From the NCBI GenBank assembly GCA_033239525.1, contig BSYO01000019.1:5213087-5277086 (forward strand): a DNA stretch of 64,000 nt. The letters run 5' to 3'. The notes beneath the pieces are model-generated. The model did no database searches, was not told where the DNA came from, and was given only the letters and a program-made list of their open reading frames with translations. A program made the translations under genes and the position numbers. Source of the stretch: Nepenthes gracilis (taxonomy: Eukaryota; Streptophyta; Magnoliopsida; Caryophyllales; Nepenthaceae). Positions 1-64,000 of the stretch are shown here, piece by piece (positions within the stretch are counted from its first letter, which is position 1; each line of letters starts with the position of its first letter).

Positions 1-502
1 CTCCCATGTAGGTTCCGGGGGAGGTTGACTTTCTCGACGAGCTGGCAGCTCAACTGTACGAGAACTTCTACCACGGGTAGGAGATTGCCCAGTGTATGAG
101 AGTAAAGGTCGCTCTCCTTCGAGAGGAGAGCGAGTGGTTGCAAGGAGATAACGGCCAGATGCAGGAATAAATCAGGCGCTTGAAGGAGGACAGCGGCCAG
201 CAAGCGCTGGAAGCCACACGTCTATGGTAGGTGGTCGAGCAGCTGAAGGAGTTGGTCACTGCTCTTGAGGACGACAACTCCCGTCTATCTAGAGTTCTAA
301 GGGCACGGCTCACTTCGTCAGAGGCAAACCTTGTCATGGAGTCCAAGTTCTAGATGGCATCCTCCTGTGCCACAGGATTGCCTCGCTTGTGCTTCCCGAC
401 GTTCTGGAAGGTGTCTTCCACCCAGGCAACTCTAGGTTCCGTGATAGGTCTCACCTGAGGGATTTCCTTGAGGAGGCCGGTCTATCAAATTCTCGGGAGT
501 AG
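1..502 (+). pseudogene. Element D: 3' end of antisense ORF (aORF), partial and broken
   Basis: This is the C-terminal part of an ORF that runs antisense to the gag-pol genes of element D. The window edge cuts its N-terminus. The translation is a charged, Leu/Glu-rich coiled coil (about 75-330) interrupted by three stops. After a frameshift comes a C-terminal segment with the motif LCHRIASLV and a stop at 500-502. The same segment type (G[VI]-x-L/F-x-x-R-I-x-x-L-[VA]) ends the aORFs of elements A (minus strand, near 15650) and C (near 26660 and 35770). Extra antisense ORFs between pol and the 3' LTR are known in Tat-lineage Ty3/gypsy elements; their function is unknown. The copy is dead. Confidence 0.6.
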
Positions 503-1568
503 CTTTACTTGTTTATATTGCTTCCTTCGTTTTCAGCCACTTGTCAGTTCTTTGTACAGACGAATAAGAAGTAGCACCTTTTTTGCATTCAATGCCTTCA
601 AGTGTGACTTTAGAGATAGTATCTCGAGTTTAACGGCTAAGCTTGTAAGGCTATTGTCTCCAAGGCCCCAATCCGGTGCCTTCTTGCGCTGTACGCGTTC
701 TTCATCAGAGGATGTCATCGCATCTCACACGTTTAATGGGAAGCTCAATCCAATAAGGTGGACGTCGTCGTAAGTCCCATGGAGCAATGCTAAGGGCCCG
801 CTGGGTTTTTAGGCTACAGCAGCCGGACTCCAGGTCTAGGCCTTTTTGCACGTGGTATTTGTTTAGGTGCTCGGCCCTCGCTCAGGGAGTCGTTGCAATC
901 ATGTGTTTGGTCCTAGCCCACGACCATTATAGACTGAGGGTGCTTTCTTCTTCGGGAAAAAGGTTGCTGATTTCCTGCAATTTTTGCCCCCTAAGGTTTT
1001 GGTGGCCATAAGTTGGGACTTCAAAAGCTCCCAGACCTGGTGTTTTGACCGCTGGGTCATTTGGTTCAAGACCATGTTTCCTTGGGCCGCATGGGCCCCA
1101 TGGCATGGAGCCATGGTTCGGTGGTGACCTCCTTTGGGTCGTTCGGGGCAAAGCCAAGTTAGCGGGCTACTTAGGACCCTTTCGACATGGAGTCGAAGTC
1201 CAGATGTAGCCGCTTTAGGGCCGTTGGATGCATGGTCGAGTCTCAGACAAGACTGCTAGTGGGCCACTTGACGCCAGGCCAAGGTTTCAGGGTCACTCCA
1301 GGCCACTTGACACGGGGTCGAGGTTTTGAGGTGGCCTCTCTCGGGCCGCTTGGCACAGTGCCAAGGCCTCATTTTACGGACGGATGATAGTCCTCCCAAC
1401 TTAGGGGCCGTCTAGGTCGTTTTGTTTTTTAGAATGCCATACATGCAAACACTCACATGAATGAAAACACAAGCTAATAGGAACGAACAATTTTATTAAA
1501 TGAAAACACAATGCATATACAAGCATCCCCATGGTGTGCGTGTACATCTTTCCTGGGCAAACTTTGTG
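503..1568 (-). other. Element D: non-coding region between pol and aORF, with degenerate 40-45 bp repeats
   Basis: No gene is supported here. About 1185-1390 holds three to four degenerate units of roughly 40-45 bp, built around 'ggccacttga' and 'ccaaggttt'. They match in position and consensus the cleaner 40-bp arrays of element A (14860-15096) and element C (36142-36342). The rest (503-1180) looks like ordinary element DNA. Several short ORFs cross it on both strands, but none shows protein-like composition. Confidence 0.5.
1492..1497 (-). terminator. Poly(A) signal after element D pol
   Basis: AATAAA on the minus strand lies about 72 nt downstream of the pol stop (1569-1571). Element C has the same arrangement, with AATAAA 59 nt after its pol stop. 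This suggests that gag-pol transcripts could end inside the element before reaching the antisense ORF. The motif is common by chance in AT-rich DNA, so this is an inference from conserved position. Confidence 0.4.
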
Positions 1569-4500
1569 TTACTGGTAGTATTTTCTCAAGTTGGTGGCGT
1601 TCTAGGTCCAAGGAACCAGTTTTTCATTCTGGACACGTAGCTTGTACACTATGCTCCAGAGGATTGCGGAGACGAGGAACGGGCCTTCCCAACCAGGGGA
1701 GAGTTTGTTCCTACTTGCGGTTTTTCCCCCGGCCTCTACACTCCGGAGGACCAGGGCCCTATCCTCAAGTGGGAGTGCCTTCACCCACTTGTTGTAGTAC
1801 CATACGATACGCTGCTGGTTGGCTACAGTCCTCAGGCAGGCCGCGTCTCAAACTTCTAAGAGCTGGTCAAGGCATTCTCTGGAGTCTCGAGAGTTTATGG
1901 CCAGATCGAATCATTCGACCCGCAGGCAGGGTATCCCCGCTTCAACGGGCACCATGACTTTAGCTCCGTCGTAGAGGCTCAAGGGTGTCTCTCTCGTTGG
2001 TTCCCGCAGAGTTGTTCGATACGACTAGAGCCCCCTACATTTTCTAGCTTGGTCTTCAGTCCGTGCAGTAGTGTGCAGTTGGTGACTTTGACCTGCCTGT
2101 TTGCTTGAGGATATGCCATAGATGTATGGACTAGCTCGATGCGTAGACTTGCATAGTATTTGGTGAATCGTTTGCCGCTGAATTGGGTCCTGTTATCGGT
2201 CACTATGACCTCGAGAATCCCAAAGTAACAAATGATGTTTTGACGGAAGAACTCTGTCACATTCTGTCCGGTGATCTGAGTCAGAGGAACTGCTTCTACT
2301 CACTTGTTGAAGTAGTCGATGCTGACGATGACGAATTTCCTTTGTACGGAAGCCAGAGGCAATTGTTCGAAGATGTCGAGCCCCCACTACACGAATGGCT
2401 ATGGGGACTGAAGGCTGTACAGCTCCGCATGCAGAGGGTGTGCCATAGATCCGTGGACCTGACAGCTTTCACATTTCTTCACGAATTCCAAAGCATCTCA
2501 CTTCATCATGGGCCAAAAGAGATCCCGTCGCATGATTTTGAATGCGAGATTTTTCCCTCCAACGTGCGAGCCGCATATGCCGAGGTGGATTTCACTTAGG
2601 GCGTACTTAGCCTCCTCAAGGGTCAGGCATTTTAGGTATGGAGTAGAATATCCTCGCCTGTATAGTTTCCGATTGAGAAGCGTATACCAGCCTACTATTT
2701 TCTTGATCAGTTTGGCCTCGTCAGCATTTTTGGGCAACGTTCCGTCCATCAGATACTTTTAGTACGGGGTCATCCAGTTGTTGCCTTCATCAATTTGCAG
2801 CACCTCTTAGTCTGAGACGTCAACACTTGGTACAATCAGGGTTTCCTGTAGGTCGCTGGCGTACTACTCAAGAGATCCTGCAGCTGCGTCCCCAGCCAAC
2901 CGGTCAGCTTTTCTGTTTTTGGCTCTAAGGACGTGCTCAATTTTGAAGCGCTCAAAGTCATGGATCTAAGCCTTTTTCCTTGCCAAGTATATCGCGAGTT
3001 GAGGTTTCGAAGCCTCGAAGGTTCCTTGGATTTGGTTGACCACGAGCTCCGAGTCACTGTACACGACCAACGATCTGGCGGAGCACTCCTTTGCTAGACG
3101 GAGTCTTGTTAGAAGGACTTTATATTCTGCCACATTATTAGTAGCAGGAAAGGCCAGTGCCGCGAAGTATTTAATCTCTACGCCGTCTAGAGTTCGGAGC
3201 ACGACTCCAACTCCACTGCCTGTATGGGTGTATGACCCATCCACATTTGGGATCCATATTGGAACGTTAGGAAAGTCCATAATCCTTGGGTTGTGTGGGC
3301 TGTCTAGAGCTGGGGTTGCCACTTCGACGATGAAGTTTGTTAGGGCCAGACCCTTGAGGGCCAGCCGCGGACGGAAGTCCACGTTGAACTCTCCCACTTC
3401 ATAGCCCACTTGACGAGTTGCCTAGAGGTTTCTGGCTTCTGCAGGATCGACTTCAGGGGTTGATTCATTAAAATGACGATCTGGTGAACTCATGTAGTAC
3501 ACCGGCGTGTGGATAGCGGGTTTCCATGTCTGTCAGTACCCTATTCACGTAGTACACCGGTCCCTGCGCTCCTTCGTGCTCCCTGACTAGCATGGAGCTA
3601 AGTGCCGTGTCTGACGTAGCTAGGTAGAGGTATAGGTCCTCGACCGTGAACAGTGAACTCAGGAGAGGTGGGCTGACTAGGTATTCTTTTAGCTCTTTGA
3701 AAGCTTCTTCACATTCCTCAGTCCAGTGGAATCCGGACGATTTCATCCCTCTAAGCGCCTTGAAGAAGGGCAAACATTTCTCTGTGGACTTGCCTAGGAA
3801 TCGCGACAGAGCTGCCAGTCCGTCCTATGAGCTTCCGTACTTCCTTCATTGTTCACGGAGGACTCATGTCGAGGATGACCTTAATCTTTTACGGGTTCAC
3901 TTCTATACTGTGTTGTGACACGATGAAGCCTAGGAACTTCCCAGAGGTCACCCCGAATGCGTATTTGGCTGGGTTGAGTTTCATCATGTGTTCTCGGAGG
4001 ACATGGAAGGTTTCCTCTAGGTCACGGATGTGATTGTCCGCTACCTGGCTCTTTATGAGCATGTCATCGACGTACACCTCCACGTTCTTCCCGATCTGAG
4101 CTTCAAACATCTTGTTTACTAGGCGGTATAGGTTGCCCTGGTGTTCTTGAGGCCAAAGGGTATCACCTTGTAGCAATACGTCCCTTGGTTGGTCATGAAA
4201 GAAGTGCGTTCCTTATCGTCCGGGTGTATCCTGATCTGGTTGTAACCCGAGTAAGCGTCCATAAAACTAAGAGCTCGTGTCCGAGCATGGAGTCCACCAG
4301 TTGATCAATCTGAGGGAGAGAAAAGCAGTCTTTTGGGCAGGCTTTGTTTACGTCGGTGAAGTCCATGCACATTTGCCACTTGCCGTTGCTCTTCTTCACG
4401 AGCACGACGTTGGATAGCCAGTCTGAATATTGTACTTCTCTAATGAATCCAGTGTCCAACAATCTCTTTACTTTTCCCTTATAGCTACCAGCTTCTCGAC

Positions 4501-5190
4501 GGAGTGGTTCCTGCGCTGCTGTCGTCGGGCTTGTGGCCAGAATTGAGGACCAACTTGTGGACCATTACTCTAATGGGTATCCGGGCATGTCGGTAGGAAT
4601 CCACGCGAACACGTCAGAGTTCCTATGCAGGAACGTGATCAGCCGGCCACAGTTGGCAAGAGGGAGAGAGCTGCCCACATGTACGCACTTTTCTGGCTCA
4701 GCAGGGTCCAGTAGAATTACTTCGGTTGCTTCTCCTGACTGGGCTTGTTGTGGTGTGGCTTCATCGCAGAGATCTAAGTCTCCATCCAAGCGGTTTGGCG
4801 ACACTTGCGTAACTTGGGATAAGTAGCACGTCCATCCCATCACCAAGTCCCCAAGCACCTCTCCTACGCAGTACGGGGTCAAAAATTTTATCTTCATATA
4901 AGGAATCGAGGTAACGGCCCTGAAGGCCGTGAGGAAAGGTCTGCCCAGGATGGTGTTGTAAACGGACGACAAATCGATGATGCCAACGTTAACTCTCGTG
5001 TGGTGATGCCGGGTATGTTCCCATCGTGATCTCCAGTTGGACTATCTCCTGTACCAGTACAGGCTCATTGTCCAGGCCATATAGAGGGCCAACGGCCGCT
5101 TTCATTCGGCTTCGCTTTAGTCCAAGCTTAAAAAAGGCGCTAAGATATAGCAAATTTTGAGAGTTTTCATTATCGACAAAAGCCACGTTT
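1569..5190 (-). pseudogene. pol: Element D pol polyprotein (PR-RT-RNase H-integrase), Ty3/gypsy Tat-like, broken
   Basis: This is a degraded gypsy polyprotein read from high to low coordinates. The protease region (5190-4850) retains VDNENSQNL, where the family has D-x-G-S, and then YNTILGRPFL. The reverse transcriptase fingers (4462-4193) contain WLSNVVLVKKSNGKWQMC. The RT catalytic motif YVDD is at about 4063-4074. The RT-RNase H connection is at 3773-3468. A second RNase H-like domain at 3409-2966 has NVDGSYT, NVAEY and YSDSELVVN, the D/E/D signature of the additional RNase H found in Tat elements. The integrase zinc-binding part is at 2749-2498, the core with VTDNRTQFSG at 2260-1979, and the C-terminus at 1784-1569 ends in NLRKYYQ. 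PR-RT-RH-INT order defines Ty3/gypsy. Many stops and frameshifts show it is inactive. Confidence 0.9.
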
Positions 5191-6977
5191 CATTTGGTAG
5201 TCAATCGAATCATCTGAAATGAGGGCTGATACAACAAGAGGATCAGAATGGGAGAAGGTTACATAAGCATATCGTCACTACTAAAGTTAATGACATTACT
5301 CCTACCCCCTATCTTCACTCTCTTGTTGCTGGAAGTTTGCTCGGGCTGTGTCTGCCTGCTGCTCTTGGCCAGCATAGTTAAGATCATGCTGATCATGCAA
5401 GTGGCTGTACGGTTCCTAGGAGGCTCGCTCGCCTCGCCTTCTGAGGTCGCGAGGGCCTACCTCGAGCCCTTCACGAAACTGTTTAAGGTGTCCGTGGCAT
5501 ATCAGGCCTTCTATTTCCTACTGTATGGTCCGGCGATTCTCTGTAGAATGTCCGAGGCAACGATGGTACTGGCAGTACTTTGTCTGGTCATTGCCGCTTG
5601 GGCCCTTCGGCTCCTTCGGCCATTTGAAGAACTTTTTATCCTAGATCTATATCAGGATATTCGCACGGGTATCGTTTAGAGGAGTCAGGGACATTGCCCC
5701 GTGCTCCTTCCTCGATCCCGGCAAAGGATGTTGCTGATTGCGGCGCTCCGGGAGGCAACTACTATCACTGTTCCTCTTCTTGCCGGTGGTAGGTCTAGGG
5801 ACCTCCAAAGGGCGGTCCACACACTCGGGACGTTTTGCCTCATTGGCTTCCTCAGTAGTGATGTAGGCTCGGGCAATAGTTTCTGCTTCCCGGAAGGATT
5901 GAGGGCGCTGATGCGACAAGTGCTTGAAAAAGTCCCCAACTGCCAATGTAGTGCAAAAGGAGTTGAGCTTAGACTCGTTAGAGAGCTAGGGGATCCAGCG
6001 TGCCTCAGTAATGAAGAGGTTGAGAAATCAATTTAGGCTTTCGTTTGACATCTGGCGGAGGCGGACCAGGTGCCAAGCTACTTCTCCTCTCTCCGACCGG
6101 AGGCAAACTGGCTCAGGAAGCTATCCGGGAGCTCGTCGAAGGAGCGGATGAAATTTGGTGGGAAGCTATCCGCATCCTCCCTGAGGGTAATGGGGAAGCA
6201 CTGGCACATCATGACCATGCTCGCTCCCTGAAGGGACAGGTGAGTACGGAAGCAGTTAAGGTGATCCATCGGGTCCTTTCTCCCGTCGTACTCTTTCAGT
6301 ACGGGCATCTTGAACTTGCGTGGGAGCAAGTGGGTTCGGAGATCCATGGTGAAGGGTGACCTTCACAGGTCGGCCAAGGACTGTGCGGGTCTCTCCTTGT
6401 GCAGGAGATCCCAAAGTACTTTCACCTTCTCCTCCATTGGTGGATCGGACTTGCTTCTCTACGCGTTGATGATATCGCAGATCTTCATGTGACCCTGTTG
6501 GTACTGCTGAGCTTGTCAGTTGTGGCGGCTTCCAGCATGGGGCGGCCAAGCACTGTTGGAGTTTGTAGTCGTCGGCCTTCCTTCGCCGCAGGAGTTACAG
6601 GGGTTCCGCCTCTCTGGGGTCTCCTGCTGCTCGTCCCGGTTAGGGTGGCTTTCAGCCGTAGATTGGGCCTTGCTATCAGAGGCTGCCTAGGCCCCGGTGT
6701 CGTCAGGCTGGTCTGATCTTCTCCTGGGGGCTCCTGCGCGACACCTTTCCCTCCTGGAGGATGACGCCTGGGATTATGGAGGAGAAGTCCCCATCCATGG
6801 TGTGCCTGTTCGTTTGCAAAGGGCTTGGATCACCAGCCTCATATCGCCCATGTCTGCAGCCAGACAGTGAACATCGGGCTCCGGACGGATGTCTGCACGG
6901 CTACCTACTGATGGGTCATCACTGCGGGCAACGACATCTCTTGCTGGGGCACCAGCTTGTGCACTCGTGGTTACCAT
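5191..6977 (-). pseudogene. gag: Element D gag, broken
   Basis: The likely start is the ATG at 6977, which reads MVTTSAQAGAPARD. The gag starts of element C (MVNTRAQASFPSRE at 42018), F (MVNTAAQASLPGR at 44942) and A (MVNNRVQASGPARD at 9871) match this N-terminus. The conserved gag core is at 6347-6078 (FKMPVLKEYDG, DPMDHLNCFRTHLSLQG). A C-terminal stretch lies at 5946-5647. A zinc-knuckle-like YCQYHRCLGHSTEN lies at about 5585-5535, with its last Cys changed. Frameshifts separate these parts. The start lies just inside the primer-binding site and 5' LTR. Confidence 0.85.
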
Positions 6978-7030
6978 CTCGTTGAGAAGGAATGAGTGTG
7001 AGGAGAAGCTAGGCTTCTTGTCTCGTTCCT

Positions 7031-7044
7031 ACAGACGGCGCCAA
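7031..7044 (-). other. Primer-binding site of element D
   Basis: The minus strand reads TTGGCGCCGTCTGT, three bases inside the LTR end. Element A has the same sequence in the same place, and element C has TTGGCGCTGTCTGT. The TGGCGCCG start is compatible with the 3' end of a plant tRNA-Asp, but the match weakens after about nine bases, so the primer identity is not certain. Confidence 0.75.
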
Positions 7045-7047
7045 TAT

Positions 7048-7903
7048 TGCATTATGGGTCTCGATTTTTGTAAAGATTAGGGATCCTTTAGATTCCTTGT
7101 CGTCTGGAGGTTGTCGTGAACGGGTCTAGTCTCCGTCTCTGTAAACTTGAGACCTGCGCAACACAACTAACAAATAAGAGGTAAGAGGTCTGGCGGGATT
7201 TCTTCAACCGAAAACATTCTGACGCTCAAGTCAGTAACTTTCCATAATAAACGGAAAGGGGTGCACGCTTAGAGGTGCACGAAAATATGCTGAAAATGCA
7301 TTGGGAGTCCATGAATGCAGGTGGGGGAGATTTAGCAAGCGGGTATTGGGAGGCCTAGCTCCCGGAATGCACCACAGCGGGTGGCTAATTCTCGCCTCCT
7401 GAGAAGACTGAGAGAGTTGAATCTGGAAGATGGTTTTTTAGCTTAGTTTTCTTGACGTAGAGTCGATTGTCCAGGATCCAATCAATCCCCTTTTCCCTGT
7501 AGAAGGGGAGGGATTTCATAGGCCCCTTGGTTGGGGGCTTCGGGTGCGAGAATCCCCGTTACAGGGATTGTTGTCTGTGGTCGTCGGTGTGTTGGTTGTC
7601 TCCTTGTGGAGATAGGTAGGCCGCTGGGCGTCACAAGTCACGCTTGGTCTACCCTTTGTACTGGGATTGGTCGGAGCGCTGTGGGCAGCGGCGTGAGCCA
7701 TGGCAAGCAGCGCTGACTCTCTCCCCATTGGCTCGTTTCCTCTGCGCCACCACTGTCGCCCGACAACCACATTAATGAGCCACAATCGACGCCCATTGGT
7801 TGCGGGTAAAGGCTGCCACGTAGGCTGCTCTGGAACGTTGGGCTAGATTTGCCGTTTAGATTATTGTTCCACGGGCTGGGCTTCGAATCTATTTAAGCTT
7901 TCA
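7048..7903 (-). repeat. 5' LTR of element D
   Basis: The boundary next to the primer-binding site is clear (plus strand starts 'tgcattatgg'). The outer end is taken at the CA at 7902-7903, just before the core repeat starts near 7911. It is approximate, because the partner LTR and TSD lie outside the window. Parts of it (7250-7560) match the LTR of block F (45490-45840) and a probable solo LTR near 47050. I see no gene in it. Two ORFs of 60-90 codons on opposite strands are chance. Confidence 0.7.
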
Positions 7904-7910
7904 TACTGGA

Positions 7911-8816
7911 CCCTTAGAGTTTCTTTTACTCATTTTATAGTGAGTGGCACTAAAATATTAAATATTAATATATGTTTAATTTAATACCTTAATCAACCAT
8001 AGATGTTATCGCAGTTAACAAATATTATTTAGTATAGTGCCATTTGATTTATGATCATGTGTTTGATTTATAATGTTATACATCTAGCTTTATTTGATTG
8101 ATAGATTTTTATAGGTGAATTCTGTTGGATACAGTAACGATTGAGTTAGTCCAATCTATTGGCTTAATAAGCTCATCATTAGTAGGCTTGGGATGGCTAG
8201 AAATGTGAAAGCATTATCCAACCTATAAGATCGAAGTCCTAAGAATATGACGTCTGTTCTTAACCGAAATCTAGTTAGAATAAATCAAGATCAAATTGAC
8301 ATCCGAACGGATATAAACTATAACATAAATTGCATTAAGTTATATGTTCAAATGGAGGCATATTTGAGAATTCAATTAAGCGGTTCGTCAACTATATGAT
8401 TTCCCAAGGCGAAAGTTTAAATTAAGAAATATCAATTGTTTATTATCAGTTTAATTTTTAAGCACTAAGTGCCTTCAGTTGACCCTATGATCAGAATACG
8501 TATAATAATGGTTGAACTAATCAGTTTTTAATTGATTTAACAATTTAAATTGTGGCCAATTATTTCTCTTTAGAATACTATCGATAATTGATATTATGAC
8601 TATAAATACATATTTCTTTTGGAAATAATTTTACATAAATATTTATATTTTATATTTTTAGATATTAATTTTATATTATCATTTATTTTTAGGTAATATT
8701 TTTATATAAAAATTTTCTATAAAATAGAAAAATGGAGGTGATCTTAGATTGGCCCAATCTATCCCCATTTGAATAATTGATTAGAACTAACAAGAGTTTA
8801 CGAAAATAATAATGTT
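7911..8816 (+). repeat. Core repeat copy 1, part 1
   Basis: This is non-coding AT-rich DNA matching 56373-57250 nearly throughout (shared start 'ccttagagtttc', shared 'agtgagtggcac', shared 'ggaggtgatcttagattgg'). Element A interrupts it at 8817; it continues at 19457, then again after element C at 43076. The uninterrupted sum is about 2.06 kb. I see no ORF, terminal inverted repeat or TG..CA ends, so I cannot assign it to a transposon class. Confidence 0.75.
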
Positions 8817-9789
8817 TGATAGGTACGCCAGTAGTGGGCTGGCTCAAGAAGGAGGAACGGCCCAAATCCACAATGGCCCATTAGCGTCTGACGGTCAACG
8901 CTTACCGTTAACTGGTCGAAAGGCCAATAAGCTAGGAGAAGCCTAAGAGTAGGACAGCCCACTTGGGTTCAAGACAGTCAACGCTTCCATTGACCGAAAT
9001 CATGCAAGATGGTCAATGATTCCATTGACCGGAAGCATGACCTATAAGCCGTTTGCAAACCAGGCCTCAAGTGGGCCAAACCCATTTTGAACCACGCGAC
9101 CGTCCTCGATCAACAACAGTTTTCTCCTCTGATTTAGCGCCCTTCACAAAAGACAATTTCAATGGCAACGATCATCAGTGGATTCAATGTGCATCCCTAA
9201 AGGAAGGTGCCAGAATCTTTTTCCCTGTCTACTGAAAACTCTAACAGTTACAAAACGCAAAAGAAAGGCAATCAATCTAGCGGCCATTACTGCCATAAAA
9301 GTTTCATGCCAAAAAGGCAGCAATTCTAATAGAGCGTGGGAATTAAGCCCTTCTTCACAAGGAAGGCCCCAAAGCAATGCCTATAAAACATCATGAAGTC
9401 CTCACTCCAAGGCACGCCTTCATTCACCTACAATAAGCTCACATACTTCAGACTGCAAATACTCTCTCTCTCTCTCTTTGCTACTATGTTCCCAGCGAAC
9501 ATAATACTTAGAGCTATTACTCCTCACATGCCAATAGAGCCTCTCTCAACAAGAGAACTCACCTATCTCAAACACTCTCTGCATTTCCTTACATTATTTA
9601 CTTTCACATTCTTAATTTGAGGGCTATTTGCTGACTTGAGGATCAGAGTGTTTACGGTGGGATAACCTTCTATCATCACCTGACCTCTCGTTCGTAGTTG
9701 TGGTGAACAGGATTCAGACTCAATGGATAAAGTTGAACTTAGATAACCATCTTGATTCGAATTTGTTCAAAGCTTAGATCCACGACGCA
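8817..9789 (+). repeat. 5' LTR of element A
   Basis: It starts TGATAGGTACGCC and ends CGACGCA next to the primer-binding site. A TATA box (TATAAAA, 9382-9388) probably marks the U3/R boundary. U3 contains several TTGAC cores in both orientations, for example near 8900, 8920, 8980-9000 and 9010-9030, often as GTCAACGCTT followed by TTGACC. These are W-box-like sites. Related LTRs in the window are 18479-19451, solo 48154-49053, and more distantly 57395-58479. Confidence 0.92.
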
Positions 9790-9793
9790 TTAT

Positions 9794-9807
9794 TGGCGCC
9801 GTCTGTG
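9794..9807 (+). other. Primer-binding site of element A
   Basis: TGGCGCCGTCTGTG lies four bases after the LTR end. It matches the site of element D and nearly that of element C, supporting one family. Confidence 0.8.
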
Positions 9808-9870
9808 AAAAGCTTACAAAAAGCCAATCACTTTTTTCCATAATCTCTTTCTCATATCTCATCAAACAGA

Positions 9871-11480
9871 ATGGTGAACAATAGAGTACAAGCAAGCGGT
9901 CCTGCTAGAGACATGACCACACCCAATTAGGACTACTCTACTAGTAACTAGGTCAATGGGATGGTCAATGGTGTGTAAGCACCCTTTTTTTTAGAACCTG
10001 ACGGAGCACATAAGCTAGCATGAATAGAATGCTCCGAATACTCTATGCCCACCGGGAGAATGTTACTGGGGGCTTCACCCGCAACTCTCCTTGCATCGGC
10101 CTCTAAGAGAAGAAGACAGAGGAAGAAGAAACCGGCCAAGAAGACCAAGAGGATGGCCAACACTCAAGCTCCAAAGGCCTCACATGCCCAGAGCCGTTCA
10201 AGGCTTAAAGAACATCTGGGTAGGAGGACTCGGAGGAGAGTCCAAAACAGAGGAATCCCCGATACTTTCGAGCAGACGCCTCCCCTCGAGCTTAGGAGGG
10301 AGCTTCTAGGATCGTTAGATTCACTGGTGGCAATATCCGGCCAGCTACTTGCCACGTTAGAGAAAGGACAGAGTTGAGCACCTACCTTAACTCCAAAAGA
10401 ACTGACAACGCCATCCTCACGGATTCGTGGGTGGAGAAGATCCTGAAACGCATGCTCAAAGGTGATGAACACGCTATGGATCTGGATAAATCTCCCTTTA
10501 TGGCTCAGATCTTGAACCGTCCCATGCTAGCTAAGTTTAAGATACCAACCATTGACTCTTACGATGGGAGTACTGATCTAATGGATCATCTCAATCATTT
10601 TCACACCCATCTGAGTCTACAAGGGATGGACGACGTGGCCATGGGCCGCTATTTTCCACTTATGCTAAAGGGGGACGTCCGCATTTGGTTTCATGGTCTC
10701 CCATCAAATTGATCTGGAGCTTCTGAGAGCTCTTTGACCTCTTCCTGGCACAAAATGCCTCAAGCTGCCAAGAAGAGAAGCATCCTTGGCATCTCTCCCA
10801 TATCAAGTAGAAGTAGGGAGAGAATCCACAAAAATTCCCAGATCACTTCATGGTAGAGGCGAGAAGAATCCCTAGGCTCACAGAGGAGATGAAACGTGGC
10901 AGTTTCATCTCTGCCCTAATGCATTGGGGCTTCTTTAGGCACCTGACATATAAGATTCTCGCAACCTTCCAAGAGGTAGAATCTATCACCGGCTTACGCA
11001 GCAACAGAGGAAGCCAATGAGGCTAAGTGTTCTAAGTGGACCGAGCAGCCTCACTCTTTCCCAATTGTGGGAAAGAGGAAGCACAACAGTGGTGAGCACT
11101 TCCACCAAAAGTAGCACTGGGCCGGAGCACTAGAAAGAAGGGACTATGGGCCAATCAACTTGATGCCTCTAACTGACGCACGCTCCAACGTCTTCATGCA
11201 GATCTGTGAGGAGAAATTCCTTATGTGGTCAAAACCACTTAAGAAAGCGGAGGGAGGAAATCTATTCAAGTACTGCGATCTCCATCGATCTCCTGGACAC
11301 ACCACGGAAGATTGCAAAATGCTTCAGCCGATGATTGAGTCTCACCAAGTTCGTTAGAAACCTTGGATAGAGCTTTGACGCCTCAGGAGGGGAAGAACCA
11401 GAACCTTTCCAACCACGGAACTGGATCATGGTTGGAGTGGTCAATGTGATCACAACCTGGCCAGACATGACCTCGGCGGA
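9871..11480 (+). pseudogene. gag: Element A gag, broken
   Basis: The start ATG at 9871 (MVNNRVQASGPARD) is chosen by alignment with the gag starts of C, D and F. A stop follows within 25 codons. The gag core is in 10374-10712 (FKIPTIDSYDGSTDLMDHLNHFH). At 11270-11330 a zinc-knuckle-like YCDLHRSPGHTTEDC is preserved; this C-x2-H-x4-GH-x2-x-x-C form is usual in this lineage. Multiple stops and frameshifts separate the parts. Confidence 0.85.
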
Positions 11481-14400
11481 TCACAAGGAGTAGCAGGCTG
11501 GGCGAAAGAAATAGTGCGAGAAGACAACGTAATTAGCTTTAGCAATAATGACCTGAGCTATGTAATCTCCCCCCACGCAGATCCCTTGTTGTATCCACGC
11601 TCATTTCGGATGATAGTATCGACTACCAACAGAAACGAATTTTCATTGATAATGGAAGTTCTCATAATTTGCTTTACCTTGATGCATATTTTAAACATGG
11701 TTTAAAAAAGAGTTAGTTGAAACATATCAAAGGCCCTCTCTTTGACCTTTACAACGAACTAGTGGACGTTCAAGGAACGGTCCAGTTGAAGGTCACCCTG
11801 GGCATGTATCCAAGAACAGCGAGTCATACACTCACATTCTTAGTTATTGACCTACCTTCCGTGTACAACGCAATTCTAGGTAGCCCGTTCCTAACAACAA
11901 TTGGAGCCGCCACTTTAATACCACATCTCAAGATAAAATTTCCAATCGTATGCAGTATTGGTGAAGTGCTGGGTGACAAGTCAATGGAAGGACATGCTAC
12001 GTGTCCCAGATCACTTTAAGTGGTAGCATGAAAGCGGCAAGAGAGCTTGACCATCGAGATGAAGCAACCCTATAGTAAGCAGTCTGGTGAAGCAACCGAT
12101 CTAATCCTACTAAATTCGGAGGACCCGGAGAGATGTGTACAGATAGGGGGCTCACTCACCACGACACTGCGCGACGAGCTGGTCATGTTCTTACGACAAA
12201 ATACTAATGTCTTTGCGTAGACCCCTACTGACATACCTGGGATTCTAGCCAGAATAATGGTCCACAAGTTGGGCCTCAATCCCGACCGCAAGCCTATTAG
12301 CCTGAAGCGGATGAACCACTCTGTGAAAAAGTTGATCGCCATTCGAGAGGAGATAAAGAAGCTGTTAGATGCCGACTTCATTAGGAAAGTCCAATACCCG
12401 AATTGGCTCTCCAACATCGTCCTAGTAAAGAAAAGTAATGGAAAATGACAAATGTGCATCGACTTCACCAACGTTAACAAAGTCTACCCAAAAGACAGCT
12501 TTCCTTTACCCAAGATCGACCTGTTGGTAAACTCAACATTTGGACACGAGCTGCTAAGCTTATGGACGTGTACTCGGGCTATAATTAGATCCGAATGACG
12601 AGGAGCACCCTTCATTGATGACAGATCAAGACACTTACTGCTATAAAGTTGACCGACATAAACACGCGCTACCCATATGCAGGGAAGTTAGCCTTAGTGG
12701 TTGTCTTCTCTGGGTGTAAATTGAGACCTTACTTCAGGGCTCATTGTGTAGTAGTCCTAATTGACTAGCTTCTGAAAAGTATTCTGTAGAAAGCTGACAT
12801 TTCTGAATGGCTGGTAAAGTGGGCTATCAAATTGGAAGAGTTCGATATTGAATTCTAGCTTAAGCCAACCATCAAGGGGCAGGCTCTGGCCGACTTCATC
12901 ATCGAGACCACAACACCAATTTCTAATGAACAATTCACTGAGGATGAAAGATTACACGGGAAAGAGCCAAAATGGGTTTTAAACATGGACGGGTCGTTTA
13001 TGGACTCAAGCAGTAGCGCTGGAGTGGTCCTAAGGACCATTGAAGAGTTTGAGGTGAAGTACTCCCTTAGACTCAACTTCTTGGCCATTAATAATGTTGC
13101 TGAGTTTGAAACCCTGTTAGTTGGGCTAAGACTAGCAAAAGAGTGCTCCGCCAGATGACTAACCGTCTACAACGACTTTGAGCTGGTCGTTAACAAGGTA
13201 AACAGGAGCTTCGAGGAGTACAACCCTTACTTAGCCAAATACTTGGCTAAGATGAAGGAAGCCAGTCGGAGATTTGACAAGATGACCATGATCCACGTTT
13301 TCCAAACTAAAAACTGGAAGGCTAACCAACTAGCTAGGGTAGCGGTGGCCAAAAACCCAGAACAGTACTTGAGAGACATGCGGGAGGTCCTGAGCACTCC
13401 CAGCATGGAGGAATAAGTAGCAATACAAATCTTCAACACGGAAAGCTGGATGACGCCTTACTAGAGATTCTGGATGGACGGAGCATTGTCAGATATTGTG
13501 GATGAAGCTAAGCGCGTCATGAAGATGGCCAGCTGGTACACTATGGTCGATAGATGGTTATATCACCGTGGCTACTCGATTCCATACCTCAAATGCTTAA
13601 CTCCTGAGGAGGCTGACTACGCCTTGAGCGAAGTCCACCTTGAGATTTGCGAGTCACATATGGTCGTAAAAACCTAACTTTCAAAATCATGTGTCAAGGA
13701 TATTATTGGCCAACGATGAAGAAAGATGCCCTCAACTTCGTGAAGAAGTATAAAAATTGCCAGCTTCATGGTAATCTTCACCATCAGCCGCCCACTGAGC
13801 TGAGGACTTTTCATACTCCTTGGCCTTTCACGCAATGGGGGCTCGAAATTCTCGGCCAATTTCCCATTGTTGCTGGACAAAGGAAATGTATCATTGTGGA
13901 CATCGACTACTTCCTCAAGTGGGTCGAAGCCTCCTCGTTAGCCAAGATCACCAAGCACAAGGTTTTAGAATTAGTTCGCTGGAGTATAATCAGCAGATTT
14001 GGCATTTTCGAAGTCATAGTGACTGATAATGGAACCCAATTTTCAGAATACTCTTCACCAAGTATTGTACCAATCTAGCATCAGAGTAGTTCACACTTCG
14101 GTGGCATACCCACAAGCTAATGGACAGGTAGAGGTTACAAACCACACGTAACTCCATGGTCTAAAGACCAAGCTAAAGGATGTAGGGGTCTTCTGGGTTG
14201 ACGAACTGCTCTCCGTCCTATGGTATTACTGGACGACTCCAAAGGAACCGACTCGCTAGACGCCTTTCAATCTCTACTACGTGACTGAAGTAGTAATTTT
14301 GGTTGAGATTGGGTTTCCAAGTCTTAGGGCCTAGTCCTTCGACCTACAAGGTAACTCTCAAAAAATTTGGGAACACCTAAACTTGTTATAGGAAGCTTGC

Positions 14401-14679
14401 GACGCTACCAGGCCACGGACAACAGCCTACCAACAACAAGTCGCACGCTATTACAACAAGAAGGTAAAAGCGAGGCACTTCAAAATTGGGGACTTGGTCT
14501 TGCGAAAGATCGAACCTGTGGAAAAGACCACCAATCGGAATAAACTTTTCCCAAATTGGAAAGGCCCTTTCCTAGTCTCAGCCGTTATGCGGAATGGAGT
14601 ATACAAACATTGGACCCAGAACAGCAAGTTGGCTCCACGGACGTAGAACGCGGTCCACCTCGAGCGCTACTTCCAGTAA
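11481..14679 (+). pseudogene. pol: Element A pol, broken, with RT catalytic core deleted
   Basis: The protease part keeps FIDNGSSHNLLY (near 11640) and YNAILGSPFL (near 11870). RT fingers are at 12257-12480 (NWLSNIVLVKKSNGK). The RT then breaks off at DQDTYCYKV (near 12630) and resumes at a connection/RNase H segment (INTRYPYAGKLAL, near 12660). The stretch that should hold the Y[VI]DD motif is absent. The extra RNase H domain (12960-13260) has NMDGSFM and NVAEFE, but the third acidic motif reads YNDFELVVN. The integrase zinc region is at 13474-13720, and the core (IIVDIDYF, VTDNGTQFS) at 13870-14050. It ends in LERYFQ and a stop at 14677-14679. Many stops interrupt it. Confidence 0.9.
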
Positions 14680-14859
14680 GGTCACGGGTAGGTTATTCAT
14701 ATGTATGCTTGCACATATTGTTTATCATTGATAAAAGTACATATTTTTTTCCTTATTTGTACTGTGTCCTTTTCTTTTCCATATGCATGTGTGTCTGCTT
14801 GCAAGGTTATATGACCTAAATTGCCCCTAAGTCGGATGAATTTTTACATGCTTATAACT

Positions 14860-15096
14860 AAACCCTGATCATCCAGGCGACCCATGAGTAGTCAAAATTA
14901 AACCTTGGTCATCTAGGCGGCCTATCAGTGGTCGTAATAAAATCCTAGTCATCCAGACGACCTATTAACGTTTGAATTAAACCCTGATCATCTAGGCGGC
15001 CCATCAGTAGTCTTAAAAAAACCTTGGTCATCCAGGGGCCTATTAACAGTTGAATTAAACCTTTATCATCCAAGTGGCCCATTTGCGGTCAAAATT
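14860..15096 (+). repeat. 40-bp tandem array after element A pol, six units
   Basis: Six units of 39-40 bp follow the pattern 'aaaccttggtcatc-aggcggcc-atcagt-gtc-aatt'. The reverse complement of the array in element C (36142-36342) gives the same unit, and element D has a degenerate form. The array lies between the convergent ends of pol and the antisense ORF. No coding role is visible. Confidence 0.8.
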
Positions 15097-15471
15097 TTCG
15101 GAGCTTAAATAGCACACGTGATAACCTCCTATTCAAGGAGATAGTGTGGCATTCAACGATGGTTGATAGGAGTAGAAGTGCTCCATTCAAAAGCCGGATG
15201 ACCAGGTTCACACTTAGGCGGCGTCGCCAAGCCTTTACTTAAGTACAAGTGTAGAACAGGCTTAACCCGACATCATGATTCACCTCGATGTCTTCTCTAG
15301 GATTTAAGTCCATTAGAGAAAGCCATAAATGCCTCAATAAAGGTGGATGGCCAACTTGCTTGCAACGCACTATCTTGGTCCGACAACGCGACAAGCAATT
15401 GAAACACGGCGACAAAGGCAAACACACATCAAATCAATAAAAATCTCATTTTATTAATTGAATCTATACAC
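15097..15471 (-). other. Element A: gap between 40-bp array and antisense ORF, with aORF poly(A) signal
   Basis: There is no gene. The minus strand has AATAAA at 15450-15455, about 17-22 nt past the stop of the antisense ORF (15472), a plausible poly(A) signal. The rest is low-information element DNA. Confidence 0.45.
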
Positions 15472-17498
15472 TTACAGCGACTTCAAAAAGTAAGGAGTAT
15501 AAAATCTACGGATGAGTAGAGCTCCCAAAGGGAGGAGGTGGCGGCCCCTAGCCACTCCGAGATTGTCCCATGAGGCTCTTGTGATGCTGGGCAGAACAGT
15601 TGATGGGTCAAGATACTCTACAGGAAAGTTGGGGTCCACCAACCGTACAATGCATCGGCAAAGGTTGACACCTTCCCACAACTGTACCACCAACATATCG
15701 GAGACCTCATGGGGGCATATACGAGTAGTCAACTCGTTCTCTAGTGATGTCATTTGTCCCACAAGTTGGTTGATACTCCTCACCACTTGGTCATTTTCCT
15801 TTTTTAGCAGGGCGTTCTCCTCTCTCAGTCTACCATTCTCCTCCTCCAGACTTGGCATTCTCCGCCTCCAAACTTGACAATATAGATTGGAGAGCGGCTG
15901 TGTCCTCCTGGTGCTCCGCTCTCTGCAATTCCATCTCCTTCTCAAACCAAGCGATCTCCCTATCTCAGTCATAGATCATCAGGTCCCTTTGGCGCAGCAC
16001 TTTACTAATTGCGCCAATTTCTTTCTCTTCCTGCAGAGACCAAACACATCAAGTAACAACAACAGAGAGGAAAATGAGAAGGAGATTGGCAGAGATTTAC
16101 TTGCCAGACTCGGCGCATCGGCCTCACTGGCCTGCTGTGAGACCTAGGCTCCGGCGGCGGAGGACGGGGAACTGCAACCTCCTAAACAAACACAGCAGCG
16201 ACCTCCACCACAGACTCATCCAACAACTCCATCATGGAGTCCTTTAACTCAACAGGCTCTCCAGTGGCTGGCTCCTCCGGCACAGTGTGTGGCTCCAAAA
16301 TCGACTCCTGTAGCTCAGTCTGCATCTCCACAGCTAGTGGCTCAACAGCCGGCTCTAGTATCTCAGTCGGCAGCTCAGTAGATGGCTCCTGCAGCTCAAC
16401 TCACGGCTCATTAACTGGCTCCAGCAACTTAACCAGCGGCTCGGTAGATGGCTCCCGCGGCTCAGCTCGTGGCTCACCAGCTGGCTCCAGCATCTCAGCT
16501 GGCGGATCAAAAGCCAAATCCTCCGGCTCATATTATGGCTCCAACACCGGCTCCACCCACGCAGGCTGTACCAAAACAATGGCACTACTCACCCCAGTGT
16601 GCAACATGTCGGCGTATGCCTCTAGAGCCAGCTCAGCTTCAACTCCTGAGCGGCCACCCATTCCTACAAGGCACCCAGCTGCCACGTAATCTGGCCCAGA
16701 GGAGGACGAAGAAGGCTGCACCGTTGCAGCCCTCTTTGTTTTGGATTGGTGGGAGCGGGGTCAATAGAAGGTGCACCGACATCACCAAGGATCATGGCTC
16801 CGCTTTCCTTTACCTCTGAGAGGCGCCGGCGGCAGAGTCCTGAACTTCTGAACTGGAGAAGGAGATCCCCAACGTGCTCTCTTGGCCTTCTCTCGAGAAA
16901 TCGAGTGGTCTCTCCTAAACTTGTCAGGGTTCTCCCTCACAAGCTCCAAAAGCTTTGCCATGGCAGCAATCTCTGCCTTCTTCACCGTCCCGGTGAAGGC
17001 CTTCGAAACTTTGCCCCAATCCCAAGACAAGGGCCGCGTATCAACAACACGGACGAAGAAGAAGTGATTCTTCCAATTCTTTAATGAGTCGTAGATGGCC
17101 TGGTTGATCGGAAAGTCTCTGGGGGACAGAGAAATCTAGTCCCCACTCTATGTAAAGCGAAACATCACCCTAACAGCATCTACTGTCTTCATACGGGAGT
17201 GATGGCGCATGAAAATACACAATGAACAAAGATATCGCATGACATTAGCGTGGAGCCGTGCAACAGGCACTTAGAGAGCAGCAAGGATGTCAAGCAACTC
17301 CTGAGGAACTGGGAGACGAAACCTACTCCTCAAATGGGCCTCATAAAGAGCGATACAACCCTCAAGAGGAAAACAAGCCCTGTCTAGCTCGCCGGGTATC
17401 ACCGAGATGATCTGCTATGGAATGTTAAACTCCACGTATAACTCTCTAACCTCACCAGGTGTGAGCACAGAAGTGATCTCCGTAACAGAAGGGGCCAT
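15472..17498 (-). pseudogene. Element A antisense ORF (aORF), broken
   Basis: The start ATG at 17498 reads MAPSVTEITSVLTPGEVREL. It aligns with the aORF of element C at 22771 and 24988 (STGEVRKLYV). The N-terminal third (17498-16780) then shows the pattern of a protein family often annotated as putative gypsy-type transposon: PGE-x-DRA near 17390, a short hydrophobic segment, then WDWGKVSKAF (17030-17000). The middle (16700-16200) is an acidic EP-rich repeat region (units like EPREPSTEP). A coiled coil follows (15870-15740, EEENGRLREENALLKKEND). It ends in the conserved EGVNLCRCIVRLVDPNFP and a stop. Frameshifts and stops interrupt it. The family is known from Tat-type elements; its biochemical role is unknown. 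Confidence 0.75.
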
Positions 17499-17811
17499 GG
17501 GAATGCAAGCGAGAAAGCAAACGACACAACATTTAGAATTTTTCAGGAAAGAAAGTCGAAGGAAAGCGTGGAAAGTTCCAAAAGTAACGGACGGACAACT
17601 TAAAGGAGTGTGAACATTGGAGAAGATGAACCATCTCGTAAACAGGTGCCCATTATTACTGACACGTGCCATTTCATGAATGGGTGTAGTCGAAATGGAT
17701 CCTCTAGCGCATTAATTACCAGTATCGAAATTCACTACATACAGACATGTGGCCAACTTTTGGATTGACAGTCCGGTGGCATGATGGCACATCGTTTTAA
17801 CTCTCGCAGTA

Positions 17812-18340
17812 CTCAAAATTTTGGCCTAGACGGTCAACAAATCCGGTCAACGCCTCTTTTAGCAAGTTCTCTAGATTTTGACCTAGACAGTTAACGAATC
17901 TTGTCAACGCCTCCTTCAGCCATTCTCTGGATTTTGGGTCAGACAATCAACAAATTCGGTCAATGCCTCCTTCAGCAAGTTTTCTGGATTTTAGCCTAGA
18001 CGGTTAATGAATCCAGTCAACGCCCCCTTCAGTAAGTTCTCCGAATTTTGGCCTAGACGGTCAATGAATCCGGTCAACTCCTCATTTATTAAGTTCTCCG
18101 AATTTTGGCCTAGACGATCAACGAATCCGATCAATGCCTCCTTTAGCCGTTCTTCTGATTTTAGCTCAGACAGTCAACAAATTCAGTCAATGCTCCTTCA
18201 GTCAGTTCTCCAAATTTTGGCCTAGATTGTCAACGAATTTGGTCAGTGCCTCTTTTAGCTAGTTCTTCGGATTTTGGCCCAAACGGTTAACAACTCCGAT
18301 CAATGAAACTCTAAGCCAGTTCTCTAGATCTTGGCTTTAC
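17812..18340 (-). promoter_or_regulatory. 57-bp tandem array with paired TTGACC boxes upstream of element A aORF
   Basis: About nine and a half units of 56-57 bp run from 17812 to 18340. Read toward the aORF (minus strand), the best units contain two TTGACC-type boxes 13 bp apart (TTGACCGGATTTGTTGACC), followed by 'gtctaggccaaaat' and 'cggagaact'. Element C has the same unit at the same distance class upstream of its aORF. TTGAC[CT] is the W-box bound by plant WRKY factors. I infer an enhancer/promoter role for the aORF. Some boxes have decayed by transitions. Confidence 0.6.
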
Positions 18341-18478
18341 GATCAGCTACTACACGCCGCATGATGAACGGACCAAGAGTTTTTGCCAGTTTCCTCACCA
18401 GGAAGGTAATTCAGCTACTTGCGTCCCATCTTGAATATGTTTTTGGCCGGAATCCCAGGCCACCAGCATAGGGTGTAG

Positions 18479-19451
18479 TCATGTGTACGCCAGTAGTGGG
18501 CTGGCTTAAGAATGAGGAATGGCTCAAATCTACAACGGCCCATTAGTGCCTGGATAGTCAACGCTTACTGTTGACCGGTCGAAAGGCCAATGAGTCAGGA
18601 GAAGCCCAAGAGCAGAACAATCCATTTGGATTCAAGACAGTCAACGCTTTCATTAACTGGAATCATGCAAGATGATCAATGCTTCTATTGACCGAAAGTA
18701 TGACTAGTAGGGCGTCTACAGACCAAGCCTCAAGTGGGCCAAGCCTATTTTGGTCCACACGACCGTCCTTGACGAGCAACGATCTTCTCTCCCGATTTAG
18801 CACCGTTCACAAAAGGCAATCTCAATGGTAACGATCATCAGCGGATTCAACGCTTATCCCTAAAGGAATGTGCTAGAATTCTTTCATTGTCTGCTGAAAA
18901 TCCTAATGGTTATAAAACGCGAAGGAAGATAATCAAATTCAGCAACCATTACTACCATAAAAGTTTCATGCCAGAAAGGACAATAATTTCAACAAAGTAC
19001 AGGAATCAAGCCCTTCTCATAAGAAAGGTACTCAAAGCAGCGCCTATAAAAGACCACGGAGTCCTCATTCCATGGCACGCCTTCATTCACCTACAATAAG
19101 CTCACAAGCTTCAAATTGCAAATGCTTTCTCTCTCTTTGCCACTACGTTCCCAATGAACACAGTACTTAGAGCCAGTACTCCTCACGAGCCAACAAAGCC
19201 TCTCTTAATAAGAGCACTCACCTATTTTAAATACTTTCTGCATTTCCTTGCATTCATTACTTTCACCTTCTTAATTCAAATGCTATTTGCTGACTTGAGT
19301 ATTGGAGTATTTACAGTAGAATAACCTCACGCCATCACCTAACATCTCATTTGTAGTTGTGGTGTGCAGGATTCAGACTCAGTGGATGGAGTCGGACTCA
19401 GACAACCGACTTGATCCGAATCTGTTCAAAATTTGGATCCAGAACACATCA
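18479..19451 (+). repeat. 3' LTR of element A
   Basis: It has the same length as the 5' LTR (973 bp), with TATA box TATAAAA at 19045-19051. Its first dinucleotide has mutated from TG to TC, and it ends ACACATCA before the TSD. The expected polypurine tract just upstream is degenerate ('catagggtgtag'). Confidence 0.92.
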
Positions 19452-19456
19452 ATGTC

Positions 19457-20488
19457 AAACCGAAATTTAAATTAAAATAAATATTTTATATATAGATATG
19501 CAATCAAAAAATAATTTCTCATAAATAACAATTTAATATATTTTAATAATATATTTTTTTATCTTTTTTAGATAATTTTTTTATGAAAATATAATTTGGA
19601 AAAATAAATTTTTTAAAACAAAATATATCTTGTTGAACTCAATCTCATAGAAAAATTAAAAAAAAAAACAATTCCATTCTAACTATTTTCGATCTTAATC
19701 AAGATCTATTCGATAATTAATTCTCGACCCATAATTATAATTTTTTCTTATTTATTAGAATTATAAAGATCTATCCATTTTTGATATTATTCTAAGAATT
19801 TAACTTTTAAAATTAGAAATCTAATCTTATAAAGTACTAAACAATAATAATAAAATTAGGTATGAAATTATAATTATAATTCTAAATTTTAATTCTAATT
19901 CTGTTTTTCAAGCTGGGTATGTCATTTTAAAAATCCTGCAATCGAATTTCAACGAATTTAAAACCAACCAAACGTGAAAAAAATTATAAATTTCTCCAAT
20001 TTTTTTTAGTTTTTTCTCTTAAAATATCCTCGTACTAAAAAAATAATAAAAAATATTCATTTTCAAACTGAATTAATCATATATAATGAGAGAACGATTA
20101 GTACATTATTCTGTATTCTCCACTATATTCAATGCTAGATGACAACAACGTGTTGCTTGAATATATTATAGTGTACGATATTATATTATAGTATAGTTAA
20201 ATTTAATATATCTTCCACTTTATATGTAAATTTTAAAAATATATATTTAATTTGTTGGAAAATGATTTTAAAAATATTGTATACAAAACTTAAAAAAATT
20301 TTAAAAATTTATTGTATACGAAGGATTACAAAACTTATGTAGAAGCAGTCTGCTTGATATAAGTAATTATATTATATCGATTTAAGGATATATTATTACC
20401 CAGTTAAGATTGACATATTCTTATATAAGCTTCTGAAAGTAATGGCATGGCAAATTATTTAATATACTGAGAGCATTATTATTGTTAT
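19457..20488 (+). repeat. Core repeat copy 1, part 2
   Basis: It continues the core repeat after element A and matches 57251-57360 and 58487-59478 (shared 'agatatgcaatcaaaaaataat', 'caagctgggtatgtc', 'gataagtaattatatta'-like stretches). It is AT-rich and non-coding. Element C interrupts it at 20489. Confidence 0.75.
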
Positions 20489-21475
20489 TGATGCGTCTTA
20501 GATCAAAATTTCGAATGGGTTCTGGTCGAGTTTTTTGTCGGATTTTGGTATCCGTCCGCTGAGTTTAAGATCTTACACACCACAATTTCAAACAATAGGT
20601 CAGGTGACGGCGGAATTTGACTCTACCAAAAATATTCTGATGCTCAAATCAGTAAATAGCCTTCCAAAGATTAGAAGGAAAGATATAGTGAATGCAAAGA
20701 TGGATGCTGGAAGTGTGTTGGGAACAACTGTGGGAGGTGCACTCGTGGAGAGAGTGACTTTGATAGTGGATGCTCGTAAGAAGCAGTGTCTCTTAGTACC
20801 GAGCTCGTTGGGAGCAAGCAGTGGAGAAGACGTTGGGGTGTTCTGAGAGCTTTCAGAGCTTTTGATAAATTTAGTATGCAAGAGCATTTTTGTATGGCAG
20901 AGAGCGTAGAAAGCTTCTGTAAGCTTGAGTATGCTAGAGGGCACTTAGTGCGCGAGAAAGCATGCTTGTGAAGTGAATCCTCATGGCCTTTTATAGCTGT
21001 GGGCTTCCATTGTCTTCCCTACGTGGCAAGGTAAGATGCCCGCCTACTGTGGGGGTCGTTGCCTTCCCCAACATGGGCGCGGGCACAATTCTAGGCTGCA
21101 ACTGTCAGGAATGAGGATTCATTTCCTTTCATGGAGATACCGCGTGCAGTGGCTGTTAGGACACTCTTTGAGGATTGCACGCTAATTTATACGCCTTCCT
21201 TTCGGGATGTACTCTATTTCTGGGATACTGCCATTACCGGTGAGATTGTCTTTCTTGGAGGTTCGGAGAATTAGGGTTATCGACCATTGAAGCTTGGGAA
21301 GGTGAGCATGGACCAATTTAGCCATGGGCTATGACTATCTTGGGCTGCGTCCAACTTGCTTGCTACTTTCTCGGTCAACGGCAACATTGACCATCCTAGG
21401 TACAAATGGGCCGTTGTTGATTTTAGACCACTTGCCCTTTTTGGGCCGACTTGCTACTGATTGGCGTCGTCATCA
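20489..21475 (-). repeat. 3' LTR of element C
   Basis: It pairs with 42091-43070. The minus-strand TATA box TATAAAA is at 20989-20995. The shared text is extensive but diverged, roughly 80-90 percent by eye. Short ORFs inside (for example 20535-20846) are by-products of LTR sequence. Confidence 0.9.
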
Positions 21476-21487
21476 CTAGCCCCCCAT
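21476..21487 (-). other. Polypurine tract of element C
   Basis: The minus strand reads ATGGGGGGCTAG directly before the 3' LTR start TGATGACG. This is the expected plus-strand priming tract and fixes the orientation. Confidence 0.75.
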
Positions 21488-22108
21488 GCTAGTGGCCTCA
21501 GATTTGGCCTCCAAGATGTTTATGATGGGACACGTCGAGCTGTGTTGTTCCCTCAGGTCTACCACAGAATCTCCTTTCCATTATTCTTGGCGTGATTCCC
21601 TTACCTTTTGGATTTTTTACACATTTACCAATACTATTGCCTTTTTGCATTTAGTGCTTCCGTTTGTTCTACAAATTGGGGAGCTTTCGGTATTCCTTAG
21701 CATCACCTTTCCACGATGCCTAGTGTGATGCCTTGAGAGCTAGGCTTTGCCGGGGAGCTTACTACTCCAGCTGCTAGTTCGGAGCTCATGCGGTTCATGC
21801 CTTCTAGCACTGCTGCTTTAAGTTGAGGAGTCTGAACTGCTTTAGTCCCCCCTTGTCGTCCGAGATGCCGCTTTGGTCACCTCTTTTAGTGGGGGTGGTT
21901 GTTGTCAAGATTCGAATGTGGGTTCGCGCTTCCTCCCCTCCATTCAAAGCCTTGATAAATCTCTCTTCCTCTTCCTATGAGTACTATCATGTATTGGCCC
22001 ATCCTGGCCGTGTAACTCGTAAGGAGAAAGTTAATGAGAAGATTTGTAGTTGTTTTTATCTCTCATTACTAAGCATGCTCCCCTATCTTTTATTTTCGCT
22101 TTGGATCC

Positions 22109-22440
22109 GTTGACCATGTCGTTTGAATTTAGCGAGTGGAGTGAAAGTGAATGCAAACCAGATTTATTGACCGTAATGCCTAAATCCGGAGGATAGAGGA
22201 GAGGTGAGAGTTGACCGGATTTGTTGATCGTGAAGTTAAAATTCGGAGAGCTGAGCAGAAGAGAGCATTGATCAGATTCATTGATCACGACGTTAGAAAT
22301 CAGACGCAGAGTGGAGGAGAAAGTTGACCGGATTTGTTGACCGCAATATTAGAATCCGGAGAACTAAGTGGTTGTGCTAGTTGATCGGATTCATTGACCG
22401 TTACACTAGAATTCAGAGAATGGTGTGCGTTGAGATTGAC
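22109..22440 (+). promoter_or_regulatory. 57-bp array with paired TTGACC boxes, element C copy 1
   Basis: About six units of about 57 bp. The fullest ones read GTTGACCGGATTTGTTGACC and later 'aatccggagaact'. This is the same unit as in element A (17812-18340), although the two elements are otherwise diverged. It lies 330 bp upstream of the aORF ATG (22771). The W-box-like core suggests WRKY-type control; that is inference. Confidence 0.65.
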
Positions 22441-22680
22441 GCGTCGTTCCGTTATTTCGCCAGACAGGCAATCGAAGAGCTGTTGAGCCATTTCGGGACT
22501 CCTGCTACTTTGAGTGACTCATTGTTCTCTGCCACGTGTCGCCATGTAGGAAAGTTACAATCTCGGTAATTAATTCACTAGAGAATTCGACCTGACTGCG
22601 CCATCTTCAAAATTGACACATGTTCGTTATAATTGCCGCATATTTTCGATGCACTACTATTATTTGATGGCGGCGACCTT

Positions 22681-22688
22681 TATAAAAG
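22681..22688 (+). promoter_or_regulatory. TATA box of element C aORF1, copy 1
   Basis: TATAAAAG lies 90 nt upstream of the ATG at 22771, in a GC-richer context (gcgacctttataaaagcc). The second duplicate has it at 24897-24904. The corresponding spot in element A is decayed. Confidence 0.6.
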
Positions 22689-22770
22689 CCTTGTGATCGT
22701 TCAAATTTTCTCACTCCTTTGTTCCTCTAGAAAAATTCTTGAGTCTTTGTCTCTCCTCTTGCTCGCTTCC

Positions 22771-24037
22771 ATGGAGCCTCCGGTCAAGATGATTTCTTTA
22801 GTTATTTCTACGGGTGAGGTTAGGAAATCGTACATTCAAGATAATATCCCCTCTCACATAGTGTTCATGATCCCTGGGGAGCATGATAGGGCTTATTCTC
22901 CTCCGACTGGCCACATTGCTGTCTATGAGCTCACCTACGGAGTGGGTTTCATCTTCTCGTTCTAAAGGAGCTTCTCCGCATTCTTATGGAGTTTCGCATC
23001 CCCATTGCACGGCTTCACACAAATGCCGTGCGTTACCTCTGCTCGTCATGCATATTTTTCTGCCAACATTTATGGTTGCTGACGATGGTGGTCGTCAGGG
23101 TTATGTTTCAGTTCATCAAGAGTGGGGACTCGATTTCACTATCTTCCCAAGAGCTACACATTAGCAGCGTGATTTACAAATCGGTCAAAAATTAGAAGGA
23201 CTAGTTCTTTTTTGTTCGATTTGTTGACGGTTGGCCCTTGTCTTGGGACTGGGGTAAGATTCCCGAGGATTTCACCAGGAAGCCCACCAAGAAGGAGGTG
23301 AGGTAGTGGAGCCGCTGTTGCAGTTGGTGATAGAGCATCTCTCCATGTTCAGGAGGGATCACCTAGTGTCCAGGGAGGAAGCCAGGAGAGCTCGTTGAGG
23401 TCCTCCCTCACCTATTCAAAAGTTCAAGACTCCACCGCTGGTGGCATCACAGTCGAAGGGGAAGGCTGGCGCTCTCACCATCGGAGATCCTCTTAGTAGC
23501 CCTGAGAAGAAGAGAGCTGCACCAGCTGAGCCTTCCTCATCGTCTTCCACTGAGCCAGATTACCGTATGGCCAATCGATTGGTTGGTGTTGCAGAGCGTT
23601 CTGAGGTGGAGAGTCTAGCTATCCCTTCAAACTTGGGAGTCACCGAGGGAGCTATCACTTTGGAGCTCGTCGTCACACCACTGCCGCCGGGTAATTCGGT
23701 GGCACCAGCTGTGCCAGTGGAGTTGGAACATGAAGCCGCAAGGTTGGAGGAGCCTACCGTTGAGCCGCCCGTAGAGTCGAAGGAGTTGGCCACTGGAGAG
23801 TTGGGTGAGGCGGGTGAAGATATTGTGGAGCCGGCTCAGGAAGTTGCCACCCTAAGCCTCCCAGCCATCTTGCTGGAGGAGTTTGCCAGTGAAGCCGCCA
23901 TGGAGTGGGCTCAGGAGGCTACTGCTCCAAGCCTCCCAGTAGGCATGCCGGAGGAGCTCCCACCATCTGGGCTTGAGTCGCAGGGCTTCACTGGTCGGAG
24001 CTCATGCGGTTCATGCTTTCTAGCGCTGCTGCTTTGA
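22771..24037 (+). pseudogene. Element C aORF1, first copy, broken
   Basis: The start ATG at 22771 gives MEPPVKMISLVISTGEVRKS. It continues with VFMIPGEHDRAYSPPTGHIA and VYELTYGVGFIFSF, then a stop at about 22963-22965. The pattern of PGE-x-DRAYSPP-x-G-x-IAVYE followed by a hydrophobic stretch fits the N-terminal domain of the antisense gypsy-associated protein family. Further frames give an acidic, E/P-rich tail (23441-24000, e.g. EEPTVEPPVESKE). The tandem duplication cuts the tail at about 23994, so this copy has no coiled coil. Confidence 0.7.
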
Positions 24038-24324
24038 GTTGAGGAGTCTGAACTGCTTTGGTCGCCCCTTGTCGTCCGGGATGCCGCTTTGGTCACCTCT
24101 TTTAGTGGGGGTGGTTGTTGTCAAGATTCGAATGTGGGTTCGCGCTTCCTCCCCTCCATTCAAAGCCTTGATAAATTTCTCTTCCTCTTCCTATGAGTAC
24201 TATCATGTATTGGCCCATCCTGGCCGTGTAACTCGTAAGGAGAAAGTTAATGAGAAGATTTGTAGTTGTTTTTATCTCTCATTACTAAGCATGCTCCGCT
24301 ATCTTTTATTTTCTCTTTGGATCC

Positions 24325-24656
24325 GTTGACCATGTCGTTTGAATTTAGCGAGTGGAGTGAAAGTGAATGCAAACCAGATTTATTGACCGTAATGCCTAAA
24401 TCCGGAGGATAGAGGAGAGGTGAGAGTTGACAGGATTTGTTAATCGTGAAGTTAAAATTCGGAGAGTTGAACAGAAGAGAACGTTGATCGGATTCGTTGA
24501 CCACAACGTTAGAAATCGGAGGCAGAGTGGAGGAGAAAGTTGACCGGATTTGTTGACCGCAATATTAGAATCCGGAGAAATAAGTGGCTGTACTAGTTGA
24601 TCGGATTCATTGACCGTTACACTAGAATTCAGAGAATGGTGTGTGTTGAGATTGAC
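24325..24656 (+). promoter_or_regulatory. 57-bp array with paired TTGACC boxes, element C copy 2
   Basis: This is the duplicate of 22109-22440, offset by 2,216 bp, with a few extra substitutions in the boxes. Its TATA box TATAAAAG is at 24897-24904. Confidence 0.65.
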
Positions 24657-24987
24657 GCGTCGTTTCGTTATTTCGCCAGACAGGCAATTGAAGACCTGTT
24701 GAGCCATTTCGGGACTCATGCTACTCTGAGTGACTCGTTGTTCTCTGCCACGTGTCGCCTTGTGGGAAAGTTACAATCTCGGTAATTAATTCACTAGAGG
24801 ATTCGACCTGACTGCGCCATCTTCAAAATTGACACATGTTCGTTATAATTGCCGCATATTTTCGATGCACTACTCTTATTTGACGGCGGCGACCTTTATA
24901 AAAGCCTTGTGATTGTTCAAATTTTCTCACTCCTTTGTTCCTCTAGAAAAATTCTTGAGTCTTTGTCTCTCCTCTTGCTCTGCTTCC

Positions 24988-26804
24988 ATGGAGCCTCCAG
25001 TCAGTGTGATTTCTTTAGTTATTTCTACCGGTGAGGTTAGGAAACTGTACGTTCAGTATAATATCCCCTCTCACATAGTGTTTATGATCCTTGGGGAGCA
25101 TGATAGGGCTTATTCTCCTCCGACTGGCCACATTGCTGTCTATGAGCTCACCTACGGAGTGGGTTTCATCTTCTCGTTCTAAAGGAGCTTCTCCGCATTC
25201 TTATGGAGTTTCGCATCCCCATTGCACGGCTTCACACAAATGCCGTGCGTTACCTCCTCGCCTCGTCATGCATATTTTTTCGCCAACATTTATGGTTGCC
25301 GATGTGATGGTGGTCAAATCTGTGGTTATGTTTCAGTTCATCAAGAGTGGGGACTCGATTTCACTATCTCCCCAAGAGCTATGCATTAGCAGCGTGATTT
25401 ACAAATCGGTCAAAAATTAGAAGGACTAGTTCTTTTTTGTTCGATTTGTTGACGGTTGGCCCTTGTCTTGGGACTAGGGTAAGATTCCCGAGGATTTCAC
25501 CAGGAAGCCCACCAAGAAGGAGGTGAGGTAGTGGAGTCGCTGCTGCAGTTGGTGATAGAGCATCTCTCCATGTTCAGGAGGGATCACCTAGTGTCCAGGG
25601 AGGAAGCTAGGAGAGCTCGTTGAGGTCCTCCCTCACCTATTCAAAAGTTCAAGACTCCACCGCTGGTGGCATCACAGTCAAAGGGGAAGGCTGGCGCTCT
25701 CACCATCGGAGATCCTCCTAGCAGCCTTGAGAAGAAGAGAGCTGCACCAGCTGAGCCTTCCTCATCGTCTTCCACTGAGCCAGATTACCGTATGGCCAAT
25801 AGATTGGTTGGTGTTGCAGAGCGTTCTGAGGTGGAGAGTCTAGCTATCCCTTCAAACTTGGGAGTCACCGAGGAGCTATCACCGTGGAGCTAAATCGTCA
25901 CACCCCGCCGCCGGTAATTCGGGTGGCACCACTGTGTGGTGGAGTTGGAACATGATGCCGCAAGGTTGGAGGAGCCTACCGTTGAGCCGCCCGTAGAGTC
26001 GAAGGAGTTGGCCACTGGAGAGTTGGGTGAGGCGGGTGAAGATATTGTGGAGCCGGCTCAGGAAGTTGCCACCCTAAGCCTCCCAGCCATCTTGCTGGAG
26101 GAGTTTGCCAGTGAAGCCGCCATGGAGTGGGCTCAGGAGGCTACTGCTCCAAGCCTCCCAGTAGGCATGCCGGAGGAGCTCCCACCATCCTGGGCTTGAG
26201 TCGCAGGGCCTATCAGGAGGGAAGAAACACAATGTTTTCCGATAATTTCATCAAAGTTGTGTTGCTCCCTTTTCTTCTTTCTCCACCATTGTAGCCTAAT
26301 CTCTTTTATTTCTTGTAGCAAGAGAAGATTGTAGGCATAGTGTTGAAGGGGTTACACCAGAGGACGCAATCATTGAAGATTGGGAGGAGGATATTCTTCA
26401 GCTAGAGGAGCAGCTGAGCCAAATGAGCGCTCAAGTTCAACAGCACTAGGAGGAGAAGGCTGCACTCCAGTTAGAGCTATCTGAAGTGAGGCTCAGTCGG
26501 CGGGGCTGGAAGAGAGGCCATCCAAGCTGAGAGGCTCACGGATGAACTTTGGGTGAAGAAAATCTCGTTGGAGAACGAGTTGTCCACTCACCTGTGCCAT
26601 GAGGAGGTCGGTCAGGCGCTTTGGGTCAGGCCCTGAGAAGGCGTCGACATCTATCGCTGGAATGTCAAGGTTGTAGATTCGGACTTTCCTGTTGGCATCC
26701 TTGACCCTTCGAACCGCAGCGCCCAACAAGGCGGGGACCTAGTTGACATCTCTCGGAGGGCACAAGGGCCTCTCTTGCGTCATCCTAGGAGCTCTGCCCC
26801 CTAA
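24988..26804 (+). pseudogene. Element C aORF1, second copy, broken but with its C-terminus
   Basis: The start ATG at 24988 (MEPPVSVISLVISTGEVRKL) is followed by the same gypsy-associated N-terminal domain and a stop near 25182. The E/P-rich middle is at 25666-26200. A coiled coil (26380-26480, QLEEQLSQMSAQVQQ) follows. The conserved terminal segment EGVDIYRWNVKVVDSDFPVG (26637-26696) comes next, then LRSSAP and a stop at 26802-26804. It carries several frameshifts. It gives the full domain order of this aORF family: N-domain, acidic linker, coiled coil, terminal motif. Confidence 0.7.
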
Positions 26805-26868
26805 CTGGGATTTTTGTATTTTTTTGTTTTTTATTGTACTTGTAAATATAGCCTTGTTAATAAAGCAC

Positions 26869-26874
26869 TGATTT
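26869..26874 (+). terminator. Poly(A) signal of element C aORF1
   Basis: AATAAA lies 65 nt after the aORF1 stop, in a T-rich context. Element A has one at the matching place after its aORF. The segment 26875-27145 between it and the next TATA box contains no gene. Confidence 0.5.
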
Positions 26875-27145
26875 CATTAACACATCGAGTTCCATGACCT
26901 TACTCGGCTTTTTTTTTTCTTATTTCTTTTTGCACTGGCCGGCCGTCCGGCTTTTTGCACTTCACACAAACCGGCCGGTCATATCAGGGCGTTGACCGTC
27001 GCGGTCTGATTGTCTAGTGACGTGATGCCCATTCATACGTACTGCAGGTAGGTTCAATTGGGTAAAGACACCTGTCACTTTTGAATAGAAACGATGCGAC
27101 CCTTCGAATCCGGTTGTGACGTCATTTTTGGCCGGAAACTTTGCC

Positions 27146-27152
27146 TATATAA
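27146..27152 (+). promoter_or_regulatory. TATA box of element C aORF2
   Basis: TATATAA lies 60 nt upstream of the ATG at 27212, in a 'ttgcctatataacggctg' context. The upstream 270 bp holds one TTGACC (near 26992) but no 57-bp array, so this promoter differs from that of aORF1. Confidence 0.5.
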
Positions 27153-27211
27153 CGGCTGTTCCCCTTGCGATTCGCTTCATTGCTTTGCCTCATATCCTCT
27201 CGGCTTTCATC

Positions 27212-27469
27212 ATGGCTGAAGAAAATATGATCCATATTCATACTTTGATTGGATTCGGGATAGAGTGTGTCCTCCTCCTACGTCGGGTCCTCTTCTGATG
27301 GGGAGAGTAGCGACAGGAGGTCGTGGTCCTAGAGTAGCAACCGTGAAGCTGCTAATGTGGGTGTGGATGAGGAGTGGAACAATCCGGGCCTCCCATGTTT
27401 CCATCCCCGTGGCACCTCGAGAGCCATCCCCTTGCAAGAAACTGTTGGCCCCACTTGCAAGGTATGTTT
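27212..27469 (+). pseudogene. Element C aORF2, 5' part, interrupted by element E
   Basis: The ATG at 27212 opens MAEENMIHIHTLIGFG and runs 28 codons before a stop. A shifted frame continues with an acidic/Ser-rich stretch (SSSDGESSDRRSW, EEWNNPGLPCFHPRG) up to the insertion point of element E. The 3' part resumes at 35349. It does not carry the N-terminal domain of aORF1. I do not recognise the protein. Confidence 0.4.
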
Positions 27470-29566
27470 TGTAATATCCTAAAAATTTTTTTCCAATTTA
27501 ATTGAGATTATTTATTATTTTGATAATTTGGGTGTGACAAGAATTAATTAAATATTATAAATTTTTAAATGATATTTGGATTAGTTGAGCCGGCACACGA
27601 AGTGCGCCCGTGTTGTCACCTAAGTATTAATTTGGATTTTAAAATAAAAGAAACGAAAAGTATATATATAATAATAATAGTAATAATAATAGTAAAGGAA
27701 TAAAAAGAAGGGAAAGAGGGGGTTTCGGGACAGCAAGGGGTTTCAGGTAGAGAGAGAGGGAGGGAGAAGAGAGAGAGGAGGAAACCGAGGTCTCCAGGTC
27801 TGATTCCGACCTCGAGCTAGTTGAAGAACTAATAGATCGGGTTGAAACAAATGCATCCATATCCTCCTCTTTCGTTTTCTTGCACATTCGTTTTATTTTC
27901 ATCGGGTATCTTTATTCCGATACTCGATTAAATTTATATTTCATGTTACCTATGATGTATGCATGCTTATATGTTAATTTCATGTCCGGTTTCTTAGTTT
28001 TCATCCGATTTTCATACCCAAACCCTAACCCCACGCCCGGACCCTTTTACCCATAGATGTTTGGGGCTTTTGCTCAAATTGGGTCTAGGATATCATTACT
28101 CATAACTTGTATATGTTAATTTATTGATTAGGCATCCGGTTTGGTAGTTTTATGTGAAAATTCGTCCGTTGAAACCCTAACTCGCGCCCGAACTTCGTTT
28201 AAACAATTATTTCAAGTCTAATGGATGATTTGGTTTTAATTATGATTTACCCATATCTTGAATATGTGTACTTATCGGTTTGGTATTCGATTTTCGTATT
28301 TTGACACATTTAGTGTGTCCGAAAACCCTAACCTACACACTGGCACTATTCATTCGAGGTAATTGGGTATCTTTGCATGATTCCTCCTTATTTAACTGTC
28401 AATTATGTTATAAATATTTGTATATACTTAATTGTATATTTCAGAATATATCAATGTGAACCTTTGTAAAGGAATTATCTTCTGAAAGTTTCAAGCATTC
28501 TATATTTAAAGGATAGTATCATTTGGCATGTCATTGATATTACAGCGGAGACTCAATGATTACCCTAGCTGCGTATCTTGGCTGCTTATTGGAGCAGGTG
28601 ATGTCCTTGGCACGTCTTAGGATACTACTGTGGAAGAACGAGGACTGCTTCTGGACCACGGGAGGTTAGGGAGCATTTTATTAGCCCTGTATACCAGGTG
28701 ATAGGTATACCGCTCACCACATGGTGTTTAGCCTTGTATACAAGCAAAAGTTCGCTACGGGACGTCCACTATGTCGTTTGGCCTTAGATCATATGGGATA
28801 TCATGATCCTTTTCTTATTCTCTCGCATTGTTAGTTAGTATGACTTACTAGCCCTAGTTCATAAAGATAAAGAAATTTATTCATATTTTGAAACCCTAAG
28901 AGAAAATAAAGATAAAATGTGAAAAATTACTCATATTTTTAAAATACATTTGCTCATGTTTCATATTGTGCATTCTATATTATATTCCTATCTCATTCAA
29001 TGTCCCATTTGCTTACATTGTGCATTATCTTTATTTATATTGTACTTGCTAAGCTTTGGCTCACCTTTGTTGTTTTCCTTGTCTCCAGATGAGTATGAGT
29101 TTTATACCCGATAGGACGGGATAGAGGATTAGAAGTCGGCTAGGTGTGAAGATCTTGGAGGATAGTTTGAAGGCTTAGATTTGTGATTTTATACCCTATT
29201 ATAGAGTATATTGTATTATTTTGATGGTCGTGTATATCATTGATGATGATATTGTGTATGTAATCTAGCTTCTACGGTATTTATTAGATATAGCTGCTTC
29301 CGTAGTTCTATATGGTTTAACTATGTACCTAGTGGTATCTTATCTGAACCGACGTCACACTTGGAACTATGATGTCGGTGCCACATGTTGTTAATTGTGG
29401 TATTTGGATCCTGCGTGGTTTGTTATGGTTTATGGATGCATCGGAGTTGATTTTAGATGGATTTTTGTTATTGTATAGGATATTCTACAAGTTTTATATT
29501 TATTTGGTGACTGTTTGTCTACTAGAACTCTACCAGATTTTCTAGTAAAAAAGGCGACCCGTCACA
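27470..29566 (+). repeat. 5' LTR of element E
   Basis: It is 2,097 bp, about 200 bp shorter than its partner. A block in the right LTR around 34056-34330 is missing near 28490. It carries telomere-like 'aaccctaac' text near 28020 and an AT/purine-rich stretch at 27660-27790. No genes. Confidence 0.85.
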
Positions 29567-32500
29567 ATTGATCTCATAGAAAAGAATACCTTAGGTTTGA
29601 TTTGAATCTTATGCAAAAATTTAGGCTCGAGTAAGAAAGATCAATTAAGTTGATGAAAGTGTAGAATGATTAAGATAAGTCGGATAGCTCTAGTTACCCT
29701 AGTTTATATGACTTAGGCTAAGATTAAGTCAGAATCAGTAGCTAAATTCAATTATCTAGTTACTGTACCTTAAGTTAGTACCTTAATTGAGATAAGTCGG
29801 TTAACTTAGGCTAGAACTAAGTTAGAAATTGGTGGGTAAGTTAGGTTGATTGGCTTACACTATCCTAGTTAGTATCTAATTGGTGAACTAACCCATATTA
29901 TTCTTGTTCCAGGAAGTATATCCATAGTTGATCGTGTCACCAAGGCGAGCGTTAAGCTGTGGAAGTGGTCAACCATGTGATAGAGAAGTTAGGCATCTAA
30001 ATCTGTTGAATAAAATAGTGAGATTTGAAGGTCTTGTTCTGGCAAGGACCGGGGGATGGGATGTTAAAGAAGGATCCCTTAAGGATTAACCTAGGATGAC
30101 CTTGGTCCGATGACTTAGGATTGGGGGAAGCTTGCATAGCATGGCAAGTGAGACAAATAAGGTGAAATGGTGGGCTCAAGGTCTGGATGACTTGGATTTG
30201 ATTCCTGGTGTTTGTGAATTCAAGGATGACGAATTGTGATCGATATAATAATGATCAAGTGTTTGAATTTTGGGTGGTTCGGATTCTGTAAAAGTTGAGA
30301 TGTGAATCCTGTGAATTGAAATGATATTTGCAACGATCCAATATTCAGAAAGATAAGAGATATTATAGAGTATCTTTGTGGGTGTTCTTTTATGGATATG
30401 AATTCTTCCCAATGAGTTTTGGGAGCATGTTTCTGATTGTAGTCAGTTTGATCGCAGGATTGATGATTGTCCTTATTCATGGGTCAAACAATAAAGAGGT
30501 CCAGTGTCTTAAATTGGGGTTCTATGGTAATGACACAAGGTGTAGAGTGTCGTCTACTATGATGGAATGTAAGATTTTTGGATTTGTTGTTGTAGCCTAT
30601 GTATCATTTTGGGATCCCGAATATATAATTTTCATTTGTGATTTCTAAGTTCATTAGTTTATTTAAGGATCAAGACTTAATACTAGCAATATCAAGGTCT
30701 ACAATATTTTCTTGGGTCTATAGATATGATTGACTGGGTTGAGTTGAATTATTTTGAGGCATCAAGCTTTGACCTAATTTTGGTGGTAATTTGGTTGACG
30801 AGCCACCATACTAGTATAAATTGGATTGGTAAGGATATTACATTCTGCAATTGGATTGTAAAATTTTGAGTATATGTCCGAATTGATTGAAGTATCAGAA
30901 AATTAGTATCGTTTTGCCTGCAAACCGTTTAATGAGGATTTGCGCCCGGTCCATTTAGCATAAGAAGCCACATCTGGAGGTCATTCGTGGTCACTGAGAA
31001 GTTTGGCTGTGTGAATATTTGAGGATATTTTTAGAAGAAATACTAGGTGATTGATCTTTTAGTCGGTAATTTAAGATTGTGTCAAAATTGACATTGATCT
31101 TTAAGGATTTCGTACCAAATCGAGAAATCATCGGTTAGGTGTTGCCGTGGGATGTTCTAGAACCTTTGAGGCACGTAAGACCAACCGATGAGGTTATCCA
31201 TGGATGTTTGAAAACTAGGTTTCCCTAGAAATTAATGATTTGATAAGCAGGTACTGTGAATGGATATGTGAATTATTTGATCTATTGTAAGGGATTGATT
31301 ACTTCTAGGATCGATCTGTGCCCATAGCGTTGTTGATTGTGATAATTGAGAATTGCACTTGTGGCAGCAATCGAGAAAAGATGTTGCTGTTGCAAGTTCC
31401 GATTTTGCCGTTTGGGTTTATAGATTCATTGGCATATCTATGAATTTTATGGATTGAATCTTTCAGCCATATTTGGGTTATTATTGTGATGGCCTCATCG
31501 AGGAACTCAAAGATTCATAGGGAGTGTGAACCTTGTTTGATGGCAGGGCATGGATTAAGAAAGCTGCTAGCTGTGTGCTCGATTGAGGTCAAAGTGTGAG
31601 TTTTGGTAAAGGAAGAGGTCGTATTGGCCATGCTGATTCTTCAGTAGCACAAATGTGGTTCTATAGGGATTTGAGCGATGGCTCATTTGGGAAGGATTAA
31701 TTGATGTCGCGAAAGCACATGTTTCTCTTGGGTCTAGGTGAATTCGGGAGGATGTCCGTTAAGTACTCCTCGAGGTTGTACAATGTTTGCAGAACCTTGA
31801 CTTAGAAGTAATCAGCATCTGTCAGAAGTAAGGTATGAGGGAATAACCTTCTAGGTTTGAATGGTAATTGTTGATCATGACATTTGAGTTGATCCCTGAT
31901 GAATCAAGTGTATTGTTGTACTATGTGATGCCTTGAGGAAAAATTTGGAATTATGGTTTCCTACCTTAGTTGTAGGTGATTGCCTTTTGATTAAGTGGGG
32001 GAGAAACCCATGATCGGAATTACCCCAACCGTAGTTTGAAGTTAGCAATTGGGGTTGCTGCTTCGAGGGTTTATAGGTTTTGCTTATGGGTGAAGTTACT
32101 GTCTAGCTAATCTTAATGTTTGAGTAGTCATGCCATGTTGAGGACATGATCTTACATTAGCGCAAATAGATAAACTGTTTAAGAGATAAGAAATCCTTAT
32201 AATTTTACTTCGGGGTTATTTGAACGGTAAGGACTTTGGAAGTTGGAATAATTGTGGATTAGCTTTCGAGGATATTTCCTTTATCTCGAAATTGGGTAAG
32301 GCGTGCGGGTCAAATATGTTGACTCGTTGGTATACCAACAAGATAATAAGTTGCTGAGTACTTAAGTTTGAGGCTTAGATAGTGATTTTGAGGTTGTGTT
32401 GAATTTTTAGGAGATTGTCTCAATCGTGTTTTCTAAGTTAATTGTGACCTAAGAATTAAAGACCTTGCCTTGATTGTGTTAATATCTTTGGGATTTTCTT

Positions 32501-33050
32501 GGTTCTATAACTATTGTGTGGCCTAGATGTTTGATGAGAATCATTGGACAAGGATTGCAAGTGATTCTAATGTACAAGTAAGTGGTCAATTAGTATAACG
32601 CAGCGGTAACGTGTGATCCATGACTTAGAGATTTTAGATTAAGATCAAGATTTAGGTTAAACAGTCATTTATGAGGCTTAGGATGATCCGAGGTAGAAGT
32701 CTATAAATTCACTCGAGGCTTTGAATTAAGTCGGTGGAATAGTTAATATATCTGGGTTGTCTTTAGATTTTGTGAATTGTCACAAAGTCTCACATGATTT
32801 AATGATTAAGAAAATAAGTACGTGATCAAATTAAGCCTTATGGAAGATTAGAAATTTGTCTTATGAAAAGGTTCTAACCTGAGATATTGGGGTCTAAGAT
32901 GATTTACTTGGTTAAGGCCTTCAAGAATAAATCATTGATTAAAGATGTGACATAGGATCATGAATAAGGAATTCTGAAAGGATTTTTTCAAATTATAAAT
33001 TTTGAGGTTCATCAAATTTTGAGGATAAAATTTTTATAAGTGGGGAAGAA
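29567..33050 (+). other. Element E interior, no recognisable genes
   Basis: It begins 'attgatctcatag', which matches nine of twelve bases of the usual initiator-Met primer site (TTGGTATCAGAG). It then runs 3.5 kb with no ORF of credible composition on either strand. The longest (30328-30648, plus, 106 codons) shows no domain. It ends with the polypurine tract. It is either wholly decayed coding DNA or a non-coding payload. Confidence 0.7.
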
Positions 33051-35348
33051 TGTAATATTTTAAAAATTTTTATCTGATTTAGTTGGGATTATTTATTATT
33101 TTGATAATTTAGGTACGATAAAAATTAATTAAATATTATAAAAATTTGAAGGATATTTTGATTAGTTAGGTCGGCACTCGAAGTGCGCTCGTACTATCAC
33201 ATGAATATCGATTTGGGTTTTGAAATAAAAGAAATGAAATATATATATATATATTATAAAGTAAAAGAATAAAAAGACGGGAAAGAGGGGGTTTCGGGAC
33301 AGCAAGGGATTTCAAGTAGAGAGAGGGAGGGAGAAGAGGGGGGAAACCGAGGTCCCCGAATCCGATTCCGAACTCGAGCTGGTTGGAGAAGTGGTAGATT
33401 GGGTCGAGGTAAGTGTATCCATACCCTCATCTTTTATTTTCTTACACCTTTGTTTCATTTTCATCTGGTATTCTCGTTTCAATACCCGATTAAATTTATA
33501 TTTCGTATTACCCATGATTTATGCATGTTTATATGTTAATTTCATATCCGATTTCTTAATTTTTATCCGATTTTCGTACCCAAACCCTAACCCTAACCCC
33601 ATGCCTAGACCCCTTTACCTACGGATTTTTTGGGATGTTGCTTAAATTAGGTCTAGCATATCATTATCCATAACTTGTATATATTAATTTATTGATTGGG
33701 TATCTTATTTGATAGTTTTTTTTGTAAAAATTTGTCCGCCGAAATCCTAACTTGCGCCTGGACTATGTTTAACCAACTATTTCAAGTCTGATGCATGATT
33801 TGGCTCTAATTATGATTTACCTATATGAATATGTGTATCTATCGGTTTGGTGTTTGATTTTCATATTTTGACCCATTTAGTGCGTCCAAAAACCCTAACC
33901 GGCACACTGGCATTGTTCATCCTAGGTAATTGAGTATCTTTCCATGATTCCTCTTTATTTAATTATCAATTATGTTATCAATATTTATATATGCTCAATT
34001 GTATATTCCGGAATATATTAATATAAACCTTTATGAAGGAATTATCATCCGGAAGGTTTAAAGTTACATTTGGCCAATGTGTTAAGAATTTCCTAATTGT
34101 TCCAAACATTCTATTGAATTATGCACAAGTGTAAAACCACATGAACATGTAAACTCATAAGAAATGATAATCCGTATCTATATATCGGAATTAAGCATGA
34201 GATGTAAGAATACGGAGGAAATGCCACAATTTGTTATGTGAATGATCTGTTCTCCTAGTGTGAGAATTATGTGAAAGAAATTTAGTAAACTTTCCCTCAA
34301 AGATTAAAAAATCATAAAATCAGGACCATGGATTTATATTTAGAGGATAGTTCTCCTGGCATGCCATTGATATTACAACAGAGACTCAAGGATTACCCTG
34401 ACCGCATATCCTCCGGCTGCTTATTGGAGCGGGTGATGTCCTTGGCACGCCTTACTGTAAAAGAACGAAAACTGCCTCTGGATCGCGGGAGCTTAGGGAG
34501 TGTTTTATTAGCCCTGTATATCAGATGATAGGTATACCGCTCATCACGTGATGTTTGGCCTTGTATACAGGCGAAAGTTTGCCACGGGAGTCTAATACGT
34601 CATTTGGCCTTAGATTATGTGGGGTGTCATGATCCTTATTTTGTTCTCTCACATCATTAGTTAGTACGACTTACTAACCCTAATTCATAAAGATAAAGAA
34701 ATTTATATATATTTTGAAACCCTAAGAGAAAATAAAGACAAAATATGAAAAGTTACTCATATTTCAAAAATGGATTTGCTGACATTTTATGTTATGCATT
34801 CTACATCATGTTTCTATCTCATTTCCTATCCCATTTATTTATATTGTGTATTATCTTTGTTTATATTGCACTTGCTGAGTTTTGACTCACCATTACTGCT
34901 TTCCTTATCTCCAGATGAGTACGAGCTTCATGCCCAATAGGGTTGGGTAGAGGATTAGGTATGAAGATCTTAGAAGATAGTTTGGAGGTTTAGATTTGTG
35001 ATTTTGTACCCTATTATAGAGTATATTGTATTATTTTGATGGTCATGTATACCGTTGATGATGTTATACTGTATTTGATAGATATAGTTGCTTCCGCAGG
35101 TCTAATGGTTTAACTATATACCTAGTGACATCTTGTCTGAGCTGACATAATACCCTAAGTTATTACGTCTGTGCCACATGTTAATTGTGGTATTTGGATT
35201 CTGTGTGATTTGTTGTGATTTATGGATGTGTCGGAATTAATTTTAGATTGTTAGTATACATGATATTCTATAGGTTTTACATTTATTTGGTAGCCATTTT
35301 TCTGCCAGAATTCTGCCAAATTGTCGATAGAAAATACGGTCTATCACA
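33051..35348 (+). repeat. 3' LTR of element E
   Basis: It is 2,298 bp and aligned to 27470-29566 throughout, apart from an extra block at about 34056-34330. 'ccctaaccctaacccc' at about 33583-33600 is an interior telomere-like triplet, not a telomere. The LTR at the right edge of the window (61823-64000) is a reversed relative. Confidence 0.85.
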
Positions 35349-35935
35349 TGTCTACTTCACGCATAGAGGCACAATTGATCACTCGTGTTTTCCCACTGCT
35401 AACTCCAATTTTTTTGCTTTCTCAACCGACAAAGAGGTCTTACAAGTTGGATGAGTTCCTATCTTCTCAGGGAGATGAGATTGCCCGCATGATGCAGGCT
35501 GTGGCTGATTTCGTGGCTGAGGAAATGAGACGTCATGTCAATGCGGCGGTTGGGGAGGCACTGCAAAGTCAGGCGCAAGCCAACTATCTCAACTGGGCCC
35601 AGAAAGAGTTTGAAGCCAGGCTGCAGGAGATTTTTGATTCACATGCTCAAGCCATGGAGAGGATCGGGGCTCTCGAGGGCGAGCTGAGGACAAGGTTTTG
35701 CCTTGAAGAGGTGGCTACTGCCCCGGGGGAGCGGTTTTAGGTGGGAATTGACTTCAGTTGGCGTATTGTTTCCCTGGCAAATTCCCATTTTTCGGTCGAC
35801 TTTTTGGATTCGAGGAACACCGAAGCATCTCGTCGGTCGAAGCTTGTCAGGTATCCGGTTAGTCATGGCTGGAGACGGGTGACGCGCCCACTAAGGGACC
35901 GTTGGCCTTCGAGGAGTCACCACCATGAGTCCTAA
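35349..35935 (+). pseudogene. Element C aORF2, 3' part: coiled coil and conserved C-terminus
   Basis: It continues aORF2 after element E. An open stretch from 35430 encodes KLDEFLSSQGDEIARMMQA, then an Ala/Glu/Gln-rich coiled coil (35480-35690). After a stop (35738-35740) comes VGIDFSWRIVSLANSHFSVD, which aligns with the terminal motif of the aORFs in A, C (aORF1) and D. The final stop is at about 35933-35935. Element C thus carries two aORF-type C-termini. Confidence 0.55.
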
Positions 35936-36562
35936 CATATTCTTGTACATGTGAAATGAATTGAACTTTCGTATTATGTGGCGCTGCCCATGTTATAATT
36001 CTGGGCGGCCAACCTTCCGTTAGAGTGTTTATTCTTTCACACTTTGCCCTAATTTATCGACCATTGTCGACTGACTACGCTATCTCCCGTTGGAGGAGAT
36101 TGTCACACATGTCATTTAAGCCACCTAAAGTTTTGTATTAGACCGTGAATAGGCCACTTGGGATGGAATCAAAATTTAATTCGACCACTTACGGGCTACT
36201 TGGCACAGGGGCCAAGGTTTAATTCGACTGCTTATAAGCCATTTGGATGACCAAGATTCAAGTCGGCTGCTAACGGGTCACTTGGATAATCAAGGTTTAA
36301 TTCGACCACTGACGGGTTACTTGGATGAACAATGTTTAAATGCAAGTGAGTGAAAACCCGTCGACTTATAAGGCAGTTTAAGTCATCTATTTTTTATTTT
36401 TTATTTTTTTTGCAACTTGTAAACAGGCATTAACATGGAGACAAAAAGAAAGAAAAGAAGTAGAGAACAATATGTAGATGAAAAGGGAAAAGAATATCTT
36501 TTATTAACAATAGTGTATGTTACAAGCACGCTTCAGATCATACAGATGACCTACTTGGGTTC
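35936..36562 (-). repeat. Element C: 40-bp tandem array and pol poly(A) signal
   Basis: 36142-36342 holds five units of about 40 bp. On the minus strand they read 'aaaccttg-atcca-gtggccc-tcagtggtcgaatt', the same unit as element A's array. Minus-strand AATAAA at 36500-36505 lies 59 nt after the pol stop (36563-36565). The remaining sequence (35936-36141, 36343-36499) shows no gene. Confidence 0.75.
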
Positions 36563-39500
36563 TCATTGGTAGTAGCACTTTAGGTTGACCGCGTTCCACG
36601 TCTGTAGAACTAATTTGCCGTTTTGGGTTCAGAGTTTATACACTCCATTCCGTAGAACGGTTGAGACAAGGAACGGGCTTTCTTAATTCGGGGAAAGCTT
36701 GTTCCAATTGGCTGTTATGCCTGTAGCCTCTATACTTCACAAGATCTGGTCTCAAACTTTGAATTATCGTGTTTTTACTTTCTTGTTGTAATAATAAGTG
36801 ATTCATTGTTGGTAGGCGGCTGTGCCCATCCTGGCCGCGTTGCGAGCTTTCTCCAACAAGTCTAGGTGTTCCTTGATCTTTTGGAAGTTACCTAGTGGAT
36901 TGAAGGCTTCGACCCTAAGACTTGGGAGCTCAATCTCGACTGGTATCACAATCTCAATCCCATAGTAGAAGCTGAAGTGTGTCTCATGAGTTGGTTTCTT
37001 GGGAGTCATCCAGTATGACCATAGCACAGAGGGTAGTTCGTCGACCTAGGAGCCCACTGTGTCCTCCAACTTGGTTTTCAAACCGTGCAGCAACGTCTGG
37101 TTGGTGACCTTCACCTGCCCTTTTGCCTGAGGGTACGCCACCGAAATATGGATTAGTCGGATGCCTAAGTTGGTGCAATACTTAGTGAAGCACTTTCCCA
37201 AAAATTGAATTCCGTTGTCAGTCATGATGACTTAGGGAATGCCAAATTTGCTTACTATACTCTGGCAGACAAAGTCCATGGCAATGTGCTTGGTGATCTT
37301 GGCCAACGGGGCTGCTTCAACCCATTTAGTGAAGTAGTTATGCTCACGATGATGAATTTTCTCTTCCCGATTACAATGAAAAACAGGCATAGAATATCCA
37401 GCCCCCATTGTGCAAAAGGTCAAGGTGCTTGGAGGTATCTCAGCTCCGCGGGCGGCTGGTGGTGAAGGTTGCCATGTAGTTGATAATTCTCACACTTCTT
37501 CGTAAATTCCAGGGCGTCCTTCATCATTGGCCAATAATATCCCTAGCGCATAATCTTGATGCTAGATTCTTGCCACCAATGCGTGATCCACATATCCAGA
37601 GGTGGACCTTACTCAAAGCGTAGTCGACCTCCTTAAGGGTAAGACACTGGAGGTACGGAGTCAAGTATCCTTGGTGATATAGTCTTTCGTCAACTATGGT
37701 GTACCAGCCGACTGTCTTTTTGATTTGCTTAGTTTCGTCTGCGCTTTTTGGTAGTGTACCGTCTGCGAGATACCTCCTGTACGGCATCATCCAGTTTTTA
37801 CTGTCAAAGACTTGTATTGCTTCCTATTCTTCTATACTAGGAGTGCTCAAAACTTTTCTCATATCCCTCGAATACTACACTGGACTTTCGGCCATTGCCG
37901 CTCTATCGAGCTGGTTGGCCTTCCAGTTTTCAGTCCTGGGGAGCTGGATCAAGTTTAGCTTGTCAAATCTATGGATCGTGTCCTTCTCCTTTACCAGATA
38001 TTTAGCCAGGAGAGGGTTACACACCTCAAAACTCCCGTTGATCTAGTTAACGACTAACTCTGAGTTGCTGCAGATGGTCAAACGCTTAACAGAGCACTCT
38101 TTGGCTAGTTGTAGTTCTGCTAACAGGGCCTCGTACTCGGCAACATTATTGATGATCAAAAAATCAAGCTTTAGGGAGTAATTCACCTCAAACCCATCTG
38201 GATTCTTTTGGACCATTCTAGCACCGCTGCCGAAACTGGTAGACGAATCGGCCATGTTGAGGACCCATTCTTTCTCTTCTAGGTGATGATCCGTGTCTAC
38301 CTCACCGTGTTCATCGACGATTGGGGTCGTGGTCTCAACAATGAAGTCGGCTAGGGCCTACCCCTTGATGATTGGCATTGGCAGGAATTCGATGTCGTAC
38401 TCTTCCAATTTGATGGCCCACTTAACCATCCATCCGGAAATATCAGGTTTCTGTAGGATGCATTTCAACGGCTGGCTGGTCAGGACGACCACACGATGAG
38501 CTTGAAAATAGGGTCTCAACTTTTGGGCCGAGAAGACGAGTGCCAGAGCGAGCTTCTCAGCGCGTGGGTAGCATGTTTCTACGCCAGTCAATATTTTACT
38601 TACTTAGTAGACCGACCACTATGCGTCAAAATCCCGGCACACAGAACTGAGCTAAGAGTCGCCCCTGATACCGCCAAGTAGAGGTATAGCTTTTCTCCTC
38701 CCCTTGGTGACGTCAACAACGACAGACTGACCAGATACTGTTTTAGTTCGTCGAAGGTGGCCTGACACTTTGCCATCCACTGAAATCCATTTGCCTTCGT
38801 CCCCCTTAGAGCTTTGAAGAAACGCTGATACTTGTCTCCCGACTTAGCCAAGAAGTGAGAAAGTACTACAATCTTCCGGTTAGCCTCTGGTTATCCTTGA
38901 TACTCTGTAGCGGAGACATGTCCATGAGGGCTTTGATCTTCTTTGAGTTTGCTTCGATTTCTCGCTGAGAAATGATGAAACCCAAGAAGTTCCTTGAGGA
39001 CACTCCAAAGACATACTTCGATGGATTTAATTTCATATGGTGTGCACGGAGTTCCTCAAAAGATTTAACCAGATCGTGAATATGGTCGCTGGTGGTCTTG
39101 CTCTTGACGAGCATGTCATCTATATACACCTCCATATTGTAGTCAATATGCTTCTCGAATATTCTGTTCACAAGTCTTTGGTAAGTTGCACCCACGTTCT
39201 TCACACCGAAAGGTATGACCTTGTAGCAATAGGTACCTTGATCGGTCACAACTAAGATGTGCTTCTCATCCTCTTGGCTCATTCTGATCTAGTTGCAACC
39301 CGAGTATGCATCCATAAAACTCAGTAGCTCGTGACCCAAAGTAGAGTCTACCAATAAGTCAATCCTAAGAAAAGGGAAGCTATCCTTTGGACAGGCCTTG
39401 TTGACGTCGGTGAAATCAACTCACATCCGTCACTTTTTGCTACTCTTCTTGACCAGAACAACGTTGAAGAGCGAATTCAGGTACTGGACTTTCCTGATGA

Positions 39501-40448
39501 ACCTGGCATCCAATAACTTCTTCACCTCCTCTCGGATGGCTGTAAACTTTTTAAGGGAGTGGTTTCCTCTCTTCTGCCTGACAGGCTTGTGGCTGGAATC
39601 GAGATCTAACTTGTGGACCATTATTTCGGCCGAAATTCACAACATGTTAGCGGGTGTCCACGTGAAGACATCCGCATTTTGTCTCAAGAAACTTATCAAT
39701 TCATCACGTAAGGATCCAACGAGTGAGCCCCTATCTGTACACACTTCTCTGGGTCCTTCGGGTTCAGTGGTACGAAGTCGGTGGCCTTGCCGAACTACAC
39801 TTACTGCAGAGTAGCCTCGTCTTGATGGTCTAGTTCCTCTGCTTGTCTCTCGACGTCGCTTGGTGCTATTTGCGACATGTAGCAAGTCTGCCCCATTACT
39901 TGGTCCCCCAATACTTCACCAATACCGTATGCTATTGAAAATTTTATTTTTAAGTACAGTATTGAGGTGACGGCTCCAAATGCCGCTAGGCACGGCCAAC
40001 CTAGGATGACGTTGTATACGGATGGCAAGTCGACAACCAGGAAGGTGAGTGTGCAACTCGCCATTCTAGGGTATGTGCTCAGGGTGACTTCTAATTATAT
40101 TGTCCCTTGAATGGCTATTGGCTCATTATCAAGGCCATACAGTGGTCCTCTGATCAGTTTGAGTTGGTTCTTTTTGAGCCCTAGCTTAAAGAACGTATTA
40201 CTGTAAAGAAAATACCTTAAATTTTCATTATCGATGAAAACTCGTTTCAATTGGTAGTCAACAGTACCGTTTGAAACTAGTGCAGATACAACAAGGGGAT
40301 TAGTGTATGGAAAAATTACATGTGTCATATCGTTATTACTAAAACTAATGATATTTTCCTCCACCCCCTGCTTCTTGCGCCCAGCTTGCCTCTCCTGATG
40401 ATCTGTCTGGTGGGCCTTAAGAGGCCTAGTGGTCACTATGTTGACCAC
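36563..40448 (-). pseudogene. pol: Element C pol polyprotein, broken
   Basis: Domains on the minus strand, high to low. The protease-like part has IDNENLRYF (near 40220) and YNVILGWPCL (near 40010). RT fingers are at 39621-39430 (VQYLNSLFNVVLVKKSSKK). The RT palm has EVYIDDMLVKSKT, with YIDD at 39115-39126. The RT-RNase H connection is at 38851-38358 (MAKCQATFDELKQYL, KPDISGWMVKWAIKLEEYD). The extra RNase H is at 38255-38043 (ADSSTSFGSGA, NVAEYEAL, CSNSELVVN, with the third Asp lost). The integrase zinc region is at 37790-37524, the core (MTDNGIQF) at 37423-36800, and the end LKCYYQ plus stop at 36563. About 20 stops or shifts are visible. It is inactive. Confidence 0.9.
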
Positions 40449-42018
40449 ATCAGCTACGACCCGGTTCTGTGGCTAGGGCTAATCGGAACCTTCTCCGCTT
40501 GAAGTGTCGAAACTCTGCCTAGGGTTCCTTAGGAACCTGGTGAGATGGCCCCTACGAACCAGCTCCTCAATCTCCCACTGAGGCATGTTGCACTCTTTTG
40601 TGGTGTGTCCCGGAGATCGATGGAAATCATAGTATTTCGTTGGATCTCCTCCCTCCGTGTTCTTCAGTGGCTTTGGCTATTGAACAAACTTTTTTCCATG
40701 GATCTGCATGAGGTCGTTGGCCCGCATGTCATTCAGCAAAGTCTGGTTGATGGGACTGTACTCCTTCTGGATTGGTGGCTTGGTCCTAATTTGCTTTCTT
40801 CGGGGGTTGTCGCTACCCCCATTCTTCCTCTTTTCCTCGGTTGGGAAAGTGCGAGGCTGGTCGGTCCTCTTTGAACGCCTTGCCTCATTGGCCTCTTCAA
40901 CGACCACGTATGCCTGGGTGATGGCTTCCACTTCCCGGAATGTTTATGAATTTTTGTGGGCCAGGTACTTGAAGAAGTCACCCGGCCCTAACGCAGAGAT
41001 AAAGTTGCTGAGCTTCAACTCTTTGGTGAGCTAAGAGATTTTCCTAACTTCTACCGTGAACCACTCCAGGAACTTCCTTAGGTTCTCACCTTACTTCTGC
41101 TTGATGTGGGTAAAGTGCCATGGCTATTTATCTTCTCAGCGACTTGAAGCGCACTGGGCTAGGAAGAGATTGGTGAGATTCCAAAAACTCTGGATCAAGT
41201 TCGAAGGAAGCCAATGGAATCAGATCCGGGCGTCCTCCTTCAAGGTGAGGGAAAAATATCGGCACATTGCCGCCTCTTCCAGGCCCTGAAAGTTTTGAAG
41301 GGTGCGGAAGTGATCCATGGAATCAGTGCTCCCATCATAGGGATCCGGGGCCAGCATCTTGAACTTGGCCTACATTGGTCGAATTCAGATCTCCATGGTG
41401 AAGGGAGATCTCTTTAGATCAGCTATGTGCTCGTCGTCATTCTTGAACATACGATTTCATATTTTCTCGACCTTTTCCTCCACTCACGAGGAGTTTTTAG
41501 ATCTCTTGGAGTTTAGGTAAGTCCCCAACTCCATTCTATCTATAGTGCGGTGCGTCGTTGGTTGGCTACTACCGCTTATGGATCGGATGATCTAAGAGGC
41601 TCCCTCCCTCGTGTGTGGTCTTCATTCATCCCGAGAGTACCGGGGATTTCTTCTTTTGGGACTCATTTGGAGTACCATAGCTCAACCGCCCCTCAACCCT
41701 TGAATGGCTCTCGGCATTGGAGGCCATTGGGATGTAAGGGTTGCCCAGCTTCGAGGTCTTCTTGGTTGACCTCTTCTTCCTCTGGCCTTCTCGCCTAGAG
41801 GCTAGAATGGGGGTTGAGGAGGATTGAACCCCCTACCTTTTCTTGTCTTAGCGTGTGCAGAGCATTTGGAGCATCTGAGAGATTTTGTTCATCTGCTCTG
41901 TGTTGGCCAGGAAGGTCGAGGTAGGCTGCTCTCCAGCCCGACTACCAGTTGAGTGGTCATGGTCGAGGGAGGCAACCTCTCTACTGGGAAAGCTAGCTTG
42001 AGCCCTGGTATTTACCAT
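40449..42018 (-). pseudogene. gag: Element C gag, broken
   Basis: The start at 42018 (MVNTRAQASFPSRE) is chosen because it aligns with the other gag copies. An upstream in-frame codon near the primer-binding site is less likely. The core (YDGSTDSMDHF, FQGLEEAAMCRYF) lies at 41390-41200. The knuckle-like YYDFHRSPGHTTKEC lies at about 40634-40585 and has its first Cys changed to Tyr. A Lys/Arg-rich stretch (40850-40750) precedes it. Several stops. Confidence 0.85.
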
Positions 42019-42072
42019 TTTGTTGGGTGATGTTGATTTGAAAGATGTAATTGATCGGCTTTTAGTCAGCGT

Positions 42073-42090
42073 TCCCACAGACAGCGCCAA
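42073..42090 (-). other. Primer-binding site of element C
   Basis: The minus strand reads TTGGCGCTGTCTGTGGGA directly against the 5' LTR. It differs from A and D by one transition (GCC to GCT). Confidence 0.75.
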
Positions 42091-43070
42091 TGATGTATCC
42101 TAGATCTAAATTTCGAATGGGTTCTGGTCAAGCTGTCCATCGGATTCTAGTATTCCTCTGCTAAGTTTAGGATCCTGCACACTATAATTTCAAATAAAAG
42201 GTTAGGTGCTGACGAGATTTGATCCCATTAAAAATACTCCGACGCTCAAATTAATAAATAGTCTTCCGAAGATGAGAAGGAAACATGTAGTGAATGCAAA
42301 GATGGATGCTGGGTGTGTGTTGGGAACGATGGTGGGAGGTGCATTCATGGAGAGAGTGGCTTTGGTAGTGGATGCTCGTAAGAGCAGTGTTTCTCTGTAC
42401 CGAGCTCGCTGGGAGCAAGCAGCAGAGAGGATGTTGGGGTGTTTTGAGAGCTTTGAGAGCTTTTGATAGACTTAATATGCAAGAACGTTTTTGTATGGCA
42501 AAAAGCGTGGAAAGTTTCTGTAAGCTTGAGTATGATAGAGAGCATTAAGAGGTCGAGCGAGCATACTTGTAGAGTGAATCTTCATGGCCTTTTATAGCCA
42601 TGGGCTTCGCTGTCTTCATCGCGTGGCAAGACTGGATGCCCACCTACTATGGGGGTCGTTACCTTCCCCAGCATGTGCACGGTCGCCATTCTAAGCTGCA
42701 ACAATCAGGAATGAGGATTTTTTTCTTACGTGGAGATACCGCGTGCCGCGATCGTTAGGACACCCTTTGCGATTTGCACACTAATTTGTGCGCCTTCCTT
42801 TTGGGATGTGCTCTGATTTTGGGATACTACTATTACCAGTGAGATTGTCTTTCTTGGAGGTTTAGAGAATTAGGGTAGTCAACCGTTAAGACTTGAGAAG
42901 GTGAGCGTGGACCAATTTAGCTATGGGCCGTGACTATCTTGGGTCGTGTCTAACCTGCTTGCTGCTTCTCTAATCAACGGCAACGTTGACTGTTCTAGGT
43001 ACAAATGGACCACTGTTGATTTTAGGCCACTTGCCCTTTTTGGGCCAACTCGCTGCTAGTATTCCCATCA
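42091..43070 (-). repeat. 5' LTR of element C
   Basis: 980 bp, with TG..CA ends on the plus strand as printed, and a TATA box (TATAAAA, minus) at 42590-42596. It is followed by the exact TSD GTTAT. The internal short ORFs are not genes. Confidence 0.92.
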
Positions 43071-43075
43071 GTTAT

Positions 43076-43380
43076 CATAGTATTATTTATTAAAATACAT
43101 ATAAATATTAAAAATTTTCATAATTTGTTGAATGTAGCATAAGTTTTAAATAATTAATATATGTTCAATATTCATCCTTTCATAATGAACTATATTCATG
43201 CACAGATTCATGTACAGAAACACAGTTGGTGACTAATTTACGTATATCCATACACAGATTTAAATTTTAACATTTATTTATTTCTTATTAGTCTTATAAA
43301 CTTAAAAAATTCGGTCTTTTTTTTTAATAGAAAAAAGGGCATAATTAACTAAAAAGTGTTTTTTCCATTATTAGTTGCAT
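43076..43380 (+). repeat. Core repeat copy 1, part 3, and flank that is repeated at 45872-46140
   Basis: 43076-43192 matches 59479-59594, the right end of core repeat copy 2. From 43193 the text leaves copy 2 but still matches 45972-46140 ('atgcacagattcatgtacag', 'ttatttcttattagtc'). This shows that block F copied the end of C together with its flank. Confidence 0.7.
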
Positions 43381-43899
43381 AATGATTCAATTGTCAATAT
43401 AGTGTTGGGGTGCAATTTCAAAGTTATAAGTTAATAATAATTATAGTTGTCAACTTTTGACTACAAATTATCGTGCAATTTACCATTTTTTCTCAGATAT
43501 AAACGCATTTGGAAACAGTAAACCTAATGCAATTTAACGTATATTTTGCTTTTGAAATCGAATAAATATTATCTAAAAGTAAAAATTACTAAAATTAATG
43601 TAAAAATAAATATTATATTATTTTATATGTGTGGGAGATGGTAATTCCAACCAGGAATAATTTTTTCAGGGTGTTAAATGCAAATGCACGCATTTTACAA
43701 GTGCCGATGGATGGCGATCCAAAAAGGTTTCCAACAATGACAAGGGATATTGACGACATTATGGATGGGAGCCGGTGCCGTTGATGGGTTTCTGTTCTAA
43801 GATGGCGGAGATGGGGTGGCTTTGGGGAGGTGGTGTTCGGACACTTGAGGGGGATGCTAGAGGTGGTGATCCTTCCTAGATGCCGGTGAAGGGCGCGGT
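43381..43899. other. Gene-free AT-rich stretch
   Basis: I see nothing recognisable. The base composition shifts from AT-rich to G-rich near 43740, just before the gag fragment of block F, suggesting a junction there. Confidence 0.4.
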
Positions 43900-44942
43900 T
43901 TCTTGCGGCACTCCGGGAAATAGTTACCGTCGCCGTTCCTCTTCTGTCAGTTGGTAGGCTGGGAAGCTTCCGGGGGGCGATCTACGTGCTTAGGACGCTT
44001 CGCCTCATTTGCCTCCTCTGCTGAGATACAGGCTCAAGCAATAGCTTCGGCCTCCCGAAAGGACTGAAGGCGCTGGTGCGACAGGTGCTTGAAAAAGTCC
44101 CCTGCTGCCACCGTAGCAATGAAAGCGATGAGCTTTAGCTCGTCTGAGAATTGGGAGATCCAGCGTGCCTCGGTGATGAAGCGGTTGAGAAATTGCTTCA
44201 AACTTTCGTCCAACCTCTGACGGAGGTGAACCAGGTGACATGGCTACCTCTCTTCTCTCTGGTTGGAGGCGAACTAACTCAAGAAACAGTCTACTAGCTC
44301 ATCGAATGAGTAAATGAAATTTTATGGTGAAGGGAGAAGTCTTTAGAACCCCTATGTGACGTCCCTCCTAAGTGTGATAGGAAAATACTGGCACATCATG
44401 GCCTCGCTTGCTCCCTGTAGGGACAAATGGGTGCGGAAGCTGTTGAGATAGTCCATTGGGTCCTTGCTCCCATCATACCCTTCTAGAACGGGCATCTTAA
44501 ACTTACGGGATAGTGGCTGAGTCCACAAGTCCATGGCGAAGGGTGACCTTCGAAAGTTGGTGGAGGATCATGCGGGTCTCTCTTTGTACAGGAGATCCAA
44601 CAGTACATTGACCTTCTTCCATCCCTTGAATGGATGCCCTCTCCACATTGGGATGTAAGAAAATGTCCGAGCTCCGAGGTGGTTCTTGAAAATGACTCTT
44701 CTTCCTCTCTGGCCTTCTTGCCTAGAGGCCAATCACCGTTGGAGTTGAACCCCCTACATTTTCTTGTCTTAGCAGGAGTTACGGGTTGAAGTCTCTCAAG
44801 AGATTTTCCGATCGTCCCTTCTGGTATGGCTTTCAATCGCGAGGTGGACCCCGGCCGGAGGCTACTAGTTGAGTGGTCCTAGTCAAGGGAGGCAGTCCTC
44901 AAATCTTCCGGGAAGGCTAGCTTGAGCCGCGGTGTTTACCAT
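43900..44942 (-). pseudogene. gag: Block F gag fragment, mosaic of D-like and C-like parts
   Basis: The start at 44942 (MVNTAAQASLPGR) follows the C-like form. 44690-44780 and 44850-44930 follow C (41770-42010). 43900-44620 follow the element D gag (5701-6400), including FKMPVLEGYDGSKDPMDYLN at about 44500-44440. There are multiple stops. No pol follows to the left. It looks like a recombinant or a mis-assembly. Confidence 0.7.
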
Positions 44943-45015
44943 TTTGAGGGGGATGTTGGGATGAAAGAGGGGCAGCCCCCATCCATGGGGTACCCGGCCC
45001 AATTGCAGAGGGCAA

Positions 45016-45871
45016 TGATGAGTACTAGATCTAAATTTACGTTGCCTATGTCCGCGCCCGGGCCAGTTCTGGATTCCTCTGCTCGACTCCGTGTCCGCTT
45101 TGCTTCCCCGCAAAGGGGTCTTGATAAAATTTGGTCTCATTAAAAATATTCTTGCAAAATAAATAGTTTTGCCCTAGTATTCACCATTCTTGATGCTTTG
45201 GAATGAATGTGAGAAAGAGAAGTGGGAGGCTTCTTATGGCGTTGGGAAGTGGATGGTCGAAGAGCAATGTTACGCACCCGGGTCCCCGATTGTCATAGGA
45301 TTAGGGAATGTTGGGGTGTTCCTAAGAGCTTTGAGAGCTTTTGATAGGGTCCGATCTCCGTCTTTGTTGGCAAAGACTCGCATACGTGTAAACGCAATCA
45401 ACGAGCAAAAGGTCGAGGAGCAACTTGTAGATTTCTCCCTTCATGGCCTTTATAGCCATGTTTAAGTCGCAAATTTTCGCAAATGAACGCAAAATGGGGC
45501 GCACGCTAAGAGGTCGCTACCTTCCTCAGTAAATGCGTGGGTGGTGCATGTATGCTTGTGTGAGAGAGTAATTAGTGGGTGGTGGGAGGCCTGCCTCCCT
45601 AGGTACACTTTGCGGCACACGGTGGTTGACTTCGGGATGTGCTCGCCCGAGTAGATACTAACATTGAGGAGTTTGGATCGGGAGGATAGCTTGCAAGCTT
45701 AGAAGGCAACCGTTAAGAGTTAATTGTCCCCGATCCGATCAATCGATCCCGTCTTCGTTGAAGAAGAGGGATTTTATAGGTCTCCCAATAAGGGGCTTTT
45801 GGCGTGAGAACTCCTGTTGCTAGGATTCATTGGCCGCTAATTTTGGGCCAAACGATCTAGTATTCCCATCG
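45016..45871 (-). repeat. Block F LTR, hybrid of C and D types
   Basis: Its first 480 bp follow the C LTR ('gatctaaattt', 'gagagcttttgatag', 'ttcatggccttt'). 45490-45840 follow the D LTR ('gcgcacgctaagagg', 'gggattttatagg'). The last 20 bp follow C again, up to the same genomic target GGTTATCAT. The primer-binding site next to it is destroyed ('gcagagggcaa'). Confidence 0.7.
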
Positions 45872-46140
45872 GTTATCATTTATTTATTAAAATACATATA
45901 AACGGTGTTGTCAACCACGTTGAATGTCTAAGTTTTAAATAGTTGGGATATGTTCAATATTCATCCTTTCATAATGAACTATATTCATGCACAGATTCAT
46001 GTACAGAAACACAGTTTTCTAATTGGTTGGTTATCCTACTCTTTTGCCATTTTATTTATTTCTTATTAGTCTTATAAACTTAAAGGAGCGGCTTTTTTTT
46101 TAATAGAAAAAAGGGCTACCATAAAAGGCATCCATTATTC
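45872..46140 (+). repeat. Patchwork copy of the right flank of element C
   Basis: Blocks of 20-90 bp identical to 43071-43380 alternate with unrelated blocks of 10-40 bp of similar length. Ordinary point mutation would not give this pattern. No gene. Confidence 0.65.
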
Positions 46141-46964
46141 GTTGGGCTTTGATGGCCCATTTGTCTTATAGGGTTGGGCTCCGGATCTTCTTAGGCTTTA
46201 ATATCGAACCCAACAATTATGGGAATTAGGTGGTGGACACCGACAAACAATTATGAATTACATTTCTTCAAATTTTAGGAATCAACTTAGTGTGTATCTT
46301 AAATTTAAATTTAGTTTTGATAAATTTAATTTAAATATTTGAACTCTTCAATTCAAATCCTATAAATAACCATCATAAATAAATATTTTAAAGGAGACGA
46401 GATTCACTGCTCAGAATATTTTTTGATAATTGAGTCAGTATATTTTGCCTATTAACTTTGAGTAACTAAGAATTAATGGAAGAGTCACTAAACTTAAAAA
46501 TTCAGATATAAGTTACTGGCATTTAAAAAACTTGATTCTAAAAATCTTAATTATTCCTGTGAGTCAGTTTTTTTAAAATAGTTTCTAAATGGGCTGGTTT
46601 TTCTTAATGACTTTAATGTTGAATCTGTTGCTGATTATTTACTTATTTTGATATGAGAATTGTGGCTAACTGTACTTGTTGCAGTTGGCAGGCATTTTCC
46701 AACAAGAAGAATTATAGTGAATTGTTCTCTGTAATTTATTAGTAGTCTGGCTTATACAATATTGGGCCAGTATTGGGCTTTTTTTTGGCGATCAAGCCTA
46801 TTTATACTTATTTTATTGGGCATGATTTTTCTCTTGGCTTCAACCAAAAACAACACTCTTAGAACTTTAGTATTTGTTATACGACTTCTTCAACAATAAT
46901 AACATCTTATGAATAATTATTTTTTTAATTGGAGTTTGGACCAATTAAAGCTATTACGTTTCAA
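46141..46964. other. Gene-free AT-rich stretch
   Basis: I recognise no gene or repeat. The segments near 46150-46230 and 46740-46860 ('gggcttt' text) resemble retroelement LTR composition, but I could not pair them with anything. Confidence 0.3.
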
Positions 46965-47800
46965 AATTTGGGTTATCCTATGAATTTCGAGGTTACAAAT
47001 CGGATCTTCACGCTTGATCGATCTAATATCGGTTCAGTCTCAATAACCTCAAACTTAAACCCTACGCAATACAACTGAAAATAAGAGGTCAGAGGACGAC
47101 GGAAATTGCTCACATCGTAAATCCTCCGACGCTGTAATCAGATATCTTTTCAATAAAATGAAAGATATAAAGAACCCGATGAGGATACATGTGTGGTGGA
47201 TGGAGCGTTTGGATGCGTCCAGTTGATAGACGGCTTAGAGGTACGCCCACAGAGGGATAGTTTATGAATGTGCCCAGCAGAGGGCGTCTTAGAAGTGTTA
47301 TGGAGGAATGGCCGATCACAAGTATGGAAGGTCTCCTAGACATCCTTTACTTGTATCTAGCTACTTGGTAAGGGAAAGGATTTGGAAGGATTGGTGGTCT
47401 AAGTCCCCTTCTCTTCCCTGACCTTCTCTCCTTTATGAATTCTCCTCCTAGGATGAGAGAGCTGGCCTCCTTAGTTGTTGCATTCTGGATGGAGCCCATG
47501 GCTCCAAGAAGACCTCTTTCCCCCCTTCCCTCTTCCTCTCCCCTGGGTCCTTTTATAATATTTGGATCATCTTTGACCGCTCATGTCGATTTCTATAACC
47601 ACCTCTAGATTATGACAGACAGTTTTGGGTCAAACATAGTGGAGGATAGGGTTGCCAATTAAAGTTGGAATGTAAACCGTAATTAACTATGGCGACTGGG
47701 CTTTTGGGATTAATCTGGACCACTTCATGCCAAATTATCGGATAGCTTTTCTAATGGGCCTTTTGATTGGGCTCTTCCATTTAAGTCAACCCAATCATAA
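46965..47800 (-). repeat. Probable solo LTR related to element D
   Basis: 47030-47170 resembles the D LTR at 7110-7240 (shared 'cctacgcaatacaactgaaaataagaggtcagagg' type text and 'cgacgct'). A minus-strand TATA-like 'tataaaagg' occurs near 47550. Ends and TSD were not found, so the limits are approximate. The next 350 bp (47800-48153) is AT-rich with nothing recognised. Confidence 0.45.
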
Positions 47801-48153
47801 TTGTACTCATTACGATATTTACTTAATTTGTGGACCTTTTTTTGGATCAAATTTATCGAACCTATCCAAAGTAATTGTAATTTTTAGAAATTATGTGAAG
47901 ATAAATATTATGATATTTTGTTTATGTGGGTAATAACATTTACAATGAAAAACAATTTCTAATAGCATAAGAATTACAATTACTTGTGTTTGGTATGTAA
48001 AATTTTTTATGAGATTTAATTTTTAACTTTTTATATCTTTATTATGATATTTTTTAATAAAATTATTATATAGAAATATATAACGGATAGAAAACATTTG
48101 GCCGGGGAAATAACCTATAAAATTATTGTATCGATTTATTTTATTTTTATTTT

Positions 48154-49053
48154 TGATTGGTATGTCAGTAATGGATTTGTCCAAAAAGAAGGAACGGCCC
48201 AAATCCACAATGACCCATTTACGTATGGACGATCACCGCAAATAGTTGGCCGGACGAAAGGTAAATGAGATAGTCAAAGTCCAAGAGTAGGACGACCCAT
48301 TTGGGACCAAAACGGTTAACGCTTCCATTGACCCATGCATTTGTCCTTGTGTAGTAACGATCTTCTCCCCTGATTTCGCACTCTCCACAAAAAACAACCT
48401 CCATCGTAACGATTTCCCCAGAATCAATGTGCATCCCTGAAGGAATGCATTAGAATATTTTCCTATCTGCTAGAAACCCTAACGGTTACATGATGTAGAA
48501 GGAAAACAATCAACCCAACGCATCTATATAGGTTATAAAAGACAGCATGCCAAAAAAGACAACGGTCCCAATAAAGTGCGCAAGTATTAAGTCTTTTTGC
48601 ACAATGAAAACAGTCAAGCTCAGCGACTATAAAATGTCATAGAGTTCATATTTCAAGGCACGTTCTCACTTGCCTGCAAAAAAGCCTTTTTTTGCAAAAA
48701 CTTTTACACTTTCAGCATTTTAGCGCTCTCTATCTTTATATTGCGTTCCCAACGAACACAATATTTAGAGATTTTGCTCATAACGAGCAACCCAAGTCTC
48801 TCAGCCTATGAGAACACCCCCATGAAACAAACACTCTCAACATTCATATTAAACTTCATTGTATCCACCTTCTTACTTCGAAGGTATTTTATTGACTTTA
48901 AGATTCGAGTGTTTTCAATGAAATAACCTCCCGTTGTCACCTAACCTTTTGTTTGCAATTGTAGTGTGTAGGATCCAAATTTAGTGGACAGAGTCAGATT
49001 CAGATGAACGATTTAACCCAAATCTGTTAGAAATTTAAATTCATAACTTATCA
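48154..49053 (+). mobile_element. Solo LTR of the element A family
   Basis: It is a 900-bp match to the A LTR from its start (TGATTGGTATGTCAG) to its end (TTATCA). It is flanked by a perfect 5-bp TSD ATTTT (48149-48153 and 49054-49058). A TATA box TATAAAA is at 48628-48634. It is the product of LTR-LTR recombination. Confidence 0.88.
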
Positions 49054-49312
49054 ATTTTAAAAAATCTAAAAATGATTTCTTTATATACTATTTCTTCACT
49101 CAAAATATGTTTAGTTGTCAAGTAAGAATAATGACAATGTATTGTTTAAGAGATATCAATGCTACAGGAATGGCGGACATGCCAATGAGGGGTTCTCATT
49201 TGGTTTGTCGCGGTGGCGACTGTGGGTGGCCTGGGGTGGTGAGGGTTTTAGCCACTGAGCGGCGGCAGAAATTTGCAGTGCGTGACGATTTGAGGCCCAC
49301 ATATTTTAGCTG

Positions 49313-49318
49313 TTTATT
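49313..49318 (-). terminator. Candidate poly(A) signal of the UGT gene
   Basis: Minus-strand AATAAA lies 136 nt beyond the UGT stop codon. A (TA)n run (49339-49365) and a run of T on the minus strand (just after the stop) lie between. The region 49059-49312 shows no gene. A GC-rich patch at 49160-49290 is unexplained. Confidence 0.45.
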
Positions 49319-49334
49319 TTACACAATAATATTA

Positions 49335-49365
<31 letters not shown>

Positions 49366-49453
49366 GATTTATTCATGTCACACAATTATAAATTTCCTAC
49401 TAATTTCCTTCGACCGCCCGAAGCTTTTGGGGAAATTTACAAAAAAAAAAAAA

Positions 49454-50136
49454 TCACACTCCGCTCCTCCAGAGGGCAACCAGCTTGTCCAACGCCACCA
49501 CGGAGGAGCCACCGACGCTCAGAGCGGCCCTAGCACCTTCTTTCATGGCCGCAACTCGTTCCCTGATTGCTTTCCCACTCGCCGAGTCCATCAACTCTCT
49601 AACTCGCTCCTCCAGCTCGACCGCGCTCACGAACCCGGTTTCCGACCACTTTAGGGGCAGAGCCAATTTTACATCCGCCACCAGGAACACCTTGTTCATC
49701 TTCTGCTCGGCAAATAGAGGCCACGTCACCATCGGTACACCGTTCCACACAGCCTCCAGAACCGAATTCCACCCACAGTGAGTCACGAACCCGCCGACCG
49801 AGTCGTGACTCAGCACCTCGAACTGTGGCGCCCACGACCTGACGACGTGGCCTCTGTCCTTCACTCGTTCCAGGAACCCTTCCGGCAAGAGGGACTCTAA
49901 GCTGGGTTCTTCTTGATCTTCAGCTTCGATGGGTGGCGTGCGCACCACCCACAGGAATCTCTGCCCACTCTTTTCCAGGCCTACGGCCACCTCTTTCAGC
50001 TGCTCAGCCGGCAGAATTCCCATGGACCCGAAGCACACGAACACAACGCTTTGACTCGGTTGCGAGTCGAGCCAACTCAGGCACTCGTGCCTACTTCCGT
50101 TGTTGCTGCCGCCGTCGCCGTCGCCGCCGCTGTATC
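49454..50136 (-). CDS. UGT exon 2: UDP-sugar-binding C-terminal half
   Basis: The acceptor TATACTTGCAG ends at 50137, and the exon starts GATACAGCGG at 50136. It encodes residues 260-486, opening with a Gly/Asp-rich linker and then [14 protein letters not shown]. The PSPG box starts [11 protein letters not shown] (49834-49802) and contains [15 protein letters not shown]. The stop TGA is at 49456-49454. The reading frame is open upstream of the acceptor only as far as about 50152. Confidence 0.9.
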
Positions 50137-53100
50137 CTGCAAGTATAACCACCGTAGTTCAAAAAGCCGTGGTAATTTCCAATCGCAGAAGACAAATACG
50201 AAAAAGAGACTTCTGACGAAATCTATGGCCTTTTTACTGTGTTTACTTTAACCATTTATTAGAAAGAAAGGTTTAAAATTATACTGGGATAAATATTTGT
50301 TAAGGAAAATTATAGAAAATTATAAAATTTATTTTATTTATTTTTATTTTGTATAAATACAATTTTTTTTTATTTTTATGTGATCTTTGAAACTCATTAG
50401 GGACTTTCATTTTTTTAATTATTTATTCTTTAAATATAACTGCCCAGATCTCTAAAAGTTTTTAAATAATTTATCATAATTTTAGTTTTTATATTTTTCA
50501 TGTATTAATAAAATGTGACAAATTTTTAAAATTATTTGGTATTATTCACATTTATATATTGTTTGCCAAAAACAGAATACGAGACACACTGTTATTCCTA
50601 CTACTTAAAGGTGGAGTCAAATCTCTAAAAGTGAGAGATCACATATATTAAACATACACACTTCAGGTTAACTATATGAAGTGGAGTGATTGCTATCTAT
50701 TGGGTATAGTCTAAGATGAGATCGAATCAATCCATTACAATGTGGGTCCTACAAACTAAAAAACCCATTGAGAATCTGAATCAACCGAATTGTAATATAA
50801 TGCATATTTTCTATTTGTAAATTTTGTTATCATTAAATTAATTTTATATTATTTTAAAAATAATTATATGATAAAAATTTTAAAAAAAAGTGGGTTTTGA
50901 GATCAGACTTGGAAGTTGAAGGGTATCTGATCCGCGCTGATCGCATTTTAGGTAGAATGCATGTGTTTGAGGAGCACCCTATACCATTTATGGGTATTTT
51001 AGACAGAATGGATGACACCTGAAGTGTACCCATCAACTTTCATACATATTTTGGACAAATTGTTGCCACCTGAGTTGTGCCTGATATGGCACTTGTATGC
51101 ACTTAAGGGTTCGAATAGCACATGATGTACGCATGATCGGTACTTGTGTGCCAATTCAATTATATAAGTAATCCGTACACTATTTTCAGCCATTTTTGCA
51201 AGAAAAAAAGGAGAGGAGAGAGAAAGAATAGAGGAAGAAGAAAATGGAAGAGAAGGAAGTAGAATTTGGGATTTTATTTTGTTATACCAATCAGAGGGAG
51301 TTTTGAGATTTTGGATTAAAGGAAAATTAAAATCGATATTTATTTGACTATTCGAGATTTTGAAGAAAATTGGTGAAAAAGCCTAACCAATTTGCTCTAT
51401 CTCCAAATTTGGGAGATGTTCATAATATATTTCACATGTCGATATTTTAAAAATATGTGCATGATCCAACACACATTATTGAATACGAACCGTTGAGGAT
51501 AAATGAAAATTTAACATATATTGATGAACTAGTTGAGATTTTGAGAAGAAGAGATCAAATGTTTCAAACAAAGGTAATTCCGTTGGTCAAGGTCTTATAG
51601 AAAAATTATTCATATAAAGAAGCCACTTGAAAAAGAGAAGATAAGGTCCAAGAGAAGTACCCACATTTATTTCTTCGATAAGGTATCTAAAATTTTAAAG
51701 ATGAAATTTTTATTAGGAGTGGAGATATGTAAGGGTTGAATTTGAATTTTAATATAATTATAATTAATTAAATTAAAATAATTATAATTGAGGTCAAAGG
51801 AAAAAGAAAATTTGATCAAAAGTTCAAATTGAACTGAATTAAATTGAGTTGATAGATGCCCAATCAGCTCCCAACATGCACTTATGCATGTTCTGGGTAG
51901 AAAGGTCACATCTGAACGGAGCTCGAGTGCAAAATTTAGAATAAACGCATTCGAAGCATGCCTAAAAGATATTTGAGCACGCTTTCTAGAATACTCGCAC
52001 TTGAAGTGCGCCCGAGGCAATGATTGTGCGTCGAGTGTTTAGCCGTGGTGTTTGACAGGCGATCGACTAGTGCTCAAGCACCACTACTATTATAAATAGT
52101 GAGCCCGATTGATTTTCAATCATTTATCTACCATGAGAAGAGTGAGAAAGAGAGAGAGGAAGTTAGGAATGCTCAACTCAAGTAAATTCAAGTAAGAGTT
52201 TTGATAAATTAGAGTTAAGACAAATATATTTCAAATCATTTTTTTCTTTATTACTATTCTTTTTAAAATTTTTTAAATATTTATCGTTTCAAATACTCGT
52301 AGATAATATAATTTTAAAGTCAAGATATTTATATTTAATATGCATATAAAAGTTTTTCTATTTTTGTAATTATGCATGAATTTCATGTTCAAATATATAC
52401 ATTATTTGCATTAGTTAATTTCTGTAATATTCTATCTTACATGTTTGAAATTATGATTAAATGATTCATTCATGCTTTGAATTCATACATTAACTAATGT
52501 AAAATTTCATGTTTGAAAAACATTAACCAAGTTTTCTCTGCATATTGTAATGTAAAAAAAGTTGTTGATTTTCTAGTACTAATTAATGTAAATTTTAGAA
52601 CAGCAACCTTTATATGCTTCAAAAAATTGCATGTTTTATACTATACATGCTAAGAATTTAAAGAATTTGAAGGAAAAACTCTATATTATACTAATAATTA
52701 AGAATATTTTTTTTTAGATTGAGAAAAAAAAAATATGATGAATTGAATAGAGTTTTTATAAATATAAGTATTAAATCATTGTAATAAGTTTAGCAGATGG
52801 TATATTATTACATATTTTAGTTTATTATAATGATAATCGAAATTCAAACTTATCATCTGTGGGTAAATATGTCGTTTAACTCGATCTACAAGGTTATATG
52901 TATGACAATTCATTTAAGAATCTTAAATAATAGCGTATGATTTTTAATTTTGTGGAAATAAATATAACTCAGATTTTTATCATCCACTCTTTTAGTTGAT
53001 AAAGCCCTATTGACCCTTAATTCCTAAGAATTGCATAATTTAGCATGATTTTTGTGGCATAAATTTAAATGAATATATATAAAGGAATCTCATGCATTGT

Positions 53101-56023
53101 CATGAAAATTTGATAAGATGATCATATATTATCATGAAAAAATTCGTAACATTTATTAAATTTGATACATGGCTTCTTACTATGCATTTTAATATAAGTT
53201 ATATATTAAATTACAAAATTATATATCTTATTAAATTTTTGACTTACTTTTTTTTTTATTAACCATTCAGATGAAATGTTTGAATACTTACAAGATAATT
53301 AAAATTGAATGATGAACATTCCGAAGAGTTTAGAATTAGAGTTATGAAATATTTAATGTTATATTTTAGATTTTGAATGTAGTTTAATGTAGTTATGTTA
53401 ATTTGACAATGGTTATCTAAAGTTCCAATTATGAGGATATCGATTTGTTAGAAAGGTGATCCATTTGAAAATTAAATTGTTAGAAATTTGAATTGTTAGA
53501 AGACAAAGTCTCTAAGTTGTTAAATGGATAAAGCTCTACCAAAATTGAACTTGAAAAATGCTGAGGTGTCAAGTCAATAATTAAAAATAATTTTTTTTTG
53601 ATAATTTTATTAATCTGAACTTTTAGTGATTTATAATTTTATACGGTTAAATAGAATTACAATGAAAGAAATAGATTAAAAATTATGACTTGATTGTAAA
53701 AAATAAAATTCTTCTTTATTTTGTAGATACACTGATATACAACATATGACCTTACAAGTTAGATTTTAAAGTCATTTAGCCTAATAAGAAAGAAAATGGG
53801 AAAAGGAGTGATCTGACAACTAGAAGAAGATGAAAAGTAAGAACACCACAAAGGTTTACCCTCCTCTCAAATTTAGTATCAAGTCAATTGGCTTTAATTT
53901 ATTAATATGAAAATCTAGCGGCAATGTTACATTAAACTAGCTAATCCTCTTCAACAAGACAAATTAAACTCAGCTAATGCTCTTCAAAACAAGCCATGAA
54001 AAAAACACCCTAATTTAAGATAATATGTGAAAGAAAAAATTAAGATGGTTTGCTATATAAAATAGGGTAATCTAGATAGATTTCTTGAATGGCTCCTACA
54101 AAAAAAAGGCTCCTACAAGAATACGAAAGAACTAGAAATCATGAACAAAAACTCCATCAAATAAAAATAGGGAGTTGAAATTTCATTGAATGTTTGGGAC
54201 TTGAAATTTAGTTAAAAGCTAAATCCAACTTTTTTATTGAAGCTTAATCTCAAAGAAAAGCCATTACTTTGATTGATGAGATCAATCGGCAATTAATATG
54301 TATTGATTAAGACTCCATTTGGAAGGAGTATTCGGACGACTTTCAAACTATACTATTCGAATTTTCATTCAAATATACTAGCTTGAATTCCCGAAAAAAC
54401 GGAAGGAAAATTTGAGTTGAACTACACAAAGATATTCATTAATGAATATAAATCAATTGAATTGTAAGGCCTGAAATGGAAAAAAGATCAATGTATCAAA
54501 TGATTGCTCAATACTAAATTCAAACGGTCAATTTTGATGAGCGGTTACGTGAATATATAAATAAACAGTCATATTACATGAACAATTAATGTGTCCAATA
54601 GATATATATTAAATTCAAAGTTTATATAACTGTTAAACCATTTCCTTTCCAACTAACACAACTCATTAATTAATACGCAATCATACCACCTCATAAAGTA
54701 TGTACTGATTGACAATAATACTATCAATACACCTATTTTCCTCAAATAAGAAGAGAAAATTCAAGTCACTCATAAAAAGTAAGTAAAGAGTTCTAATCTT
54801 TTATATACTTACAAATATCAAAAATTATAGAGCCAAATCCTCTACTTCTTGCCATTTCTTTAATCTTCAACCTTCATAATTTTTTTTATATTTTTTTAAA
54901 ATTTTGATTTGAATATTGAAGGATATTTCAGAAAATGAGTCTTATATCCTTTAATTTCTTATAAATTATTATGGTATATAAGATTAGAATTAAAAATTTA
55001 AAGGTCCAGTCCAATTTTATTTAGACAACTATTCAGATCAGATACATGCATTACCATCATTTGCGAAGAAATTATACTTATATCAATAAAGTTCCTTCGT
55101 AATAATTTGTTATATAAAATATACAAAATATATATTATTTATAATCAGTTAATATCATGGAGTAATACGGAATGTTATGGACAAATTTTCAACTCTTTTT
55201 TGCCATTTTGATTCATTAAAAGCTTACCACCATATCTTTTCTTACCAGTGCCTCCGGTGAGGGGCCCTACGGCGAAGATCGGCGGCGTGGTCCCGCTTTC
55301 AACGCATTTTCCCTCCGACAAGGCCTTGACAGCTCTCTCCTGCAACATCTCAAAGGTGTTTAAGATGAACCCCTTGGACTTGGGCATCCGCCTCCCGAGC
55401 CGGAGAAAATGGTGGTAGAATTTGCTGCTCCGATCTGACATTGAATTCGATAAGTGGGACTTTGGCACCGGCACCAGGCCGGGAATCTCGACCTCAAAGT
55501 CCTCCTCGAAATCCTTGAAGCTCTTCGTGAAGGTGTGGTGCAGCGTCGGCATGTAAAGCACGGCGGCAAGAGCGCCGGCGCTGGAGGGGAAGTAGATGTA
55601 GGTTGGGATGTTGAGGGTGGCCGAGACGTCGAGCGCCGCTGTGTTGAAGAAGTCGATTATTAAGGCTTTGATGGCGCCGCCACCGCTGGTGCTGGAGGTT
55701 TTGGCGATGGTGTCCAGAGTGCGGTAAAGGAGCGGGTTATTGTGGAGAGCGAGGTCAAAGGAGAGGGACGGTGACTGAGGGGAAGGGGGAGGACTGGGGA
55801 GAGATTGGGTGGAGGTGAGGTGATGGAAGGTGATGGAAGGGGTAGTTGTGGAGAGCTTGGCGAGGGCAGCGTCGGTGGCGGCGCTGTTGGCGTATGGATG
55901 AGGGGTGACGAGGATGGTGGTGGAGAAGGAATTAGGGTGGTGGTGTTGCATGAACTTAGCGAGTTCTACCATTGGCAGTACGTGAGTTATGCCTACTGAA
56001 GGATACATGACAATGGTGTCCAT
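49454..56023 (-). CDS. Family 1 UDP-glycosyltransferase, UGT88-like (group E), two exons, intact
   Basis: The enzyme would transfer a sugar, most likely glucose, from a UDP-sugar to a hydroxyl of a small molecule such as a flavonoid, in the cytosol. Exon 1 (55246-56023) and exon 2 (49454-50136) join in phase 1 to give 486 residues, normal for the family. Catalytic His14 (in [11 protein letters not shown]) and its partner Asp124 (in [13 protein letters not shown]) are present. The C-terminal domain has [20 protein letters not shown] and a full 44-residue PSPG box at 361-404. In the box, Trp382 (position 22) and the final Glu-Gln favour UDP-glucose over UDP-glucuronate (UGT88D glucuronosyltransferases carry Arg at position 22). 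The N-terminal pattern and the [11 protein letters not shown] context point to the UGT88 group; the acceptor cannot be told from sequence. The ATG has G at +4 and a purine at -3, and the leader has no upstream ATG. Confidence 0.9.
51318..51727 (+). pseudogene. Chromovirus pol remnant (integrase tail and chromodomain) inside the UGT intron
   Basis: The plus strand (antisense to the UGT) encodes [27 protein letters not shown], a hinge [20 protein letters not shown], then a chromodomain-like stretch ending [14 protein letters not shown]. This matches the order FEIL-x2-[VI]G-x-VAY, ALPP-x-L-x-x-VH-x-VFHVS and the chromodomain W/E-x2-[YL]P-x-LF seen at the end of chromovirus integrases. Three or more stops interrupt it. 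Everything upstream of this tail is missing. Confidence 0.8.
51728..52200 (+). repeat. Start of the 3' LTR of the intronic chromovirus remnant (right end unresolved)
   Basis: After a polypurine-like 'aggagtggagata' (51715-51727) the LTR begins TGTAAGGGTTGAAT, like the TGTAATAT start of element E. A TATA box (TATAAAT) near 52092 and the text 'gaagtgcgcccga' near 52002, also found in the E LTR ('gaagtgcgcccg', 27599), support LTR identity. I could not find its end; it may extend well past 52200. Confidence 0.6.
55246..56023 (-). CDS. UGT exon 1: acceptor-binding N-terminal half
   Basis: It encodes residues 1-259 plus one base of codon 260. The ATG is at 56023. It starts [20 protein letters not shown] and contains [18 protein letters not shown] and [18 protein letters not shown]. 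It ends [10 protein letters not shown] before the donor. Reading on past the donor gives 22 unrelated residues and a stop, which is why splicing rather than truncation is preferred. Confidence 0.9.
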
Positions 56024-56164
56024 GCCAAAATTGAAAGAGGAGGAGGAGATGGCGGTGGCTGTGGTGGTGGTGGGGTGATGGAGGAGGAGGACAAAGAGGA
56101 GGAGGAGGATAGATGCCGATGGGGATGTGGCTGTCCCCCAAATCGAAGTTACTCACCTTATATA
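56024..56164 (-). promoter_or_regulatory. UGT core promoter and pyrimidine-rich leader
   Basis: A TATA box (TATATAA on the minus strand, 56158-56164) lies 135 nt upstream of the ATG. The presumed leader of about 105 nt is rich in CCT and CAC repeats and has no ATG. Next upstream, 56165-56372 is AT-rich, with nothing further recognised before the core repeat starts. Confidence 0.65.
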
Positions 56165-56372
56165 AAAAGATTTCGGAGAGAGATGTCTAGCTACCCGTCA
56201 ACCTTTGGCCTTTTTTCGTTACACTTGATTAATATGCACCACGTAATTACTACATAGGAGTACGTATATGATATTGACATAAAAAAAATACAATACAGAT
56301 TTTATAGTGACTGGCACTATACACGTTTTAAATATTTTATTGAAAATATTAATAATACAAAATATAGACCTT

Positions 56373-57394
56373 AGAGTTTCTTTTACTCATTTTATAGTGA
56401 GTGGCACTAAAATATTAAATATTAATAAGTGTTTAATTTAACAATTTAATTAATTATAAATGTTAGCTCAGTTAACAAAGATTATTTAGAATAGTGCCAT
56501 TTAATTTATGATTATGCGTTTGGCTTATATTGTTAGACATCTAACTTTATTTGATTTATAGATTTTTATAGGTGAATCCCGTTGAATACAGTATCAATTG
56601 AGTTAGTTCAATCTATTAGTTTAATAAACCCATCGTTAGTAGGCTCACGATGGCAAGAAATGTGAAAGCATTATCCGATTTAAAAGACCAAAATCCACAG
56701 AGTATGGTGTCTGGTCTTAACTGAACTTTAATTAGAATAAATCAAAATCAAATAGATATCCGAACGGTTTCTGAATTATATGCTCAAATGGAGGCATATT
56801 TGAGCATTCAATTAAGCGGTTCGTCAACTATATGATTTGCTCAGGCAAAGGTTTTCGAATTAACAAATATCAATTGTTTACTATCAATTTAATTTTTAAG
56901 CACAAATTACCTTCAGTCAACCCCAAGATCAGAATATATATAATAATGGTTGAACTAATTAATTTTTAATTGATCTAATAATTTAAATCGTAACCAATTA
57001 TTTCTCTTTGGAGTATTGCCAATAACCGATATTATAACTATGAATACATATTTTTCTTAAAAATAATTTTACATAAATATTTATATGTTATATTTTTAGA
57101 AATTATTTTTATATTATCATTTATTTTCAGGTAATATTTTTATGCAAAAGATTTTTATAAAATAGAAAAATGGAGGTGATCTTAGATTGGCCCAATCTAT
57201 CCCCATTTGAAGACTAGATTAGAACTAACAAGAGTTCATTAAAATAATCATGTCAAACCTGAATTTAAATTAAAACTTATTTTATAAATATTTTATATAT
57301 AGATATGCAATCAAAAAATAATTTTTTTTATAAATAACAATTTAATATATTTTTGTACAATACTTTCTACAAGATTTTTATTATTATATTATTT
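56373..57394 (+). repeat. Core repeat copy 2, left part
   Basis: It aligns with 7911-8816 and the start of 19457-20488 in the same order without the element A insertion (empty site near 57250). One internal stretch (near 56765) is shorter than in copy 1 (near 8315). It is non-coding. Confidence 0.75.
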
Positions 57395-58479
57395 TGATGG
57401 GTATACTATCGCGCCGCTAACTACGCCCGATGACCGAAAAAAGCCCAAATCGCTCTAGGCGATCAACTCAAATTGTGTGCCATAGTCAAGGCGCCGTGAA
57501 AGGCTTTTCCGAGACGCTAGCCTTTCCGCCCAACTCACGTGCACAATCAATTTAAGCGTTGATAGGAAGTATTGTAGCAGTAGACCCAAAAATGCGTTAA
57601 ACTTGCTACGGGCGAGGCCCAATTTGGCATGCAAACTCATGCACGAAAAGTAATAATCCTTTCATGGTCACACGCTTTTCTAAAAGTTGACTTTCTCCAA
57701 AAAGGCGGCAATGAACTCAGCGCCAACGTTGAAGTCAAAATGGTCACGAAAGCATGAAAGAGATGAGGTGATTCGGATATCCATTGCACCGTTCAGAAGG
57801 AAAAAGATCAATCAAATTACGCCTGTCAAGCCCACCAACTCAAAGAAGGCCGCCATTTCCAGTCCAGAAGAACACGCCACCTTACCCAAAGAAGGTGGCT
57901 CTCCTACTATCCATATAAGCATGAAGTCTTCATTCTAGAAGACACACGCATGCTCACAATAGAAAACATACGCTCTGATACAAGTGCTGAAACAGGCTCA
58001 CACAGAAGCTCCCATACACATTTTCTAACCTGAGAACATTCAAAACAAGCTTCCTGAAAGATTTCCTACGGTCTAACTTACGAACACTTGCAGAGCTCAA
58101 ACAAAGACTCATCTTCGGATCCAAGTTCATCATCCAATCCCACCAGAGGCCTCTGGATTCTAGGAGTCCTTTTCGGCTTTCTGAGAATTGTTTCCTAAAG
58201 CTTCCACGCTTTTAGGACGCGCGTTCCCACGCCTCTATGAGGTGCACCGAGAACTACATTCTCCCAACACTCCCGACCATCCTACCCATCACTCTCTGCT
58301 TATCGCATAAACAAATTTGCACCATCCATGCATTTCGGGAAGATATTTTTGGGACACAACGACATTTTCGCTGGAATTCAGTGACTTATTCACTTTAGTG
58401 GTGTGTAGGATTTAGACTCAATGAACGAAGTCGGAGAGAAATATCCGACGAATCTCAACTTTATTGGATTGTGTACGCA
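57395..58479 (+). mobile_element. Solo LTR distantly related to the element A LTR
   Basis: It interrupts core repeat copy 2. It starts TGATGGGTATAC and ends TGTACGCA, with TATA-like TATAAG at 57914-57919 and a 3' end ('tggtgtgtaggatttagactcaatga') parallel to the A LTR end. The exact TSD is unclear: TATTT is found at 57390-57394 and again at 58483-58487, three bases past the CA. The 57455-57640 and 57687-57938 ORFs are not genes. Confidence 0.7.
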
Positions 58480-59594
58480 TTATATTTAAATAATTTTATT
58501 TTTTATGTTTTTTAGATCATTTTTTTTATGAAAATATAATTTGGAAAAATAATTTTTTTAAAACAAAATATATCTTGTTGAACTCAACCTCATCGAAAAA
58601 TTAAAAAAAAAATTCGATTCTAACTATTTTCGATCTTAATCGGGATCTATTCGATAATTAATTCTCGACCCATACTTACAATTTTTTGTTATTTATTAGA
58701 ATTATAAAGATCTATCCCTCTTTTTATATATAATTCTAATAATTTAACTTTTAAATTAGAAATCTAACCTTATAAAGTACTAAACAACAATAATAATAAA
58801 ATTAGGTATGAAATTATAATTATAATTCTAAATTTTAATTCTAATTCTGCTTTTCAAGCTGGGTATGTCATTTTAAAAATCCTGCAATCGAATTTCAACG
58901 AATTTAAACCGACCAAACATGAAAAAATTATAAATTTCTCTAAATTTTTTTAGTTTTTTCTCTTAAAATATCCTCGTACTAAAAAACTAATAAAAAATAT
59001 TCATTTTCAAACCAAATTAATCATATATAATGAGAGAACGATTAGTACATTATTCTATATTCTCTACTATATTCAACGCTAGATGACAACAACGTGTTGC
59101 TTGATTATATTATATTATATTATATTATATTATATTATATTATATTATATTATATTATATTATATTATATTATATTGTAGTTTAAATTAAGATATCTTCT
59201 GCTTTGTATATAAATTTTAAAAATATATATTTAATTTGTTGGAAAATGATTTTAAAATTTGTCAAAAATATTGCATACAAAACTTTAAAAAAATTTATTG
59301 TATACGAAGGGTTACAAAATTAAACTTACATAGAAGCAGTCCGCCCGATATAAGTAATTATATTATATTGATTTAAGGATTTATTACTACTTGGCTAAAA
59401 TCGATATATTCTTATATAAGCTTCTAAAAGTAATGGTACGGCAAATTATATAATATAACGAGAGTATTATTATTTTTATTATATTATTATTTATTAAAAT
59501 ACATATAAATATTAAAAATTTTCATAATTTGTTGAATTTAGCATAAGTTTTAAATAATTAATACATATTCAATATTCATCCTTTCATAATGAAC
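58480..59594 (+). repeat. Core repeat copy 2, right part
   Basis: It matches the main part of 19457-20488 and then 43076-43192 without the element C insertion. It ends near 'ttcataatgaac'. It contains the expanded microsatellite at 59105-59176. Confidence 0.75.
59105..59176 (+). repeat. TATAT-type pentanucleotide microsatellite, about 14 units
   Basis: It is a pure (ATTAT)n run. In core repeat copy 1 the same spot (20160-20195) has only a few degenerate units, so it expanded after the two copies separated. Confidence 0.9.
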
Positions 59595-61822
59595 CCTAGA
59601 TTTTGTTATAAACTATCGCCCCACGCATCTCACAGTGCATTAAATTTAGGGTTTTATTACACTTGTCATAATAAAAGCAAAGCTTCTAGATTGCAACATG
59701 AGCAAGCAAATGCCATTTGGCCCATACAAATGAGGTCAATGCCTTTAAATAGGGATTCATGATTCTTCATTTAATACTTTAGATCATGATCCAAAATAAT
59801 AAAATTCTAGATTTTATTAAAGAAAAATAATATTTATATACATAATTATATATTTTATCAAAATTGTTAAAATTAATATAGAAAAAAAGGCAGAAGAGAG
59901 AAAAATTAAAAAAACATAATTCATATTTATTTTTGATAATTTTTATGGGATTGGGATCTTCTCTCCAGGTGAAGAATGACCGCTTCTTCTTAATATAGTG
60001 AAGATCGGATTTTATATCCAAGCGATTCGTATTTTGGATAATTAAATTTAAAATCGAACGGTCTACATTATATTATTCATTCAAATTCAGTCGATTTTAC
60101 ATCCGACGATTCGTATTTTGGATAATTAAATTTAAAATCGACCCCGGATCCATTTTTATGCAAGTAGATGTACGGATAGATATATGAATAATATTATTTA
60201 TGATTAAATAGGACATATTATATGAATTTAATTTTATTATTTATTTCAAGAAATATAATATTTTTAATAGTAAAAATAATATTATATTATATTACATATG
60301 AAATTAAATTTTTTGACCAGTGTCCAAATTTATTTTTTTAGGATTTTAATTATATTCATCTTATTTGATAAATTTAAAGGGTAAATGATTTGTTTTTAAA
60401 CTTAAGCTCAGAAAATTAGATCTAATATAAAAAAAATGCACTTTAAAGTTAAGACAAAAGAAATATATTTGATTTTTTTAATAAATAATATTCAAAATTA
60501 ATTTAATTAAATAAAATAAGTTTAATTTTGAAATAAAAATAAGTTTGGGTCATTGTTGAATAATTTAATTAGATAGAAAATATATTATTTCCAAGTTAGC
60601 TTGCCATAATGCAACCCCCAAGTTGTCATTCCTTGGTCACTAATCTATGCACAAAAAATTCAAGCTAAAATAGCTTTGATTTTAAGTTTGGATCTTATTT
60701 TTTTTTAAAATTTAATTATTAGATTAAAATTTAATGGCCAAAATTTAATAATAAAAAATATTAAATATAGCTATATTTATATATAAAATTAATAAAGTAC
60801 CTATTTAAAAGATACTATTTAATATTTAATCTAAATTATTAGAATTTTTTAATGCACTACCTAGTTAATAATCATTCTATGACACTTCTGTGGGACAAGT
60901 GTGTACATCTCATGCAGAAAATCCAAACTAGCGCAAGGTCACGTCTAATGAACTACAATGCACTTGCATGTCACGGGACTTAGAAACTAGTTCCCTATAA
61001 AGATAAAAAAAAATTTAATAAAATAAATATTGTCACGGTCCTAAACTAAAATAAATCTTAATAATAATTATAAATAATTATAATCCATAAAATTAAATCT
61101 CAAATATAAAATAATAATCAAAATAAATCTCAAATTCGAATGTAATTTGACAACTCATCTAATAATTTTGGCAATAGTATGAATAACAAATGATAATATG
61201 GTCATTTATTTATAGAATTTCTCTAAATAACCCATATGGATAAATAAATTATCGCAACCTTGCCTAAAGTATCGTAAAAAAAAGTGACAAACCAATAATA
61301 CGATCAAACCATCAATCCCACGCAACCCAACAACATATATCACCAAATAACAAAATAACCCAACTGATTACATGGCATTATCATATACTGACATTTGTCT
61401 ATCTTACAATATCCTAAAATATAATTTATACAATTGTAATCTGAATACAAATCTAATATTCACCAAATATAAACAAAATTTTATCAATTTCACATCTAAA
61501 CTTTCTACAACATTTAAATATTCACCAAATGCAAGCCAGCGCTCACTTTATAAATACTTTCCATCCTTCATGGGAAAGGGGATTCTCAACTCCACTTTAA
61601 ACCCTGATACGCAAGTCGATCCAGTGATTAAGTTGTGAAGAGCAATCAAGCATCTGAATATTCAAATGCCCCGGGTGCTACCTTCTCTACCTTACACAAA
61701 AGCCACTCTCCTAAGAGTGTAACTCTTAGGCCGACTAAGAAAGATTCTCTCATCCTCCTATCTTTTATTCAACTAAGAAAGATTATTAACTTAAACATTT
61801 AAGGACATATTGAGAAGCGAGT
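59595..61822. other. AT-rich intergenic DNA with one short direct repeat
   Basis: No gene is supported. A direct repeat of about 38 bp ('gattcgtattttggataatt...') occurs at 60021-60056 and 60106-60141. An inverted repeat 'cctaagagt/actcttagg' is at about 61711-61730. The 88-codon ORF at 61372-61638 is Asn/Tyr/Lys-rich, as random AT-rich DNA gives. Confidence 0.45.
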
Positions 61823-64000
61823 TGTGACGGATCGGATTATTTTTCTTAAATAACATCCGTCAAGGATAAAAATAAACTTAAATTCCTAATTAAAGTTATT
61901 TATTTATGTAGAAAATTGAGCAGAATTTCGTTTGTAAATCGAGCGTTTGTCAAAATACAAGCACCTATAAAACAACCCTGCACAATAATTTACAACTATC
62001 CACAACAAAACTACACATCTTATTATTCAACACACTACATAGGATCTGATCGCCACATCAACCGGACGATACCGATATCATAACTCAAATATAATGTTGG
62101 TGAGGAAGGATGTCAACTAGGAACCTCGATCATAACCACAATGAAAAGGACCTACGAAAGTATAAAAATCACAAGATACAGGAAAAACTAATTCATCATT
62201 CATCTATGCTAAACATCATTAATCATCATCATATATGTTTTAATCACTTTACAAAAGTAAGACCAAAATTCTTATTTCAGACACAAAAAATCAGCTAAGT
62301 CCCAGCCTCAAGCCCTGCGCGCAATATCAGCTGTCAATTGCACTTCTATGATCTACTCTGTCTTGTTGAGTATCAGTGTATTCTCATCTGAAAGATATAT
62401 AGTAAGGGTGAGCGTACAACCCATCAAATGAAATCATATATCACTAACTATAACAATTTATAGGAAATGTAATAACTGGGTGGGGAAAACTCATATAACA
62501 AGGATAAAGAAAGCATACGAGGAGAGGAAATATTTGGAATCATTTAGTTCACATGTTTATTTTAATTATGTTCATTCATTTTCATTACTTTCATCAATTT
62601 TTACGAGCTCGGGTTAGTAGGTCGTACTAACTAACGATATGAGAAGACGATGACAGGAATGTGTCTGCCACGTATTCTAAGACCGGTTACATTTTAGGTC
62701 TACAATACTCGACCATCGGTTACATTTTCAGTCTACAGTACTCGACAATTAGCTACATTTTAGGTCTACAGCGCTAGACCATCAGCTATATTTTAGGCTG
62801 CAGTATTTGGCCATCTCAATCGCCCCATATCCCCAGGGATCAGGGCAATCATCGTTCTTTCACAGTAGCATCCTAAAACGTACCCTGCACATCACTCGCT
62901 CCCAGGAGCGGCCGAAGTATTCATTGGGTTCCCACCGTGATGTACATGGTAAGTTAAAGGATATTACCCCTATAATCCGTAATCTTAGTTTCAAGATTAG
63001 TCTTAACCCTTGAGGGGAATCCATCATTGCCATATGCATTTTCAAACCGAAAAATCACTTTTTCATCACTTGTCTCCTACCGGGAGACCAAATCTATCAC
63101 TTTACGTTTTGTGTATTCCCTTCCATTTATTCGTTTGGTTCCTTTTTTTTCATTCGAGCTTAGATCTTTCAACCAATAAGTTCAACTCATAAGAAACTTT
63201 GATTATACTTACCTCTGTAGGTCAAACACCACCTTAGAAGCCTCCGGGACGCATCCCCTTGGTCTTGGTGCACAATTACATATTTTAGAGCTTACAATTT
63301 AACACAATATTTAGTCATAAGTTTCATCACAATTGAAGAGAGCTAACACATGTACACTTACCTCCAATTTTGGATAAACATTGTTAGGCTACTTTTAAAG
63401 GGCTCGAACGCCGCGAACGGGTCAAATTTTACAGAATCGGTCATCCAGTCAACACATAGTTACTTTTGGGATGCGGGGATTCCTATTCTAGAGTCATTTC
63501 AACATTTTATGAAGGTAAAAACATGTAATTTCTCCCTTAGGTCTCGGGTGAACAGTGTTAGCGTCAATTTAGAGGGCCCGGACGTTGCAAATGGGTTAAG
63601 ACGTGCAAAATCGATCGCATGGCCGACGTATATAAACATTTGGGATATAGAGATTCACATTTTGGGGTCAATTTAACGAAGCAATGTGCGAAAATGGAAA
63701 ATCCTCAATTTTCCGTAGGTTAGGGTTTGACGATACTCTACCAGTCGCGTTGGTGAGTAAATCGGATAATAAATTACATAATTCTTGGTCTCAAGTCACG
63801 GGTATTATATTTTTCATGGTTCGAGTGGGTATCGAGACAAAAATACCCGACAATAACTGAATAATATCAAAAGAGGAAAGTTAGTGAGTATAAGAACGCT
63901 TACCTCGACGCGTGCTATCACTTTCGTAACTGGCTCTTGGACGGATCAGACTCTACGGCTTGATCTCCTCCTTTCTCTCTCTAAAATCGGCGCTCTTCCT
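61823..64000 (-). repeat. Element E-related LTR, partial, reversed, cut by the right window edge
   Basis: It starts TGTGACGGATCGG, the reverse complement of the E LTR end (gacccgtcaca). Further matches in reverse are 'ctcatctg...aaggtgagc' (62385), 'gggttagtaggtcgtactaactaac' (62612) and 'ggttagggttt' (63718). The LTR start (TGTAATAT) should lie beyond 64000. The host-like DNA left of 61823 has no primer-binding site, so this is a solo or 3' LTR. Four 33-bp tandem units lie at 62682-62810. The 63350-63676 ORF is not a gene. Confidence 0.75.

Follow-up and report, generated by a model that had tools for sequence, protein, structure and literature searches.

Two old LTR retrotransposons, A and C, in the window (the whole 64,000-nucleotide stretch of Nepenthes gracilis DNA analyzed here) carry a tandem array with a period of about 57 bp upstream of an antisense open reading frame (aORF). 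Each unit opens with a 20-bp core formed by two TTGACC-type boxes. The array is found in relatives sampled from the host genome, and its core is more constrained than the flanking sequence. On balance, we favor the reading that the array would be the upstream activating part of an internal antisense promoter for the accessory ORF, with a host WRKY factor as the likeliest reader.

Elements A and C and their arrays

Element A lies on the plus strand and element C on the minus strand (Table 1). Each has the LTR pair, target-site duplication and long internal region of the Tat clade; the 5-bp duplications read from the flanks are ATAAC/ATAAC in C and ATGTT/ATGTC, with one mismatch, in A. The pol segment of A also contains the additional RNase H that this clade has between RNase H and integrase: a PF13456 match (E 9.5e-13) is located between a weak RT_RNaseH match (E 0.049, below the cut-off) and an integrase with H2C2 over the cut-off and the core domain below it. 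PDB matches of this second RNase H stretch were RNase H proteins, and there was no Pfam match to an RT domain in A pol. The order RNase H, second RNase H, integrase is given for Ogre and Retand elements in the section cited (PMC6317226). As in Retand, an antisense ORF lies between pol and the 3' LTR in both A and C. The layout of pol, aORF, array and 3' LTR is the anatomy reported for Retand, where the sections cited describe antisense ORFs in all clusters and, for about half of the elements, tandem arrays (PMC11963269). A and C are old Tat-lineage copies of Ty3/gypsy elements and are probably Retand.

Other repeats are present in the window. The region 56369-59594 contains copies of the DNA flanking A and C with neither element inserted, that is, both pre-insertion sites. 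Within C, 27470-29552 and 33051-35334 form a direct repeat pair (79-81% identical), possibly the two LTRs of another nested element. At 48149-49108, a third LTR-like copy akin to the A LTR has two TTGAC boxes in its U3-like part and no core array beside it, the only match there being one with 5 mismatches at 45817.

The aORF is interrupted in both window copies, and its start region is matched in many copies. Differences among 36 aORF sequences by codon position were 0.285, 0.222 and 0.439, a bias indicating that the aORF was a protein gene under selection. The window copies had no match to TRP28 (PF04195); an open copy at another locus (L033) matched PF04195 at E = 0.06 and 14 bits, below the cut-off of 26.2. 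A search for homologous proteins gave nothing at E <= 0.001 among 484 candidates, and there was no NCBIfam match.

In both elements the array is located between the aORF and the 3' LTR. TRF reported a 57-bp period with 8.6 copies in A (17818-18305), and a core scan placed units 56 or 57 bp apart in A and 56-57 bp apart in C, with nine and five units, respectively. This confirms the tandem array of about 57 bp that a first-pass annotation, made from the letters of the window, had described as common to A and C. The core reads TTGACC, GG, ATT, two variable letters, TTGACC and G, and the two boxes start 13 bp apart. In A the array units lie about 296-807 bp from the aORF ATG; in C the range is about 334-617 bp. 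Both are close to the 330-850 bp given earlier. The second array of C belongs to a tandem duplication inside the element (21779-23986 versus 23995-26209; 2.2 kb, 95.8% identical) that doubles the array, the promoter stretch and the aORF start. The two C arrays are a segmental duplication and were not treated as independent.

Table 1. Positions of the features of elements A and C in the window
Feature	Position	Strand	Remarks	Basis
A 5' LTR	8823..9790	+	80.6% identical to A 3' LTR; U3 boxes 8892-9031, including a 35-bp tandem pair	
A pol segment	12649..14707	+	RNase H (weak match), then a second RNase H (PF13456) and integrase	
A aORF start region	16785..17498	-	ATG 17498; stop-interrupted; coding-like codon-position signature across copies	
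A G-box	17663..17668	-	CACGTG between array and ATG	
A array	17794..18305	-	nine 56-57-bp units, all with the 20-bp core at the start	TRF, core scan
A 3' LTR	18485..19449	+	U3 TTGAC boxes 18556-18694, some in inverted pairs	
C 3' LTR	20489..21458	-	inverted TTGAC pair near start	
C array, first copy	22154..22437	+	five units; first box of first unit degenerate	core scan
C G-box	22533..22538	+	CACGTG between array and TATA	
C TATA box of putative antisense promoter	22681..22686	+	90 bp before ATG; second copy 24897-24902	
C aORF start region	22771..22962	+	ATG 22771; second-copy ATG 24988	
C array, second copy	24370..24653	+	in 2.2-kb tandem duplication	core scan
C 5' LTR	42091..43057	-	82.4% identical to C 3' LTR	

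Strict TTGAC[CT] sequence was found at box 1 in 5/9 and at box 2 in 3/9 of the A units, and in 2/5 and 3/5 of the units in the first C array. Most box losses in the A and C units are C-to-T or G-to-A changes, a pattern expected of methylated dead copies and probably caused in this way. The arrays contain 17.6 boxes per kb, a density that none of 500 shuffles reached (0/500). Apart from the LTR U3 regions, densities in the remaining scored segments were 0-2.4 per kb, with gag-pol of A and 49110-64000 mildly above shuffles (p about 0.02). A letter-shuffled unit would contain two boxes with a probability of about 0.0008. The density of the arrays, the shuffles and this low probability together exclude a chance origin of the boxes.

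Occurrence of the array in the host genome

The host genome searched was 752.5 Mb. A first sample, found via the array of A, contained 273 units at 39 loci. Since loci found in this way are biased toward having the array, two further samples were drawn by the aORF protein alone. The A-like sample comprised 40 of 150 scored aORF matches, taken in rough steps down the list with earlier loci left out, and the C-like sample comprised 20 of 150 chosen in the same way. The picks in both favored matches starting near the ORF start, and the 15,914 (A-like) and 7,035 (C-like) candidates from which the scored matches came are word matches, not copies.

Rather than lacking the array or carrying random boxes, relatives had at least two bipartite cores (up to 6/20 mismatches) at 40/40 A-like and 18/20 C-like loci, counts that are not independent events because the copies share descent and the cores were found under a mismatch limit. 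The C-like exceptions were L108, with no core, and L111, with one. The reversed core, used as a control, gave three matches across all 40 A-like loci together. At a limit of 3 mismatches, at least two cores were present at 39/40 A-like and 17/20 C-like loci, and with 20 letter-permuted cores at this limit no locus of either sample had two or more. In a motif-free count, the 6-mers TTGACC, GTTGAC, TGACCG and CGTTGA were each present in 40/40 A-like regions upstream of -290 (expected 8.8-11.5), regions that take in some LTR; within -580 to -290 they were present in 40, 39, 38 and 36 of the 40, respectively. The corresponding C-like 6-mers were TTTGTT and TTGTTG (20/20) and TTGACC and GTTGAC (19/20).

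The pairing of TTGACC-type boxes 13 bp apart, as first described, was also recovered in the relatives: 13 was the commonest spacing between successive TTGAYY sites at the 40 loci (95 cases). Both strict boxes were kept in only 62 of 182 units, which fits the decay of dead copies. The 'cggagaact' tail, described as a conserved end of the unit, was kept in part; GGAGAACT was present in 25 of the 40 relatives and absent from the remainder. At one locus (L027) the array has expanded to 28 units, as if becoming satellite DNA.

We rejected the generality of the array to all TRP28 elements. Five loci of other families in the same genome had a PF04195 match over the cut-off (L088-L092, all those reaching E <= 0.001 when 150 of 723 candidates were scored), and the array was found at none of them (0/5). 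They contained 0-3 boxes in about 1.7 kb, and one (L089) had a single core match with 6 mismatches on the other strand. This suggests that the array belongs to one sublineage. Thus, the earlier interpretation stands for the conservation of the array but does not carry over to these five other TRP28 loci. The core had no matches in IMG/VR.

Putative promoter anatomy and constraint on the core

At the array-found loci with an aORF match (36/39), 269-341 bp separate the end of the array from the estimated aORF start. At the 40 A-like loci, box orientation in the 290 bp bordering this gap is strongly one-sided, with 198 boxes facing the aORF versus 10. A G-box was found in the gap between array and ATG at 28/40 A-like loci (shuffled mean 2.0) and, as a raw count without a shuffle comparison, at 15/20 C-like loci. 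TATAWA occurred at -100 to -70 in 12/40 A-like loci (shuffled 0.27) and 85-97 bp from the start in 16/20 C-like loci, the latter again a raw count. In place of the TATA box, A itself has CTTTAAG, and a TTTAAG stretch takes this position in many of its closer relatives. The G-box, the TATA near -90 (mainly C-like) and the codon-position bias of the aORF are consistent with an antisense promoter.

The distance between array and 3' LTR is also rather constant (102-221 bp, median 181, at 37 loci), so that the position of the array does not single out the aORF. The core could instead act in the sense direction, as an RNA element of the 3' UTR or as an enhancer or insulator of the 3' LTR, with the aORF a bystander. 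In addition to this distance, two observations would suit such a role, which we nevertheless consider quite unlikely. Neither TATAWA nor TTATAAA was found in the 220 bp before the start at any of the 36 array-found loci with an aORF match. Many units also have CCGGATT and AATCCGG-like arms, which lie 19 nt apart as an inverted repeat and pair better than any other of 720 slid registers; the second block (AATCCGGAGAACT-like) of this inverted repeat with the core is moderately conserved. However, pair covariation in 14 units was not beyond shuffles (130/500 at least as high), and in 273 units it was weak (45/500 shuffles within loci, 11/500 across loci). An RNA hairpin was set aside with covariation at most marginal over shuffles. 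The G-box, and the TATA where present, are positioned for the antisense direction.

Our strongest result comes from a pairwise comparison of 61 sequences (1,830 pairs), those of 59 core-bearing sample loci together with A and C. Pairs were binned by how similar their 250-bp promoter stretches ahead of the ATG were, with identities from about 0.50 (chance 0.477) to above 0.80. Mean core identity was 0.77-0.80 in every bin, whereas identity in the next 40 bp fell from 0.62 to 0.28 over the same bins, in a comparison made without gaps in which small indels push the value toward chance. In five bins core transversions ranged from 0.031 to 0.060, and the lowest bin, with 14 pairs, gave 0.086; this modest rise with divergence indicates that the core is not strictly frozen. 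In a gapped alignment of A with C, transversions were 0.027 for the core as against 0.217 for the remainder of the unit. Across the 273 units, mean transversions were fewest in columns 1-21 and most in columns 44-57, and the last third of the unit varies.

Because the two LTRs of an element start out identical, transversions between them reflect decay after insertion; per site they were 0.029 in A and 0.034 in C. Between A and C, transversions per site were 0.079 in pol, 0.148 in the promoter gap and 0.134 in the LTRs. In the five bins named above, core transversions are close to the LTR-LTR values and below the pol and promoter-gap values, and therefore most of the core difference between families is explained by post-insertion decay. 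As judged from these alignments, the core changed little in the source elements and was far more constrained than its flanks before insertion. Locating cores by a mismatch limit favors conserved ones, and the copies compared share descent. Three results serve as safeguards: the count of 6-mers made without a motif, the constancy of core identity across the divergence bins, and the alignment of A with C that allowed gaps.

These values bear on whether the array is one of the neutral, hypervariable repeats of Tat 3' UTRs, which reverse transcription would generate through slippage or strand transfer, and whether its boxes are merely inherited. Such repeats are described as common in the lineage in the passages cited (PMC7004042, PMC11963269). 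Between pol and aORF, both elements have another tandem array, of about 40 bp, at 14855-15082 in A (plus strand) and about 36140-36345 in C (minus strand); the two regions align at 66-68% and the unit is recognizably the same. A similar unit repeated in both elements would suit neutral copying, and it means that tandem form alone says nothing. The units of A likewise differ from one another about equally in the core (0.249) and the rest (0.276). Neutral copying, however, predicts equal divergence of core and flank, and we observed flat core identity beside a collapsing flank, with core transversions near the post-insertion level. The units of C differ about twice as much outside the core (0.481) as within it (0.230). 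Most unit spacings are 54-62 bp and the core is kept across families, whereas the monomers of hypervariable Tat repeats vary freely in sequence and length between families. On the contrast between core and flank we rejected chance and inheritance by tandem copying, and we regard the neutral explanation as a whole as very improbable.

Conservation extends beyond the two W-boxes: the ATT between them varies as little as they do, and the two Gs preceding it are somewhat less invariant. Plain WRKY sites would not need the ATT, which counts against a WRKY reader. In the samples drawn, the first-pass view of a real, conserved and probably regulatory array upstream of the aORF is well supported.

Candidate readers and known systems

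In the reading that we favor, the array would serve the promoter of an accessory ORF in one sublineage of old Tat/Retand-type elements. Each unit would form a bipartite 20-bp protein-binding site (TTGACC-GGATT-TTGACC, boxes 13 bp apart), and tandem copies would raise its occupancy. A sequence-specific protein on the array would then activate an antisense promoter that contains a G-box and often also a TATA box. From the sequence we infer that the array is bound, that it activates and which protein reads it. The array resembles a W-box array in having a TTGAC[CT] core that is repeated and in excess over chance. A host WRKY would be the likeliest binder because of this motif and because WRKY binding to the EVADE LTR is on record (PMC12786077, in the passages cited). 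Reading by WRKY is our best guess: if the array is a conserved binding array, a host WRKY accounts for about half of our expectation, and the aORF protein and some other host factor share the remainder about equally. The copies in the window have decayed, making their present activity a separate question.

The first-pass annotation had missed the boxes in U3, and also that repeats and antisense ORFs at this position are already known from the lineage in the reports cited here (PMC11963269, PMC7004042). At least two boxes within 300 bp of U3 were present at all 37 scorable A-array loci (2/39 unscored), and 23 of those loci had loosely defined inverted box pairs. Box density in U3 was 13-17 per kb in A; in C and the third LTR it was 6.7 per kb each, with no significant excess over shuffles (p 0.08-0.14). 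With TTGACC half-sites in U3, often inverted, one factor could tie together sense (gag-pol) and antisense (aORF) transcription.

The array might instead be the target of the element's own TRP28-like aORF protein, which would bind both array and U3 for self-regulation or anti-silencing in the manner of VANC. We think this unlikely, but several observations fit it. A site as long as 20 bp suits a dedicated binder better than plain W-boxes do, half-sites occur in both U3 and array, and TRP28 is predicted to bind DNA (PMC11963269, in the section cited). The aORFs of this lineage go with the array, and the sampled other TRP28 loci are without it; this co-occurrence, however, also follows from common descent. 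Further, the aORF match to PF04195 is below the cut-off, and VANC targets change fast between related families whereas the core is the same in A and C.

A more speculative possibility, to which we assign a low probability, is that the sublineage has its own operator system, in which the accessory protein, alone or together with a host factor, would read the 20-bp site at the accessory gene and the inverted half-sites in U3. The ATT, kept as strictly as the boxes, would then be part of the recognition site rather than a spacer between W-boxes. With the same reserve, such a system could link sense and antisense transcription in a feedback loop, comparable to VANC anti-silencing or to retroviral antisense circuits.

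EVADE is a Copia element, and VANDALs are DNA transposons. In Arabidopsis EVADE/ATCOPIA93, W-boxes in the LTR are bound by WRKY factors (PMC12786077, passages cited). The elements described here likewise have TTGACC/T boxes in a plant LTR retrotransposon, including in U3. In EVADE, however, the boxes act on the sense LTR promoter (PMC12786077), whereas the main array of A and C is directed toward an antisense gene and its binding is putative. VANDAL elements have motif arrays bound by the element-encoded VANC, with rapid motif turnover; according to the part of that report cited, the binder is demonstrated (PMC5735166), while here the motif is stable and an element-encoded binder is hypothesized.

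Closer parallels come from the same lineage. Retand elements carry TRP28 ORFs in antisense orientation, and tandem arrays, in the region from pol to the 3' LTR, and the excerpted report calls these repeats family-specific and of unknown origin and function (Vicient 2025, PMC11963269). A and C likewise have an antisense ORF and tandem arrays there. Unlike what is reported there (PMC11963269), one core is kept here across diverged families, upstream of a G-box and often a TATA box, and the match of the aORF to TRP28 falls short of the cut-off. Maize Grande has an antisense accessory gene, gene23, with its own promoter (Gomez-Orte 2013, via PMC7264820). There too the gene is in a long 3' internal region, and it is transcribed from an upstream promoter; the passages of PMC7264820 cited mention no conserved paired-box array, and the promoter activity in our elements is putative. 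The 3' UTR tandem repeats of Tat/Ogre elements, which the array resembles in place and tandem form, are described as hypervariable in sequence and monomer length (Macas 2009, via PMC7004042, in the portion cited), unlike the mostly 54-62-bp spacings and nearly invariant core found here.

Antisense accessory genes with their own promoters (PMC7264820) and tandem repeats in this region (PMC11963269, PMC7004042) are thus already known from the portions of these sources cited. We found no report in the open-access literature of a paired-TTGACC array upstream of a Tat/Retand antisense ORF, and what appears to be new is a conserved paired-box array as part of such a putative antisense promoter. In the passages cited, the region between pol and 3' LTR in Tat/Retand elements has no known function (PMC11963269) and its repeats are called hypervariable (PMC7004042). 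Part of this region behaves like a constrained regulatory site, with a core that is nearly fixed beside neighbors that have diverged toward chance. The array provides a concrete site for asking how antisense genes in plant retrotransposons are controlled. Were it read by the element's own protein, the array would be a candidate target for the widespread TRP28-type proteins and, to our knowledge, the first. If a host WRKY reads it, many copies would be wired to defense or stress signals on the antisense strand.
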